A stretch of 64,000 nucleotides of DNA, taken from Isoetes taiwanensis. Lineage: Eukaryota; Streptophyta; Lycopodiopsida; Isoetales; Isoetaceae. Both the position numbers and the translations under genes were made by a program. Each line of letters starts with the position of its first letter. The stretch's first letter is position 1. The notes beneath the pieces were generated by a model, which had not been told where the DNA came from, ran no database searches, and was given only the letters and a program-made list of their open reading frames with translations. Below, piece by piece: positions 1-64,000 of this stretch. The stretch is taken from the NCBI GenBank assembly GCA_021234155.1, contig JAJEKV010000010.1, positions 21,352,833 to 21,416,832 on the forward strand. The letters are read 5' to 3'.

Positions 1-1664
1 TCCTACAACTGACTTCATTGTACGTACATCCTTCACATGGCTGCAGCACTCAACGAAGGACATCCTATCCTTAGAAAGCACTCTTCTTGTACAAGACCTC
101 CTTTTTCAGGCACTAGTCTAACACCCAAATGGTCTCAGTGTCGTCTAGCCCGTGAGTCTTTCTCATCTGTCACATTCAGGTCAAAGATGCTTACATCAAC
201 AGGAGGCTCCCGATCCATGGTATCTGGCACTTCTTTTGTGCATAAGCGTCCCAGAATTCATTCCACTTGAGCCATACGGCCTCCTTACAGAAGACAATCT
301 TATATGAGTCTGTTGGACCTGACATGCTGGATATGCTATCAGAAGGATCTACTTCTCCTGTATAATTGTCTGCGATAGAGTTCGCTCCAGCAGCCTCAAC
401 ACCTCAAACTTTGGTCCGCCCTATTTGGTGGATAATGGGCAGCCATATTCCACCCATTGTTGACGAGCATGGTGTAGTTGCTCCATGTATGGACTACAAT
501 AACAGAAATTGGATCAGTATAAAGTTGCACTAATCTCAGCCATATCTGCAGGTGAAGTATTGGCATCCAAGAGTCGACACCTCCTATATGCATAGTGATT
601 GTAGAACATTGTTTGGCCTGTTTGTTCTGCCTGCCTGATAAGGGCCTTTTGTGCCTCAACTGAATGCTGCCCGTCGATGATGACGAATTTAATATCATCT
701 TTTCCTAATAACTCATCGGCGTTCAACCACATAGCAGGCTTGTTCGTGATCGAATCCCAAGGTAACACATCTGCTAGCATAGGCATTTGACCTGGATTAC
801 TAATCATGCTTTGAACAATCTCCATGGCATGTGCTGGATCATATCTTCTGCTAACATAAATGGAGCTTGGTGAACGGATAAGGCGCTTCACACGGAGCTA
901 AAAATTGTCTTAAGACCACATGGATAATGGTCAGAGTACTTATTTAGCTTGTTCATGGCCTCTAGTTGCGCCACCCTGTCCTGTTCATTCTCAAACTTGG
1001 AAGCCTCTATGCCTTCGACAACCGCAGGTTGAACATCCTTCCCCAGATCAGGACCCTCCTAGAAGCTTTCAAGTCAGCTAATTCTCTAGCCTGCTGCAAG
1101 TAGTGACTTGGTGTCGGTTTATTGAACATGCCTCTATGCACAGCTGTAACCCCCTGGCAAATAGATATTGGTATAAATTGCTACATTATAGTGGGTCAGC
1201 TATACTTAAAACATGTCTCACCGTTCACATCTGTCTTCACGAAAGTATCTTTGTATGCAATAGCTCTACAATAAACCTGATCAGATGTTTCTTCTGCTTA
1301 TGTGTCATCTCCAGTTGGTGTCGTCCTCTTCCTCACAAGAGATTAGGATCCCTTGTTTGGTCATCTTATTTGCTTCCTTTTTCCTCGAGAAGAGTGTTAA
1401 GTCGAGCTTGCCATTTGTCTTGGCGAGGTCAACGAACCACTCAACACCCTCATCCATTTCCTCTTTGGGGCATGCAAGGTCAGTGATTGCTATAAGAATA
1501 GGCCCTTCATCGTCTAAGGTGAGATCATATGATATTACATCTGGGTCGTCTACCCTTGGCTTCTTTCCAGAAATAGACCCCAAATTATTAGGGGTTTTCT
1601 TCCTCTTTGGCGCTGCAAAAGAAGATGAACATAATTTAGAATACTTTTCTGAACATGAGAACAC
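1..1664 (-). pseudogene. Decayed gene with ParB/DGQHR-like domain
   Basis: On the minus strand the clearest piece (891 down to 514) reads with no stop and contains FVIIDGQHSVEAQKAL. This resembles the DGxxR..A signature of the ParB/Srx nuclease-like fold and the DGQHR family, with S in place of R. Upstream in another frame are a linker (GIEASKFENEQDRVAQLEAM) and an acidic N-terminal block (1664-1305, beginning MFSCSEKYSK). A 2-bp repeat (tg) near 889 breaks the frame. After 514 the reading continues through TGA and TAG stops (ARQQWVEYGCPLSTK, then GGPKFEVLRLLE) and runs off the left edge of the window. The frame breaks and stops show it is not functional as it stands. The family assignment rests on one motif and is tentative; a transposon-borne gene is the likeliest context. 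Confidence 0.45.
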
Positions 1665-1962
1665 GCTTGACGTGAATGTAAAGCTAAATTAGTATAATTC
1701 ATGCTTGGCGTGTTTCTAGCTCCTATTATAGACCATGCTTGGCGTGAATTTATAGCTAAATCAGTATAATTCACGCTTGGCGTGTTTCTAGCTCCTATTA
1801 TAGACTACACTTGGCGTGAATTTAAAGCTAATTAGTATATTTCACGCTTGGCGTGTTTCTAGCTCTTATTATAGACCCTTTATCCATCTATATTTTACGT
1901 TACGTATCCTTATTGAAGACTGCTATCTCTAATTGTCAAACCCCCAATTCACGCTGGGCGTG
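1662..1962. repeat. Cluster of 13-bp palindromes CACGCTTGGCGTG (left)
   Basis: Seven copies or near copies lie at 1662, 1700, 1734, 1772, 1806, 1843 and 1950. Arms CACGC and GCGTG flank a TTG centre. Spacing alternates about 34 and 38 bp, so the first six form roughly a 72-bp tandem unit containing two palindromes. The cluster sits just upstream of the minus-strand ParB-like relic. Confidence 0.85.
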
Positions 1963-3428
1963 TACCCCTCTGTTTAAAACTACTAAGAACTTATTCTAAA
2001 AAATAGAGCAAAAATATATTCTAAAAACAAAGAATCAGAGCATTAACTGAAGGTAATATACCGTGTATGTTGAAGGAAAGAACTCAAATTCATGCAAAGC
2101 ATAATACTCTCTACACAGTCTGTATTTTGTGGCGAAAAGGCAGATTAAATACCTTAAAATGGGGTCTAATCATCGTCCTTTGAAACTTGAGAACAACCGG
2201 GTTTTGAGTTTCCTCGGCCACCTCCCTCGGCCCCGTCCGCCTCGACCACCTCTCGTTTTAGAAGACATTTCCGAATCGCCTGATAACAAAGTCGGAAGGT
2301 CACCTGGATAAGCGCTTGAGCTTCTCAAAGAAAAAGAGCTGCCAAGAAATAGCTTTCTATCTGCACGAAAAATTTGAATTCCAAGAGAACCCAATATGCG
2401 GTTTCGAAATATTCTTGACACATAAAATAATAATGACGAAGATTCACTTTCAAAAAAAAAAAGAACCTGTCCGCCGACTTCTTTTATTGAGTTTTTAAAA
2501 ACCAATCTACCGAGTTCTTTCATTGATTACTTTTATTCAGCCTAAACGTAATCTTTCTTCTAATTCGAATTTCTCCCAACCGCCTGTGTTTCCCCAGCAC
2601 TTGTGATTTCGAGAACTCAATTCGGCTTTCTAAAAAATGGCTACAGAAGTCTGGTACGCATCTCATTCCTATAACTTGTACAATTTTCCAATAGTAGCCT
2701 CTGAATAGGCAATTCTCTGCAGTGTCGAAGATGAATGTTTCATGTTAACTACAAATCAGAAAAGGGTAAAAGCATGAAAGGGTGTCTAGAAATGTATCCA
2801 TTTTTGTACATGTGGCTATATTACACAAATCACCCAAAGTACACAAAAAGTACATGCATAGTTCGAAAGTACCTCCAAATTAGCTAAAATGTATCTACAA
2901 AGTACATACAATAAAAAACTGTATGTTCGTACAAATAAAAAATAACCAAAATGCGCGAAGAGTATCCATATTCGTACTCCAATTCAGTACAATGTACGTA
3001 CACCCTTTCATGCTTTTACCCAAAAGGAAAGTAGGATTATGCAAGATCGACTCCATCGATCCGACTGCAAATTGTCATGGAATTCTGCTTGGAGATAAGT
3101 ATGTCCGAGTTACAGTGCTATGGATGAAGCTTTACCTCGCAGACACCCAGTTGGAGATACAGTTGGTGAAAGTGTTGGAACTTTTATTGCATGGCCAAGA
3201 AACCGATTAAAAGAGGTATGTAACATGTAATATATTGGAGGAAGATAGAAGTAGATAAAATTTGTTGTATTGATTGACAAAATTTTACAATTATAATCTG
3301 GATAAACCAGGTAGACATACGAAACCCCTGTTTCAAGCCCGGTCTACTTAGCCCAGACATACAAAATCCCATATTGTTTCAAGCCCGGTCTACTGAGTGG
3401 CCTCGCTGTCGATGCTCCCATTTCAATT
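1963..3428. other. Mostly gene-free stretch between palindrome clusters
   Basis: No convincing gene. It holds a MITE (2764-3021). Around 2200-2290 the minus strand reads an Arg-Gly-rich stretch (RGGRGGRGRGRW) that could be the start of a lost exon, but nothing around it supports this. Confidence 0.5.
2764..3021. mobile_element. Short MITE with 22-bp perfect terminal inverted repeats
   Basis: The first 22 bp (2764-2785, beginning GGGTAAAAGCATG) are the exact reverse complement of 3000-3021 (ending CATGCTTTTACCC). Both sides carry AAAA, a possible 4-bp target duplication but low in information. The 258-bp inside is AT-rich, non-coding and rich in GTAC words. The superfamily is not identified. 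Confidence 0.8.
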
Positions 3429-3767
3429 CTAGGGTGTAGTGAATTCTTTAGGTAACACCCAAGCAAAAACCCCAGGCTCCAGCTCCATCTCCCCCTCCTG
3501 CTCCACCTCCAGCTCCTGCTCCACTAGAGATATTGCATTGTGTGCCACCTGTGGTTGTGGTTCTAAGCGGGCATAGAGGCTGGCTACTAAGGAACGACGC
3601 TCCAGGTTTCGAATTTCAAGCTGGCGGTCGCGAGATTCGCTTTCGAGCAATGTATGAACAGCATTATCGAAGTGATCAGCCAATGCGGCCAGCCTCCTTG
3701 TTATGTCAAGGGCCTCAGAGCCCAGATTTAAAACGGCCCTGTGCTCTGCGTTCATCACTTGTTCCAA
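3429..3767 (-). CDS. Hypothetical 112-aa coiled-coil ORF
   Basis: Minus-strand ORF starting MEQVMNAEHRAVLNLGSEAL. The middle is charged and likely helical (SESRDRQLEIRNLERRSL), followed by a Glu-rich tail (LVEQELEVEQEGEMELEPG). No family is recognised. Codon-level quality is better than in its surroundings, and it lies between the two palindrome clusters on the same strand as the ParB-like relic, so it may be an exon of the same element. Just upstream (3943-3755) the minus strand has an imperfect repeat of LQAP/LKPLQA units. It could equally be a chance ORF. Confidence 0.3.
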   Translation of the reverse strand: MEQVMNAEHRAVLNLGSEALDITRRLAALADHFDNAVHTLLESESRDRQLEIRNLERRSLVASLYARLEPQPQVAHNAISLVEQELEVEQEGEMELEPGVFAWVLPKEFTTP

Positions 3768-3980
3768 GTATTGAAGTGGATGTGAGATTTATGCAACTGG
3801 AGCTGAGCTTGAAGGGGCTTCAGCCGGACTGGAGCTTGGAGGGGCTTCAAAAGGACTGGAGCTTGGAGGCGCAACTGGAGCGGAGCTGTGAGTTTGCAAC
3901 GCCACCATATGGACATACCCCACAATTGCATCTTGTTCACCAACTGTATGATTTGTGTAGCTTAAGATCTAACAATAGGA

Positions 3981-4270
3981 CACGCCTGGCGTGTTATTTA
4001 TTTGTATAATATATATATATGTAATGATAGATTAAAAAAAGGGGACATGCTCGTCCTGTTAAAACTAAGAGTTGAAACAAACTATGTACACGCTTGGCGT
4101 GCATTAGGAGGGATAAAAAATTTTACATGCTCGGCGTGTTAACTAATAATAGATTCAGGAAAAAAGTATGCACGCTTGGCGTGCATTGAGCAAGGGGAAA
4201 AAACACCTGTACACCTTTGATAAGTAAGTAAATAGATAAAGGTCAGGCGATTAAAAACACGCTTAGCTGA
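3981..4270. repeat. Cluster of 13-bp palindromes CACGCTTGGCGTG (right)
   Basis: Copies lie at 3981 (centre CTG), 4089 and 4171 (both perfect CACGCTTGGCGTG), 4136 (CATGCTCGGCGTG), and weaker ones at 4046 and 4258. This is the same motif as at 1662-1962, about 2 kb away, which suggests subterminal binding sites of one mobile element. Confidence 0.75.
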
Positions 4271-5556
4271 ATAAAAATGCGTGTTTTAAATTTTTTCTTT
4301 AAGAGTTTTCTAAGAACTGATGTAAGGTTAACTGATATGTAAAATCTAATCCTTCTTTGTAAAACGTAATACAGAACTGGATATTATAAGGTTAACTGTT
4401 CATAATAGGAACTTGCATGCTACAGCATGTTTCATTCAAGAAGAAAAACTCAACAGTTTACTCGAAACAAAAAAAAAGGGGGCAGATGAAGTTTATAAAA
4501 CGCTATGCTTGCTTTCATAAACATCATCTGCTTCCTCTGCCTCGAGCAAGATCGTTGAGCTTCTCTTCTTGAATTAAACCTGCTATAGACATGCATCTTA
4601 AAATTAAATCAAAACTAACCTTGAATTCTGAGGCCTCTGTTGAACGCGTATAGTTTCGATGTCCCTTGTAGCCTCTACTATAGATGTTTTTTTTGCCTGT
4701 GGAGAAAAAAAGAGCAGAGTGTTCAAGTAAGTTTAGGAGGCTCGCATGCAGTCAGAGAAGGTTAGAAATTGCCGAAACCAATCATGCAAAACCTAGAAGG
4801 TACTCTAACCGATTGAACTACAATCCCATTAAAAACAGTTTAGTTATTTAGTTATTATGTCAATCAAAAACTTATGTGTCAAATCTATTCTTTACAATCT
4901 AAAAATTGCTGAAAAGAAACCTGCTCACCAAGATTTAAGCTCGCCAAGAGGTCAGAAATGCAAATCCAAGCATGTTAGGAGGGCAGAACAAAACAAAGCG
5001 GAAGTGCAACCGTCAAATCGTATGAAGAAAGGAAGAATAGAGAATTTTGAGAGCGTGAATTAGATTTATATAGGCACAATTAGAAATTTAGGTCTCACTA
5101 ATTAGCGTGAATATTTGATTGCCTGAAATAATATGCCAGACGTATGGTCTTCCCGCCAGGTATAGCATCTAGGATATATATGGAGAATATTGCATTTAAT
5201 GCAATAAATTCTCACGGCTACCTTTTGGAAAATCAGAATTTAGATATTTTATATGTCTTTTCCTATTCTCATGGCTAAATTGTCGATAATTAAAAATTTG
5301 GATATATTTTAGAGCTCATTTCCTTGTTATTTAAGTTCGTTACATTATTGGAAGTGTATGTCAAGCTTTATTAAATTAGGACTATTGCCATGAAATTTCC
5401 TGTTTTAAATAACTTCGTTTATATTCATTATTATTATTAAATTAAACCTATTTCCAAGGAATTTCTTGCTTTTTAAATATTTTGATTTACCTCTATATAT
5501 TCCATAGATTTAAATAATTATTTCCTACTCATTGACTAAAAAGGGTGCAATTTGTC
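4271..5556. other. No gene seen
   Basis: AT-rich DNA without homology that I recognise. A 68-codon ORF at 4857-5063 (MSIKNLCVKS...) has no family features. There is a short poly-A run and no inverted repeats I could find. Confidence 0.5.
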
Positions 5557-8336
5557 TAGGTCAATGGTACCTCTCCAACTGAAGATGGTGTGCAAAATAT
5601 TGATAAGGGCAATTTTAATGAAGAAGCACCTCCTACCAAGAATGTTGAAGAAAAACAATTAGTCCTCTACAGTAGGGATGCAATGGAGGAACAAGAAGGT
5701 GAGAATCATGCACAAGTGCAACAAGGAAATAGTAGGCCAATGAGTCATTGTACTAGCAGATCTTGATCAAGCTGTTAATGATGAAAGGCTAGGGGAAGAC
5801 AATCTTGGCATTGCAATTTCTATGTTGCAAGACAACTAGAAAGGTAAGGGTTTGGGTGACAAGGAATGTTTTGTTTGTGTCAAGCAATTGGAGGTTCTTT
5901 GCATCATGGCATGGCCTATAAGTAGTGTTCAATTTGTGGAGGATTACTTTTTTCCAGAGTCTGAGGTTGTTGGGGATAATGATTGACCCATTAGCAGTGG
6001 GAACCCTAAACTTAAGCAAAAGGGGAGAAGTATCAGTTGCCAGACATTATCCTAGCAAGAGAGCCAAGTTGATTAGTGACACTAAACGTGAGACAATGGT
6101 GAAGGTTAGGGGCTTAGATTGTTATTGGAGTGGTTGTATGCAATTCTTTACAATAGAACAATTGGTGGAAGCAAGGCCCACTTTTCAAGAGTATAATGTT
6201 GATGAGAGGAGGATCTACATGTACACAATCTTCGAGCATGCACTTCAGAATGAAAGAAATCCGAACAGAAAAAGATATCCTTTGCTAGACAAATGGATAT
6301 GTCAAAAAGCGTGGCAGAATATCCATGCAATTCCAACTTCTTCATGGCATAATTGGCAAAAAAAAACAAGCAGATTGCTTTGCATGGAAATAATGGTTTG
6401 TTGAGACCAACTGCTAGGATCTTGGCTGCTAGGGAGATATTTGAAAAATATATTGATTTCAATGCAGAGTGTATGCCACACAAAAGCAGAAGGGATGAAC
6501 AGGGAAGAGCAGTTGTTGAGAAAATGTTACCATCACATTGTACTCAAAAGAGTATTTTGGAGGAAGTGAATTCCTTACTTCGAGAATTGGAAATTCTTCC
6601 AATATCCCAACCTAGGTTTAGTAGGCTATGGAAGAAGCATTTCAATCATGTCACCATAGCAACTTCAAACAATTTTGCAAAGCGCAATTTGTGTGCTAAG
6701 TTGAAGGAGACTCTTGATAAGACTATGCAACCGAGTCAAAGGGCTAGGATAAGGGAGCATATGAAGGACCATATGACTGATCAACTATCATGTAGATCAT
6801 GTTATTGGATGTGGAGGACCTTATTTGCATTGGAACCTAATAAGTATTATACATAACAAGATGGACCAGCAAAAGACTTGTCTTCCACAATTCAAGTATA
6901 TACCAAAGTCATGTGGAAAATCATACCCTTCGCAGATCTCAATGACTGGAGCAATCTTACATGGCAAACTCAAACCTACTATGGGCATTTTGGTTTGGAG
7001 TTGTGGAGTGATGGTCCAGATTTTCATATTGGGAGTATCATGAGGTGTTTGAGAAACAAGAAATGGTCACCTCCAGGCACTACATAGTGCATTGTTAGAT
7101 GGAAACCCTAACAATATTAAAATGTTTAGCAAGGCAAGGTTTAGCAAGCATGGGTCTAGTGAACATGTTGGAGCTTCAACTTCACGTGCTAGAGCTCAAG
7201 ATCTACCTAGAACGTTCCTCTTGCAACTTGATAATTGTGCAGGCCAAAATAAGAACAGGTGGATGTTTTCTTTCCTATCCTACAGCTGTGGAGATATTTG
7301 AAAAAGTTAATTTAGGGTTTTTGATGCCCGGGCATACCCATGAGGATGTGGACGCGTTATTTGGCAAATATAGTTGTATGCCGAAGCAGCAGGCAGTGAC
7401 CAACTTTCCTAGGCTAATGGAAATCTTGCATAAATGTGCTACTCCAAACCCTATAGGTTCTCTCATAGAAGAAGTGCATGATTGGAAGAGCTTTGTGGAT
7501 GGTCCTCTGCAGTTCACTTTTTGGGTGATAAATGGGATTCCAATCTTTCAATGAAAGATGAGACTTTCAGAGGAGGAGTGGAGAGGATGAGAATGGCAAG
7601 CCTATGATACCTCCAGGTCAGTCAACCTAAAATCTACTAAAGAAGTGAAGCTATTGTGAGTGACTAAGGAAGGAATCCAGGACTATATAAAGCATTGGCA
7701 AACCAACCCCGATGACACCAACCGTGCTTTGGTAGCTTAGTGGAAGAAGGTCATTAACCTGTTGGGGGAGATAGACACATCCTCAGATGAATTAAAAGAA
7801 GGGTGGTTGCCTAAAACTGGGTGGAAGACTTTAGCAGGTGCTGAGGATGTTGATGATACTGTTAGTAGCATTCATAAGCATTATGCTCCTCTTCCTTCTG
7901 ACAAACACTATGTTGGTCCTAAGAACAATAGGCCAAAGTTTCTAGGTATGGACGCTTATGGACCTTCCACTGACTTGGAGTGCCACCAATTTGTGGTAGT
8001 AAAGCCAACAGATTTAGCCACCTATCCAATTTGGTTGGGGTACACCATCTCTGATATTTGCAAAGAAAAAGGTAATATTAACTTCAACCATGTGCAGGTA
8101 GAATGGTGGTGTCCAGTGCATCAGTTGACCAATGTATTGGATAAAGAAAGGTACTTAGATTGTTGGACAAAGAGATGGAGAGAAATCCGAGTGATCCTGA
8201 TCTTTGGCTAGACTATGAAAGTGTATTATACTCATGGACTCCAAAAACTGTTCCAGGTAGAAATGTGAGAATTACAATACCTCAGGATGTCAGGAAGAAT
8301 GCTATGATATCATTGGGGGTGCTTGAAGAAAAGTGA
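5557..8336 (+). pseudogene. Decayed DUF7869-type transposon gene
   Basis: A single protein can be followed through several frames. It starts with an acidic N-terminus from 5557 (VNGTSPTEDGVQNIDKG). Next comes a middle region with GCMQFFTIEQLVEARPTF, ALHGNNGLLRPTAR and SQPRFSRLWKKHFNHVTI. At 6860 there is MDQQKTCLPQF. The core is QLDNCAGQNKNRWMFSFLSY, then FLMPGHTHEDVDALFGKYS about 20 residues later. These DNC..QNKN and GHTHED(V/I)D blocks are the hallmark of DUF7869 proteins found in eukaryotic repeats. The C-terminal part is at 7762-8211, and a final frame change runs to a stop at 8334-8336 (RITIPQDVRKNAMISLGVLEEK). There are at least four frame breaks, one between the two core blocks near 7270. 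No terminal repeats were located. It is likely a dead transposase-like gene. Confidence 0.7.
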
Positions 8337-8656
8337 ATAACTATGTAAATTTTCTTCATCACGTTTTTATAATATAGTGCTATATTGTGAAATATTGACT
8401 ATTTTGTAAATAATATGAGATTACGTTTTCATATTTTTGAGGTGGTTTGTGTGAATTTGAATATGCTACTAAAAACATACAATATAAAATTTGTCCCAAA
8501 ATTAAGACATAATCCCAATTTAATTGAATGATGGTTAAGCCAACTATTCATCCCCTTGTAGACATTGTCAAGGACTCTGCTAAGCATTCCTTAGTCGTGC
8601 GTGCGACAAAGAAGAAACCATTATTGCCCCACCTAGTTAGATGAGTCATGGACAAA

Positions 8657-8990
8657 CACTACTAGAGAATGGGCTGTTTGCGACGTCGGTTTGCGACGTA
8701 TTTGAAATGTCCACGTCGCAAAATTCGCGCGCGTTCTAATGTCGTCGCGCAAAATTCAAACGACGTCGCATGTGCGACGTCCCACGTCGCTATTGAAACG
8801 TTTGGTCAGACGTCGCAAAGGTATCCTATGTGGCAGCTGACATGGCAATGTGGCCGTTAAAAGGTAAGCGACGTGTCACGTCGCAGTTACATTGCATATT
8901 ATACGTGCCACGTCGCACTTGCGACGTGACGCATCGCAAGTGAAACGTCACATTTGCGACGTCTGATACGATTTAAAAAAAGAAAAAATC
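8657..8990. repeat. CACTA left subterminal repeats
   Basis: After the terminal repeat there are over ten copies of the words TTTGCGACGT, GACGTCGC and ACGTCGCAA in both orientations. In En/Spm elements such subterminal arrays bind the second transposon protein. The CpG density is far above that of the neighbouring DNA. Confidence 0.85.
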
Positions 8991-9062
8991 CCGAAACACT
9001 TTTTCCCCTAATTTGTGAAGGAGTTTTCGTGCACCTAGGAGATCATTCCATTAGATCGTGAG

Positions 9063-10254
9063 ATGGATCATAGTGCTCCTCATAGTCGTCCTGATCGTCG
9101 GGTGGAGCGTACCTTGAAGATTATAGAGGATGTTGTTCGCAGAAGAGAGCCAGAGAATGAGCATCCTCTTTTGGGGGTAAGCTTCTTTTAAATATTCACC
9201 TAAGTCAAATTAGTAATGATTTTGCTCATGATACTAGACGGATAAGATCATTTGTGATTGCACACGATGTGTCGGCCAAAAGAGGCGTTTCAGATCAATC
9301 GTTACTGATCATCTCATTAAGTGGGGAAGATATGAAGCTCCAACAACATCAGATGCTCGTGTTGGATATGAGGTGCTTATCTAAACTCTAGATTTTACAT
9401 ATGATTTTAGTTACTTTTATTGTTATTAAATTAAGAGATAAACTTATAGGTAGATGATGAGGTATCATCGAGAATAAGTGTGGATTTTGGCGTGATGTTA
9501 TCTATAGAGGCAAATAACATTGGAGCAACCAATTCCTTCATCAATGGTGGTTGTCGCAGTCATTCTTCTGCTAGAAGTCTTCCTCTACGTGATAGAACTA
9601 GAAGAGCCAAAGCATTAAATGATCTTCGTGTCATAGATTTATCATATGAAGATTTGGAATCGTTGGAGGAGGAAGATATTCCAAAAGAGCATCGTCGTTT
9701 AATTCGTCCTTCCAATAAAGAGCGCAAGACCTTTGGATTGTGGCCTGTAGAGCATCCCATTGTGTATGATAATGAGTTCAGTTATTGGGGAAGGAGATAT
9801 ATAATAATGCGCAGTCATAAGTGTCCAAATGCAGGATTGGGGCTTATCTCAGCCACACGAATAGAGGTCCATCCAGGCACAATTGTTCCGCTAATGCCAT
9901 ATGTAGGCCCTGAATATGATTGGGACACATGGCAAAAATTGTCGCAACATGCTTGGCGCATGAGGATTTACGGAAGCACAATCTGTTAGGGAAGATGCCG
10001 ATTACACTCATTTGAGATTCGTTGATGGTCGCCCATTGCACCATGGGAATATTGCAGGGTTTATCAATAGTTCAATTGATGATCATGTACTATGTAATTG
10101 TCAATTTGTAGAATGTCAAGGAGGGAAGGAAGAATTTTTTACAAGAGACGTTAAGAAAGGGTTCATCATGGTATATGCTATTCGAACAATAGAAGTTGGA
10201 GATGAGTTGTTTATCAACTATGAGTATGATAGGCCTCTTCCACCAATTGGATGA
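9063..10254 (+). pseudogene. Transposase-associated domain fused to a SET domain
   Basis: Three exons join in frame: 9063-9176 (MDHSAPHSRPDRRVERTLKI), 9238-9372 and 9450-10254, with GT donors and AG acceptors. Exon 2 reads IICDCTRCVGQKRRFRSITV, then DHLIKWGRY, the Cys pattern of the domain normally at the N-terminus of CACTA transposases. Exon 3 carries a SET domain: CPNAGLGLISATRI, GTIVPLMPYVGP, HHGNIAGFINSS, CNCQFVECQGG and VYAIRTIEVGDELFINYEY. SET proteins methylate lysines using S-adenosylmethionine. The usual NHSC is NSSI here, but the final NYEY tyrosine is kept. A single frame change near 9964 breaks the ORF, so this copy is probably inactive; a missed splice is possible. It was probably captured or fused inside the transposon. 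Confidence 0.75.
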
Positions 10255-10433
10255 AGTGCATAAATACATCCTTTTTGGACATAAGAATTGACATTATATC
10301 CATCACATATTATTCCTAGTATGTATGTCACTAATATATATTGATGATACATTAATATACATTAAAAATCTTGTAATGCTCTTCTTTTTCTTCTAATTTT
10401 GATTCCAAAATGTATGATGTCATCTCTTGTAGG

Positions 10434-11139
10434 ATATTAGACCTGACCCACGGGTTCTCAATCCCAAGCACAGGAAAGTTCTCGAGAGCGCAATGAGACA
10501 AGAACAAGAGTTACCTACAAATGCTCCCTCTCCTTTTGAGTTTTGTACTGAAGAGCCGATGGTTGACATGTTAGAGGCTCTTCATCCTCTTCGTGATATT
10601 GATTTGGATGATTTAGAATACAAGGAAGGTGTTGGTGATGAAGGGATTGCACGACACTCTTATGATAAGGAGCCCATTGTGGTGGAGGCGGAGACACATC
10701 TATTTCCAGGCTCTCGAACATCTAGGTTATCTGCTAGTTTATTAATTCTCAATCTACAAACGAAGTACAAATGGAGCAACACAAGTGTATCCGATCTATT
10801 AAGGTATGTATAGCTTTATGTTTATGGGCCTAGTATCAGCTTAGATTTATAATCTTACCAATGGAATTGTATAAATTATTAATGTCTGTCATGTCTATTT
10901 TTCATTTTCTTGATAGGTTGTTGCACGAGAAAATCCTTCCAGAAGGGAATAGTTTACCCAGTCATCGAGATGATGTGAAGAAGATTATTCAAGCAACAGG
11001 CCTTGGTTACAAGGGCATTCATGCATGTCCAAATGATTGCATGATCTTTTATCCTCCTGAAGAACATAGCAAAACTACGCATTGCATGGTATGCAATGCC
11101 TCTAGGTATACTGCACAAACTTATACTGCACCACAAAAG
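10434..11139 (+). pseudogene. Truncated CACTA transposase (TNPD-type), N-terminal part
   Basis: Exon 10434-10802 follows a CTTGTAG acceptor and ends at a GTATGT donor. It holds an acidic leader and then LFPGSRTSRLSASLLILNLQ and WSNTSVSDLLR. Exon 10917-11139 continues with EKILPEGNSLPSHRDDVKKI, GLGYKGIHACPNDCMIFY and THCMVCNASRY. These match the start of the Transposase_21 region of En/Spm TNPD proteins (PGS..SRL, LP..N.LP, KIHACPNDC, C..C..SRY). TNPD normally continues for several hundred residues including the DDE core, but none of that is found between 11140 and 12330. The transposase is therefore truncated and the element would depend on a partner. Confidence 0.85.
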
Positions 11140-12337
11140 GTATTTGTTAAGGTTTAAAATATTAGCTTAAATCCGGCATGAATGACCTGTTCGATCACCT
11201 CTTTTGGTGTTATCTGCCTCTTTGATTACCCGTTTGAGTGCAAAATCGGCATGAACAGGCCCAGCTTATTGCGACTGATCACCCATTCAAATTTCTTAGT
11301 TGGAGCATACGATTCTGTAAAGCTTCCATTTTGGAAGTAACAAAAACAAGCACGGCATATTACAAGGCATACCGGGCTGCAACATGCAATGCATTTGATG
11401 GGAAGTTCCACTTCGTCCTTCTAACCTCTTGCACAAGCTCTGTGCAATGCTTTAAATCCAACGGATTCCTCTATTGGCTCTTTCTCTCCCATTCACCATA
11501 CAGGCAAGAGATCAAACACAAAGGTAATAGCCTGATGTGCCGTTGATGTGCTTGTTGCCTTTCTATGCATGCATTTTTAATTTTACAGACTTTAGTGTTT
11601 TTTGTGTCCAAAGTCTGGTCTGTTTTTTGTGTCCAAAGCTTTTACTGTTCACACTTGGCTGCACGCAAATTATAGGCTGTGTTTTTTCCAAAGTCTGGTC
11701 TGTTTCTTAACATAGCTTGCTTTTTAAATATAACAAAGCTTTTACTGTTCACACTTGGCTGCATGCAAATCATAGGTTGGCCATCTCAGCCTTTCAGGCA
11801 TTTACTTAGGTGGGCTTTTGCTTAAAGCAGGTACATGAATCAGAATGCTAGGATTGCATATGTTTTCTAGATCTAGGCTTATTTCTGATATAACTAATTC
11901 TCTGCTTAGGTATGCGGGATAATTTCTTGGCTGAATAGACATATAAGATGGGTGGACTTGTTACGTTGCTTGTGGTGGTTGCATTAATCTTCGGATTCAA
12001 TCTTTGTTCAACACGAACTACTATTATGTCGTTCCTTCTACTTGGTATGAACTTTTACTTTTTGGTCCCCCTCTTTTACTTTTTCTTTTTTTCCCATGAC
12101 CTATTGGTCTCCGTGGACGTTAAAAAACTATTCTATTCTTTATTCTATTCTTCTGGACTTATATTTAATCTGATGCTTCTCATGCTTTGTGTAGCTTTAT
12201 GTACATTTGTATGGTCCCTTCTCTTTCCTCCCGAAGCGCAAGCGGCAGGCGCACCTCATCAGCGTGGTAATAATGTGTTTTTTCTATGTTATTTATAATC
12301 CATGCCATGTTTGTTAAACTATTTCTTTGGCTTCCAG
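11140..12337 (+). other. Transposon interior without recognisable coding
   Basis: This stretch is where the rest of TNPD should be. It holds a duplicated 45-bp sequence (11635-11680 and 11743-11788, both beginning CAAAGCTTTTACTGTTCACA, about 108 bp apart) and a LINE/SINE-like 3' tail near 12040-12150. I see no transposase remnant. Confidence 0.6.
12040..12150 (+). mobile_element. Retroelement 3' tail: hairpin, GTGGACGTTA and ATTCT repeat
   Basis: The stretch ends CATGACC, TATT, GGTCTCC, GTGGACGTTA and then degenerate ATTCT repeats. The GACC/GGTC stem at 12098-12109 parallels the 3' stem-loops of the three LINEs in this window, and the same layout recurs at 33450-33583 before an (ATCT)n run. 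It is probably a severely truncated LINE or a SINE tail inserted in the CACTA interior. Confidence 0.55.
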
Positions 12338-12905
12338 AGCATAGAAAGACCAGGAATAGACAGCTATCACAAAACAATGATCGATCGGGTGACCACACTC
12401 CAGGTGTATTCAATGAATTCCTGACCAGTCACTTTTTATTTCTCATCATTGCTTAAAGTCTTTCAATATTCATCTCAGGGCAACCACATTTGAACGGCAC
12501 TCAACCCGGTAGTGGTAGTGGTAGTGGGGGAAGACCACCTCCACATACTAATGACCGAGTCGATGACCATATCTTAGGTTTATTTTTTATTTAATGTTAC
12601 TTGTTTATTTCTCGTTATTGCTTATAATATACATTTCAGGTTTATTCTTTAAATTTCACTTGTTTATTTCTCCTTATTCTTATTGCTTATAATATTTATC
12701 ATACATTGCAGGGCAACAATTTTCTCAAGGCAATCAATCGGGTAGTGGTAGGAGACCACCTCCACATAACAATGAGCGATCGGGTGCCTATCTATCTTTC
12801 AGATTTATTCAATGAATTTCTCACTATTTGCATGTAGTAATTTTTTAAATTCTGGATTACTGTACATTTTCAGGGCCACCTCCAAGCGATATTCTAGTAG
12901 CTCCC
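12338..12905 (+). repeat. Four tandem exon-intron modules
   Basis: Exons at 12338, 12479, 12712 and 12874 start after a CAG and share a theme: Gly/Ser run, RPPPH, then a (T/N)N(D/E)R(S/V)(G/D) motif (PHTNDRVDD, PHNNERSGA, QNNDRSGDHTPG). Three of the following introns begin with a similar sequence (TTATTCAATGAATT). The module appears to have been duplicated with its intron. Confidence 0.6.
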
Positions 12906-14734
12906 AACAATCAACCACCTCCTTGTATTGCTGGTTTGAGTGCCGAGATGCTTAGCCAAGTAGTGGCATATGTTATGGCTAATATGCCACAACGTCAAAG
13001 TTTTGATGCTTCAAGACGTAGCAGTGATAATAGCGTGCACGAAAGTAGTAGGCGCATGAGGAAAAGTACGAACTTGCATATAACAAGGAACCTTGAAAAA
13101 GACTTTCGAAAGTATGTTTATGTCCTTTATTTTTATCTGAAAGCTTTAAGATTTTCTTTAGTAAGGCTATTATGCACGCATGTTTATAAGTCTTGTTTGA
13201 CAACTAGTGCATGCATGTTTATAAGTCTTGTTTGACAACTAGATGCATTTGATGTGCTTAATTTGATTTTCTTGGTTTTGAACTTTTGTGGTTATCAACA
13301 AACCTTTGTGCTTGTTCTTTTTAAGTTTGAATCACACTATTTTAGATCTTTCAAAGTCATTATTTCATTTCTTAAGAATGTTCTTAATCATATCTTACTT
13401 TGCAGGACTAAATCAAGTGGAACACGACCTCAAGATGTTGGATTGGGTGGTGACAAGATGCATAGTCATCATAAGAAACGAAAGGATCGAGATGAACCAA
13501 AGGTTGTGGTTCAAGATGTACAAAAAAAAACCAGATGAAGGCCCTAAGTTTACTGTGTAAGCATAAAAGTTTAGCTAAGTTTAGGTGATGATCTCCATTT
13601 TCATATGTTTTTCTTTGTATTGTAGTGAACATATTCCAGAAAGGAACTCGTGGGGCGATCTCTTTTACAACAGATTATACAATTTGGTGGACGTAAAAAT
13701 TTCTCATATATTTAGTCTAGATGGGGAGTGGCCTGGAGGTTACAACCAGCGGGAAATAGAAGACGTGCGAGAACGTCGGGAATTTCCTGCTATAAAGAAG
13801 TACAAACACTTCAATTGGAAAATCATAACTCGTATGATGGGTAGTTATCTCAGAAGGAAAAGGTAAGCAAAAATAATTGATGAGTTTGATACTTGTTTAT
13901 TTTAGATTGCTTATTCCAATTGTTACTTTATTTATGAAGGGAACATGTTATTAAGAAACTAAAGAGGGATAAAAAAAACTTCCTTGATTGGTCAAAAGTG
14001 CCTGTACCTGAGAATATAAGTGTGCACGACTTCAAGGTATATTAAAATTTTAGTATGCTTGTTTGTTATAAGGCTCAATCACCAGCTAACCTTCTTATAC
14101 TTTTTGTAGAGCGAGCAAAGGATCCAGAGCAAAAGCATTCACAACGAACGGCAAAAGCAACGAAAAGTGAGCATAAACCCTCGCACTTGGGCTCTGGCGG
14201 GAGACCTTCTTTTATATATAGATTTGTAAGTTTTTTTTATTTTATTTCATTGTCATTAAAGTGGTTAACTACTACCTTTCAACTTACGTGTTGTATTGCT
14301 ATAGGAGAGAATATATGATTTTCGACCAACCAATGAATATATTAAAGTGGCAGGTGAATTTGGAGCTACTGAGCTTTTTCGAAGGTTAACTGATAGTGGT
14401 ACTTTGCCAAGAGCATTGAATAGTAACATGAGTAGTTCTTTTTACTTGTCTTGTATTATTATAGTTCAATTTAACTTTGTGTAGTTTGTTTTTCCATTTG
14501 TAATTAGATGCTTGTTATTATATTTTTTAGGATGCTGTTGGAGAACTCGATAGGGCCCTTGCAGATGATGCACTGCATCATCAAGGTGAATGCTCTGCCG
14601 CTGTCCAGAATGATGATGACTACGATGACAATGATGATATTGAGGATGATGATGAGGACGACAATGATGATGCGACGGAGGAGAATGACCATTCTGAAAA
14701 TTCTAATGATGAGCATACATACGACGTTTTATAA
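12338..14734 (+). CDS. Second gene of the CACTA element (TNPA-like / Transposase_24-like)
   Basis: About ten short exons with good splice signals: 12338-12403, 12479-12577, 12712-12800, 12874-13111, 13405-13556, 13626-13862, 13940-14036, 14110-14225, 14305-about 14425 and 14531-14734. Reading blocks are Gly/Ser/Pro-rich modules, then LSAEMLSQVVAYVMANMPQR, ERNSWGDLFYNRLYNLVDVK, HFNWKIITRMMGSYLRRKR, LKRDKKNFLDWSKVPVPENI and IYDFRPTNEYIKVAGEFGAT. The acidic tail is rich in DD and EDDDEDDNDD and ends at TAA. The position (downstream, same strand), basic centre and acidic tail fit the DNA-binding second protein of En/Spm elements. The family call is inferred from position and general pattern more than from a signature. 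The exon ending near 12800 has lost its GT donor, and an A9 run at 13521 may shift the frame. Confidence 0.55.
13169..13243. repeat. 37-bp tandem duplication in an intron
   Basis: The segment GCATGTTTATAAGTCTTGTT followed by TGACAACTAG occurs twice back to back. No coding consequence is expected, as it lies between exons. Confidence 0.8.
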
Positions 14735-14919
14735 ACGGTGAATTCTTTTGACATTTAGTTTTGTTATTTTGCATATTTCTTTCTCCTTTTGTGATCCTCG
14801 TCATGACATATATTTCTATTGTACATGACATATTATTAATATATCAGTTTTATGTTTTTATGTATGAATATGATTGTGATTTTGTTACTAATATTTTTTT
14901 TTTAATAAAATTAATGCAC

Positions 14920-15609
14920 GTCGCAACAAAAACATGTCCCATACGCCATACGTTGCAAGAAAATAAAACATGCTTGAAACGTTCTTTGCGACATATAATT
15001 TACGTCAATAAGATGCCACTAAATTATTCAAAAGCCACGTGGCATACGTAATGATATTTGTAAATAAAAAATAAAAAATAAAAAATAAAAAATAAAAAAT
15101 AAAAAATAAAAAATAAAAAATAAAAAATAGGAATGACACAAAAATGGAACATATTTGCAACATATTGGGGACGTAACAACAACGTGTGTGGGACGTATAA
15201 GGAACGTGTTTTCAACTTATCAGCAACGTTTTAGCGACAAATATGCCACGTGTTTGTGACTTATAAGCCACGTCTCTTGAACGTCATAGAGACGTGTATG
15301 GCGTCGAACACACGTCGCTGATATTAAGTTTTTTGAAAGTATTCTGCGACGTAATAGAGACGTTAAAGCAATGTATAATCGACGTCTGGCTATCGTCAAA
15401 GGGACATATTAGTTACATGTCTGGGATGTCGTCGACGTCACCGATACGTCGCACATGCGACGTGACGTCGCTTTGCGACGAATCCACGGCGACATCGTTT
15501 GCGGCGTGCGGGAAACGTTAGTAAAACATGTGCATGCGATGTTTGACGTCCTTATTACGTCGCTATGACGTTGCAAACGACGTTGCAAACTGCCTCTTTT
15601 GTAGTAGTG
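14920..15609. repeat. CACTA right subterminal repeats with a heptamer microsatellite
   Basis: Inverted counterpart of the left subterminal array: many ACGTCGC, CGACGT and AACGTTGCAAACG words leading to the right terminal repeat (15584-15609). At about 15060-15128 there is an (AAAAAAT)n run of roughly nine units, which breaks up the array. Confidence 0.85.
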
Positions 15610-15612
15610 AAA

Positions 15613-16821
15613 TTTGTGTCCCCCACTGCAACCCTACCTGATGTCATGTGAAATTTGTGCCTTAGTCTTGTCTTTTGTTGCGCTTCTGCCTAGCTCTGAG
15701 CTGCTTGGCTTGCGTTGGGAGGAAATCCTCATCCTTTCTCATCCTTTCCTTCCCTTCAAAAACTGACTAGTAGGGTGCGGGTTCATGGGTGTCTATTGCA
15801 GGTCTTGGTGGCTTCTATTGTCTTGTGGGTCTTCTTGAACGTCTCATTACCCTAGGGGATTTTAGTCACTTAGATGGTCCTCCTGATGGCCACTTTTTTC
15901 ATGGCGTCCGCATTTCTCCTCATGGTGTGTCTATCCGTGAGAAGACCATCTCATGTTCTACTTTGCGCTCCTGGTTCAGGCGCCATAGCCTAGAATAGAT
16001 TTAGAAGACGGATAGGAAGTGATCAATTTTTGAGCTCAAAGTGGTAGAATCGATTTGATCATGGTAGTAGGAGCTCAAAAGGCTGAATAAGGATGAGAAA
16101 AACTGGTAGGACAGAGGACTATTCTACTTACCATTTCTTATGACCAACATTTTACAACTTTTCTACCTTATATGCTACAACAAATGGTCTTCTTGCATTT
16201 TTCAATGCATGCATAGATACGAAGAATCTTGTGGTTCAAGTTCATAGGCTACTTTACATTAGACCTCAAGTTTTCTTCCCGTTGTAGGATATTTCTCTCT
16301 TGCATGGTCTTTGGCATAGGCATTTTGGCTAAGCTTGCTAAGTTGTTCTCTAGTCACCATCACATGGTAGTCTTCTTTAAATTGAACTCGAGGTTTTTAT
16401 TACATAATATTTTATACGTTACATGCAATCTGCATGCATTATGTCCATCTACATGTTTTCTTTACTTACATTTAACAGTAGGTCTTGTTGGCCTATTTCT
16501 TGAGATGATGCATGAAACTGTATTGTTTAAACCCGTCTCAATAAAATCCAAAAGGAATATTGCTTTATCTCGCTCAAGCAACTTTTATTTTATGAGTTTG
16601 TATGATTGGCATGGAAACATTGCAGAAATACATTGTGTTTGTCCTTTTTTCTCTTAAGATTTTTTAATTATACTCCATTTTAGGATGACATGTGAATGTT
16701 GCATTTTGATCTTAGTGGCATTTCAATGGTGCATAAGTTTCTTTGAAATGTGGCCTTTGGTTTAACTATTACTTTTAGTTATTTGTATGGTTAACAATTG
16801 TGGGTTTATTACATTGTGCTT
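15613..16821. other. No gene seen
   Basis: Unique-looking AT-rich DNA. Short ORFs at 15789-15998 and 16229-16657 show no family features. The stretch ends where the pyrimidine repeat preceding the first LINE begins. Confidence 0.5.
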
Positions 16822-16903
16822 TCTCTCTCTCTCTCTCCCTCTCCCTCTCCCTCTCCCTCTCCCTCTCCCTCTCCCTCTCCCTCTCCCTCTCTCTCTCTCT
16901 CTC
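16822..16903. repeat. (CT)n/(CTCCCT)n microsatellite before LINE L1
   Basis: CT dinucleotides, then about eleven CTCCCT units, then CT again. The LINE reverse transcriptase sequence starts directly after it, and the repeat is read in frame as Leu-Pro and Leu-Ser codons upstream of GVKQGCP. Confidence 0.95.
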
Positions 16904-19048
16904 ACAGGTGTAAAGCAGGGGTGTCCCATGTCCCCCACTCTTTTTGGGTTGTTCATAGACCAACTAGAAGATTGGATAATGCAGAACGGAGGAGATGGTA
17001 TGGCTCTAGAGAGGTATGTGGTGTTCTTACTTCTATATGCGGATGATGTAGTACTTTTGTCAAGGTCAATTACTGGGATACAGAAACATCTAGATGGATT
17101 GGCTGAATTTTGTGACCGCAAGAGTATGAAAGTGAACATGGGAAAGACTAAAATAATTGTGTTTGGGGCAAACAAAGTGGATCACATACACCTTTTCTAC
17201 AAAGGGGAACCGGTAGAACTGGTGGATTCATATAAATATCTAGGGATACAGGTTGATAAGAGTCCAAGTTGGAACTATGCGGTAGAGCAGAGGATAAATG
17301 GTGGGCTGAAAGCATTATATAGCATGCAGCGCAGCAGTAGAAAAAATGAGATATGGAACTTCCAATTGAAAAAACAGTTATATGGGGTCCTAGTGCAGAC
17401 AGTATTGTTGTATGGTTGTGAGGTATGGGCTCCAGAGTTGGCTGAGGAGACTTGGAGGAAAATAGAAAAGGTACAGAAGAAATTTCTCAGAACAGAGCTT
17501 GGTGTTAAGTCGCAGACACCGTATGACATGCTATTGGCCGAGTGTGGGATGACATCATTGCAATCAGAAGCTTTGTGCCGAACGCTTAAGTATGTATGCA
17601 AAGTACAGGAAATGCCAGTATCTAGTCTACCACGATTGGCCTTAGAGGCAACAAAATGTAAGGGATGGTATGCCGATATACAAAATTGGATGAGAAAGTG
17701 GGATTTAGATATATCTAGATTGGCCGAACATCATGCGGATATTAGAGAGTGGGTAATGGATCATGTTATGGAGAAATCATGGAGAGTGCCAGAAGTCAAG
17801 AAGGAATATTACAGGCAGCATATCAGTCCACAGCTTCAGGTTCCAAGATATTTGAGAGAAGGTGTGTCATTAAAATTAAGGCATACAATTGGCAGAATGA
17901 GACTTAGCTCACATCATCTTGGCGTTGAAGTTGGACGTTGGAGCAATATTCCCCATGAGCTGAGACTCTGCAAGCTATATAAGATGGGAGTGGTCGAGGA
18001 TGAAATGCATGTGCTTCTACAGTGTCCACAATACAAAAGCATCAGAGATACATATAATATTGTTTGTGGTAACTTGATAGCTTTCTTTGATATGCCAGGT
18101 AGCACAATCGGTGACTATATTGTTAAAATTTTGGAGCATAGGGATCAGGGTAATAAAGAGTGGCTAAAATTCGCCAAATGGCGATTTTTTAGACCTTTTG
18201 TCAAATTTCATGGCTAAAGTTTATAAAGGCAAATTTTTTAGAAAAAGTATAATTTAGCCACTCCAAAAGGGGGTAAATTCTGAACGCTTAGAGTTTAGCC
18301 AGGATTGTTTGCTGCATGGTGTACTGAATCGCCTTCTCTAAAGTTGATTAGGAGAACCCTGATCAATTCAGATAGCCATGCCAATTATATTCAGGGACCT
18401 CTTTCATTTAGGAATTGCCATTAGATACCTCAATCATATTTTGAATTTGTATCTATAAGTTGTTTAGGTTAACATGATGCACATTTTAAGCTTTAAATAG
18501 TAGTGATCTCTTTTTGCAATTGTTGACCCTAAAGTGCTTCATCACCAAATTCACCATTTGGATGCATTTGACCCCAACTTAAACATGCATGTTCCTTCAA
18601 ACGATATTGTTTGTTCCTTATGAATTGTACTTTGAACAACTTTGTTATCATTTTGTAAAAGAAGCATATTGAATCAATGTCATTCATGTACTAATCAATG
18701 CTCAAAGTTTGAAGTTAAATAGTTGCACTTTAGCTGGGGACCAAGGAAAATTCGCCATCAACATAATTTCATGTCATATAAATTTTACATTTTAGCCAAG
18801 TGGAAAGATAACTAAAGAGCTTTATTTTATCAAATTTCGCCAAGAAAAAAAACTAAGAACTTTTGTTTTTCATAGGTTTAGCCAATCTTAATTTGCATAG
18901 AAAAACATTTAGGGTCGTTAAAATTTACCCTGATAGGGATATAATGTTGAGGAAACTTAACATTCAAGAGATACAAGAGGATGAGTTAGAGGGGTCTAGT
19001 GCATTTCTTTCAGAGGATGCGCTAGAGGATATATTTTACAATCTGTAA
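16904..19048 (+). pseudogene. LINE reverse transcriptase, C-terminal part (L1)
   Basis: An open frame to 18217 encodes the C-terminal half of a LINE ORF2: GVKQGCPMSPTLFGLFID, the catalytic YADDVVLLSRS, then DSYKYLGIQVDK, LLYGCEVWAPEL, LRTELGVKSQTPYDMLLAE and RMRLSSHHLGVEVGRW. The usual Cys/His zinc-knuckle-like tail (C..C...H....C) survives only in part (EDEMHVLLQCPQY); the first Cys pair region reads LCKLYKMG. The fingers part of the reverse transcriptase and the endonuclease are missing. The frame is cut by the 18161-18884 insertion; after it the C-terminus resumes with an acidic tail (EIQEDELEGSSAFLSEDALE) and a stop at 19046-19048. It is inactive. Confidence 0.88.
18161..18884. mobile_element. 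724-bp insertion with TGGCTAAA inverted ends
   Basis: It splits the C-terminal tail of L1. The left side begins TGGCTAAAATTCGCCA and the right side ends TTTAGCCA; further TTAGCCA and TTCGCCA words sit inverted near both ends. It has no coding content. The boundaries come from the break in LINE homology and the inverted ends; no target duplication is evident, so the exact limits may be off by several bases. Confidence 0.6.
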
Positions 19049-19069
19049 GTGTATGGTTGAGCGTCACAT

Positions 19070-19083
19070 AGACCTGGTGGTCT
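19070..19083 (+). other. LINE L1 3' stem-loop
   Basis: Stem AGACC/GGTCT with loop TGGT, about 20 nt after the ORF stop. It is homologous to the stem-loops at 29007 and 32743. LINE 3' stem-loops are typically recognised by the reverse transcriptase; that role is inferred here. Confidence 0.7.
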
Positions 19084-19118
19084 GCAGACACATATTTTTA
19101 TAAACATTTCATTTCATT

Positions 19119-19260
<142 letters not shown>

Positions 19261-19710
19261 TTGCGAAATGAAGTCAACAACTATCGAACTATAATGGTTA
19301 GTAGCTTATTCTCAAAACTCTTTTCCACAATTCTAGAGAAGAAACTGAGTAAATGGGCAGAGGATAATGAAAAACGTGCAGAGGCGCAGGCTGGCTTTAG
19401 AGCAGGAAGATCGACCTTGGATCATCTATTAGTTTTAAAAACTATATTTGATAAGGTCAAAGGGACAAGGAAGCCAGTATACATGGCATTTGTTGATTTC
19501 CGAAAAGCTTTCGATCAGGTGCCAAGAGGCCAATTGTGGGAGAGGTTGGAGAAGTTAAATGTGCCACATGATCTCAGGGATGCTGTTAGGGTGCTTTATG
19601 ATAAGGTACTAGTCCAATTATCTCAACCTTTTTCTTTGAGTATTCCGGAATGTGTAGAGAGTAATGTAGGGGTGAAACAAGGGTGCCCGTTATCCCCCAC
19701 ATTATTTGGA

Positions 19711-21073
19711 CTCCCCCTTAAACCCCCTTTGGTTTGGGTGCATATTCACACGGGGGGTGACTCCGGGCAACGAGAGCTGTTGGATAGGCATATTCACCCC
19801 TTATTCCTTAATCTATACCGTACGTAAAGTTCCTCGTTTGTGGGGTATGCAAGTACAAAATTTGCTATACTGTATAACAAGATTCACAAAATACTATAAG
19901 ATTTCAAGCAGAATACTATATGGTGTTGATTTTGTACGTGCAAAATACAATTATGAGGGCTCTCGCTGCCCTACGTCATCCCCCGTGTGAATATGCACCC
20001 AAACCAAAGGGGGTTTAAGGGGGATTTTAATTTAAATGTGTTGGACCTAATGGTTGTGTTAATTAATGTCAATGGTAGTTATGTGTTGGTTGTTAATGTC
20101 AATGGTTGTTATGTGTTGGTTGTTATGTGTTGGGGAATTTAGTTTTTATATGTTGGATGTTAATAGTTTGTGTTGCAAAAAAAATGTTTTGGCCCTTCGG
20201 GGCCTTAGGGACGCCCCCCCCCCCCCCTTGTTGTGACAAAAAATTTAGAATTCAAACCAGGAAAAAACTAGAATTCATTTGAGGCTTTCATCACCTGTAG
20301 CTTTTGAATTTCATCACAATAAAACAAATAGAACATAAGTAAAAGTTACCATAAAGATAGAGCAGATTGATCCCATTATTGAAAGTCATAAAGTTTGCAA
20401 CACCCATACACAAACATTTTTCAACTGGAATTTAACAGCAGCCTTTGGTCTCCATGGATTCTTGTGGTGAGAAACCCAAAGTGGAAAACTTTTCTGCTTG
20501 TTAGCACAAGGATCTAGAAGCCTTGGAATTTGCTTAATAACTGCCTCAAAATCTAAAAATGCATGGTAATTTTTTGCAAGCTTCATTCGGAATGAGCCAT
20601 AAAACAATATCCAATAGCGCAATCCTGTATTAATCAGTTGGTAGGATGTGAAAGCCTACCAAACCCGGCCGAAAAATTGCTGTTTTAGCATAGATAACTT
20701 AACCAAACATATCCATATCATACACTATCAAAAAGATCGCAGAGAGAGCTTTCCAACGCAATAAAAATCATCTCAAACAGAGCTCTGGATCAAAAGTTAT
20801 AATAAGAAATGTGTTGCCGGCGGGGAAACTGCACTACATGCGCCCTTCAAGCCCTTCATGTGCCCATTATGCACCACACACACAAAAAGAGGGCTTTTGT
20901 TGTGAGCCATTGGTTGTTGACCATTGGAAAAAAAAGGCTAAAATCAATGGCTCAGAAATGGTGCACTCTAGATGTACGCATTAGTACATCCATTTGAATA
21001 CATCACGAAATCATAGGAAAACCTTAGTGAAAAGCGTACAAAAACTTAAAGAAAACCCCCTGTTATTATGCTA
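19711..21073. mobile_element. 1.36-kb insertion splitting L2 between LFGL and FDGLEDW
   Basis: LINE homology stops at 19710 and resumes at 21074 exactly where the other copies are continuous (LFGLFID). The left part is a complete MITE (19712-20024). The rest (20025-21073) holds GTTATGTGTTGGTTG-type short tandem repeats near 20040-20150, a poly-C run of about 14 at 20214, and otherwise non-coding DNA. It could be one element or two nested ones. Confidence 0.7.
19712..20024. mobile_element. 313-bp MITE with about 43-bp terminal inverted repeats
   Basis: The left end (TCCCCCTTAAACCCCCTTTG, continuing GTTTGGGTGCATATTCACAC) is the reverse complement of 19981-20024. Pairing is perfect for about 43 bp and then continues imperfectly (GTGAC versus ATGAC). 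There is no ORF inside. The target duplication is not clear. Confidence 0.88.
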
Positions 21074-21763
21074 CATATTTGATGGTTTGGAAGATTGGTT
21101 GCGTGATAATTGCCCAGATGGGATAGATTTGCATGGATATATCATTCAATTGCTAATATATGCCGACGACGTGGTTATTTTTGCACGGTCCAAGGAGCAC
21201 ATGCAGAAACATTTGGATCGGCTGGCTTCTTTTTGCGACAACAGGTATGCAAGTAAATTTGGAGAAAACAAAAATTATGACAGTAGGAGTTTTGAAGCAG
21301 AACTCTATTTTTAAATACAAGGGACAAGTGGTAGAGATGTGTGATTCTTATAAGTATTTGGGTCTTGTTTTTAGTAGAAACCACAGATGGAATACCTGTA
21401 TTGCACAAAGAGTTGATGGGGGGCAAAAAGCTTTATATGCACTACAAAGCATGTGTAGGAGATCCCATCTTTGGTCATGGTCTCTTAAGGTGAAACTTTT
21501 TCAATCTCTGGTACAGAATGTTGTTCTTTATGGGTGTGAAATTTGGGGGCCAAGTCTCCCACGTTGTTTATGGGAAGATCTTGAACAAATCTTAAAGAAG
21601 TTCCTAAGATTGGAATTGGGGGTTAAATCCCAAACGCCATATCCTATGATGTTAGCAGAAAGTGGGCTTATGCCGCTTGAGGGGGAAGCGCTTCTTAAGA
21701 GTATCCATTACTTTAAGAAAGTATGTGACATGGATGGGGTAAGAATTCCATATAAGGCTTTAT

Positions 21764-22994
21764 TCCTAGGATGGGTCCTATGACAACATATATATCGGCC
21801 TAAGTGGTGTTCTCATTGAGCTTTGTAAAACATTGAGTACAAATGGATCCCTCACTAGGGGTAGGTAAATTTGGAAATATGAACTTTAAATGCTCCGAAA
21901 CTAGACAATCATCGAGAGCATGATGATACTAAAGAATACAACATAAAAGATGGTTTTATCCGCCACTTGGTCGATGCAAAGGTGAGAAGACCTGGTGACT
22001 GCTTCTTATCGGGAAGAAGAACCACACCTTCTCAGGTTTTTGAGGAAAGCCCAAGCAAATGGTTGAAGCACGACCCCACGCACTCTGGCAACCACAAGAC
22101 CTTAAAAAATCCTGCAGAGTCAAGGCTGAAAGAAAAATAACCCGTCAATGAGTTAGATGCCATAGGCAAGAAGACTCGGAGGCTCCAGGGCCACGCCGAG
22201 AAAGAAACAACAACACCAATCGAAACCGTCCCAAGGAAAAATGACCCTCAGCGGGAAAAACAACCGATTAGTGCCAGCCGAGGCTACGTTGCCACCGAGA
22301 GAAAAATGAAAAAGAGTTATGCCTCGAAACTACATCGCCATCGCCGAAGAGAAAATGCATAGCAAATACTTACCGGAGGCTACAAAGGCTACCGAAAAAA
22401 GAAACTATGCAAACAAAGCTGACAACACCAGACCACAAGATAGACAGATCCACACTGTGAAAATGAATAATAAACATTGTCCAAGAGAAAATGAACAAGA
22501 AAATAAGTCACGAGCCATGCCGAGAAAGAATGAAATGATAAGAAGTCGCGGAGGCTACAGAGCCACACCGAGAAAAAATAGAAATAAGAAAATATATATC
22601 TACAAAGAAAAAAGAAAGCACAGAGGATATCGAGGGCTGCAAGGCGACTTGAAAAGTACAGAAGATTTGATAGACTCTGAGAAGAACGAGATAATGAGTA
22701 GGCCTCAGAGGCTAAAGTGCCACATCGAGAAAACTGATGAATAAGAACATAGGTACTATCAAAAACATCGAAAGGAGGGGGAATGAGAAAACAAAATAGG
22801 ATAAGAACAGATGCAGACAAACCATCAAGGAAGGGAGGGTGAGGGAAACTGGTAGGATAGAGAAGCAGAAAACTAGCTCAAGAGAACGCCGATGACGAAA
22901 AAATGAAAAGATGTTTGAATAAATAGGGAGTGCAAAAATGCCCCCATCCAGGAATGTCGGTGTTCTATTGCTATCGCAATAGAACCGCGGGCAT
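21764..22994 (+). mobile_element. Hairpin-ended element, copy A (1.23 kb), head-to-tail with copy B
   Basis: Starts TCCTAGGATGGGTCCTATGA; this 5' end (attcctagg to atcggcc, 39 bp) recurs exactly at 22993-23031 as the start of copy B. Near the 3' end lie an inverted copy of the start (CCATCCAGGAAT, 22945-22956) and then a hairpin at 22962-22985 (arms GTTCTATTGC and GCAATAGAAC, loop TATC), ending GCGGGCAT. The last 146 bp match the last 146 bp of copy B. It sits in L2 with no clear target duplication (ATT is shared at every junction). The structure resembles Helitron2/Helentron ends or a circle-integrating tyrosine-recombinase element. It has no transposase gene. Confidence 0.75.
22177..22735 (+). 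repeat. Degenerate GAGGCTACAGNGCCACNCCGAGAAAA repeats in copy A
   Basis: About seven diverged copies, at 22177, 22279, 22322, 22374, 22507, 22548 and 22701. Shared words are GGAGGCTACA, GCCAC and CCGAGAAA. Spacing varies from roughly 40 to 150 bp. No coding frame is preserved. Confidence 0.6.
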
Positions 22995-25900
22995 TCCTAG
23001 GATGGGTCCTATGACAACATATATATCGGCCGATAGAAGAGGAACAAATCTCAACATGGACAAAGAAAGAAAGGAAGCCAAAATGAAAACTGTTCGGAAG
23101 CAAGGGAGAAATGAGACTATAAGGGTCACTGAAATAAAAACAAAACAGAATGCACATATAAGTCTGATAGAAAATATGGTAAAAGAGGAACGACCACAAA
23201 GCCCTCAAGGTACGAGAGGATGAACCCGCATAAAGGAGAAAGAAGGAGGACACAATGGAACACCGCCGCGGAAGATGGAAGAGAAGCATAAAATGAAGGA
23301 GAAGATGGAAAAGTGCAAAGAAGAGATGTTGAAAGGAACTTATGGAACAACAAAGAACCGAGCCATGAACCCGACGACATCAATAGAGTGACGATGGCAA
23401 ATGGCCAATGCACCAATACATACTACACTAACAAAGATACAAAAAAAATCGAAGTATCCTAACTAGCAAAAGACAAGGAGCAAGAAGACAAAGAAAGAAC
23501 CCGACACAACTAAAGGAGTAATGTGAAACAAAACAACAAGCCAAAGGAAATCAATGAAGGGAACATGGCATACACAATCGAATAGAGAAATGTTATCAAA
23601 TGGAGCTGCTGAGATAATGAGGAGCGTATAACAAAAAGGAGCACAATAACCCATAATGGAGCAAGTCGAATCTAATAGAACAGATTGAAAATGTGGAATA
23701 AAGAAAGGGAGAAATGAGTCCACAAGGATCATTGAAACAAATGAAACAGGAAGCTAATAGGACATATGGAGCAAGCGTAACAAATCTAAAAACGAAGATA
23801 ACAAAGGGTCAAAGCGGAAAACATAAAAGCATAAAAATGGGAGTAAAAAGGAGCCAAAAGAATACCTAAATGACAAAAGTAAAAACGCCTAAAAACAAAG
23901 AAACCTATTGACAAACTTGAACAAGCAGAAATAAAGGCATAAAGTACTTGAAAATTTGGAAATCCTAGAAAAAAGTGAGCAACCAGGCTAAAACCAAGCC
24001 ACAGGGGCAATGGGTTGGAAACGTAACAAAAAACATAGGATTAGCAAATGCAAGAAGAGAACTAGGCAGGAAAATGGAAAATTGAAACCCATGGTACCAA
24101 AAATCTAAAGAGAGTATATAAAACATGATAAAGAGTCAAATGAAGGCAATGTAGTTTGAAAGAGTAGCTTAAGGCAATGGTACAAAGAAGGCAAGATGAA
24201 AGTGCAAATGGAGCAAATGAAACGGCAAAAAATAAAAAGAGCAAACGAAGCTAATAGGAAATAATGGAATTACTGAGACCAAAGGAACTTCCTGTGACAA
24301 ACAGGGAATGGTGGCGATGTAGTAATTCAAAAAAGGATGAAGCATATATAGGTGAAATGATCAAGGATACCAAAAAGCTAAGGAGCAAATAAACCACTCG
24401 CACTCTAAAGCATAGAATGTGGAAACCATGGAGCAATGTAGCAAAGAACAATGATAACTCAATGGAAAAAGCATCAAAACCTGATAAAAACATGACCCAA
24501 GTGGTCCAGAGCCATGCAAAGAAAGCAAACCAGTGTACTACTAAATCTCACCGAATATAAACAACCACTATATAACTGACCATTAAGAAAATAGACAACA
24601 GATAAAAACCATTAGCAAAGGCTAAGATATCGATTCACCGCTTTACTGATGTTGTGAAACACAGCAGTGGATTGAAACAGCCAAACCAACTTGGTACAAC
24701 GGGATTGAACATAACATATCGAAAGCAGAGAAACAAGTAACAAAAGAGCAATAAAAGACAGAACACAGTTGGCAAAAAAGGATGACTAGAATAGATCAGA
24801 TGAGGGTTACAAATCAAGAAGAAAGGGCTACATAAAGGCTAATAGAGTAAAGACAATTCAAAAGGGTAATTGAATAAAAAGATAAAAAGGAACTTGAGCG
24901 AAAAAAGAAGAATGAAGGATCCACACAGTCAATAAACAAACGAAAGAAAACACATATGAAACTAATGAAATGTGGATCAAAAAACAAATAGAAATGCGAA
25001 CTAAAAAAGGAACTAAAATAGCGAAAAGAAGTCAACGAGAATACATGGAGCAAATGGCTAAATACAGAATGAACCAAAAACGAGTGAAAGACTAGTTGAC
25101 AAAGGAAACATGCGTAAAACATGATGCCAAACCACCAATATGCGAAAAATTAGTATTAACCGAACTACATATATAGGGAGCAAGATCAACAGAAAAAGTT
25201 CAAAGATGTCGAAACAAGGGTAATGACGTGAACCCAGAGGGACCAGCATAACTGGAAAAGCAACCCACAGGACCCAAATTATGGGAGGACGAAAAATAAG
25301 AAAGTGAGCAAGAGTTGCACGAAGGCAAGAATAACGGAGCAACAAAAGGGGGCAAAGGAACGGATGTAACTGCAAATAGGATGACTCAAGCGAAGAAGGG
25401 AGAACAAGGAACAACATGATAAACAACTAGAAAATTTATAGGAGACCCTATAAATGAATAGCTCAGTGAGATCCATAACTTGCAAACAACGCCCAGAGCA
25501 ACTCCAATGCCAGAACACAAGATAGATAATCAAAACAACTAAGAAATCTGGAAAAACAACGATGGGGAGAACTATGTAATATATGCCATGAAAATGTGCA
25601 CATCACCATAATGCCGCCACAAGCAGTCTCCAATGAAAAATTGCGATAGAAGAACTACAAACTGCCTCTAAAAGGCTACCATGAGTGAAATAAGGACGCT
25701 ATGCTTAATGCAGAGTCAAGAAGAACGGGGCACAAATACGAATAGCATCCAATAGAAGAATGAGCACCTTGAGCAAAATGACATACAACCTAAAAACTGA
25801 AAAAAACGTGCCCACCAAATGGAAAACATCCAAAGACCATAAGTCCGCGATAGTCCCGCACAAGAATGTAGTCATAAAATTGGAAAACTGAAAAGACTAA

Positions 25901-26389
25901 TCAATTGAAAGCGGTCCAGCACTGACTAACACGCTATGTGAAATAAACTAAGAGCAAAGGGCAACAACATGATGAGTTATCACTATTGGCAAGTACGAAT
26001 CTTATAGAAGAATCTCCGAGAAAAAAGCAAATATCGGTTAAAACACAATACTACCTCGGGGACATCCATAAAAGACACGTACACAAGTCTTTGCAAAACT
26101 ATAAAAGACACGCATTACACAAGTGATGCAACCAACCACCTAACCATGGAGTATTATACAACACAAATGTGTTAAACTAATGACAATGAGAAAGATAAAA
26201 GTGCAAAAATGCTTGACAAACAATAGTTGTGAGTCCGGTACACAACAGATTGGACATGCAACCTATAAAACCGGTATAAAATACGACAAAAAGGGGTCAG
26301 ACCCTAAACCCTTATATGGGCCTTCTAGATGGAGAGTAAAACCATATTGAGCCCATAGCACAATAAAATCAATGCAAGTTTCGGTAAGA

Positions 26390-26760
26390 ATCGAAAGAAA
26401 TGAGAAAATAAAAACATACCTAGGTTTTTGCTTGAGAAAGGTCCACAAAAAGAAAAATCGTGACCAATATTAGGAGAGCAAAGTATAACCTATCTTGAGC
26501 AATTAAATGAAACGAGAATCCGGCAACACATTAATCCACTAGGTTGCGCTTTGAAGAAACCACAAAAAAATTCGGGGGCCAACATTAGGAAAATATGATT
26601 AAACTATACCTAGACCGGACTCACGTGGCAGATGAATGAAATGAGAAAACAAAACCATACCTAGGTTGTGCTCGAAAAATCCACAAGAAGAAAAATGACG
26701 AGCGAACATTAGAAAGACGAAGTATCACATATCAAGGCATTTGAATGGAACGCGGATACA
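26390..26760 (+). repeat. Three degenerate ~120-bp repeats in copy B
   Basis: Blocks near 26395, 26530 and 26636 share CATACCTAGGTT(T/G)TGCT, CCACAA(A/G)AAGAAAAAT and a following AACATTAG(G/A)A word. They are diverged and non-coding. Confidence 0.6.
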
Positions 26761-27079
26761 ACAAATATTGCTAAAAACTGACGAAGGCATTCTATAAAAA
26801 GGACAAAACATCTACAGACAACGAATAAGGATAGGAAATGTACTTTTGCCGTTAAAATGAGGACTAAAGCCTAGATCTTTACAAAAGAAATGTTCTTAAA
26901 GTATGACTTTACTCACATGGGTCTCTCTAAACAATTTAAAAAGAAGGATAAAATCCATGTAACAGCTCATATGTGACTAGCAACTTCGCACGCTACAATG
27001 AAAGATAAAAAACATCCCCAAGACAATAGAATTCGAAAACCTTCCAATCACAAATAAAGATAAATACGACCCCAAAACA

Positions 27080-27292
27080 TTGGACCCGAAAAATTGTTTC
27101 ATTAGGAACTTGAACCTATGACCACAGAAATAATATTGGATCCGAAAAAGTGACACAAATAAAGGATAAATACGACCCCAAAAAATTGTTTCATTCGAAA
27201 CTTGAACCTATGACCACAGAAGTAATATTGGATCCGAAAAAAATTGCTTCATTCACAACTTGAACCTATGACCACAGAAACAAAAACCATCT
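27080..27292 (+). repeat. Three tandem repeats with ACTTGAACCTATGACCACAG
   Basis: The phrase AACTTGAACCTATGACCACA, followed by GAAATAATATTGGATCCGAA, occurs three times (starting about 27108, 27200 and 27257), each preceded by AATTG(T/C)TTCATT. This is a local duplication in copy B. Confidence 0.8.
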
Positions 27293-29006
27293 GGCTATCC
27301 AATGCACCCTCTCAAATTCTGTTAATACTTTACCAATTATTGTTATATATATCTGAAGAAGGCAAAAACGACTTACAGAAACTGATTTACAGATAATATG
27401 GAAGGTCTGCGGTGAAGAACTGGAGGGTCGCGGCAACGAACCGACTCCATGCAAGGAATCGGTCTGAGTTATTCTGCCAGAGACTCAAGGTCCTTGCTAA
27501 CACGATCTGGAGTCAGATTCGGCTCAAAACTGGCCTTGACAAACACATCAAAGCTGGGTCTCCATAAGCACCGACAACCAGGAAAACGGCACGGGCCCTT
27601 ATGCTGAACATCAAGCACTAAAATCAGTATGAACAGAACCAGGTTAGGGCTTGCAACCATCGATTTCTGCTAAACCACAGATCGCATCTGCAAAAGTGGA
27701 ATAAAAAAGGTATCAATATTATCCGGCATGCCCTGTGCTCCAGAAAGATTCCTTGCAACCATCGATTCATGCTTTGTGCTCTAGCAAGATCAGGAAGAAA
27801 ATTGATTAAAAACTGTCCAGATGAATATATCGAGTGGTCTACCAAGATCATACAATAAACCAAAGAACTGGATTCCTGCAAAACCCTCACCGCTAAGAAC
27901 CCATTCAAAATAAAAAACCAAGAAAACCCAGATCTGGACTGCACAAAACTCTAGTCAAAAAAGTATTACTTGAACCACATCTAAGAAGGCTTAGCGGGAA
28001 CCCATTAGAGCGGCAGCGGCGGGCAATCCAAGCCGGAAGGAAGAGCCCTACTACCGAAGCTTCTGAAAAGCCAAAGAAAAACTTCGCAGAGAAAGGAAAA
28101 GGATGCTACATCCAATCTCAAAAGCAGAGAAACGAAAAAGAATATGATCACCAGACCAGAAATTTTAGCAGATTGTGCAATAAAGATCAAACATAGGAAT
28201 AGTCTTTGAACGGTAGATTATCAAACTGGTAGGATAGAGAAGCAGAAAACTAGCTCAAGAGAACGCCGATGACGAAAAAATGAAAAGATGCTGAATAAAT
28301 AGGGAGTGCAAAAAAGGGGCGTCCCCATCCAAGGAATGTCGGTTCTATTGCTATCGCAATAGAACCGTGGCATTGGATAGTAAAGATAAAGGATTATTTC
28401 AAGACATGATGAAGTGGCTTGGTAAATGGAACATTGCTTGGGAGGATGTGATACTTGTGGAATCGGATTTGAGGACTTGGATCACATCAAGAATTCAGGG
28501 CAAGTTATGGTCACAACCAAAGACTAAGATGGTCCTCTATAAGCAGAATATTAATCCGAATCTAGAGCGGGCAAAGCATTTGGGAGAGAATCTCTCTATC
28601 CAGAAAAGGCATAATATTTGCAGGATTCGTTTGAGCTCACATCACTTAGGAGTGGAGGTAGGGAGATGGGGGCACATTATACCAAGAGATCAAAGGTATT
28701 GTCAAATATGTGGTACAGAGCAGGTAGAAGACGAAGATCATGCATTGCTTCGGTGTAAAGCGTTTGAGACAATACGGGATGAGTATGGAGTCCACTTTGA
28801 TTATCTCCAAACTTTCTTCACACTAGATGGAGATGTAATTGGGAGATATTTGATAGATCTCCTTAACTTCAGAAAAACATGTATAGATACACTACGGGTG
28901 ACTGGAGTGGATGCTATAGATGACATGAGTGAGAGGGATGAGCTAGATGAGGACTCGGAAACTCATCTACTATTTTATGATGTTGTTTAACATTGTTTTG
29001 TCTAAT

Positions 29007-29021
29007 AGGCCCGTGAGGCCT
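29007..29021 (+). other. LINE L2 3' stem-loop
   Basis: Stem AGGCC/GGCCT, about 17 nt after the ORF stop and followed by CCCATAGACATAATA. Compared with L1 and L3 the stem has a compensatory A-U to G-C change, which supports selection for RNA pairing. Confidence 0.75.
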
Positions 29022-29632
29022 CCCATAGACATAATAAAACTTTCTTCTTCTTCTTCTCGTGTTGAGGCGGAACCCTAGGCGCTAGTTGTATGCGCTCCAA
29101 GAACTCTGTTCGCTGAAAACTCAGTTTGCTGCAATTACTCTGTTCTCTGTTTGCATTAGGCAAGGCCACGGCCTGTAATAGGCCGTGTGGGCTCATCTTT
29201 CAGCTGTTATTCTTCTTGGCTAAGCACAAATCGGCTCAGCCTGGCTGAAACCTCTGTTCGCTGCAACTACTCTGTTTTCTAAGGCAGATTCGTGGCAAGA
29301 AATATATTGAATAGGTTCTAAGGCAGGGCAAATATAGAAGATCGGCCAGTGATTGGAATATTTCTGGCTCAGATATTTTGGATTCTGAAGCAAACCTGAG
29401 GCAACAGGGTCTTGTGGATTCGAGTTGATCTCTTCCCAAGATCTGAGCCGTGGAAGTTGTGGTTGTCACGAACTGATTGGGCTATTTCTGGATCAAATAT
29501 TCCAGATTACTCTGTTATATCAGATTGGGCATCTGTTAAAAAGGGACAAACGGTCAAGAGCAGGTACAACGTTGGGCAACTGAGTTTCAGGAGCAAGCAA
29601 CTACAGAACAGGTTTTTCGGGAGCAGGAGGTC

Positions 29633-32600
29633 ATGGCAAAAAAACAGAAGAAGCCATCTGGGTCTAAACCGAGGCCTACTCCAGAATCTGATGGAGAATC
29701 CAGTGATAACACTAGCTCTGAAACTGAAATCTCATTGTCTACAATTTTGCTTGAACTCACATCTTTCAGACAGGAGGTAGCAGTAAGGGAAAAACAATGG
29801 CTTGAAGCTCAAGAAAACCTAACGGATGAAATTAGAAAACTACGCGTAGAAAATGGATTGCTCCGAGAAAATATCACCATTATGAGGACAGAACTTGATA
29901 CTGTAAAAACTGAAATGAATGATATGAAGGAGAACCTGAATTTTTTGCAGCAGCAGCAGACAACGGTATCAATGGGGTCCTCTTCCCTTGACGAAGTGGA
30001 GGCATTAAAATCCCAATTCCAGCAATATGTAGAAGAGCAAGACCGGAAACAACGATACTTAAATCTTAGAAATAATGGCAGTACAAGATTCCCCAACACA
30101 GGAGTATATACATGCCGCGGAAAAAGTGTAGTTGATTATCTAATATGTGGAGAATCAGCAAGGGAATGCATCCAAGATTTCAAGATAATAGAGGATAGAA
30201 TGGAGTCTGACCACGCCCCTATGGTATTCTCAATACAAATTCCTGCTCAAAAAATTCAAGAGAAGAGAATCACCCATATGATGCGCTTCGATGCAAAAAA
30301 GGCTAGTATGTTCAGGAAACAAATAGAGGGCAGATTGGAAAATCAGATTTGGTCTGATGATGTAGAGGAGCTAAATGGTGTTATCACCAATATTCTGTTA
30401 GACTCTGCCTCCCAATGCTTTGTGCCACAAAGAATCATTAAAGGGCTTAAATGCAATTCCTGGTATGACCAGGAATGCCGTGATTTGAAGAAGAAGGTAC
30501 AATATGCTGAATTTCCAATGAAACACCAACTTAGAAAGGAGCTTAGGCGCACTATCCGACGTAAGAAGAGGGTATATCTCAAACATAGACAAGAGGAGTT
30601 GATTCAAGAGTATTTAAAAGAGCCAAAGAAATTCTGGAATAAAATGAAGCAGCCCAAGCAAAGGGATATTCCTCTTACTGCGCATGAACTTTGGAAACAT
30701 GTTAGTTCACTCTATCATATGCCTGGTATAGTAGAAGAGAGGAAGGGAGTATCTGAACTAATCCTAACTAAGGAGGATGTGATTGAGGGAATCAGTAGAC
30801 TGGCCAACGGCAAAGCAAGAGATGCTCAAGGCCTAGGTGGTGAGCTTTTAAAATGGGCAGGTAACAGCATGCATACTGGAATTGCCAAACTGCTTAATGC
30901 GGCCCTACGGCAAGGATTTCCAGTAGATTGGCAGACAAATCGTGTGGTCCCTATTTTGAAAGGAGGAGACCCCTCTGACGCAAATAACTACCGCACTTTG
31001 ATGGTCAGCAGTCTCTTCTCCAAGTTATTTGCCTCTATTATGGAGAAGAAAATCAGTCAGTGGGCGGAGAAAGAGAATGCACGATCGGATGTGCAAGCAG
31101 GTTTCAGAGCAGGAAGGTCTACCCTCGACCATTTGATCACGTTAAAGACGATCATGGACTCTGTTAAAGGTAAGAAGAAGCCAGTCTATATTCTCTTTGT
31201 TGATTTTAGGAAAGCATTTGATAAGGTGCCTCGAGATAAGTTGTGGGCAAGAATGGAACAATTGCAGGTACCTGTAGACTTGAGAGAAGCCGTCAGAACT
31301 CTATATGAAAAGGTACTAGTTCAACTATCATTTCCTCTTTCTCTTGATGTGAATAATAAGATTTCAAGTAATATCGGGGTAAAACAGGGATGCCCGTTAT
31401 CTCCCACCTTATTTGGTTTGTTTATTGATAGTTTAGATACGTGGCTTTCTGATAATGGTGGTGATGGTACAGACTTGCATGGCTACGCTGTTAGGCTCTT
31501 GTTATATGCTGATGATGTGGTGATTTTTGCCCGTTCACAGGTAAACATGCAGAGGCATCTGGATGCATTAGCACATTTTTGTGCTCACACGGATATGCAG
31601 GTGGACCTAGAGAAAACAAAAATCATGACAGTTGGCATACTTAAACAGGAAGAGTGTTTTCAGTACAATGGGATCATGGTCCAGGTATGTGATTCATATA
31701 AGTATCTTGGCTGGACTGTTCACAGGAATCACAGGTGGAATGCATGCATAGCCCAACGAGTGGAAGGTGGGCTAAAAGGCACTATATTCTTTGCATAGTC
31801 TTAGCAGAAAAATACATTTATGGTCATGGGATTTAAAGATTAAGCTCTTCTTTGTTCTAGTGCAAACTGTTGTCCTTTATGGATGTGAAGCATGGGGACC
31901 AAGCCTGCCCAAGTGTCTTTGGGAAGACATTGAGCAAATACTTCAAAAATTCCTGAGGCAAGAATTAGGAGTTAAAATGCAAATCCCATTCCCTATGCTA
32001 CTAGCGGAATGTGGGCTTATGCCAATGGAAAGGGGAAGCTATAGTAAGATGCATTAAGTATGTGAGAAAGCTGAAACAGCATGATGACACATGGGTTGTA
32101 TACCGAGCTATGCAAGCTAGTATTGAACAAACATGGTATTTTGATATCAAACAATGGTTGGATAAATGGAATATATCCTTAGATGAAGCCCTCATATATG
32201 ATGGAGACATCAGACACTGGGTAAAACATAAAGTGATGGCCAAACTATGGATGAACCCACAACCGAAGATGAGCATGTATGAGCGTCAGATGAATCCAAG
32301 TTTGAGACAGGCTAAACACCTTCAGGAAAACATCTCGTTAGGAAAGAGACATGCGATTAGCCGGATGAGATTGAGCTCTCATAGACTTGGGATTGAAACA
32401 GGGCGTTGGGGGAAGATTCCAAGAGATAGACGAACATGTAAGGCTTGTGGTAGCATGGACGTGGATGATGAGCATCATGTGTTGATAAAATGCCCTGCTT
32501 ATATAGGGGTCAGAGATAGATATGGTATATCTGTAGATGACTTAACTCAATTATTTGACTTAAACTCTCATGTGGTGGGATCCTTTATTATCGAGGTTCT

Positions 32601-32721
32601 ACAACATAGAGATGGATATGTAAAACAGTTACAGGTATTGTTAGAGGATGAGAGTAGTGATGATTGGGATGAGAGCACTGAGGAAGCCCCTGATGTGGAC
32701 TTCCCAGATGACTTATTGTAA
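29633..32721 (+). pseudogene. LINE ORF (L3): coiled coil, endonuclease remnant and reverse transcriptase
   Basis: The 721-codon ORF (29633-31798) starts MAKKQKKPSGSKPRPTPESD. A coiled coil follows (about residues 40-145). It then jumps to the C-terminal end of an APE-type endonuclease (GKSVVDYLICGES ... RMESDHAPMVFSI), so most of the endonuclease is missing by an in-frame deletion. The reverse transcriptase is complete: ILKGGDPSDANNYRTLMVSS, QAGFRAGRSTLDHLITLKTI, FVDFRKAFDKVP, GVKQGCPLSPTLFGLFIDSL and LYADDVVIFARS. Two single-base insertions, near 31778 (GGLKG versus GGLKALYS) and near 32030 (MERGSY versus MEGEAIV), break the frame. Coding continues to 32721 with CKACGSMDVDDEHHVLIKC and an acidic tail. 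It is dead as it stands but recently so. Confidence 0.9.
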
Positions 32722-32742
32722 ACTGTTATACTATCGTCTACT

Positions 32743-32757
32743 AGACCTGTGAGGTCT
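32743..32757 (+). other. LINE L3 3' stem-loop
   Basis: Perfect stem AGACCT/AGGTCT with loop GTG, about 20 nt after the ORF stop. It is the best-paired member of the three LINE 3' stem-loops. Confidence 0.75.
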
Positions 32758-32784
32758 CCATAGACGTAATACCATTTCATTTCA

Positions 32785-32841
32785 TCTCTCTCTCCCTCCC
32801 TCCCTCCCTCCCTCCCTCCCTCCCTCCCGCTCGCTCGCTCG
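32785..32841. repeat. (CTCC)n and (GCTC)n tail of L3
   Basis: TCTC units, then about ten CTCC units, then CGCTCGCTCGCTC. It forms the 3' simple-repeat tail of the LINE. Confidence 0.95.
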
Positions 32842-33449
32842 GCAAAAAGGGACAAGCCCATATCTAGTTTATATGAGAGCAACTCTTCCAAATTCGGCAT
32901 ATAGAAAACATATTCTGGCCAATTTCAAATTCAGCACATAGAAAACATGTTCTGGCCGATTGTTTCATCTGCCTCAGAGGAACTAGAGATAATAAAAGGG
33001 GTGGAAGTTTATTTACAACATTTTTAATCACCTTCAACAATTGTAAAACACAATAGACATCAGGCCCAAACAAGCTGTAAGCAACTTCATCAACTAATGT
33101 ACTGCATTATTCGAGAATAGAAGATCAATTAATAAAGAAGACGTATGTTAGAACCCTGAAGGCAAAAGAAAAATAGAAGCTATTTCAAAATATAATTGAA
33201 CGGACATGAAGACCAAATCTATTCCATTTCATATAGAATTGGCGAAGAGACTATGGTTAACCTTTAAAAGGAGATCCCAGCGCCCTCACTTCTATCTTCC
33301 AGATCAAGCATCTTGAGGCATCAGAACTAGCGCCTTCCAAACTGTTTGCACTCCTGAACAGTAAAATCATTTTGTTCTATTCTAGATCAATGGCCTTCCA
33401 ATCCTTGTTATGTCTAAATAATTAAAGTAGCGCAAAATTACCACTAGCA
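32842..33449. other. No gene seen
   Basis: Non-coding. A 30-bp phrase (AACA(T)ATTCTGGCC..TT, with CATAGAAAACAT) is repeated at 32897-32925 and 32936-32962. Otherwise there is no recognisable structure. Confidence 0.5.
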
Positions 33450-33536
33450 TTAGCATTATCTTTTTATTTATACTTTTTGGGCTTCCAAGCCCCTTTTGTT
33501 GTTTAGGTCCCATGGCCAATTTGGTCTCAGTGGACG

Positions 33537-33583
<47 letters not shown>
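33450..33583 (+). mobile_element. Retroelement 3' tail with hairpin and (ATCT)n
   Basis: Reads ACTTTTTGGGC ... CCCCTTTTG ... GGTCCCATGGCC, AATTT, GGTCTCAGTGGACGTTA and then eleven ATCT units. The GGCC/GGTC stem (33514-33526) and GTGGACGTTA match the tail at 12040-12150. It is a 5'-truncated LINE or SINE tail. Confidence 0.55.
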
Positions 33584-34440
33584 AAAATCTATTCTATTCC
33601 ATTCTATTCTAAGAAAAAAGGCATGGGTTCAAATTCCACAACAGGAATTTCTATCTCAAAAGACTTTCATTTTTCTTCCATGATACAAAGTAAGCACAAG
33701 CTTGGACCTAAATTTTCATCTTCTAACAAGATCTAATGGATCCCCATCTTTCTTTGGAAGACTTACATGATGGGTTTTTTCTATGGCTAAAAATAGATGT
33801 CCAGGATTAGGTAATATTCTGGTTGAATTCTTCAAATGTGTTTGTCATGGACTAATCTTTGGATCTTAGATGTCTATCATGATGATCTTCATACTCATGA
33901 ATTGGATACATACAACAAATCATGGAGAGGTAAGTTAAGAAAGTACAATGTGCATCCTTTTTTACTTTTGTCCTTGTGAATTCCTATTCTACAATATGTT
34001 TCTACACTCTCTGCTATTTCAGAATACATTAATGCTAATCGAGAATAGAAAACGTGCATTTCAAAAAACATATTTCTATCTGTAAATAATAAATGTGCAC
34101 ATTTGCTAATCTGTGAATAGCAAAGGTGTACATGTTTTGCTTTCACAGATAGCAAATGTGTATTTTGGGATCAATTGATCATTGAACCACTGCGTATCAG
34201 CTTCCAAAATTTTGATGTCGGTGGAGTTAACCACGACAGTTTCAGTTCCACTCAGCACCACTTCCAAATGTGTATTTGGCTTTAGATAGACAGAGACTGC
34301 CGAAACTCTGTCATCTCTAGTTCTAAACACACACGAGAACATTTGCTCACAATCCATTCAAATATCTTAAATTGAAAAAGTACAACACATATCATAGAAA
34401 TTTTTTTACTTATATTGACTTTCAAAGAGTTTTACAAGAT
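33584..34440. other. No gene seen; 3' flank of the FCP1-like gene
   Basis: AT-rich. Near 34030-34160 the word AAATGTG(C/T)A(C/T)AT(G)TT, with AATAGCAAAGGTG, recurs three times, a short degenerate repeat. It lies downstream of the minus-strand phosphatase-like gene and may include its 3' untranslated region. Confidence 0.45.
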
Positions 34441-35666
34441 TCATTTATGAAAATACTTGTCGAGCATTTTCATGCAGTTGCGCGACTCTTCAGAATCCCA
34501 CATGTTCCACATTTGATGTTCCTTCACATAAGCTGGCACACTTTCTGCAGCCAGAAGTCCCTCCAGCCATGGTTTGAGTTGCTCGGGAGCAAAACTATTT
34601 GGACATATCATTGTGTTCGGCTGGTTGGCAGAACCCTTATATCTGCTGTCATCTATCAACAATGTGTTTTTCATCTGGTATTTCCATAATTTCTGGTACA
34701 CTTTGGACAGATCCTTAAGGAAAACTGGCTTATTAACCACTTTTAATTTTGTGTTGGTGCAGTCATCCTGATTCCACATAAAAGGAAATCTGCCCTTATA
34801 TTCCTGCAGCAACTTTCTCATCAACAAGTCAACATTACTCTTAGCCATGCTGGACCACAATGCAATCTCAAATTTTGAAAAACACCATTCTAAGAACTCC
34901 TGTAATCCAGGCCTGGAAACTGCTGCCTTTTGAAGGTTCAATTTCTGGAGGATCACTTCTGGCTCGGCCGATGCAGGGATCCTCTCTTTCAAGTCATAAA
35001 ACTTGCCTAAAACCCCATTAAAATCCAGAACAAGGAGAATTTCAGTTAACCTCTTGGTTTTTCTTGGTTGAGGTTGTATTAGACTCGTTGAGCAGTCTGC
35101 ATCTTGTCCAGGATCCGGGGTTTCTTTGTCAACTTCATCACCTGCATCCGCATTTGGCTCATGTTCAGCACCAAAACCTTTTTCTGGTGAAGGACCCCGT
35201 GCAGAATGAATCTCAAGGGAATTAATTTTCCCCCCTAAAACAGATGCACTAGGAATCTCTTCGTGATGGCTTCCAGTTGCAGTAGCATTTATCTCTGTAA
35301 CATAATTGAAATGAGGAAGACCACAGAAAAATACAAAAAAATAAATCATGTATATGGCATCGGTACTTACTTGATACGACTGCATTCAGTTCACTATCCA
35401 AATTTCGTTTTGGAGTCTCCACGCCGTCAGCAGCTGGGATTGACTTAGAAGTATCAAATGGGGTGAATTCTAGGTACAACCGGGAGGTATCTTGCAGTCT
35501 CATAACTGATCGAGGCGTGGATAGCTGTTGGATATCCTTGGTCTCAAATTTTTTCAATTCTGCAAACACTAAGTCAGTAGACCTGTGACAACATCAGTAA
35601 ACATTAGTTAAGGCACTTACTTGTGTCTATTGGTTCTTGTGGTACCACTCGAACACCAAAAGCCAT
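34441..35666 (-). CDS. FCP1/NIF-domain (HAD-type CTD phosphatase-like) protein, 3 exons
   Basis: The model is complement of 34441-35294, 35371-35559 and 35621-35666. It gives 1089 nt, or 362 residues, in one frame, with two GTAAGT donors and CAG acceptors. It starts MAFGVRVVPQEPIDT. Residues to about 170 are low-complexity and acidic. The NIF domain follows: ILLVLDFNGVLGKFYD (HAD motif I), SRPGLQEFLEWCFSKFEIAL, WSSMAKSNVDLLMRKLL, LLIDDSRYKGSANQPNTMIC and a final MLDKYFHK. FCP1-type HAD enzymes remove phosphate from proteins such as the RNA polymerase II tail. Here motif I is D-x-N rather than D-x-D, as in a known plant and fungal subgroup (DLNG/DVNG), so activity is uncertain. No transposon lies in the coding region. 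The start was chosen because it keeps the frame through the first intron; transcription may begin farther upstream. Confidence 0.82.
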
Positions 35667-35779
35667 GTCTCAGTCATAATGTGGGCACAACTGGGGCTGC
35701 AGCAGGTTCTAGAGTGTCTGCAAAACAAATTCAAAATCAATAGAGTCTTGAGACAAGGGTTAGAGATGATAATATTTAC

Positions 35780-37689
35780 CTCAAATGGTGTGATAGACAT
35801 GGAATGTGATACTGGTGACTGCATTCTGATATCACAACTGGCATTGGAAGTGCAGGATCTAAAGGAGTGTCACGACCACTACGCTCAGAAAAAATCTCAA
35901 ATCTTTGCATTCGAGGTTGCAGCTCCAGCAGTAAGTCTTCACATGCCTTTAGCTCAATTTCAGTTTCTACTAGTTCCTTATTTAATTGATTCAGCCCAGG
36001 CAACACTGTACCATTTAGCTCTTCATCCTTTAGTTCGCTTACAACCCGAACACCCTCTGCTGCTTTCGGATTTGCTGTCATGATTGATTGTCATCTGTGT
36101 AAATCAGCTCTAATTTCTGATGCTTTATGCTCCATCAACTCAATCTTTCTTTTGATATCATTTTTGCTATCCTCGTTTGCTTGCAATCGTTGCTTGCATC
36201 TATCAAACCTAGCTGATGTTGCAGCCAACCATTCCTTCACAAGTCTGCCATAGTCTGCAAAACAAAACACTACGTATATGTCAGTCTCCTAACATAGTAA
36301 GCCACGTACTGATGGAAAACCACAACCACACACCACACAACACAAGGTAGTCTCTACACACCACCACATACCACACACCACACAACATACGCTGCACAGT
36401 ACACACCACACAACACGATGTGGTGGTAGCAAGGAGTGGTGGGACATTGTGCAGAGTGGTGAAGTGTGGTGGTGGTGGTGGTGGTGTGTGTGGTGGTGGT
36501 GGAGTGTGGTGTGGGACATGGTGGAGTGTGGTGATGGGTTGTGGTGGTGGGGTGTGGTATGGTGGTGGTGGAGTGTGGGGTGTGGGTGGTGGGGTGTGGT
36601 GGTGGTGGGAGTGTGGTGGTGGTGGATTGTGATGTGGGACATGGTGGAGTCCGGTGGTGTGGTGTGGTGGTGATGGAGTGTGGTGGTGGTGGATTGTGAT
36701 GTGGGACATGGTGGAGTTTGGTGGTGTGGTGTGGTGGTGATGGAGTGTGGTGGTGGTGGTGGTGGAGTGTGGTGGTGGGGTGTGGTGTGGGACATGGTGG
36801 AGTGTGGCGGTGGGAGATGGTAGAGTGTAGTGGTGGGAGATGGTGGGGTGTGGTGTGGGACATGGTGGATGCCAACAACTTACCACTCACCAGACCACAC
36901 ATACCTCATCTATCATTCTGGCATCCATTGCACGAAATGCCCCACAGATGGCATCATAGAGACACAACATGACAATACAACCAACATGATGCAAAATGGT
37001 AGTAGACATACCTGATTCTTGAAGTGGATTTGATGTTACCTTTTCTGTGTTGATAGAAACAATCTAGGTCAAGCTTGAGATTTTTTTCTGTTGTAACACA
37101 ACTAATAATTGAACATACCTGCAATGGCATGTTTTGGTCTCAGAACATTGCTCTGCTTTTCTGTTTTGATTGTGAGTTCAGATGAATGTGTGGTCTAGAG
37201 GAACCTGATTTGGTTTTTTCCCTATCATCTTCATCATCCCTGTCACTTTTACTATTTTCCTCCTGGTCAGGTTGGATTTGCCTATGCTTTCTCTTGGGTC
37301 TAGAAGAACTGGCCTCTGCTTTCTCATCGGGAGTTTTATAATAATCCGAGAAGCTCTTCCAATTAACAGCCTCCCCCTTTATATGCAGATAATAAGCCAC
37401 TGGGCCAAGTTCCAGGAGCCATTCCACCCCATGTATGTGGCTTCCCTGTAATTCTTTTATAAATTTGCATGAACTCTTTGTATTGTTCATTGCTCAGATT
37501 CTTCAATCTGTACAAGAAAACATATGCCTTAATTTTTCAGTTTGAACAAAACATTTGGGGGAAAATACCTGTAGCCAGATTTATTGGAACTCTGTCACCC
37601 CAAAGCTTCTTTAGATCTTCATGGGGCACAATCTCTTATTTGAGGAGAGATTTCATCGTGTAACCAGTGGCGTTCAATTCTGACTCCAT
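35780..37689 (-). pseudogene. Upstream exons of a broken or uncertain minus-strand gene
   Basis: Several exon-like blocks with good splice sites occur. 37569-37689 starts MESELNATGYTMKSLLK, then an in-frame TAA, then EIVPHEDLKKLWGDRVPINL. 37119-37507 reads LKNLSNEQYKEFMQIYKRI, and in another frame an acidic/basic tail (RPKRKHRQIQPDQEENSKSD). 35780-36262 has coiled-coil coding (RFDRCKQRLQANEDSKNDIK), then a TGA, then SELKDEELNG and LVETEIELKACEDLLLELQP. Two in-frame stops and a frame conflict suggest a pseudogene, or an alternatively spliced 5' region of the FCP1-like gene just downstream. No family is recognised. A large intron holds the TGG/CCA minisatellite. Confidence 0.45.
36305..36890. 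repeat. CCA-rich then TGG-rich minisatellite with strand switch
   Basis: 36305-36416 is built of ACC/ACACC words; from 36419 the same strand flips to TGG/GTGG words until about 36870. Within the second part GTGGGACATGGTGGA recurs about five times (36511, 36632, 36701, 36788, 36856). The flip means the two parts can pair, and the TGG part has GGTGGTGGTGG runs able to form G-quadruplexes. Confidence 0.9.
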
Positions 37690-38593
37690 TAGGGTTCAAT
37701 CGGCAAGAAGCGGCAAAAAAACAGAAGAAGAGGTGATTATTTCTTAATTCAAAATGAGGGACAATGACGTGGCATAAAATTCAAAATAACCGACGCTCAT
37801 TAATTCGCACTCCCGCAATCTCCGCTTTGGTATGCACCACCCGATTCTACCACAAAGGTGGTGCCAAAATGTGGCGTCAAAATGCGCGTTTTTGATACAC
37901 CACAGCGTGCTTTTATCCATTAGCCTCCATCTTTGATTCCTGACGTTCTTAGTCATGCCCATTCTTGTAAAGCACATCTTACGGTTGTTAACAAAGTTTA
38001 AAATGAAACGCACTTATTTGCTGCAAACGCACTTCAAAAGGAATCTTTGAAAGATTCCCTAAAATTCCCTTAAAAATGCCATTTTCTTGGTATATTTGTG
38101 ACAAGTGTGACAATTTGAATATTTTAGGCACCATTTTTGGAGGGGAATTTGAACTCAGCTTCCATTCAAAATTGTTTGGTACCATTTTTTGGCCCCCTAG
38201 TTTGGTTTGAGAAATAGTAATATTTTTAAGGACAAAACAAAATAGACATTGAAAAAAAACAGCAAGCGCTAAGAGTGCCCAAAAACGTATTTAGTTCAAA
38301 GTTTATAAATTCACTACAAAATTATGAACAAAATTGCAAAAAATGCAACACATTTTGATATTGCCTCAATGAAGCAAATATTGTCACCTTAAAGTATGCC
38401 TCACACACGCGAGGTGAAGTCGAAGATGCTTTTGGCGCTTTGCTTTATACACTTGCTCTTATTTGCTCCTCCACTTGCTATATAGACTTCAGATACCACG
38501 ATGTCGACGTATGTATCCAATCTGGACTTTTTTAAACTTTGTAATTTATTTGTTCTCTGTAGTCTTTAGTTTCTTCCAAATAAATTTCAAGAT

Positions 38594-38829
38594 GGTATAA
38601 ATTTATACCTTAATAGATAGTAATATGTGGACATAGTATGCTAGAGAGTTCGCACGGTATAAATTTATACCGCAAGAAGACTTGAGCGGTATAAATTTAT
38701 ACAACAAAAGAACTCGAGCGGTATAAATTTATACAGCAAAAGGACTCGAGCGGTATAAATTTATACCGCAAGAGGACCCAAGCGGTATAAATTTATACCG
38801 CAAGAGTTTTCTCGGTATAAATTTATACC
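38594..38829. repeat. Array of the 20-bp palindrome GCGGTATAAATTTATACCGC
   Basis: Core GGTATAAATTTATACC occurs at 38594, then a regular array at 38655, 38687, 38719, 38751, 38783 and 38813, i.e. steps of 32, 32, 32, 32 and 30 bp. Spacers share CAAGAGGACTCGAG-like sequence. Two members have lost the right CCGC. Confidence 0.95.
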
Positions 38830-38963
38830 AAAGATATATATATATATGTGTATTATATAAATATATAATATACAAGAATTTAATACGTTCTACGGTGCAT
38901 GTTCCTACGGAGCAAGTTCCAATTTTAGCATGTTTAGAAGGTTCTATGTTCTAGAACCCCCAC

Positions 38964-39485
38964 CCAAAAACTAGAATGCTTATTCTCATCTGGATAGCTT
39001 CTTTATATACTGAAAAAGAGGCTATTTTTTGCATCTATGCATGTGGGATATATGTGCAAACCCTAAATTCTAGAATAGTTTTTTCTAGAATAAGGTTCAA
39101 ATTTCGTAACTTTTTTTTACTTTTTACAAAATTTTACAACTTTTTTTTATTGTTCTAGAAGGTTCTATATTCTAGAATAGGTTCTTGTACAATAAGGTTC
39201 AAATTTAAGTAACTTTTTTTTTTTTTTACAAAAATTTTACAACTTTTTTTTTTTATTGTTCTAGAAGGTTCTATGTTCCAACCCCCTGAATTTTCCGGTA
39301 CATTCCATAATTTTTGGAACATTCTAGATCTTCCTAGAGCATTCTAGAACTCCAATCTAGAATTTTCTAGCCAAAAACCAGAATGCTTATTCCCATCTGG
39401 ATGGCCTCTTTATATACTGAAAAAAGGCTCTTTTTTGCATCTATGCATGTGGGATATATGTGCAAACCCTAAATTCTAGAACCAT
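38964..39485 (+). repeat. Direct duplication of a ~120-bp block
   Basis: The block AATGCTTATTC(T/C)CATCTGG ... TTTATATACTGAAAAA ... GCATCTATGCATGTGGGATA ... AAACCCTAAATTCTAGAA is present at 38970-39085 and 39390-39482. Between them a second duplicated block (GGTTCAAATTT..GTAACTTTTTTT, with ACAACTTTTTTTTATTGTTC) appears at 39095 and 39200. Confidence 0.85.
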
Positions 39486-39544
39486 CCTAGATATTCTAGA
39501 ATTATTAGGGTTGGAGATAACCTTAACAAGAAAAAAGCACACTT

Positions 39545-39640
39545 ATATTCCTGAATGGAAGTGTGGAATGTTGGTTAAGGGGTTCCCCCCAAACCCCCCT
39601 TGTGGGGTTGAAGGGGTCAGGGGTTCAATTCCCCCCTAAC
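39545..39640 (+). mobile_element. tRNA-like SINE head (1)
   Basis: GAATGTTGGTTAAGGGG resembles a polymerase III A box, and GGGGTTCAATTCCCC about 60 nt later resembles a tRNA TpsiC arm / B box. It is followed by A-rich and TTTTGGG sequence and the 182-bp repeat. It does not fold into a full tRNA, so a SINE head is likelier. Confidence 0.5.
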
Positions 39641-39668
39641 GCAAAAAAATTTTGGGTAAAAGTTGGGA

Positions 39669-40030
39669 GATCCCCAAACAAATGGACGGTCGAGATGGGC
39701 CACCAGAGGGCCGCCAAGAAGCTTCTAGAAGCCACCAGATCCGACGGACGAGATTGCAAGGGAGCAAACCGACGGCCAAGATCTGAGGGGGTGAATATAA
39801 AGAAGCTTCCGGAAGCCACTCCTAATGATTATATATATATATATACTGAAGATCCCCAAATAAATGGACGGTCGAGATGGGCCACCAGAGGGCCGCCAGG
39901 AAGCTTCTAGAAGCCACTAGATCCGACGGACGAGATTGCAAGGGAGCAAACCGACGGCCAAGATCTGAGGGGGGTGAATATAAAGAAGCCTCTGGAAGCC
40001 ACTCCTAATAATTATATATATATAATATAC
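39669..40030 (+). repeat. Two tandem copies of a 182-bp unit
   Basis: Units start GATCCCCAAA(C/T)AAATGGAC at 39669 and 39851 and end in an AT run. They include GGTCGAGATGGGCCACCAGA, AAGCTTCTAGAAGCCAC and CCGACGGCCAAGATCTGAGG. Sequence identity is above 90 percent by eye. Confidence 0.93.
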
Positions 40031-40056
40031 TGATATCCGAAAAAAAGAGAAGTCTT

Positions 40057-40105
40057 GCGGTATAAATCTATACCGCGAGACTTCCTGCGGTATAAATTTA
40101 TACCG
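40057..40105. repeat. Two further GCGGTATAAATYTATACCGC palindromes
   Basis: Copies at 40057-40076 (one base changed) and 40087-40105, 30 bp apart. A decayed copy lies at about 41427, and a nearly complete one at 42064-42082 close to the element's right end. Confidence 0.9.
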
Positions 40106-40249
40106 TTTTTTTTTTATATATACAAATATGTGAACGTATATATATTGAATATATATATATATATATTAACATGTATAAGATGTATATATATATATATACA
40201 AGAAATTTAATCCGTCCTACGGTGCATGTTCGAGTTTAGCATGTTTCTA

Positions 40250-40960
40250 CGTGCAAGTTCTTGTAAAAGAATCTCTTGAGAATGCTCTAAATTCATAGAT
40301 TCTCTAAGATTCTACCAAGGTTCTCTTAGAGGGTTCGTGAGCATTTCTCTAAATTTTATCTAGATTCCATTAAATTTCCTTAGATTCTCCAAGATTCTAT
40401 AAAGATGCCCTTAGATTCTCTTAGATTCATTTAGATTTTATCAGATTGCTCTTAGATTCAAAGAGATTCTATAAAGATTCCCTTAGATACTCTAAGATTT
40501 CATCAACATTTTCTTAGATTCCCTTAGATTTTATGAAGATTCCTTTAGATCCCCCTTTTTTTTTTAAGAGATTCCCTTAGGCTTGTAAATATTTTCCTAG
40601 ATTCTCTTACATTTTATAAGATTTTCTTACATTCTATTAGATTCTTCTGGATTTCTTTACATTCTAGAACTTTTTAGAATAGGCTATTCTAAGACTTCCT
40701 GGAACATTCTAAGACTTTCAATATATTCTAGAACTTTCTGGAAGTATTTCCCTAGATTTCTTTACATTCTCGTAGATTCCCCTATATTCTAGAACATTCT
40801 AAAACTTATTAGAACAATTTGGAACTTTCTGGAAAAATTTTCTTAGGCCCCCCCAGATTCTTTTATGCTTTAGATCTTTCTAGAAGATTCTAGAACTTTC
40901 TAGAGCCTTCCAGAACATTCTAGAACCTTCTTGAACTAGCTAGAATGTTATAGTCTATTT
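40250..40960. repeat. Degenerate AGATTCT / TTCTAGAA repeat field
   Basis: Over 700 bp made of diverged TTAGATTCTNTNAGATT and TTCTAGAAC words. The last 60 bp are the most regular and form a 5-bp-periodic array (see 40878-40935). No ORF. Confidence 0.75.
40878..40935. promoter_or_regulatory. Heat-shock-element-like array
   Basis: Twelve alternating TTC and GAA triplets, each starting 5 bp after the last, from TTC at 40878 to GAA at 40933; eleven are perfect (one is GAG). Heat shock factors bind nGAAnnTTCnnGAAn, so this is a formally very strong site. It may simply be an expanded TTCTAGAACn repeat; no gene lies close on either side. Confidence 0.45.
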
Positions 40961-41014
40961 TATCTTAATGGGACCACTACCCTTAAGTATATGTAAAACA
41001 TAAATTATTCATAG

Positions 41015-41085
41015 AATTAATGCTTGGTCTAGTGGTTAGAATGAGGGGCTGGGGGGTCAATGGCCAGGGTTCGAATCCCCCACAC
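41015..41085 (+). mobile_element. tRNA-like SINE head (2)
   Basis: TGGTCTAGTGGTTAGAAT (A-box like) and GGGTTCGAATCCC (perfect B box), about 35 nt apart. A body with repeated CCGTAGGATC / GCCGTCGGATC words follows to about 41370. There is no clear acceptor stem, so this is a SINE rather than a tRNA gene. Confidence 0.6.
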
Positions 41086-41370
41086 AACATAAAAATTTTA
41101 AAAGCCTTTTCCTAAGGGATGAGCATTCAACTTGGGCCGTAGGATCTTGGACCCGATCAAGGGTCGAGATCTCACGCAACATGAGCCATAGGATCTATTA
41201 CATATAATTTCCAAAGTCATGTGCACCGTCGGTCAGGATCAGATCAACCTGGACCGTAGGATCGTGTCTATACGAATTATATATAAACTCCCAAGCCATC
41301 TGGGCCGTAGAATACGTCCCAAAGCCACGTGAGCCGTCGGATCTCGAACGGACGGTCGGATAAGCGCGAC

Positions 41371-42063
41371 AAACATAAGAACATATATAAGTTAGATATA
41401 TATACATAAAATATGTAGTCCAGGAGTATAAGTTTATATCGTGCAAAATCTTGTGGGGTCTTTCTTGCTCCCAAAGGTTTTTGCAACTTAATACTGTTGA
41501 AATAACACACTCAAGGGATAATTTTATGCAGTTTTCTTAGTTTTTTAGTTCAAAAAGTTCTAAAATAGTTCTAAATTCTCTGACCTTGTAATGCAATGTT
41601 AGAGCATAAATTAGTCGAATCCCGTTGTTATTTTTACTTTTTTTTCTCTACACACATGCTAACTTCACTTTAGGTAGCTCAAAAACTGCTTCTAAAGGCA
41701 AAGGACCCCAAAATGTTATGGATACACATGTGTTCAACGAGAAGGAAACTACGTAGTTTGTCCATAGGGGTGCGAGGAGTAGCAACCCCTCAAAAGTTTA
41801 CCTATTTCTTTGCAAACAGACAAAAAAAAGCAAGATAGACAAATACTTCTCTGTGGAGAAATGTGCGATGGCATGCTTTCGCTTCTGAGATGATGGAATT
41901 GTGCTGAAGACTCTCAACATTGACAAGGAGCTTGACTATCTTCTCAACATCACTATATTGTGGATTGGTATTGTGCAAGCCCAAAGACATGATGAATACA
42001 TCTCCGAGAACAACAAAGAAGGCCATGTAATCACAGAGCTTCACTACTTCAACTTCTGTTTCC
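41371..42063. other. No convincing gene
   Basis: Right interior of the composite element. The minus strand at 42044-41802 reads MKLCDYMAFFVVLGDVFIMS with no family match. Plus-strand reading of the same block (LNIDKELDYLLNITILWIGI) is equally open, so neither is supported. Confidence 0.4.
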
Positions 42064-42879
42064 TCGGTATAAATTTATACGGCATCGTCAGTTGGAACTT
42101 CAACTAACTGCATGATTTCGTGGATGTATTATCATTTGTAATACCATATGATGCAAAAACAATAATTTTTCATTCAAGCAGTTTGTTCAACTGTCTCCCA
42201 ATGTCTTTTAAGGTCAATTAGGATGTTTAGCCAAAATGGTTGTGAAATAACAAATTTTTTGTCTTCTATAACAGCCAATATAAACGTTCTAAGGGATAAG
42301 ATACAAAAGCGTCTAATTTTTTCATATGAGTTTGCCCCTTTTCCCCTCTAAAATGAGATATTTTTCTTTGTTGTTCTTCTCCTTAATGTTAAGTCTTCCT
42401 AAAATGTCTGTTTTCATGAGCAGTTTTATAAATCTTTAGACACAAGATAGTAAAAGAGTCCTTTTTAGGGGTATTTTAGAATTTTGTAAATTTTTAGAAG
42501 GAATCTTTCAAACGCACTTCTTAAATAAGTGCGTTTCATTTTAAACCTTGTTTGTTGTCTTCTCACGGCCATCCGCTCCTTGGTGGCCTTTGATCTGCCT
42601 TAGCCCCTTGCATTGGCAACCTTTTGTAATTGATTCTCAGTTTTTTCCTGAGAACTCTCAGGTGTTATCATCTATTGCAACTTTTTCTTCTTCTTCAATC
42701 ATGGGAGTTCGCACACATATTGCTCTTTTTGTACTTCGTTGTGATTTTTCTACTTGATTCAATATAGTCTTTTTGTTTGCACTATCCGGCTCTTAGTTTT
42801 TATCTTTCTAATTCATTCTATTCGGTTTTTCCTAGATATCTTGTGGTATTTTGCAGACTTACCAGTGGCGATATTGCTT

Positions 42880-43830
42880 CCCTTATTCTCATCTATTTTT
42901 CAGTCACGCGCATCCTCAACTTTGAACTGCCATGCTTCAGCTTGGGGACGTTTTCGCCATTGGTGTTCCAACTTTAGCATTCCTCCCCTTCCCGCTATAA
43001 GTCTGGCCACGTGGCCTCTTTCTTGGCCACTTTGATGAGCTCTCATCAGTCTGCTGCATTAGTTTCTATTGCTTCTGCCTCTATTTCATTTTTTCATAAC
43101 CTTGCAGGTTTGCCATCACCTTGTTCATCATCACTCCTTACTCTGGTCCGTCAAGCCGCTTTGCGTGTTACTGACTCTTCACATAACCGTCTTCCTTTGA
43201 TATCGGACCATGTATGGAGCTTGATAGTTCTTCTGGCTTTCCCTTCTGCTGATTGGTTGAGCCTTATGAAGGTGTCTTTAATCTCATTATGCTTTGTGGG
43301 TTTTTTACAAATCTCTGAGGCCTTGCATTCAAATTGGCATGACTTGTCTTTCTTTCCAACTCCCGCTTTTGTATTTATTCACAAGTCCAAATGTGACCAG
43401 CAAAGTGCAAGTAAGGAGGTCTTGATTGCTCGCACGCTTACTTCTTTCTGCCCAGTCCATCTGCTTCAATGCCTTCTTTGTTCTTGTGCTTTTTGGGCAT
43501 CCAATCCTCAATCTGGTGGACATCTCTTTCGTTCTTTTCTTGATTGTCTTCGTCCTCTTTCTTATTTTTTAGCCAAAAATGGTGGTATGGGTGTCTGAAC
43601 ATGTTGGGACTTGATCCTCGTCGGTATGGTACTCACTGTGCACGACGAGGAGGTGCATCTGCAGCTTCATCGACCTCGATTTCTGCTGACAATATACGAT
43701 CCCATGGGCGATGACGTTCGAAGTCATCTCGCATTCGCTACATTATTCCAAGCCTTGAAGAGCGTCTCTTGGTCTCTCGGAGCTTGGGCTTATAAGGTGG
43801 AGTGTTCCTTTTCTTTCGGCCATATGTTTG
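42880..43830 (+). pseudogene. Tyrosine recombinase (phage-integrase fold) pseudogene
   Basis: An N-terminal SAM-like domain reads STLNCHASAWGRFRHWCSNF, then after a frame change near 43010 ASFLATLMSSHQSAALVSIA and VRQAALRV. The catalytic domain follows: SLISLCFVGFLQISEALHSN (box I, with the usual Arg changed to Gln), FIHKSKCDQ, VLIARTLTSFCPVHLL, a frame change near 43590, MLGLDPRRYGTHCARRGGAS (H..R box II), SHGR and SSRIRYIIPSLE (catalytic Tyr). A TGA replaces the expected Trp after SHGR. The family covers Crypton, DIRS and Ngaro mobile elements, in which a tyrosine recombinase integrates circular DNA; which subgroup is unclear. It is inactive by two frame changes, one stop and loss of the box I Arg. 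Its 3' end lies next to the hairpin junction at 43845. Confidence 0.72.
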
Positions 43831-43901
43831 TTTTGATATATAGAGTCTTCCAAGAATGCAATGGTTCTATGCCACCATAGAACCATCATTCTTGGGAAGA
43901 C
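43800..43901 (-). mobile_element. Second head-to-tail junction of the hairpin-ended element family
   Basis: Read on the minus strand: a word GTCTTCCCAAGAAT, a hairpin with arms ATGGTTCTATG and CATAGAACCAT, then CATTCTTGGAAGACTC. The sequence then continues ACAAACATATGGCCGAAAGA. This parallels the A/B junction at 22940-23035 (inverted start word, hairpin sharing GGTTCTAT/ATAGAACC, then CATTCCTAGG and ACAACATATATATCGGCCGA). Upstream on the minus strand CTCAAAGAGAAGGCTGATGG matches CTCAAGAGAACGCCGATGAC of the A/B 3' ends. Confidence 0.6.
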
Positions 43902-44897
43902 GACATACCATTAGCCTATTTTTATCAGATTTTTTCTTTTGTCTCCATATATTGTCATTACCTTTCCAGTTCTTTCCCATCAGCCTTCTCTTTGAGCATT
44001 CCTTTCCTTTTTTTTTTTTGTTTCTAGTTTTCCCTCCCACCCTACCCTTTCTTATATTTCCATTTCTCTGCTTCTTTACTTGTTGGATTTCTTGACTTGT
44101 GTTCTTGTCTTTCATTCTCTAATTTCCTTTTTTCATGGGCGGATGATCTTTCCCATGCTAGTTTGCAGTGTTTATCCTGGCTATGCGGAGGTCCTTCTTC
44201 GCCTTATTATTCTGGATCTGTTGGATGAATGTTCTTCCCAGCTATAGCTGACAAAAGTTTTTTCTGGCTGAGCGGATGTTCTTTGCTATCCATTGTTTGA
44301 ACTTTCTTTTTTCGTATTTTTTCTTTATATTTATTTTTGGATTGCGTTTTTATTTAGTGAAAAGCTTTTCTTTTTTCTTCGCTAACAATTTGCCATGGGT
44401 TTTCTTGTGAGCTTTTAACTTGCTTACATGTCCTTTTTATTCTTGACACTTTTTGGAGTTGACAGTTCTTGGAGCAGGGGAAATTGATGTTTGACGTGTC
44501 GAGTCTGATGGCATTGGGAGACAGTTCATCATTTTGCTGATTATGGCGGATCCTATCTTCTTCAGTTATATTCAGAGTCCTTCAACATATAGTTGCTAGT
44601 TCAGAATTCATCTCCATTGCTTATTTCACTCTTAGTCCATTTCTTATCTTCATGGTTTTCCCGGAAACCCGAAAGGGTGGGGTTTTTAGTCCAGTTGATA
44701 AGATTTCGGACTTTCAGTTTGTGTGGCTTTATTTTTATAAGACCTTCGGTAACTGTCTAATTCCGAGGTTTTTAAATATGTTTGGCTTGGATATGTTTAT
44801 GGCCATTCATTGTTACTATTCTACTCTACTGTTGTTCTTGTTTTTTAGAACGCTTAATAAGAAAGCCACTTCACATTGGCATCTATGGAATTGGTGG
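43902..44897. other. Pyrimidine-rich non-coding stretch
   Basis: T/C-rich on the plus strand, i.e. purine-rich on the minus strand, matching the composition of copy B in its own orientation. It is probably the body of the minus-strand hairpin-ended element whose 3' end is at about 43860. Its far end was not found. No gene. Confidence 0.45.
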
Positions 44898-45066
44898 AGT
44901 TAAAAATATTATTTATTCCTATAAGCTTTTTTCATGTTCTCTAGTTCTTTTATTGGAATTGCGTCTATGGAATCAATGGAGTTAAAAATACTATTCATTC
45001 CTATAAGCTTTTTTCATGTTCTCTAGTTCCTTCTTTGGAGACTTTATTTTTGCACGGGATGGGGTA

Positions 45067-45259
45067 GATAACGCCCTGGTCAGAGGGCGTTATGGGAATA
45101 AAATTCTCGGGCAATATGGCCATGGCCAAAACCCGAGCCATTTTGGCCATGGCCATATTGCCCGAGAATTTTATTCCCATAACGCCCGAGCCATTTTGGC
45201 CATGGCCATATTGCCCGAGAATTTTATTCCCATTAACGCCCGAGGGCCAGGGCGTTATC
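45067..45259. mobile_element. Foldback MITE with duplicated right arm
   Basis: Ends GATAACGCCCTGG and CCAGGGCGTTATC are inverted. The interior is one long inverted repeat: GTTATGGGAATAAAATTCTC, then GGGCAATATGGCCATGGCC, pairs with copies at 45145-45183 and again at 45197-45236, a 52-bp tandem duplication of the right arm. Non-coding. Confidence 0.88.
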
Positions 45260-45263
45260 TTCC

Positions 45264-45366
45264 TTAACACCCTGCTCCGAGGGTGTTATGAGCCTTTGTG
45301 ATAGCGCCCTAGGGCATTATCATTATGACTGTTTTAGCCATAAAAACCCAAGGAGCAGGGTGTTAA
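45264..45366. mobile_element. 103-bp MITE with TTAACACCCTGCTCC ends
   Basis: Perfect 15-bp inverted ends (TTAACACCCTGCTCC and GGAGCAGGGTGTTAA). Inside are shorter inverted words (GAGGGTGTTA and TAGCGCCCTAGGGC). It is related in style (T)TAAC(A/G)CCCT to its neighbour at 45067 and directly adjacent to it. Confidence 0.85.
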
Positions 45367-45512
45367 AAGGAGTTAAAAATAATATTCATTCCTATAGTTT
45401 TCTCTAAGTTATTTTATAGGAGACTTTATTTAGGGTGCAAGGGCTGCATGCTGCATGGACATGCGAACTCGAACTGTTATATTGATCCGATGAGTTTTTG
45501 GCAGAGTAAGCG

Positions 45513-46964
45513 ATGGGGAAGTGGGAACAAACAGAGACAGAATCTGAAATGGAATTGGCCTCCCGAGATGGGCAAGCAAAAGACGTAGCAAAAGATGACG
45601 ATGGGCGTCCAAGGAGAACTGGAAATGTGCTCACCGCCTCTGCACATGTAATTACTGCTGTTATAGGATCAGGCGTTTTATCTCTGGCATGGAGCATTGC
45701 CCAGTTGGGATGGATTGCAGGGCCTGTTGTCTTGCTTGCTTTTGCTTTTGTTACTTATTTCACCTCCAATCTGCTAGCTAATTGCTACAGATCCCCTGAT
45801 CCTGTGAATGGCAAAAGGAATTACACCTATATGCAGGCTGTAGAAGCTAACTTGGGGGGTTATAAGATTTTTTTTTGTGGCCTTGTGCAGAATTGTAACC
45901 TTGTTGGAACTGCAATCGGATATACTATCACTGCATCAATTAGTGCAGTTGCCATTAGCAGATCGAATTGCTTCTATAATCAAGGCAAGCATTCCCCTTG
46001 TCATGTTTCTAATAACACTTATATGGTAGTGTTTGGCTTATGTCAAGTTATCTTGTCTCAAATATCAAATTTTGGGAAGATATGGTGGTTGTCAATATTT
46101 GCTGCTCTCATGTCTTTTGCTTATTCATTTATTGGACTTGGTCTTGAAGTCGCAAAGGTTGCTAAGGCTCGACATATATATGGAACAAAAGGTGGTGTTC
46201 CTGTAGGTCAGGATTTGTCGCATTCCATGAAGACTTGGAGAGTGTTTCAAGCCTTAGGAAATATTGCATTTGCATACTCATTTTCACTGGTGCTTATAGA
46301 AATTCAAGATACATTGAGATCGCCACCTGCAGAGAACAAGACTATGAAAAAAGCAACACTTGTAGGAGTTTGCATTACAAGTTTATTCTATATATCCCTT
46401 GGATGTTTAGGATATGCAGCTTTTGGGAATGATGCACCGGGTAATCTCCTTACAGGTTTTGGTTTTTACGATCCATACTGGCTTGTTGACATTGGAAATG
46501 CATGTATTGTTGCTCATTTGGTAGGAGCATATCAAGTCTATTGCCAACCAGTATTTGCATTGGTAGAGAATTGGGTTTTAGGACAATGGCCAAAGAGCAA
46601 GTTTTTGCACAGTCATTATTCTATGAAGATGCCTTTAGCTGGATTTTTGCATTTCAACTTGTTCATAATTTTGTGGAGATCTTGCTTTGTTACTTTCACC
46701 ACATTAGTGGCCATGTTGCTTCCCTTCTTCAATGACATTATGGGCCTCATTGGAGCCATTACATTTTGGCCACTTACTGTGTTTTTTCCAATTGAGATGT
46801 ATATCAAAGAAGCTAAAATTACTTCTTGGTCATCAGAATGGCTTGGGCTTCAAACCTTGAGCATCGTGTGTCTCATAATATCCATAGCCGCATTTATGGG
46901 TTCTCTTGCAGGTACTATAGAAGATTTGAAGCATTCTTATATTCCATTCAAAACCAGATATTAA
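45513..46964 (+). CDS. Amino acid permease (AAP family), intact and intronless
   Basis: A 483-residue open frame, the usual length of plant AAP transporters. These plasma-membrane proteins import neutral and acidic amino acids with protons and have about 10-11 membrane spans. Seen: hydrophilic N-terminus to about residue 35, then RTGNVLTASAHVITAVIGSG and VLSLAWSIAQLGWIAGPVVL, the most conserved part of the family. YRSPDPVNGKRNYTYMQAVE, FCGLVQNCNLVGTAIGYTIT, WRVFQALGNIAFAYSFSLVL and QPVFALVENW follow. The C-terminus is IPFKTRY, then TAA. The first Met (45513) is chosen; a second at 45549 would still keep all the membrane spans. Many seed-plant AAP genes have several introns, while this one has none, so a retrocopy is possible. 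No poly-A follows. Nothing breaks the frame. Confidence 0.95.
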   Translation: MGKWEQTETESEMELASRDGQAKDVAKDDDGRPRRTGNVLTASAHVITAVIGSGVLSLAWSIAQLGWIAGPVVLLAFAFVTYFTSNLLANCYRSPDPVNGKRNYTYMQAVEANLGGYKIFFCGLVQNCNLVGTAIGYTITASISAVAISRSNCFYNQGKHSPCHVSNNTYMVVFGLCQVILSQISNFGKIWWLSIFAALMSFAYSFIGLGLEVAKVAKARHIYGTKGGVPVGQDLSHSMKTWRVFQALGNIAFAYSFSLVLIEIQDTLRSPPAENKTMKKATLVGVCITSLFYISLGCLGYAAFGNDAPGNLLTGFGFYDPYWLVDIGNACIVAHLVGAYQVYCQPVFALVENWVLGQWPKSKFLHSHYSMKMPLAGFLHFNLFIILWRSCFVTFTTLVAMLLPFFNDIMGLIGAITFWPLTVFFPIEMYIKEAKITSWSSEWLGLQTLSIVCLIISIAAFMGSLAGTIEDLKHSYIPFKTRY

Positions 46965-49900
46965 CTCAAAAAGAAAAGAGTTCTATATGTTAAACTTATA
47001 CAGACTCCAAAGAAGGAGTTGCAGATGGAGTTGCAGATGTTTCTTATACAATATATAGTTTTATTGATATTTAACGACGTTCTTGTTCTTCTGCTATTCT
47101 ACTTGTGATGTAAAAGTTTTTTAGTTTATCTATGATGCATCTAAAATTTAAGGCAATTCAATTCTAGTCAACAAATACATATGCGTTGAATGGTAATTTT
47201 GATGATAATTTTGATGAGCTGCTTTGTAGGGCTATGTGCTTGGAAATTGTTGTTTAGGGTCCTACTATTTGCAGCTTTCTTTTGATTATTCATAGGGACG
47301 TTCTAGCAACCTCTTTCTGGACTTTGATTTTTTATTTCCAAGCTCATGTTGCTGCAAGAGGAATACACCATCCCTACCCACATGTGAGCAGTATAGCAAA
47401 CTCTTTTCGTACAACTGGCTCCTTATCTGGATGCCATTTCAAGTAAGGTCATTAGCTAGTTTTTTCCCTTGCCTCATGTTGAGTTGTACTTAAGGCTCTA
47501 AAGAGCATGTTCTTATGCATGCATTTGTATTTGTATTCATGGTCAGAATTTCCAAGACCGGATGTCATTGCCGAAGGAATGCCATTGCCGAAGGATATCA
47601 AGTACAAATCTAAGGAATACTGGAACACCGAAGTTATGCATATGAAGTAGGTAGAAAGAAATTTGATGTGTTGATAGTTTTTGCATGGGAAGATCATCAA
47701 GGTAAAAGGACTTTTGCAGGTACCAAGTGGATTTGTTTGTTAGTTTGCAGGGTTTCTTCGTCTTTCTATTCTTATTGCTTCTTTTTGTCGTATGTTCTAC
47801 ATAAAAGCTCAAAATAAATATGATTTTGAAACAGATATAGCTAGATCCCTCATTTGGAAGTCTTTATTTGACCTGTTCTATATTTCTTGCTCTCCATTAA
47901 GTCTTTAAGCATCCTGGATGCAGCTATATTCAAACAATTGTTTTCTCTTAACTTTAAAAAGATGCAGTTGGAACAATCGAGTTTTAACAATGCAGAATGA
48001 CAAATATGTTGTAGGTATTTATTCTCCAAGCGCAGAGATTCAGTTGCTATAGGCACTTTGTTTCTAGCTGAAAGGTTAAGAGTTAGCTGGCTATATCCAT
48101 CGTTCTGTATAATAGGGTTTTACACTTTGTTCAATAAGTTGCAATATATTTTTCAAGTAACAGCAGGTCAAGATGATTTACAGAAGATTTAATATGCCCT
48201 GTTATGTTTGGGTGCTAAATTTTTGTTTGATTAGATGTTGTTTTACGTGCTGGTTCTTTAGATTATGTGAATTAACTTGGTAGTATTCACATTTTGATGC
48301 CATTGTCAATTGGAGGATTTAAGTTTTTTTAAGCACTAGGCTTTCCTTTGCTTAATGATATGCAGCATTCAAAGATGAGAGGAATTATCCCTGTGCGCAC
48401 TTGTTTTACTGTGAAGGGAGCAGAAGATATTTGAAATTAGACCTCATGCATTTGAGCTTTCGGCAAACAAAGAAACAATGTATTGCTTAGCAGACGGTGA
48501 CAAAGTAATGTCCGGATTATTCCACCTTTTACCATATATTATTTTGCATTGTCTTTTTCCTTGTGCAGAGAAATAAACTCAGTTGGCCAGTCTATTGTTC
48601 TGGCATTCCAAGTCTGTTACAGAGACAGAGGTGCTTGATTATCAAGATGACTGATATTTTGTGTACTATGTTGGAGTGTTTGTCACCTGTAAATTATTCT
48701 ATTGTGCACTTACAATTGTGTGGTTTGTGAGTCATATGTTTGCAGATCACTTCTTATACATAGAGAAATAAAACATTTTTTATTTGAAATTTTAAATCTG
48801 ATAAACAAATACTCAATTGTAACTTCGTTTTTTGTGTTGGTCTCCTTGGAAGATGTGAGACCATGGAATCCAAAAGCAGTTTGTATATTCCAGCATTTAA
48901 TTTTTGGTATGGGCCGCATTATGTATAATTTTTGTAAAGATTTGGGAACATTTCAGTCCTTTTGCCTTGTCATGTTGTTTTCAGCCATGGCTGCTTAACA
49001 TCTTTAGATGAGTGGAAACGTTCGGTGTTTGACAGTATGTAAGCAATGGTGGGATTTTGCTGAACTCTTTGTGGACAGATATGTTGATCCATAGAAAAGG
49101 ATTTGCCATGTTCAACTGGGAATTCAGGTTATAGATTCTTCGGAAGGCTTGGTATGTGCTTAAGCAACCCCATGGATCCATTCTTATCCTCATGTTGTGC
49201 AATTCATTGGACAAAAGAATGGTTCCTACTGCCAATTTGCAAACAGAGAACAAGATATTGCAGTATTATTCCTATTTGCCACACTCAATGTCCTCCAAAT
49301 TCCAGGTGAGTATGGAGTTATTGGTCCCTGTTTCAGGTGTATATGGGGTTTGCAGTTGTATGCAATGAGTTCAATATTTCCACGTCACCTCTTGCACAGG
49401 TCTAACAAGGTATGATTCTCAAATTTGGGATTTTCTTCTGTAATACGTTAATCAACTCAGTTAAGACAACCACTTTTACATCCATCCACTCAGTGAGGCC
49501 AATCTAGATATGCTTGCTTGCAAACTTAAGTTGTGGCAAACCATGATGATCTTGTGAAAATATAAGCAGATACATTGTATCCAACTAATGTGTTACTGGA
49601 TAAGAGAAAAAGTGGAGGAAGGCTTCAATTAAGTGGCCATCTTAGCTTTTATTGTTAAAAGAGGAAGATTTTAGAATGGGCACAAACTGCATCTTTGCCA
49701 GAATATTATAAGCAGTGAGCTGTGTTTTCTATCTCATTGATTAATATCACTGCAAGCCTGCGATAAAGGCAAGGAAAGAAGCTTTGTAATCTATTTAAGC
49801 ATAAGCTAGGACTTGTCATGCAACTCCCATGTCACAGACAGCGTATAGTTTCAAAGGCATTTTCTCTAAAATTTGAAATTTCCCAACAGATCTGGAACTG

Positions 49901-51253
49901 GAAATATGGGATGGATCTAAATAGGAGAAGTTTTCTTGAGGGATAAAGTATTGGGGTATCAGCACAATACGTTTGTAGGTTGAGAATGCCTTCAGGCCGC
50001 TTCGACAGTGAAATAGGGTAGATGTTTGAACATCTATGCAATGAAACTATGTAAAGAGTGTTAAATAGACGTATAGGAGGAAGAGAAAATAATTGTTTTA
50101 GGCTGAAGAGAGGCATTTCTATTACAGTTATTTTCAAAATTAGCACATCTGCCCTCGTCTTGTTCTGCAGCCTGTGCCACAGGATTTGTGCGTTGATAAA
50201 GCAATGCACGGGTCTTCATCATTATGTCTTCTTAATCTGGAGGATAATTTGATTGAAAGCTGAGAAGAGATCACGAAGTTGTCTGAAGTACGGAGGTGTT
50301 GGATTTATGAATAGAGAGACAGGCATAAATCTTCCTTTCTAGGATGTCAAAGCATAGATAGACCTACTACCTTCATATCACAAGTAGCTATGCTTCTCTA
50401 TTTTGCAGTCTGGAGCAGCTTAATCTTATTGGTAATGGTTTATTATCCAGAATTTCCTGGACAAAATAATCTGGTGCATGGAAGCGGGATTATTGTTCAG
50501 CCATTCAGCAGATTATCCTGTTTGCTTCTTGGTAAGCTTTGATTATTACATAACCTCCTGTAATTAATTTATAACCATTGAGCATACAGGTAAGAATAGC
50601 ATCAGCAGTTTATCCTCAGCAGATGCTCTAGATTCCAAATCTCAAAAATGTTGTTGCTGATCGATTCGTTCTTCTTTAAGAATGTGCGTCTATCAGAGAG
50701 TCAGGTCAATGATCCTACCAGAGGTGGTGCATCCACGGCTAAGTAAGATTGTTGTCCTCAATGGAAGTGAGGTAAATCTACCTGCTGAATTCTTTCTTCA
50801 GACCTTAATTGTTAGATACCATTGGAAATACGAGTGGAGATGAATAATTTTGTCGTAAATAATGAGAATGAGCATTTGCATGGAGTGTAGACATTTTTCT
50901 TGTAGGATAGACTGGATATGGGGTTTTGGTTGCAAAAAGCCCGAGTATTTTCTACTTAATTTCTCCTTTTATCTAGCTTTACATGGGCAAATTTACATGC
51001 CATCTGCATTCTGTTAGTTTCGATGGGGCCATTTACATTCTTATGCTTATGTCACATTTAATGTATCCCCTATTTTAAGAAGCAGCATTTTGTTTGCCCA
51101 CATCGGTGTTTCTAGGGTTCATTCTTTATTAAGTTTGCCCACATTTTTATTGAGGGATAAAAATTGGAGGTTTCAACAAAAGGAAGTGAACTAGTTAAGA
51201 TTTGGGTGTTGCGTTTTGAGAAGCCTATACAGTCTTGCCATTTTAATATAGGG
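46965..51253. other. No recognised gene in 4.3 kb
   Basis: AT-rich intergenic DNA with only short ORFs of no family character. Near 50710-50790 the plus strand reads MILPEVVHPRLSKIVVLNGS, faintly like the LPE.FP.L.KV.FLDDD block of GAUT-type glycosyltransferases, but too little is left to call. No inverted repeats were found. Confidence 0.45.
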
Positions 51254-51600
51254 AAGGCTACCAAAATACCCCTATGAGTTTATATAATTACCAAAACGCC
51301 TTATGAGTTTCAAAATTACCAAAATGCCTGGCTCAAATAAATACACTTTATAAAATAAATATACAAATAAATTACCAAATTGCCCCTATAAAATAAATAT
51401 ACAAATAAATTACCAAATTGCCCCTACGCATTAAACTTAATTATCAAAATACCCCTACACATCAAACTTAATTATCAAAATGTCATTACATACTAATTTT
51501 GATCAATCTACACTAAACTAATCACCAAAATGCTCCACACGTTAAATTTAACTTTTAAAATACCCCTTACATATCAAACTTACCAAAATGCCCATATATA
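51254..51600. repeat. Degenerate ATTACCAAAATGCCCCTA tandem repeats
   Basis: About twelve diverged units of (A)ATTA(C/T)CAAAAT(A/G)CCCCTA with variable AT-rich spacers, including an exact repeat of ATAAATATACAAATAAATTA followed by CCAAATTGCCCCTA. Non-coding. Confidence 0.85.
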
Positions 51601-54600
51601 CTTATTTTACTCAATCTATACTGAATCCCTCAAGAATAGAAGTTTAAATTCAACAAGAGATTAGAGAAGTTACAATCATCACTGAATTGGAGCCCTGGAG
51701 CCCTACAACTGCATGCATTGTGTCTCTTCCGTTATACCTCTCCGTGCACCTGCATTTAGGTTTTGGACGTCCAAGAGGTCTACGGGTGGCTGGTGGTAAC
51801 ATGCCTCCAATAGCATCATCGTGTGCTAAAACCACAAGAAACACTGACTCCTTGTAAGTGTCACAACAAGACTGTGTAGGGTATTTTCGTAATTAAGTTT
51901 GATGACTGAGTAAATTTTATAGGCTTCCCATAATTCTCAAGGTGCGGCAAAAAATATGCATCTTCAAAGGCAAAAAATAAAAGATTTCAATGCTATATAG
52001 AGACTGGTAATATAATGAATTTCAAATAGAGACTTATAATATAAGATGATTATATTTGGGTTGCCCCTAAGGGCAAGGCCAATATGGGATATTTTGGGTA
52101 TATGCCAGAATATACCTAAATATACCTCACGAATGGCCGTAACTTGTTGTGGCCAGTCATTATGCATGTCGCCTTTGTTGGTAGTCGAGCCCAGTCGCCC
52201 GTTTTCGAATTGCCAAATCGGCATCCATTCTATAGGAGATCCGCAGTTCATAGTGACTCAAGATGACAGCGCCCAGTTTTCAATTGTTGAAGCCGCAGCG
52301 GATGTTGTCCCCTAAAAAATTAAAACCGCATTGTTATTGGTATTGCTCCTGGGAATTTTAAGTAGCCTATTCATGTGCCCAAGACAAAAAAAAAAAAAAA
52401 AAAAAAAAAACTTATCACTTTCCATGGCACATTTTTGTCATCAAATCTATAGGTGGTCCAACAACTTGTGTCCATTTGCCAACGGTGCATTTTTTTCAGT
52501 TTCTTCGTACCTAATTTGAGACTGTTATTGATTTAGGGCATTTCATGTTATCGTGGCCTTTGGCCTTGCTCCATGTTATTCGTCTTAGGTCTTATTACAC
52601 GCGTTCTGCAATTTTCTGCTAGATTTGTATGAATTTGTAGCATAAAAATCTATCCGGCCTTTGCAATTTCTTCTTTAATGCTTTCTTTCGGCCACATTTT
52701 CTCTTTTTACAATTTGTGTCTCTAGCCTTGTTTCCTTTGTCTTCTAGAGAGATTATTTATTATATTGCATATATTTGCATGTTGTGGGGCTAAACTATTG
52801 TCTAGTGCTATTAAACTTTGATGTTTAGCAGGGTTGCCTAACCCGAGCTGCCCACTTTCTTGCGTTTCTAGCTATGCCACGTGTCGTGCCACATCAGCTG
52901 TAATCATTTTTAGCCATCTGATTCTGTATTTTCTAATCGTAGGGTCGGGGAAATTAGAAAAGCGGGAGTAATTGTCTGCCGGAGTTTTGTCGATATAGCC
53001 TCTTTGCCTCCGTCGGTGCAAGAGGTACCCCGTCCTTCCTCATGATTCGTTTCTTAGCTCTGCAAATTATGGTTGTGCCTGATAAGTTTTCTTTGGGTAG
53101 CCAGAGAGTGGAAGTTTGAGTCGAGGTTTCCCCTGTGAAGCTTGCCTTCTTCGATCCACCTCGATCTTGACGCCAGCCAAGTTGCTTATATTTTCGTAAC
53201 GGCTGGGGAAGTATGAGGAAATCCAAAAAATTAGGTCTTTTGACATTTTAAATGAGCTTGAGCTATGTTTGCTTGCTCCCAATTCTTCGGTATTGAGAGA
53301 TAATGAATCAATTCCGGAGGCTAGGTTACTTGAGTGGCGAGAGATTTTGAATGGCTGTCATTCGAGAAGAGGTATTATTCTTTTACCTTCCATCTTCGAA
53401 AAGATGTTACTTATAAAAATGCATCTGATAATACTTGCATGGTTGAGGGTACAATCCTACATTTCTATTTCGCTTCAGATACTCCCATAGCCATGGAGAT
53501 GGAAGCTTTAAGAATATAATGCACATGTTTAGAAAGCCGAAAGCAGCATGTCAATGCATACATTGGTTCTAGAAATGGCCCAATACAACGTAGACTTTAA
53601 CAAAGAATCTAGTTGTTTACTTGCTGCAGGTAGAAGAATTGGACTGCTTAAGAAGGATTTTGCACCATCTTTCTCCGAACTTATGTGTTTGATGAAGACA
53701 TTTCGTTTTCTAAGAGGGGAAAAGATATCCCCAGCTCACCACAAGAGAGAAAGCTAGAACTTTACCATGCATTCTCGTTAGAATGCCCTATGCATTAATT
53801 AAAAATGCATTCGACGTATTAATTTTAATTACTCATACTAGTAGAGACAAAAAGATATCATACTTTTTCAGGATATGCATATCATACTTTTTCAGGATAT
53901 GCATGTAATTCTATTTTGTATATCATAAACTACGACGCAGAACAAAAAGGGACGAAGCAAATAGATCTTATGTGGCTCAAACCACAGTCCCGATTCAGAC
54001 TAGTTGAATAAGTGAGCAAATCTTCAATTGAGGTTGGATTAATAGCTAGTATTTTATCTTGAATTTTTGTTGTTGTAGATGAAAGTGATTTTGATAGACA
54101 GAAGTTTTGTACTGAGCTCAATGTGGCAGATCATTTACATGTGAAGAACATGGGGCATTAAGGCTTTCACTATGCAAGCTCGAAACGAAAGCGCAGAAAG
54201 CCTCTGTTTCTCGAAGATAATGACATCTCCTTTGGGCCACTTCAACATCGCCTTGATAGTTTTACCCTTCTCTAGGAAATCTTTGCAGTTTTTTTAGCTC
54301 CTTTACATGTTTGTGAAGAATGATTGGAGTTAATTCAAGAGGTAATGGATAATTGCCCACGAAGTAATCTAGGACAAACTCAGGAACCAGGATCTCCTAC
54401 CAAGTAAGTGGAATCTCATAATTGTGTCTATGTTATGTGATGAGATCAATATAATAAGCGAAGTGTTTGTTGATGTCCAAACACTATATTTTGTTATTTC
54501 TTCTGTGCAGATTTGGTTCTAGTATTTTCTGCTAGATATTGTCTCAAATAGTGGGCTGCAGCTCATGATATTTTGCTTCAAGCCTCCCTTCACATGTTGG

Positions 54601-54730
54601 AAATTAATCTATTTCTTGTTTGTCTTAACAAAATCAAGATTGAGCTTGCCAAGTTAGTTCAATATGCTGCAGCAGGTTTACATGTTTAAGGGGGGCCAAT
54701 AAATATAACAAATAGCTTCCCAGGATTGTT
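51601..54730. other. No recognised gene
   Basis: Holds a 25-bp poly-A run at 52386-52410 (no retroelement recognised next to it) and a 24-bp tandem duplication at 53855-53902 (ATATCATACTTTTTCAGGAT unit). Plus-strand readings at 52046-52315 and 53330-53760 look gene-like in places (TILHFYFASDTPIAMEMEAL) but match no family I know and are broken by stops. Confidence 0.4.
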
Positions 54731-54734
54731 TAGA

Positions 54735-55245
54735 AGATTTAACAGAACGTAAAATGATTCATGCATGTGGAATTTTAAAGGACCTGAATTATGGATATTT
54801 GTAGCCAATGCACTTATTAGTACGTATGCCAGATGTGAAAGTCATCATATGCTGAAAAAATGCTTGTTGAAATTGAAATTTCTTGGAATGCAATGATAGC
54901 GGCCGATTCTCACACTTAGATAAAGCCTTACAATTATTTGACAGGATGCAAAGCATAATGGCTGCATAATTGATCTCTTGAGGGCAACGAGATAACTAGA
55001 TGAATCTTTTGACTTCGTTAATAGTATGGAATTGCAATCATCTGGACAGACTTCTTTTCTCTTTTCATCCTACAAAGTTCAGCAGGATGTGGATCAAGGG
55101 CCAATTGTGGCTAAGCATGTCTTTTATTTGGACCCAGAGAATGTATCACCATACATATTGTTATCTGGCATATATGTTGTAGCTAGAGGGTGGGATGATG
55201 TAAAAAAAGTGAGGAAAGCAATGTTGTGGCTTTTATCCTGCATAG
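54735..55245 (+). pseudogene. PPR (PLS-type) gene relic
   Basis: Pieces in several frames match the C-terminal part of plant pentatricopeptide-repeat proteins: MIHACGILKDL, ANALISTYARCE, ISWNAMIA, KALQLFDRM, a LLRATR.LDESFDFVNSMEL piece, and finally AKHVFYLDPENVSPYILLSG continuing IYVVARGWDDVKKVRKAM. The last block is the E-type motif that follows PLS repeats (usual form LDPEN...YVLLSNIYA...WDDV.KVR..M). Such proteins edit or process organelle RNA. Frame changes and stops are numerous, so it is dead. No DYW end is present. Confidence 0.75.
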
Positions 55246-56555
55246 TTTATCACATTCGTCAACATATTTTTTTCCATTCATTACATTTAAAATTTGCTTA
55301 ATTGTTTATGCCATTTCCGGTTGTCTCTCTAGCGGCTGGAACTAGAGCTGATGCAGAACCTCTTGCATTCTGAAGCTTAGGCATCAAGGATACAAGTACT
55401 TTGCTTGATCCAGGCAGTCTGTGATGTGAATTTTATTGTGGTTGCATCTCTAAGGTTTGCTATAGATGATTTTCAACGTTGTATGCAATGGTTTGGAATT
55501 GTTTTTTTTTCCAATGGTTTGGAATGCCCCTTTTGTAATGGTTCGATATGATTTTTCCCTTCTTTTTTTTAGAAATTAGGTTTCTTTCCCTTTTGGTCGC
55601 GGGCCTTAGGGCTACGATTCATGCATCCGGCCTCATGGAGCTGCAAGTGGCTGCAGCAGAGTTGCCAGAATTGGCTGGGTTTCTTCTAGTTTTGTGCAGG
55701 GCATGGAGATGACATTTGCTCTGTTGCATCTGGGTCTTCCATCTGCTGGATCTACTGCGGGTTTTGGCATTGCTGGTAAAGCGTTTACCGGGGTTCTATT
55801 CCCTGGCCAGTGGATCCTCTGTGTAGCCATGACTGTGCTCGTCAAACAATTTTCCTTCAAACGATCTTCCTTCCACCAACAGACGATTTTCCGTGCTTGC
55901 TTTAAATTTCTATTCCGGATTTCTTTCTGGATTTCCCTGTGTTATTCACGTTCTTATCTCAGGCCGGATCAGCCGTCTCTTTGCTTTCTCTATTTGCCTG
56001 CCTCTGCGTGATGTGCCACAATGGGTTCACTGTCGATTATATTATCCACGCCATCCAATGGTTTATTGCATCCAATGGTTGGCTTTAAAAAACAAGAAAA
56101 AGGTTGCACTTAGAGAAAGGTTGCACATCTCTAAGGGTGAGATTCCACTATGACGTTAAAACCATGACAAAAAGTTATAGCTGCGATATATTCCACTTGG
56201 CTGGAAGTTAAATTCAAAATACCCATGTGGCATTGCCAAGCCCTTTTTTAACGGACAGTCAATATTGGCCGGCCCAAAAAAATAATATAACTGTCCCTTG
56301 CTCAGATGTCGCCATGTGGATTTTCATTTTGGCTTTTTGTTCTATTTTTTTTTTCTTGGCTTTTTAATGTGTCTTACGTGGATTTTTTATAATTCACATG
56401 TGGAATCACCTTGTGAAAACCATTAACTTTTATTACGGAACTTTAATTCCACGTCCTCAAAGACGTCCATCCTAGTCGAATCTCACCCTAAAGTATATTA
56501 AATAATTAAGGGAGATGATGTGGCATAAGGATGACGTAGCAAAGAAATAATTCAA
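55246..56555. other. No recognised gene
   Basis: Short ORFs at 55694-56011 and 55893-56153 have no family features. The stretch ends at the pentanucleotide microsatellite. Confidence 0.45.
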
Positions 56556-56634
56556 AGAATAGAATAGAATAGAATAGAATAGAATAGAATAGAATAGAAT
56601 AGAATAGAATAGAATAGAATAGAATAGAATAGAA
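56556..56634. repeat. (AGAAT)n microsatellite
   Basis: About sixteen perfect AGAAT units. No LINE 3' stem-loop is recognisable on either side, unlike the other simple-repeat tails in the window. Confidence 0.97.
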
Positions 56635-57027
56635 GTTAGAATTAGAGAAGGAAACGTGAGAAAGAGGAAGGAAGAGATCTCGGAATAAAAAAGAGAGACA
56701 AGTAGGGATTCGAAGAAGCGAATTAGAGGTAGGACTATGCTTAATGTTTTTTTTTAAAAAGGGGGTAATCCATCTGATACAAGATATAGAAGAGGAGGAA
56801 TAGCTATTAGTCACCGCGATCGTAAAAAACAATAGCGGGCTTAGAGATCTCGATTCTTTATTCCTGCTTTAAATCGTGAACTGATGGGTTCTTCTGTGAG
56901 CCCAAGGGCCGAAATCCCTATTTACTCCCAACCCTATAGTACCCGACTGCCTAGCCTTCTTCCCAACCCTGCAGTTCGGCTAGTTTTTCTTTTTTTGCAA
57001 GAACTAGTATTAATGGCTTAACTGTGA

Positions 57028-57600
57028 GTTTATCACATGGTGCCTTTATAGGAGTATGCACAAGTGCACATGGGCCAAGCTATGCTAACAATCTTGATAA
57101 GTTCAAAGCTAATGGAGTAGACTTTGTTATACGCGTTTCAATTAATGACCCATATGTTCTCAATGCTTGGACAGAGAAGATGGTTGTCAAAGAGATAATG
57201 CATGATACGTTTGGCTTGTTAAATTTAGAATTTATAACTCTCTTGTTTCTTGCATATATATACTATCATTTTCTAAGTCCAATATTGACAACCCTGTGCT
57301 ATTTTTTTGCGGACTAAATTCTATAGTCAATATGATGCGAAGTTTCATAATTTACTTGGAATGTCATTTATCGAAGCAATCTCAGAGGTATGATCTTTTT
57401 CAGATATCTTAGTTTAGTTATTTAACTTTGTATAACAAATATTGTTCATAATGGTTTATTAGTTGCATGAAGTTCGCAAATTTGAACAATACAAGTGGTC
57501 TGCATTTGTGCATGATGGTGTCGTAGAAGTGTATTAACATTGAATCCCATCTTTCTGAGCTGAAAGTTAGTGATGGTAAAAGTATGTTTAAGTTTAGAAA
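57028..57600 (+). pseudogene. Type II peroxiredoxin relic
   Basis: Three exon-like pieces line up with plant type II peroxiredoxins, which reduce peroxides through a reactive cysteine. The first (57028-57195) reads SHGAFIGVCTSAHGPSYANN, then LDKFKANGVDFVIRVSINDP and YVLNAWTEK; the peroxidatic Cys is present. The second (57319-57388) reads FYSQYDAKFHNLLGM. The third (57465-57600) reads YKWSAFVHDGVVEV, then after a frame change NIESHLSELKVSDGK. The usual PGAFT.VC is HGAFIGVC, the second active region is eroded, and the pieces are out of phase. It is more like the mitochondrial IIF-type than cytosolic forms, but this is a weak judgement. Confidence 0.75.
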
Positions 57601-57689
57601 ATGGCTATTAAAATAGGAGAACCGTAGAGTTTATCCAATTTGAGATCTTCTGATATTTTGAACAAAATAAAGTTCATGTGAGGGCTTCC

Positions 57690-58070
57690 TTCAAAGAGGC
57701 CATTTGTAACTCCTACAAGCAGAAGAAGGCAAGAAGAGATGAATAGCAACAATCGAACATGTCAAAGAATTTGCATGTACTAACTTCAAGGTTGAGTTCC
57801 CAAAACTTGCAAGGGTAGGGCTGCATTTGAATAATGGAAAGCAAATGAGAATCTACATCTTCTGAAATATTTTTTTAATTTGTTTACAATATTCTACAGG
57901 CAGATGTAAATAGGCTAAATGCTGCACCTCTGTACCAGTATTTGAGAGAAGCTAAAAAGGAGTTACTCAGAGATGAAGTTAAGTGGAATTTTGGCAAGTT
58001 GTTGGTGAACAAGCTAGTTAAGAGATAGGCACCAACACAAAATCCATCTAAAATAAAGGTATATTGATTT
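57690..58070 (+). pseudogene. Glutathione peroxidase (GPX/PHGPX-type) relic
   Basis: Two pieces match plant phospholipid-hydroperoxide glutathione peroxidases. 57750-57820 reads HVKEFACTNFKVEFPKLARV (usual EFACTRFKAEFPIFDKV). 57900-58035 reads ADVNRLNAAPLYQYLREAKK, then VKWNFGKLLVNKLVKR, a TAG, and APTQNPSKIK (usual KWNF.KFLV...G.V..RYAPTTSPL.I). A typical intron lies between them. The N-terminal half with the catalytic Cys is missing or unrecognisable. It lies directly downstream of the peroxiredoxin relic on the same strand. Confidence 0.78.
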
Positions 58071-60172
58071 TCTGGGTGAGTTTATTTACCTAATCTCACT
58101 GGCATGTTTGTGTGATTGTGTATATATTGTCATGCTATCCAACTCTAGTATGTCTGTGAATCTCTGTTAATGTGGATATCAAGGTGCGTGAGTACCCTTG
58201 TGGCCTAATATGTCTGAAAGCTTTTCTAACTCTCCAGACAAGCAGCTGAGAAGAAGATGGAATTAGTCTTGGTAAGCCAGTTTTAGAAATGGTAGACTTG
58301 TTTCCAGACTATGCCCAGGCATCTGTTTTATGTCCTTCAATTTTTATTGGATATGCTAGATTTATTCAAAGATTGTACAACAAAGGATATTAAGATGGCT
58401 TTCAAAGCAAAGTTATGCTCCTTATTTTTATGTTTCTAAAAGTTCTACTTGTAATTGCCTATCTTTGTCTTCTTAAATGATGTCCCATCTCGAGTGAAAA
58501 TTTATCATCTTGATATGTACAAAGACCCTGAAAATGCTGAAGCTATTACCCAGTGCCGTATAAATAAATGCTTGTGAGATATGATATTTCAATGAAGATA
58601 TAAGTTCACTTGTAGTTAAATTCAAACTCATCAAGGTCATTAGCTTAACATTATTCAAACTTCAAGATAAGAGTCCCTTTTTTTTTGCAGCCTATCCAGA
58701 CCTTAATATTTAATATATGGATTATATTCACATATAAATATCATTAATATATATATTCTTATTCCATGGGGGGCATGTACGTAACATGGGGTCATAGGTA
58801 TATAGAGATTCATCCCATCCGTTCATCTAAAAAATAAAGGGCTATAATGTTGCCACCTCATTGGAGGGTGTGGGGGCATGCATGGGCATGCACCCCATGC
58901 ATGAACCGTCAGATAGAGGGTAAAAAAATCTGCACCATCCATATATCTTATAGGGAACTGCGAGGAAGTTAGCTCATTAATAATACGACGAGGTGGCAAG
59001 GCCCATCTTGCGAGGTGGCAGGACAATTAAATGCGAGGTGATGTTTGAATGTGAGCAGGGTGTACGAAAAATTTAGAAAATTCCAGAATTCTCGCTCATT
59101 TCGGATTTGGTGTTTCTGGTGTTTACCCTGTGGGCTCCGATTTTGCGAGGCGCTAGATTGTATGATTGTGGTGTCATCATTTGCCCTTGGTGGGTTGTTT
59201 TGCTGCATCAAAGGCTTTATGGAGTCGCTGGAGGAGGCGCCGCAGGATTTTCTGCTGGGTAGCTTATTGTTTAATCTTCTTGCAATGGTATAGATAGACG
59301 TAGTTTCTCTCCCTTTCTTGACTTTTTTGTTGTCTTCTAACAGTGTTGGAGTGCCGTTTGGTGTGAGATTGGTTGAAAAAATCAAGGTTTTGTATTTTTC
59401 ATGCCATTGTGTCGATCTTACTTCGAGTTTTGCCATGGGTTTTTATTTTTGTGCTTTGATTCCTGATGCCATGGGTTTTGCCGCGATCCTTTGCTTATGA
59501 AGGCAACTGGTGCAGAATGTCTTCTTGCCGGATTTTAGTGTTTGTTTGAGGCAGCAAGGGGCTATGAAGCAGTCGTTTCTTGAACAAAATATTTTGTCTT
59601 TCGTCTATAACTCTACGGTAATGATCATGATGCCAAAATATTTTCTCGCGTTTGATCTATTTCACCGGATTGTTTAACCGCTGGAAACGTCTGCCAACTG
59701 AAGTGGTCGCAGGTATGCTTGAGATGGTCATTTTGAATCTCTTACTTATTTTATAGCTAACAACTATGTATTTTGTACTTACTGCAGTGCGGAGTGGCAA
59801 GTCGGAATGTCTGTCAGCTGTTGCGCATCTGGGACCATATTCAACAATCTGTTGCCAAGTTGAAAGTTTTGCATCTACAGAACCATTTCTGTTATAAACC
59901 CCCGTTCTAAAAAAAAAATCCTCGTTTTCTTCTTTAGTTTTTGCTTGCCAAATCTTCCTGTACAAGTCTTCCGATTTTTGGATCCTCAGATCTAGCTTCG
60001 AATTGGCCTCATTGCTTTGATTTGATCTGTGTTTTAGTGGGTCTTCATAACCCAACTCTTTATACTGCATCAACGCCAGTCCATCATGGGGTCCGTCTAT
60101 TTCTTCTGCCTTTGAAATTTTTTGGCTGCTCCACTATTTTTTGATCCGTCTTTCTTTTTTCTTTGTTGGCAG
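58071..60172. other. No recognised gene
   Basis: Intergenic. Contains a hairpin-prone GGGGGCATGCATGGGCATGC, then ACCCC (58870-58895). The long minus-strand ORFs at 58969-59436 and 59657-60073 show no family features and overlap AT-rich DNA. It may include the lost upstream part of the NAT gene. Confidence 0.4.
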
Positions 60173-60682
60173 TGGAGACATTTTTCTTGGGTTTCCAGCA
60201 TTATCTCACAATGCTGGGCACAAACGTCTTAAGATCGACCCTCCTTGATCCGGACATGGGAGGCACTGATGTAAGTATTTTCTGTATGTGGGCAAATGGT
60301 GAAGGATTTGCTTATACTTTATGGCAGATAGATAGAGCACAAGTGATTCAAACGCTGTTGTTTGTGAGTGGAATAAACACCTTTGCACAGACATTCCTGG
60401 GAACGCGCTTGCCCGTTGTAGAGAGCGGTTCATATGCGTTTCTAATTCCCATTTTGACAATTTGTAGGTCTCATCAATGGCACAGTATAATTGATGAATA
60501 TGAAGTACATTTTATTTCTTCAACTTGCATCTTTTGTCTTGATTTCGTCATATTTATTCCATGTTGTGTGACTGTATACAAAGATTTGTGCGTACCATGC
60601 GTGCCATTCAAGGGGCCTTAATTTTCTCTTCTGCTATCCAAATTGCACTAGGCTTCAGTGGAATGTGGGGAGTTTTCTGCAG
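60173..60682 (+). pseudogene. Truncated nucleobase-ascorbate transporter (NAT) gene
   Basis: Exons 60173-60270 (FLGFQHYLTMLGTNVLRSTL, LDPDMGGTD), 60328-60504 (RAQVIQTLLFVSGINTFAQT, FLGTRLPVVESGSYAFLIPI, WHSIIDEYE) and 60584-60682 (FVRTMRAIQGALIFSSAIQI, ALGFSGMWGVFCR) match the N-terminal third of plant NAT proteins, membrane carriers of uracil, xanthine and related bases with about 12 spans. Splice signals are good, but the phase between the second and third exon does not fit. Only about 120 of some 530 residues are present; the signature QN.G...LT.V and all later spans are missing. The next block could be FMNPLTIFLIILF near 60750. It is a fragment, not a working gene. Confidence 0.85.
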
Positions 60683-60863
60683 GTTAGTCCCTCTTCTAGG
60701 CATGATCACTTTCCATATCTATCTATGAAGAAGTTAAGACTAATTAACCATCAGGTTTATGAATCCGCTCACAATTTTCTTAATAATTCTGTTTTCTTTA
60801 CCATAAGTTAAAAGTTCTTGCAGCGATTGACTACAAGAAGCCTAAGCATTATATTTATTGCAG

Positions 60864-61262
60864 AGTTCTGATGGAGATACAATTGATTGTGTCATGATAA
60901 ACGAGCAGCCAGCTTTTGATCATCCTGATCTAAGGGACTCGAAAGTGCAGGTCTATGTCTGTTTTAGCAATGGTAAAACACTACACTTTTTTGCAAGTGT
61001 AGCAAATTCTTAGTTTAGTGTGGTGACAGGAGCCACCTGCAAAAAGGCCAGCAAAAAGGGATGAGTTACAACCAGATTCAAAGAGGGATACTGCACAGAT
61101 CAATTATCAGGACAGTCAAAGACATAAAAAGATGGGGATCTCCAACATCGTATACATGCGAAAGCGATAAATCTCGTCATAGGCATCCTAGGTCCACAGC
61201 CCCTCCAGGAGCCATCGAAAATGAGAGCCATGAAGTAAGCCACAGCCTGCTGTTTCGACCAA
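60864..61262 (+). pseudogene. Neprosin-type protein fragment
   Basis: Exon 60864-60950, with CAG acceptor and GT donor, reads SDGDTIDCVMINEQPAFDHP, DLRDSKVQ. This matches the activation-peptide signature of plant neprosin proteins (IDCVDI..QPAFDHP.L..H.IQ), which are glutamic-class proteases. Downstream sequence to 61262 (LHRSIIRTVKDIKRW...) may be a very diverged continuation but is not secure. No protease domain is seen. It follows the NAT fragment by under 200 bp on the same strand. Confidence 0.55.
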
Positions 61263-61279
61263 ACTTCATCTTTGGTTAG

Positions 61280-64000
61280 CAAAAGTTGCTTTTCTCTCGA
61301 ATGGAAAAGATTCAAAATTGAAAGAGGCTGCAATTAAGAGTATTTTGGTTATCTTAACATGCATAGGGCCGTCTCCTTGGCATTCAATCTGTTTGATTTT
61401 TAAGCGCACAGAAATAAGCATCTCAAATCGGAGGCATGTCAAATCGCTCGCCTTCCTTTCATCGCTCTGCTCTTCTGTTCGTTCCTCAATATCTTTGTGC
61501 AGATAATTCGATCTCCTTTGTACATTATTACGCAGTAAATAATATGAGTAAATGATCGCCTGTAGTTGCCAAGTGATTATCAGTCATTGTTGGAAGATTC
61601 TTTAGCAAACAAAATCAAGCATTCCAGCCTAAAGAAAGGGCAACATTTCAATATAGGCAATTTGGCAATCTGCAAAACTTTTGACCAGGTGGAAGTCCTG
61701 GTCTGGTCGGACCCATCTCTGCGGAAATGCAGCAATTAGATGGGTATGACTTCAGGATATGAGTATGTGGTCTTCATAGTTCCTTCTGCCCATTTATGAC
61801 TTCGTAAATATTTTTCCACGAAAATCCAATGTTAATATACTAAGCAGCTATGTTGATCTCTGCCTATGCTAGTGTCAAGTCATTCTTGGAGGAAATCCTC
61901 ATTGGCGATGGGCTAGCTCATGAAAAACTATAGAAAACTTTTACAGATTTAAACCAGAGTCATGGTCTGATACTGACCCAGGCAAGAAACACATGGTTTC
62001 AGATATCCTAAGATGTCTATACAAGATAATTATGTAATTCCTTTATAGCAGACGACATTGCCTCCTCCAATTCTCCTAAGGGATTTATGTTTCTATGTGG
62101 TTGTCAAAGTAGAAATTCATGATCATATCGATAAATGTGCAAAATATTAAAAAGCATAGGAAGGATGACAGTGTGCAAAATATGATAAACAAATGAGCAA
62201 ATAGAAGATTGACATTGCTTCCTAATGATTGCTGACCATTTCTAGCTCGGCGCCTTCCTGTGCACATCCTCCACATGCGTTGTTTTGGATCTTTAAAGAT
62301 CAAGGTGTGAAATCTTAAAACAATCATACTCTGTCTCTCGATTTATTACTCCATTGAGGCATTGTACTCTTGACAAATGCTTCTCTTTGTGAGAACTTCT
62401 ATAATATCTATGATAGATAAATTGGGAAATCTTGCGCAATCGGATACTACATAATGTTCCTATAAATGCAGCTTCTACCCAAGACCTTTCAACCAAAGCG
62501 AAACTTTTAAGAATGAAAATGAAAAAGACACATTATGTGAGTCTAGCAAATATGGCCGGGCCTCAATGGAATTAGGGCTATAAAACACGAGCAAATTGTG
62601 AACGCCTTCAAAGGCCACACATCTTATGTGTGCATGAGATCAAATGGTGATAAAGCTCCTTTGGATATAATGCCATGTTAAAGGGAGGATAATGTTAAGA
62701 ATAAGAGCCCCCAAGACATATTGGAGAAAATATAACGTCCTTCGATGAACAAATATCCACATCCCGACCTTATGTCAATCAAAACTTTATGCATCACCCT
62801 ACCATTATCATCTACAAAGCAGATTATATACTTGATGTGAGAACACCTATCAACAATTGTAGGGAGATCCTTTTTACACTGATGACGAAGAGTGCCTCTA
62901 ACATCCACGCATTATATATGGGATTATTGAGACAATTGCAGCTTCCAGAGTGCATCTTAGTTGGGTGCCGATGTCTCTGATCTTTATTTAATCAATCATC
63001 TTAGGGGATCTAGAGGAATTTTGGGGGGCTAAAGGGAATTAAAGGACTTGAACATGCACCTAAATGTGCACTTTATGCAATCAAAACTTATTGTTATATG
63101 GAATTATGATGAAGCTTTGATCAATTCATAAATATTTGTTAAATTGCTTCACGTTGAAGATATGAGAAAGGCTATAGCGCTAGCAACCAATATTGTTTAT
63201 TCATAAATTAGATTTTGAAAAGCTAGTTTGCTATCATTTACAATAACTCTCTCTCCCTTAGGTTATATTCGTCCTAAGGGACTTGTATTTTTACTTCTAA
63301 TGATTGTGTTCAAAAAATAGATCTAAAAACAACATGTCACTAGAATTGTGCTTCATGCCTTTATGGGTTGCCCAACTCGTTCGTCCCAGCCACACACCGA
63401 CACCATTGGATTGAAATAGTTGAGTGATCAACTTTGAAAAATAGAAAGTTAGAAAAATAGAATAGAATTAGAAATTTTAACATCCACGAAGATGAACAGG
63501 TTATGGGATCCAAGAATTGAGTAATCTTAACATAAAAAACCATGTTGGGATAGACATTTGAGCTCTTCGACGTTTGAAGGGCTAAAGCTTCAATAAGTTG
63601 AAAATACCATAATGTGCAAGTAAATGCATATTTCTATAATATGGTTAAAAGGAATTGCGCGATTTTTAGAGGTGAATATTTGGCATCTTTGACCTTTGAA
63701 GGGCTAAAAGGTTCATTAACTTGAAATACTATAGTTTATGCTCACAAGTAATCGCATAATTCAATAATATTATTAATGCATTTTGAGCTCTTCTTTGCTA
63801 GAGCCTATTTTTTGTTTGTCCTTCATTATGATTTAACATGTTAGCTTTTATTCCTGTCTGAATCACTGTTTCCTTTTTTTTTTTCTCATCTCAAACAGAT
63901 GTACCTTGCAATGGAAATATTTGTGGAATCATAGGGAATCTTATAGGATCTAGAGGGAGTCTTGGAAAATTCAGTCCCGAATAATACATTTCCTACCTAG
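61280..64000. other. No recognised gene to the end of the window
   Basis: AT-rich DNA with short ORFs only. A phrase with TTTGA(A)GGGCTAAA followed by TTGAAA(A)TAC recurs near 63570-63610 and 63690-63730 as a diverged direct repeat. Nothing else stands out. Confidence 0.45.

Follow-up and report, generated by a model that had tools for sequence, protein, structure and literature searches.

The window analysed here is the whole stretch of 64,000 nucleotides from Isoetes taiwanensis (GenBank assembly GCA_021234155.1, contig JAJEKV010000010.1, positions 21,352,833 to 21,416,832), in which a LINE is interrupted by a non-coding insert (Table 1). The insert consists of two arms, A and B, and both of its termini are repeated at the joint between them. 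The start repeat comprises 39 bp without any difference between the copies (21762-21800 and 22993-23031), and the end repeat comprises 145 and 148 bp (22846-22990 and 28223-28370) with 91% identity. The first-pass annotation had described these repeats correctly but slightly overstated the case in placing a hairpin at each end: the 3' hairpin, GGTTCTATTGC-TATC-GCAATAGAACC, is perfect at 28341-28366, whereas the inner copy at 22961-22986 contains one mismatch. The small 5' hairpin in the start word does not appear in that annotation. The chance expectation was 0.00 matches in 100 shuffles of the window. In addition, when 20,000 pairs of T|T sites were drawn at random from the window, none jointly reached the values of the end of B (inverted start word of at least 7, 5' hairpin of at least 5, 3' hairpin stem of at least 11), in a draw that took in the element itself and with a 3' stem threshold that the inner copy, having a stem of 10, would fail. 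The joint is palindromic, although two of five pairing measures were not above shuffles in the 13 distinct joints compared. No interior sequence common to the two arms was found by blastn.

Table 1. Features of the two elements and of the interrupted LINE in the window.
Feature	Position	Strand	Evidence
Single element of 6610 bp, very probably a non-autonomous YR-type retrotransposon	21764..28373	- (coding sense of coding relatives)	Joint layout in 15/20 fetched copies; joined flanks match LINE paralogues
ATT core, left junction	21762..21764	.	Other two cores at 22993-22995 and 28372-28374
Terminal start repeat	21764..21800	+	37/37 identical to inner copy
Small hairpin TAGGA-TGGG-TCCTA within start word	21767..21780	+	Folding
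Arm A interior, non-coding, A-rich on + strand	21801..22845	.	Composition; no E39 protein match at E<=1
Inner end repeat, left half of putative internal circle junction	22846..22994	+	138/142 aligned letters identical to terminal end, 9 gaps
Palindromic internal joint, outer inverted arms and inner hairpin 22961-22986	22943..23006	.	Predicted fold -44.4 kcal/mol; pairing kept in 13 distinct joints (see text)
Inner start repeat, right half of joint	22995..23031	+	Repeat comparison
Arm B interior, non-coding, A-rich	23032..28222	.	88-98% shared with L011, L012, L014, L015, L016 over the parts covered
Terminal end repeat with hairpin 28341-28366	28223..28373	+	151 bp identical to ends in L011 and L013
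Interrupted LINE, left part	21157..21763	+	In-frame cut comparison; paralogue match
Interrupted LINE, right part	28374..28990	+	In-frame cut comparison; paralogue match
Element C, reaching left at least to 37924	37924..44880	+	~4.56 kb interruption at 37990-42553
Element C, remnant of RT/RNase H ORF C-terminus of coding relative	42551..42751	+	tblastn of E39 RT, E 8e-14
Element C, degenerate tyrosine recombinase (YR) gene	42892..43792	+	tblastn of E39 YR, three pieces, E 1e-77
Element C, palindromic joint, ~60 bp behind YR gene	43848..43898	.	Folding, YR-locus survey

Cutting out 21764-28373 restores the frame of the LINE, as had been proposed from the sequence, and the exact cut was the best of 11 in-frame alternatives in comparison with two LINE relatives. 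The joined 200-bp flank matches the four best genomic LINE paralogues at 94-96% over exactly 200 bases, which confirms that the empty site is exact. ATT is common to all three junctions, again in agreement with the initial reading. The left flanks read AT|T in 18 of 20 cases, and the right ends that face host DNA read GGCAT|T in 10 of 11.

The first-pass annotation regarded A and B as two head-to-tail elements. This view has to be given up, because loci unrelated to each other contain start, A, joint, B, and end in succession, as a single unit. We searched the 1.66 Gb genome of Isoetes taiwanensis for copies and fetched 20, of which 15, at unrelated sites, contain an internal end repeat directly followed by a start repeat (with a variant start word in L020, L024, and L026). 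Four others are solo A forms and one is a copy for which no end was found. Five of the 15 joint-bearing copies extend as far as a terminal end within the sequence fetched (L011, L015, L018, L022, and L028). Because the A-then-B layout recurs in this way, A and B are most likely the arms of a single element that has split direct repeats and stores a copy of its circle junction internally. Internal copies of both termini were measured in seven elements, the window copy included. In four of these the inner end repeat is closer to the terminal one of the same element than to that of any other element (likeness within the element versus best other: E39, 0.98 vs 0.69; L028, 0.99 vs 0.84; L018, 1.00 vs 0.94; L022, 0.89 vs 0.82). 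In the remaining three, the window copy, L011, and L015, the likeness within the element is not above that to other copies; both the window copy and L015 have an inner joint that is diverged by about 10%.

The coding relative E39 has the start word, the joint, and the terminal hairpin of the window element. On its minus strand, which is the coding sense, it is composed of an end repeat, gag-like ORFs, RT/RNase H, the YR, the joint (start repeat followed by end repeat), a 0.9-kb arm, and a start repeat. The RT matches PF00078 (RVT_1, E 2.6e-16) and the YR of 326 aa matches PF00589 (E 6.8e-10), both on the minus strand. The RNase H is indicated by RVT_3 alone (E 4e-4), which scored 20.8 bits where the cut-off is 21.6, and no methyltransferase domain was found above cut-off in the RT ORF (Dam, E 0.12). 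The end of E39 is 66-69% identical to the ends of six non-coding elements. It is the sole complete coding element read, and the exact partner of A and B is not among the relatives found. A tblastn search (E<=1) with the three kinds of E39 ORF, gag-like, RT, and YR, gave no match within either arm of the window element.

Element C, at about 38-45 kb of the window, contains remnants of such genes as well. In its homologues L030-L035 the match to 37924-37989 runs straight into a match starting near 42554. The RT and YR ORFs are separated by ~215 bp in E39 and by ~140 bp in element C, a spacing known from these two elements. Sequence searches of Pfam and PDB with nothing but the disrupted YR reading frame of element C gave no YR match, and the intact relative matches PF00589. 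The start of element C scores 46 against the start of B (shuffled maximum 41) and 24 against the start of A, which is not clear given that 25 of 1000 shuffles scored as high. A palindromic joint was found 56-64 bp behind the YR in eight of 12 fetched YR loci, the window's own included, and was not found by the pattern used in the other four. In the genome, 150 of 1009 first-look YR candidates were scored, the weakest with an E of 3e-25, and many have open frames of more than 300 aa. Among these 150 scored matches, a YR lies within 1 kb of 15 of the 29 E39-type joints, and none is near the other 14. As for copies carrying a Rep-helicase or a tyrosine recombinase, which the first-pass annotation had proposed to look for, a YR with these ends was found in E39, and no listed Rep-helicase match lies within 20 kb of any of the 29 joints (150 scored of 1813 candidates).

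We initially read the insert as Helitron2, because the 5' hairpin agreed with the published definition. On that view the insert is a tandem of two non-autonomous Helitron2/Helentron copies, independent of each other and moved by a Rep-helicase via rolling-circle replication. The ends, as the first-pass annotation had noticed, do fit Helitron2, Helentron, and HINE elements: asymmetric inverted repeats, hairpins at both the 5' and 3' terminus, a 5'-T, a T|T target, and the lack of a duplication correspond to a published description (PMC3627910). Tandem Helitron insertions have been described (PMC5148889, PMC4067079), and Helitrons are abundant in the genome, as seen in many Helitron_like_N matches. 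However, the machinery does not fit. The coding relative with these ends has RT/RNase H and a YR instead of a Rep-helicase, YR genes are followed by the joint, no E39-type joint is close to any of the 150 listed Rep-helicase matches, and the A/B-type end word is absent from all six Rep-helicase loci of 3.5 kb, although this is a weak test. The reading was dropped when a hairpin of the same word was seen beside the YR-like ORF at 43 kb and A-B turned out to be one unit genome-wide, and we regard it as very unlikely. We considered whether the AT skew of the window copy (~ +0.5) reflects single-strand replication and set this idea aside: E39 is skewed too (~ +0.2 to +0.4 over its length), and the skew is therefore seen as a property of the family that does not speak for rolling-circle copying. 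Two scans of viral contigs for the end words found none.

It is highly improbable that the family is a Crypton-like DNA transposon with a YR only, whose circles excise and integrate without an RNA step and for which the RT in E39 would be incidental. The short core common to the junctions would agree with this, and the solo A forms could be excision products. However, Cryptons have a YR without a reverse transcriptase, whereas in E39 RT/RNase H lies inside the ends and adjoins the YR, and in element C, too, the YR comes after an RT C-terminus. Furthermore, an internal repeat stored in this way has been described for YR retrotransposons (PMC4157794). The missing interior similarity between the arms could also suggest a fixed composite, a dimer of two unrelated cassettes that have since been copied together and whose ends were matched by gene conversion. 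This has almost no probability in our view, because the diverged coding element E39 has the same architecture and the distance between YR and joint is nearly constant in E39- and C-type loci.

Of the two options raised by the first-pass annotation, the second, in which a recombinase integrates circles at a 3-bp core, has the better support. Given the anatomy, the recurrence, the matched repeats within elements, the coding relatives, and the exact empty site, we are highly confident that 21764-28373 is a non-coding member of a YR retrotransposon family (order DIRS, Ngaro-like layout), which would have entered an ATT core in circular form. As expected for this order, E39 contains a YR gene and RT with RNase H (the latter below the cut-off), and the window copy has neither. 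Ngaro elements have split direct repeats and internal repeats downstream of the YR, as found in E39 and in the position of the joint at most of the fetched YR loci, and they have no methyltransferase domain. In contrast to Ngaro, an arm of 0.9-1.3 kb here keeps the inner end repeat from adjoining the right terminal repeat, the palindromic joint is large, and the host is a land plant. Ngaro-like refers to the layout. PAT-like elements (Pat1, Toc3, Kangaroo) share the split direct repeats, RT/RNase H, and the YR but are described with a methyltransferase. DIRS1-like elements also have RT, YR, and internal repeats pairing with terminal ones, but their repeats are inverted and not direct. For both groups the methyltransferase comparison refers to the RT ORF of E39, where none was found at the cut-off.

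In this retrotransposon family, the RNA of the non-coding element would be reverse-transcribed by proteins supplied in trans by coding relatives. The internal joint, as a stored circle junction with split direct repeats, would supply the terminal sequences missing from the RNA, resulting in a DNA circle. Acting as integrase, the YR would recombine the circle at the palindromic joint into a host ATT (T|T) site, with no loss and no long duplication. A more speculative and rather unlikely variant, suggested by analogy to integron integrases that use folded attC sites, is that the joint serves for recombination as a folded single strand. One strand might fold into the long palindrome while cDNA is made or afterwards, the YR might recombine this hairpin with an ATT site, and the solo A forms could be cassettes exchanged within a retro-fed eukaryotic system.

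Recombinases of DIRS elements are the presumed source of the ALOG proteins of plants. A survey from 2011 described green plants as devoid of DIRS1-like elements, though it listed some in chlorophyte algae (PMC3266345), and a 2012 report stated that no complete ALOG-type DIRS element was known from streptophytes (PMC3537659). The YR retrotransposon family described here belongs to a land-plant genome with many YR genes and at least one full gag-RT-YR layout, and is a known kind of element in an unexpected host. The structural definition of Helitron2 can equally apply to a YR retrotransposon, and annotation based on structure only may therefore mislabel such elements.

The insertion at 21764-28373 had been taken by the first-pass annotation for two head-to-tail elements, A and B, a reading overturned by the recurrence of the layout A arm, joint, B arm as a unit at separate insertions. 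With a 201-bp 5' query against the genome (1,658,258,908 bases, 1110 contigs), 40 of 1430 candidates were scored, at 90-100% identity, and about 10 kb were fetched around each of 20 of the 39 scored matches outside the window, taken from the top of the listing. Because their 20 left flanks differ, these loci are separate insertions. In 15 of them the A arm runs into the end repeat and directly on into the start repeat, with a variant start word in L020, L024 and L026; five (L011, L015, L018, L022, L028) reach a terminal end within the fetched stretch, and the remaining joint-bearing loci are cut, nested or rearranged. The B interior of the window copy is common to L011, L012, L014, L015 and L016 (88-98% over the fetched parts). 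A/B is thus one unit with an internal junction. L017 and L023 have an additional end repeat ahead of the joint, alike in both, a more complex sub-form. At four of the 20 loci (L009, L013, L025, L027) a solo A stands between flanks, and at L010 the A-arm end was not found. The solo units (start-A-end between host flanks) are comparable to solo LTRs and most simply result from deletion between the two end repeats.

The individual features described for A and B are present in the sequence at their coordinates. The 39-bp start repeats are identical and the end repeats (145 and 148 bp) share 91% identity; of the hairpins claimed for both ends the terminal one is perfect and the inner one has one mismatch. 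The three junctions have ATT in common and nothing longer. Folding adds a 5' hairpin that the annotation lacked. With it, the resemblance to the Helitron2 anatomy published in PMC3627910 is complete. As predicted, removing the insertion gives back an open LINE frame, and of 11 in-frame alternatives compared with two LINE relatives from the window the exact cut scored best. A search with the joined 200-bp flank (61 candidates, 40 of them scored, including the window's own two halves) recovered the expected empty sites, the four best LINE paralogues among the matches listed aligning over exactly 200 bases at 94-96%. The insertion cost the host no bases.

Features of the window and of E39, a complete coding relative of A/B (E39 coordinates refer to 11 kb of contig C1078 around L039)
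Feature	Coordinates	Strand	Description
A/B 5' hairpin	21767-21780		by folding
A/B junction	22943-23006		inverted end word, hairpin and start word as single palindrome; predicted -44.4 kcal/mol
A/B arms	21801-28222	+	A-rich; AT skew about +0.5 (E39 about +0.2 to +0.4)
Element C	37924-44880		coding tyrosine recombinase (YR) element: reverse transcriptase (RT) remnant, broken YR, own palindromic joint
Other DNA in element C	37990-42553		about 4.56 kb
Hairpin with A/B words	43848-43898		behind broken YR of element C
E39	2020-9647		7628 bp; start TCCTAGGATGGGTCC, terminal hairpin end
E39 joint	2899/2900		boundary
E39 gag-like ORFs		-	two frames; zinc-knuckle-like CCHC, Pfam E 0.2 only
E39 RT/RNase H ORF		-	677 aa
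E39 YR		-	326 aa
LINE copies	16766-32721		several; RT and C-terminal frames are long and open; two ORFs begin in simple repeats that translate as Leu-Pro or Leu-Ser
Foldback	45050-45370		dense; perfect 40-47-bp inverted repeats; adjoins repeated 79-bp units; just upstream of amino-acid transporter gene
DUF7869 ORF	7099-7554		E 2.3e-16; among neighbouring open frames; perhaps unrelated mobile element
Window genes			include amino-acid transporter and xanthine/uracil-type permease

Coding copies with either a Rep-helicase or a YR had been envisaged, and among the matches listed only the latter were found. The joint flank of element C, a degenerate relative, aligns with the A and B ends at scores of 86 and 81, where shuffles reach at most 72, and with the B start at 46, where they reach at most 41; to the A start there is no clear match (24, reached in 25 of 1000 shuffles). 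When 206 aa of its YR were searched against the genome (150 scored of 1009 candidates), a palindromic joint started 56-64 bp behind the YR match in 8 of 12 fetched loci, the window's own included; by the pattern used it was missing in L032, L035, L036 and L037. We take the motifs of the E39 YR to be R in FLRISEA, K in RKSKCDQ, HAGR, GRW and RYI, and the ORFs ahead of its RT are presumably gag-like. The E39 joint was itself used as a query (40 scored of 1237 candidates), and 29 joints crossing into the start repeat were left after dropping 11 end-repeat-only matches, together with another 20 rows in which the palindrome matches itself in inverted orientation. Fifteen lie at most 1 kb from one of the best 150 of 1009 YR matches, for which the chance per joint is about 2e-4, and the other 14 have no YR among the matches listed and may adjoin an unlisted one. 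None of the 29 is within 20 kb of a Rep-helicase (PF14214) among the best 150 of 1813, where a distant unlisted one is possible, and the A/B end words searched for occur in none of six Rep-helicase loci of 3.5 kb, a weak result because the ends of those elements may fall outside.

The left flanks read AT|T in 18 of the 20 fetched loci (exceptions L012 and L023), and GGCAT|T is found in 10 of the 11 host-facing right ends among 14 tabulated elements (exception L015). The family inserts exactly at ATT and has coding relatives with RT and YR. Pairing in the palindrome, compared across 13 distinct joints, holds for 91.4% of cells versus 85.9% in shuffles (35-47% with slid partners), 18 versus 6.1 cells are changed on both sides, and the covariation score is 0.151 versus 0.077, none of 500 shuffles being as high in any of the three. 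Two measures do not support the palindrome: 218 of 500 shuffles have at least as many pairs changed on both sides as the observed 4, and all 500 have at least as many further pair types as the observed 8. Covariation events are few because four of the 13 rows are one clade; swaps at 12-58 (GC to AU) and 19-48 (CG to UA) stand out most clearly, and the terminal hairpin of L022 has a further GC-to-AT swap.

Within each of seven elements, the alignment of the two start copies spans 35-48 letters and that of the two end copies 142-168. In four of them (E39, L028, L018, L022) the repeats within an element are more alike than those between elements, and each has its own start variant in both start copies. 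Such likeness would be expected if each transposition renewed both copies from one template. The window copy, L011 and L015, which belong to one subfamily, show no higher likeness within elements. Divergence of about 10%, mostly through indels in or near the palindrome, is seen at the inner joint of both the window copy (22846-22994) and L015 (1349-1498, reverse complement of the locus), and the terminal ends of these two copies match L011 at 99-100%. This may reflect palindrome decay or assembly error.

With no methyltransferase above the cut-off in the RT ORF of E39, and with direct repeats that are split and have their internal copies behind the YR, the family shows the layout that PMC4157794 gives for Ngaro; from PAT and DIRS1, as described there, it differs. 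SymbioDIRS elements are drawn as A-coding-B-A-B in the consulted part of PMC5890265, with the last A and B adjacent, whereas here an arm of 0.9-1.3 kb lies between them. Green plants are called "devoid" of DIRS1-like elements in the relevant passage of PMC3266345, and according to an excerpt of PMC3537659 complete elements of its ALOG type are not known from streptophytes. For Ceratopteris 361 repeats labelled DIRS, 45 kb in total, appear in a portion of PMC6890710, and the term DIRS is absent from the main text of the Isoetes taiwanensis genome paper (PMC8566536). Among the papers listed for plant YR retrotransposons, screened by title or abstract start and largely outside subscription journals and preprints, we found no account of this family.

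Following the general model of YR retrotransposons, the internal joint would be the template that restores the termini, a DNA circle would then form, and the YR would integrate it into the host. The four E39 ORFs have no match in A/B (E<=1) nor in the 20 fetched A-arm loci (E<=1e-4), and therefore the non-coding form, judged by its sequence, appears to have no genes of its own by which it spreads.
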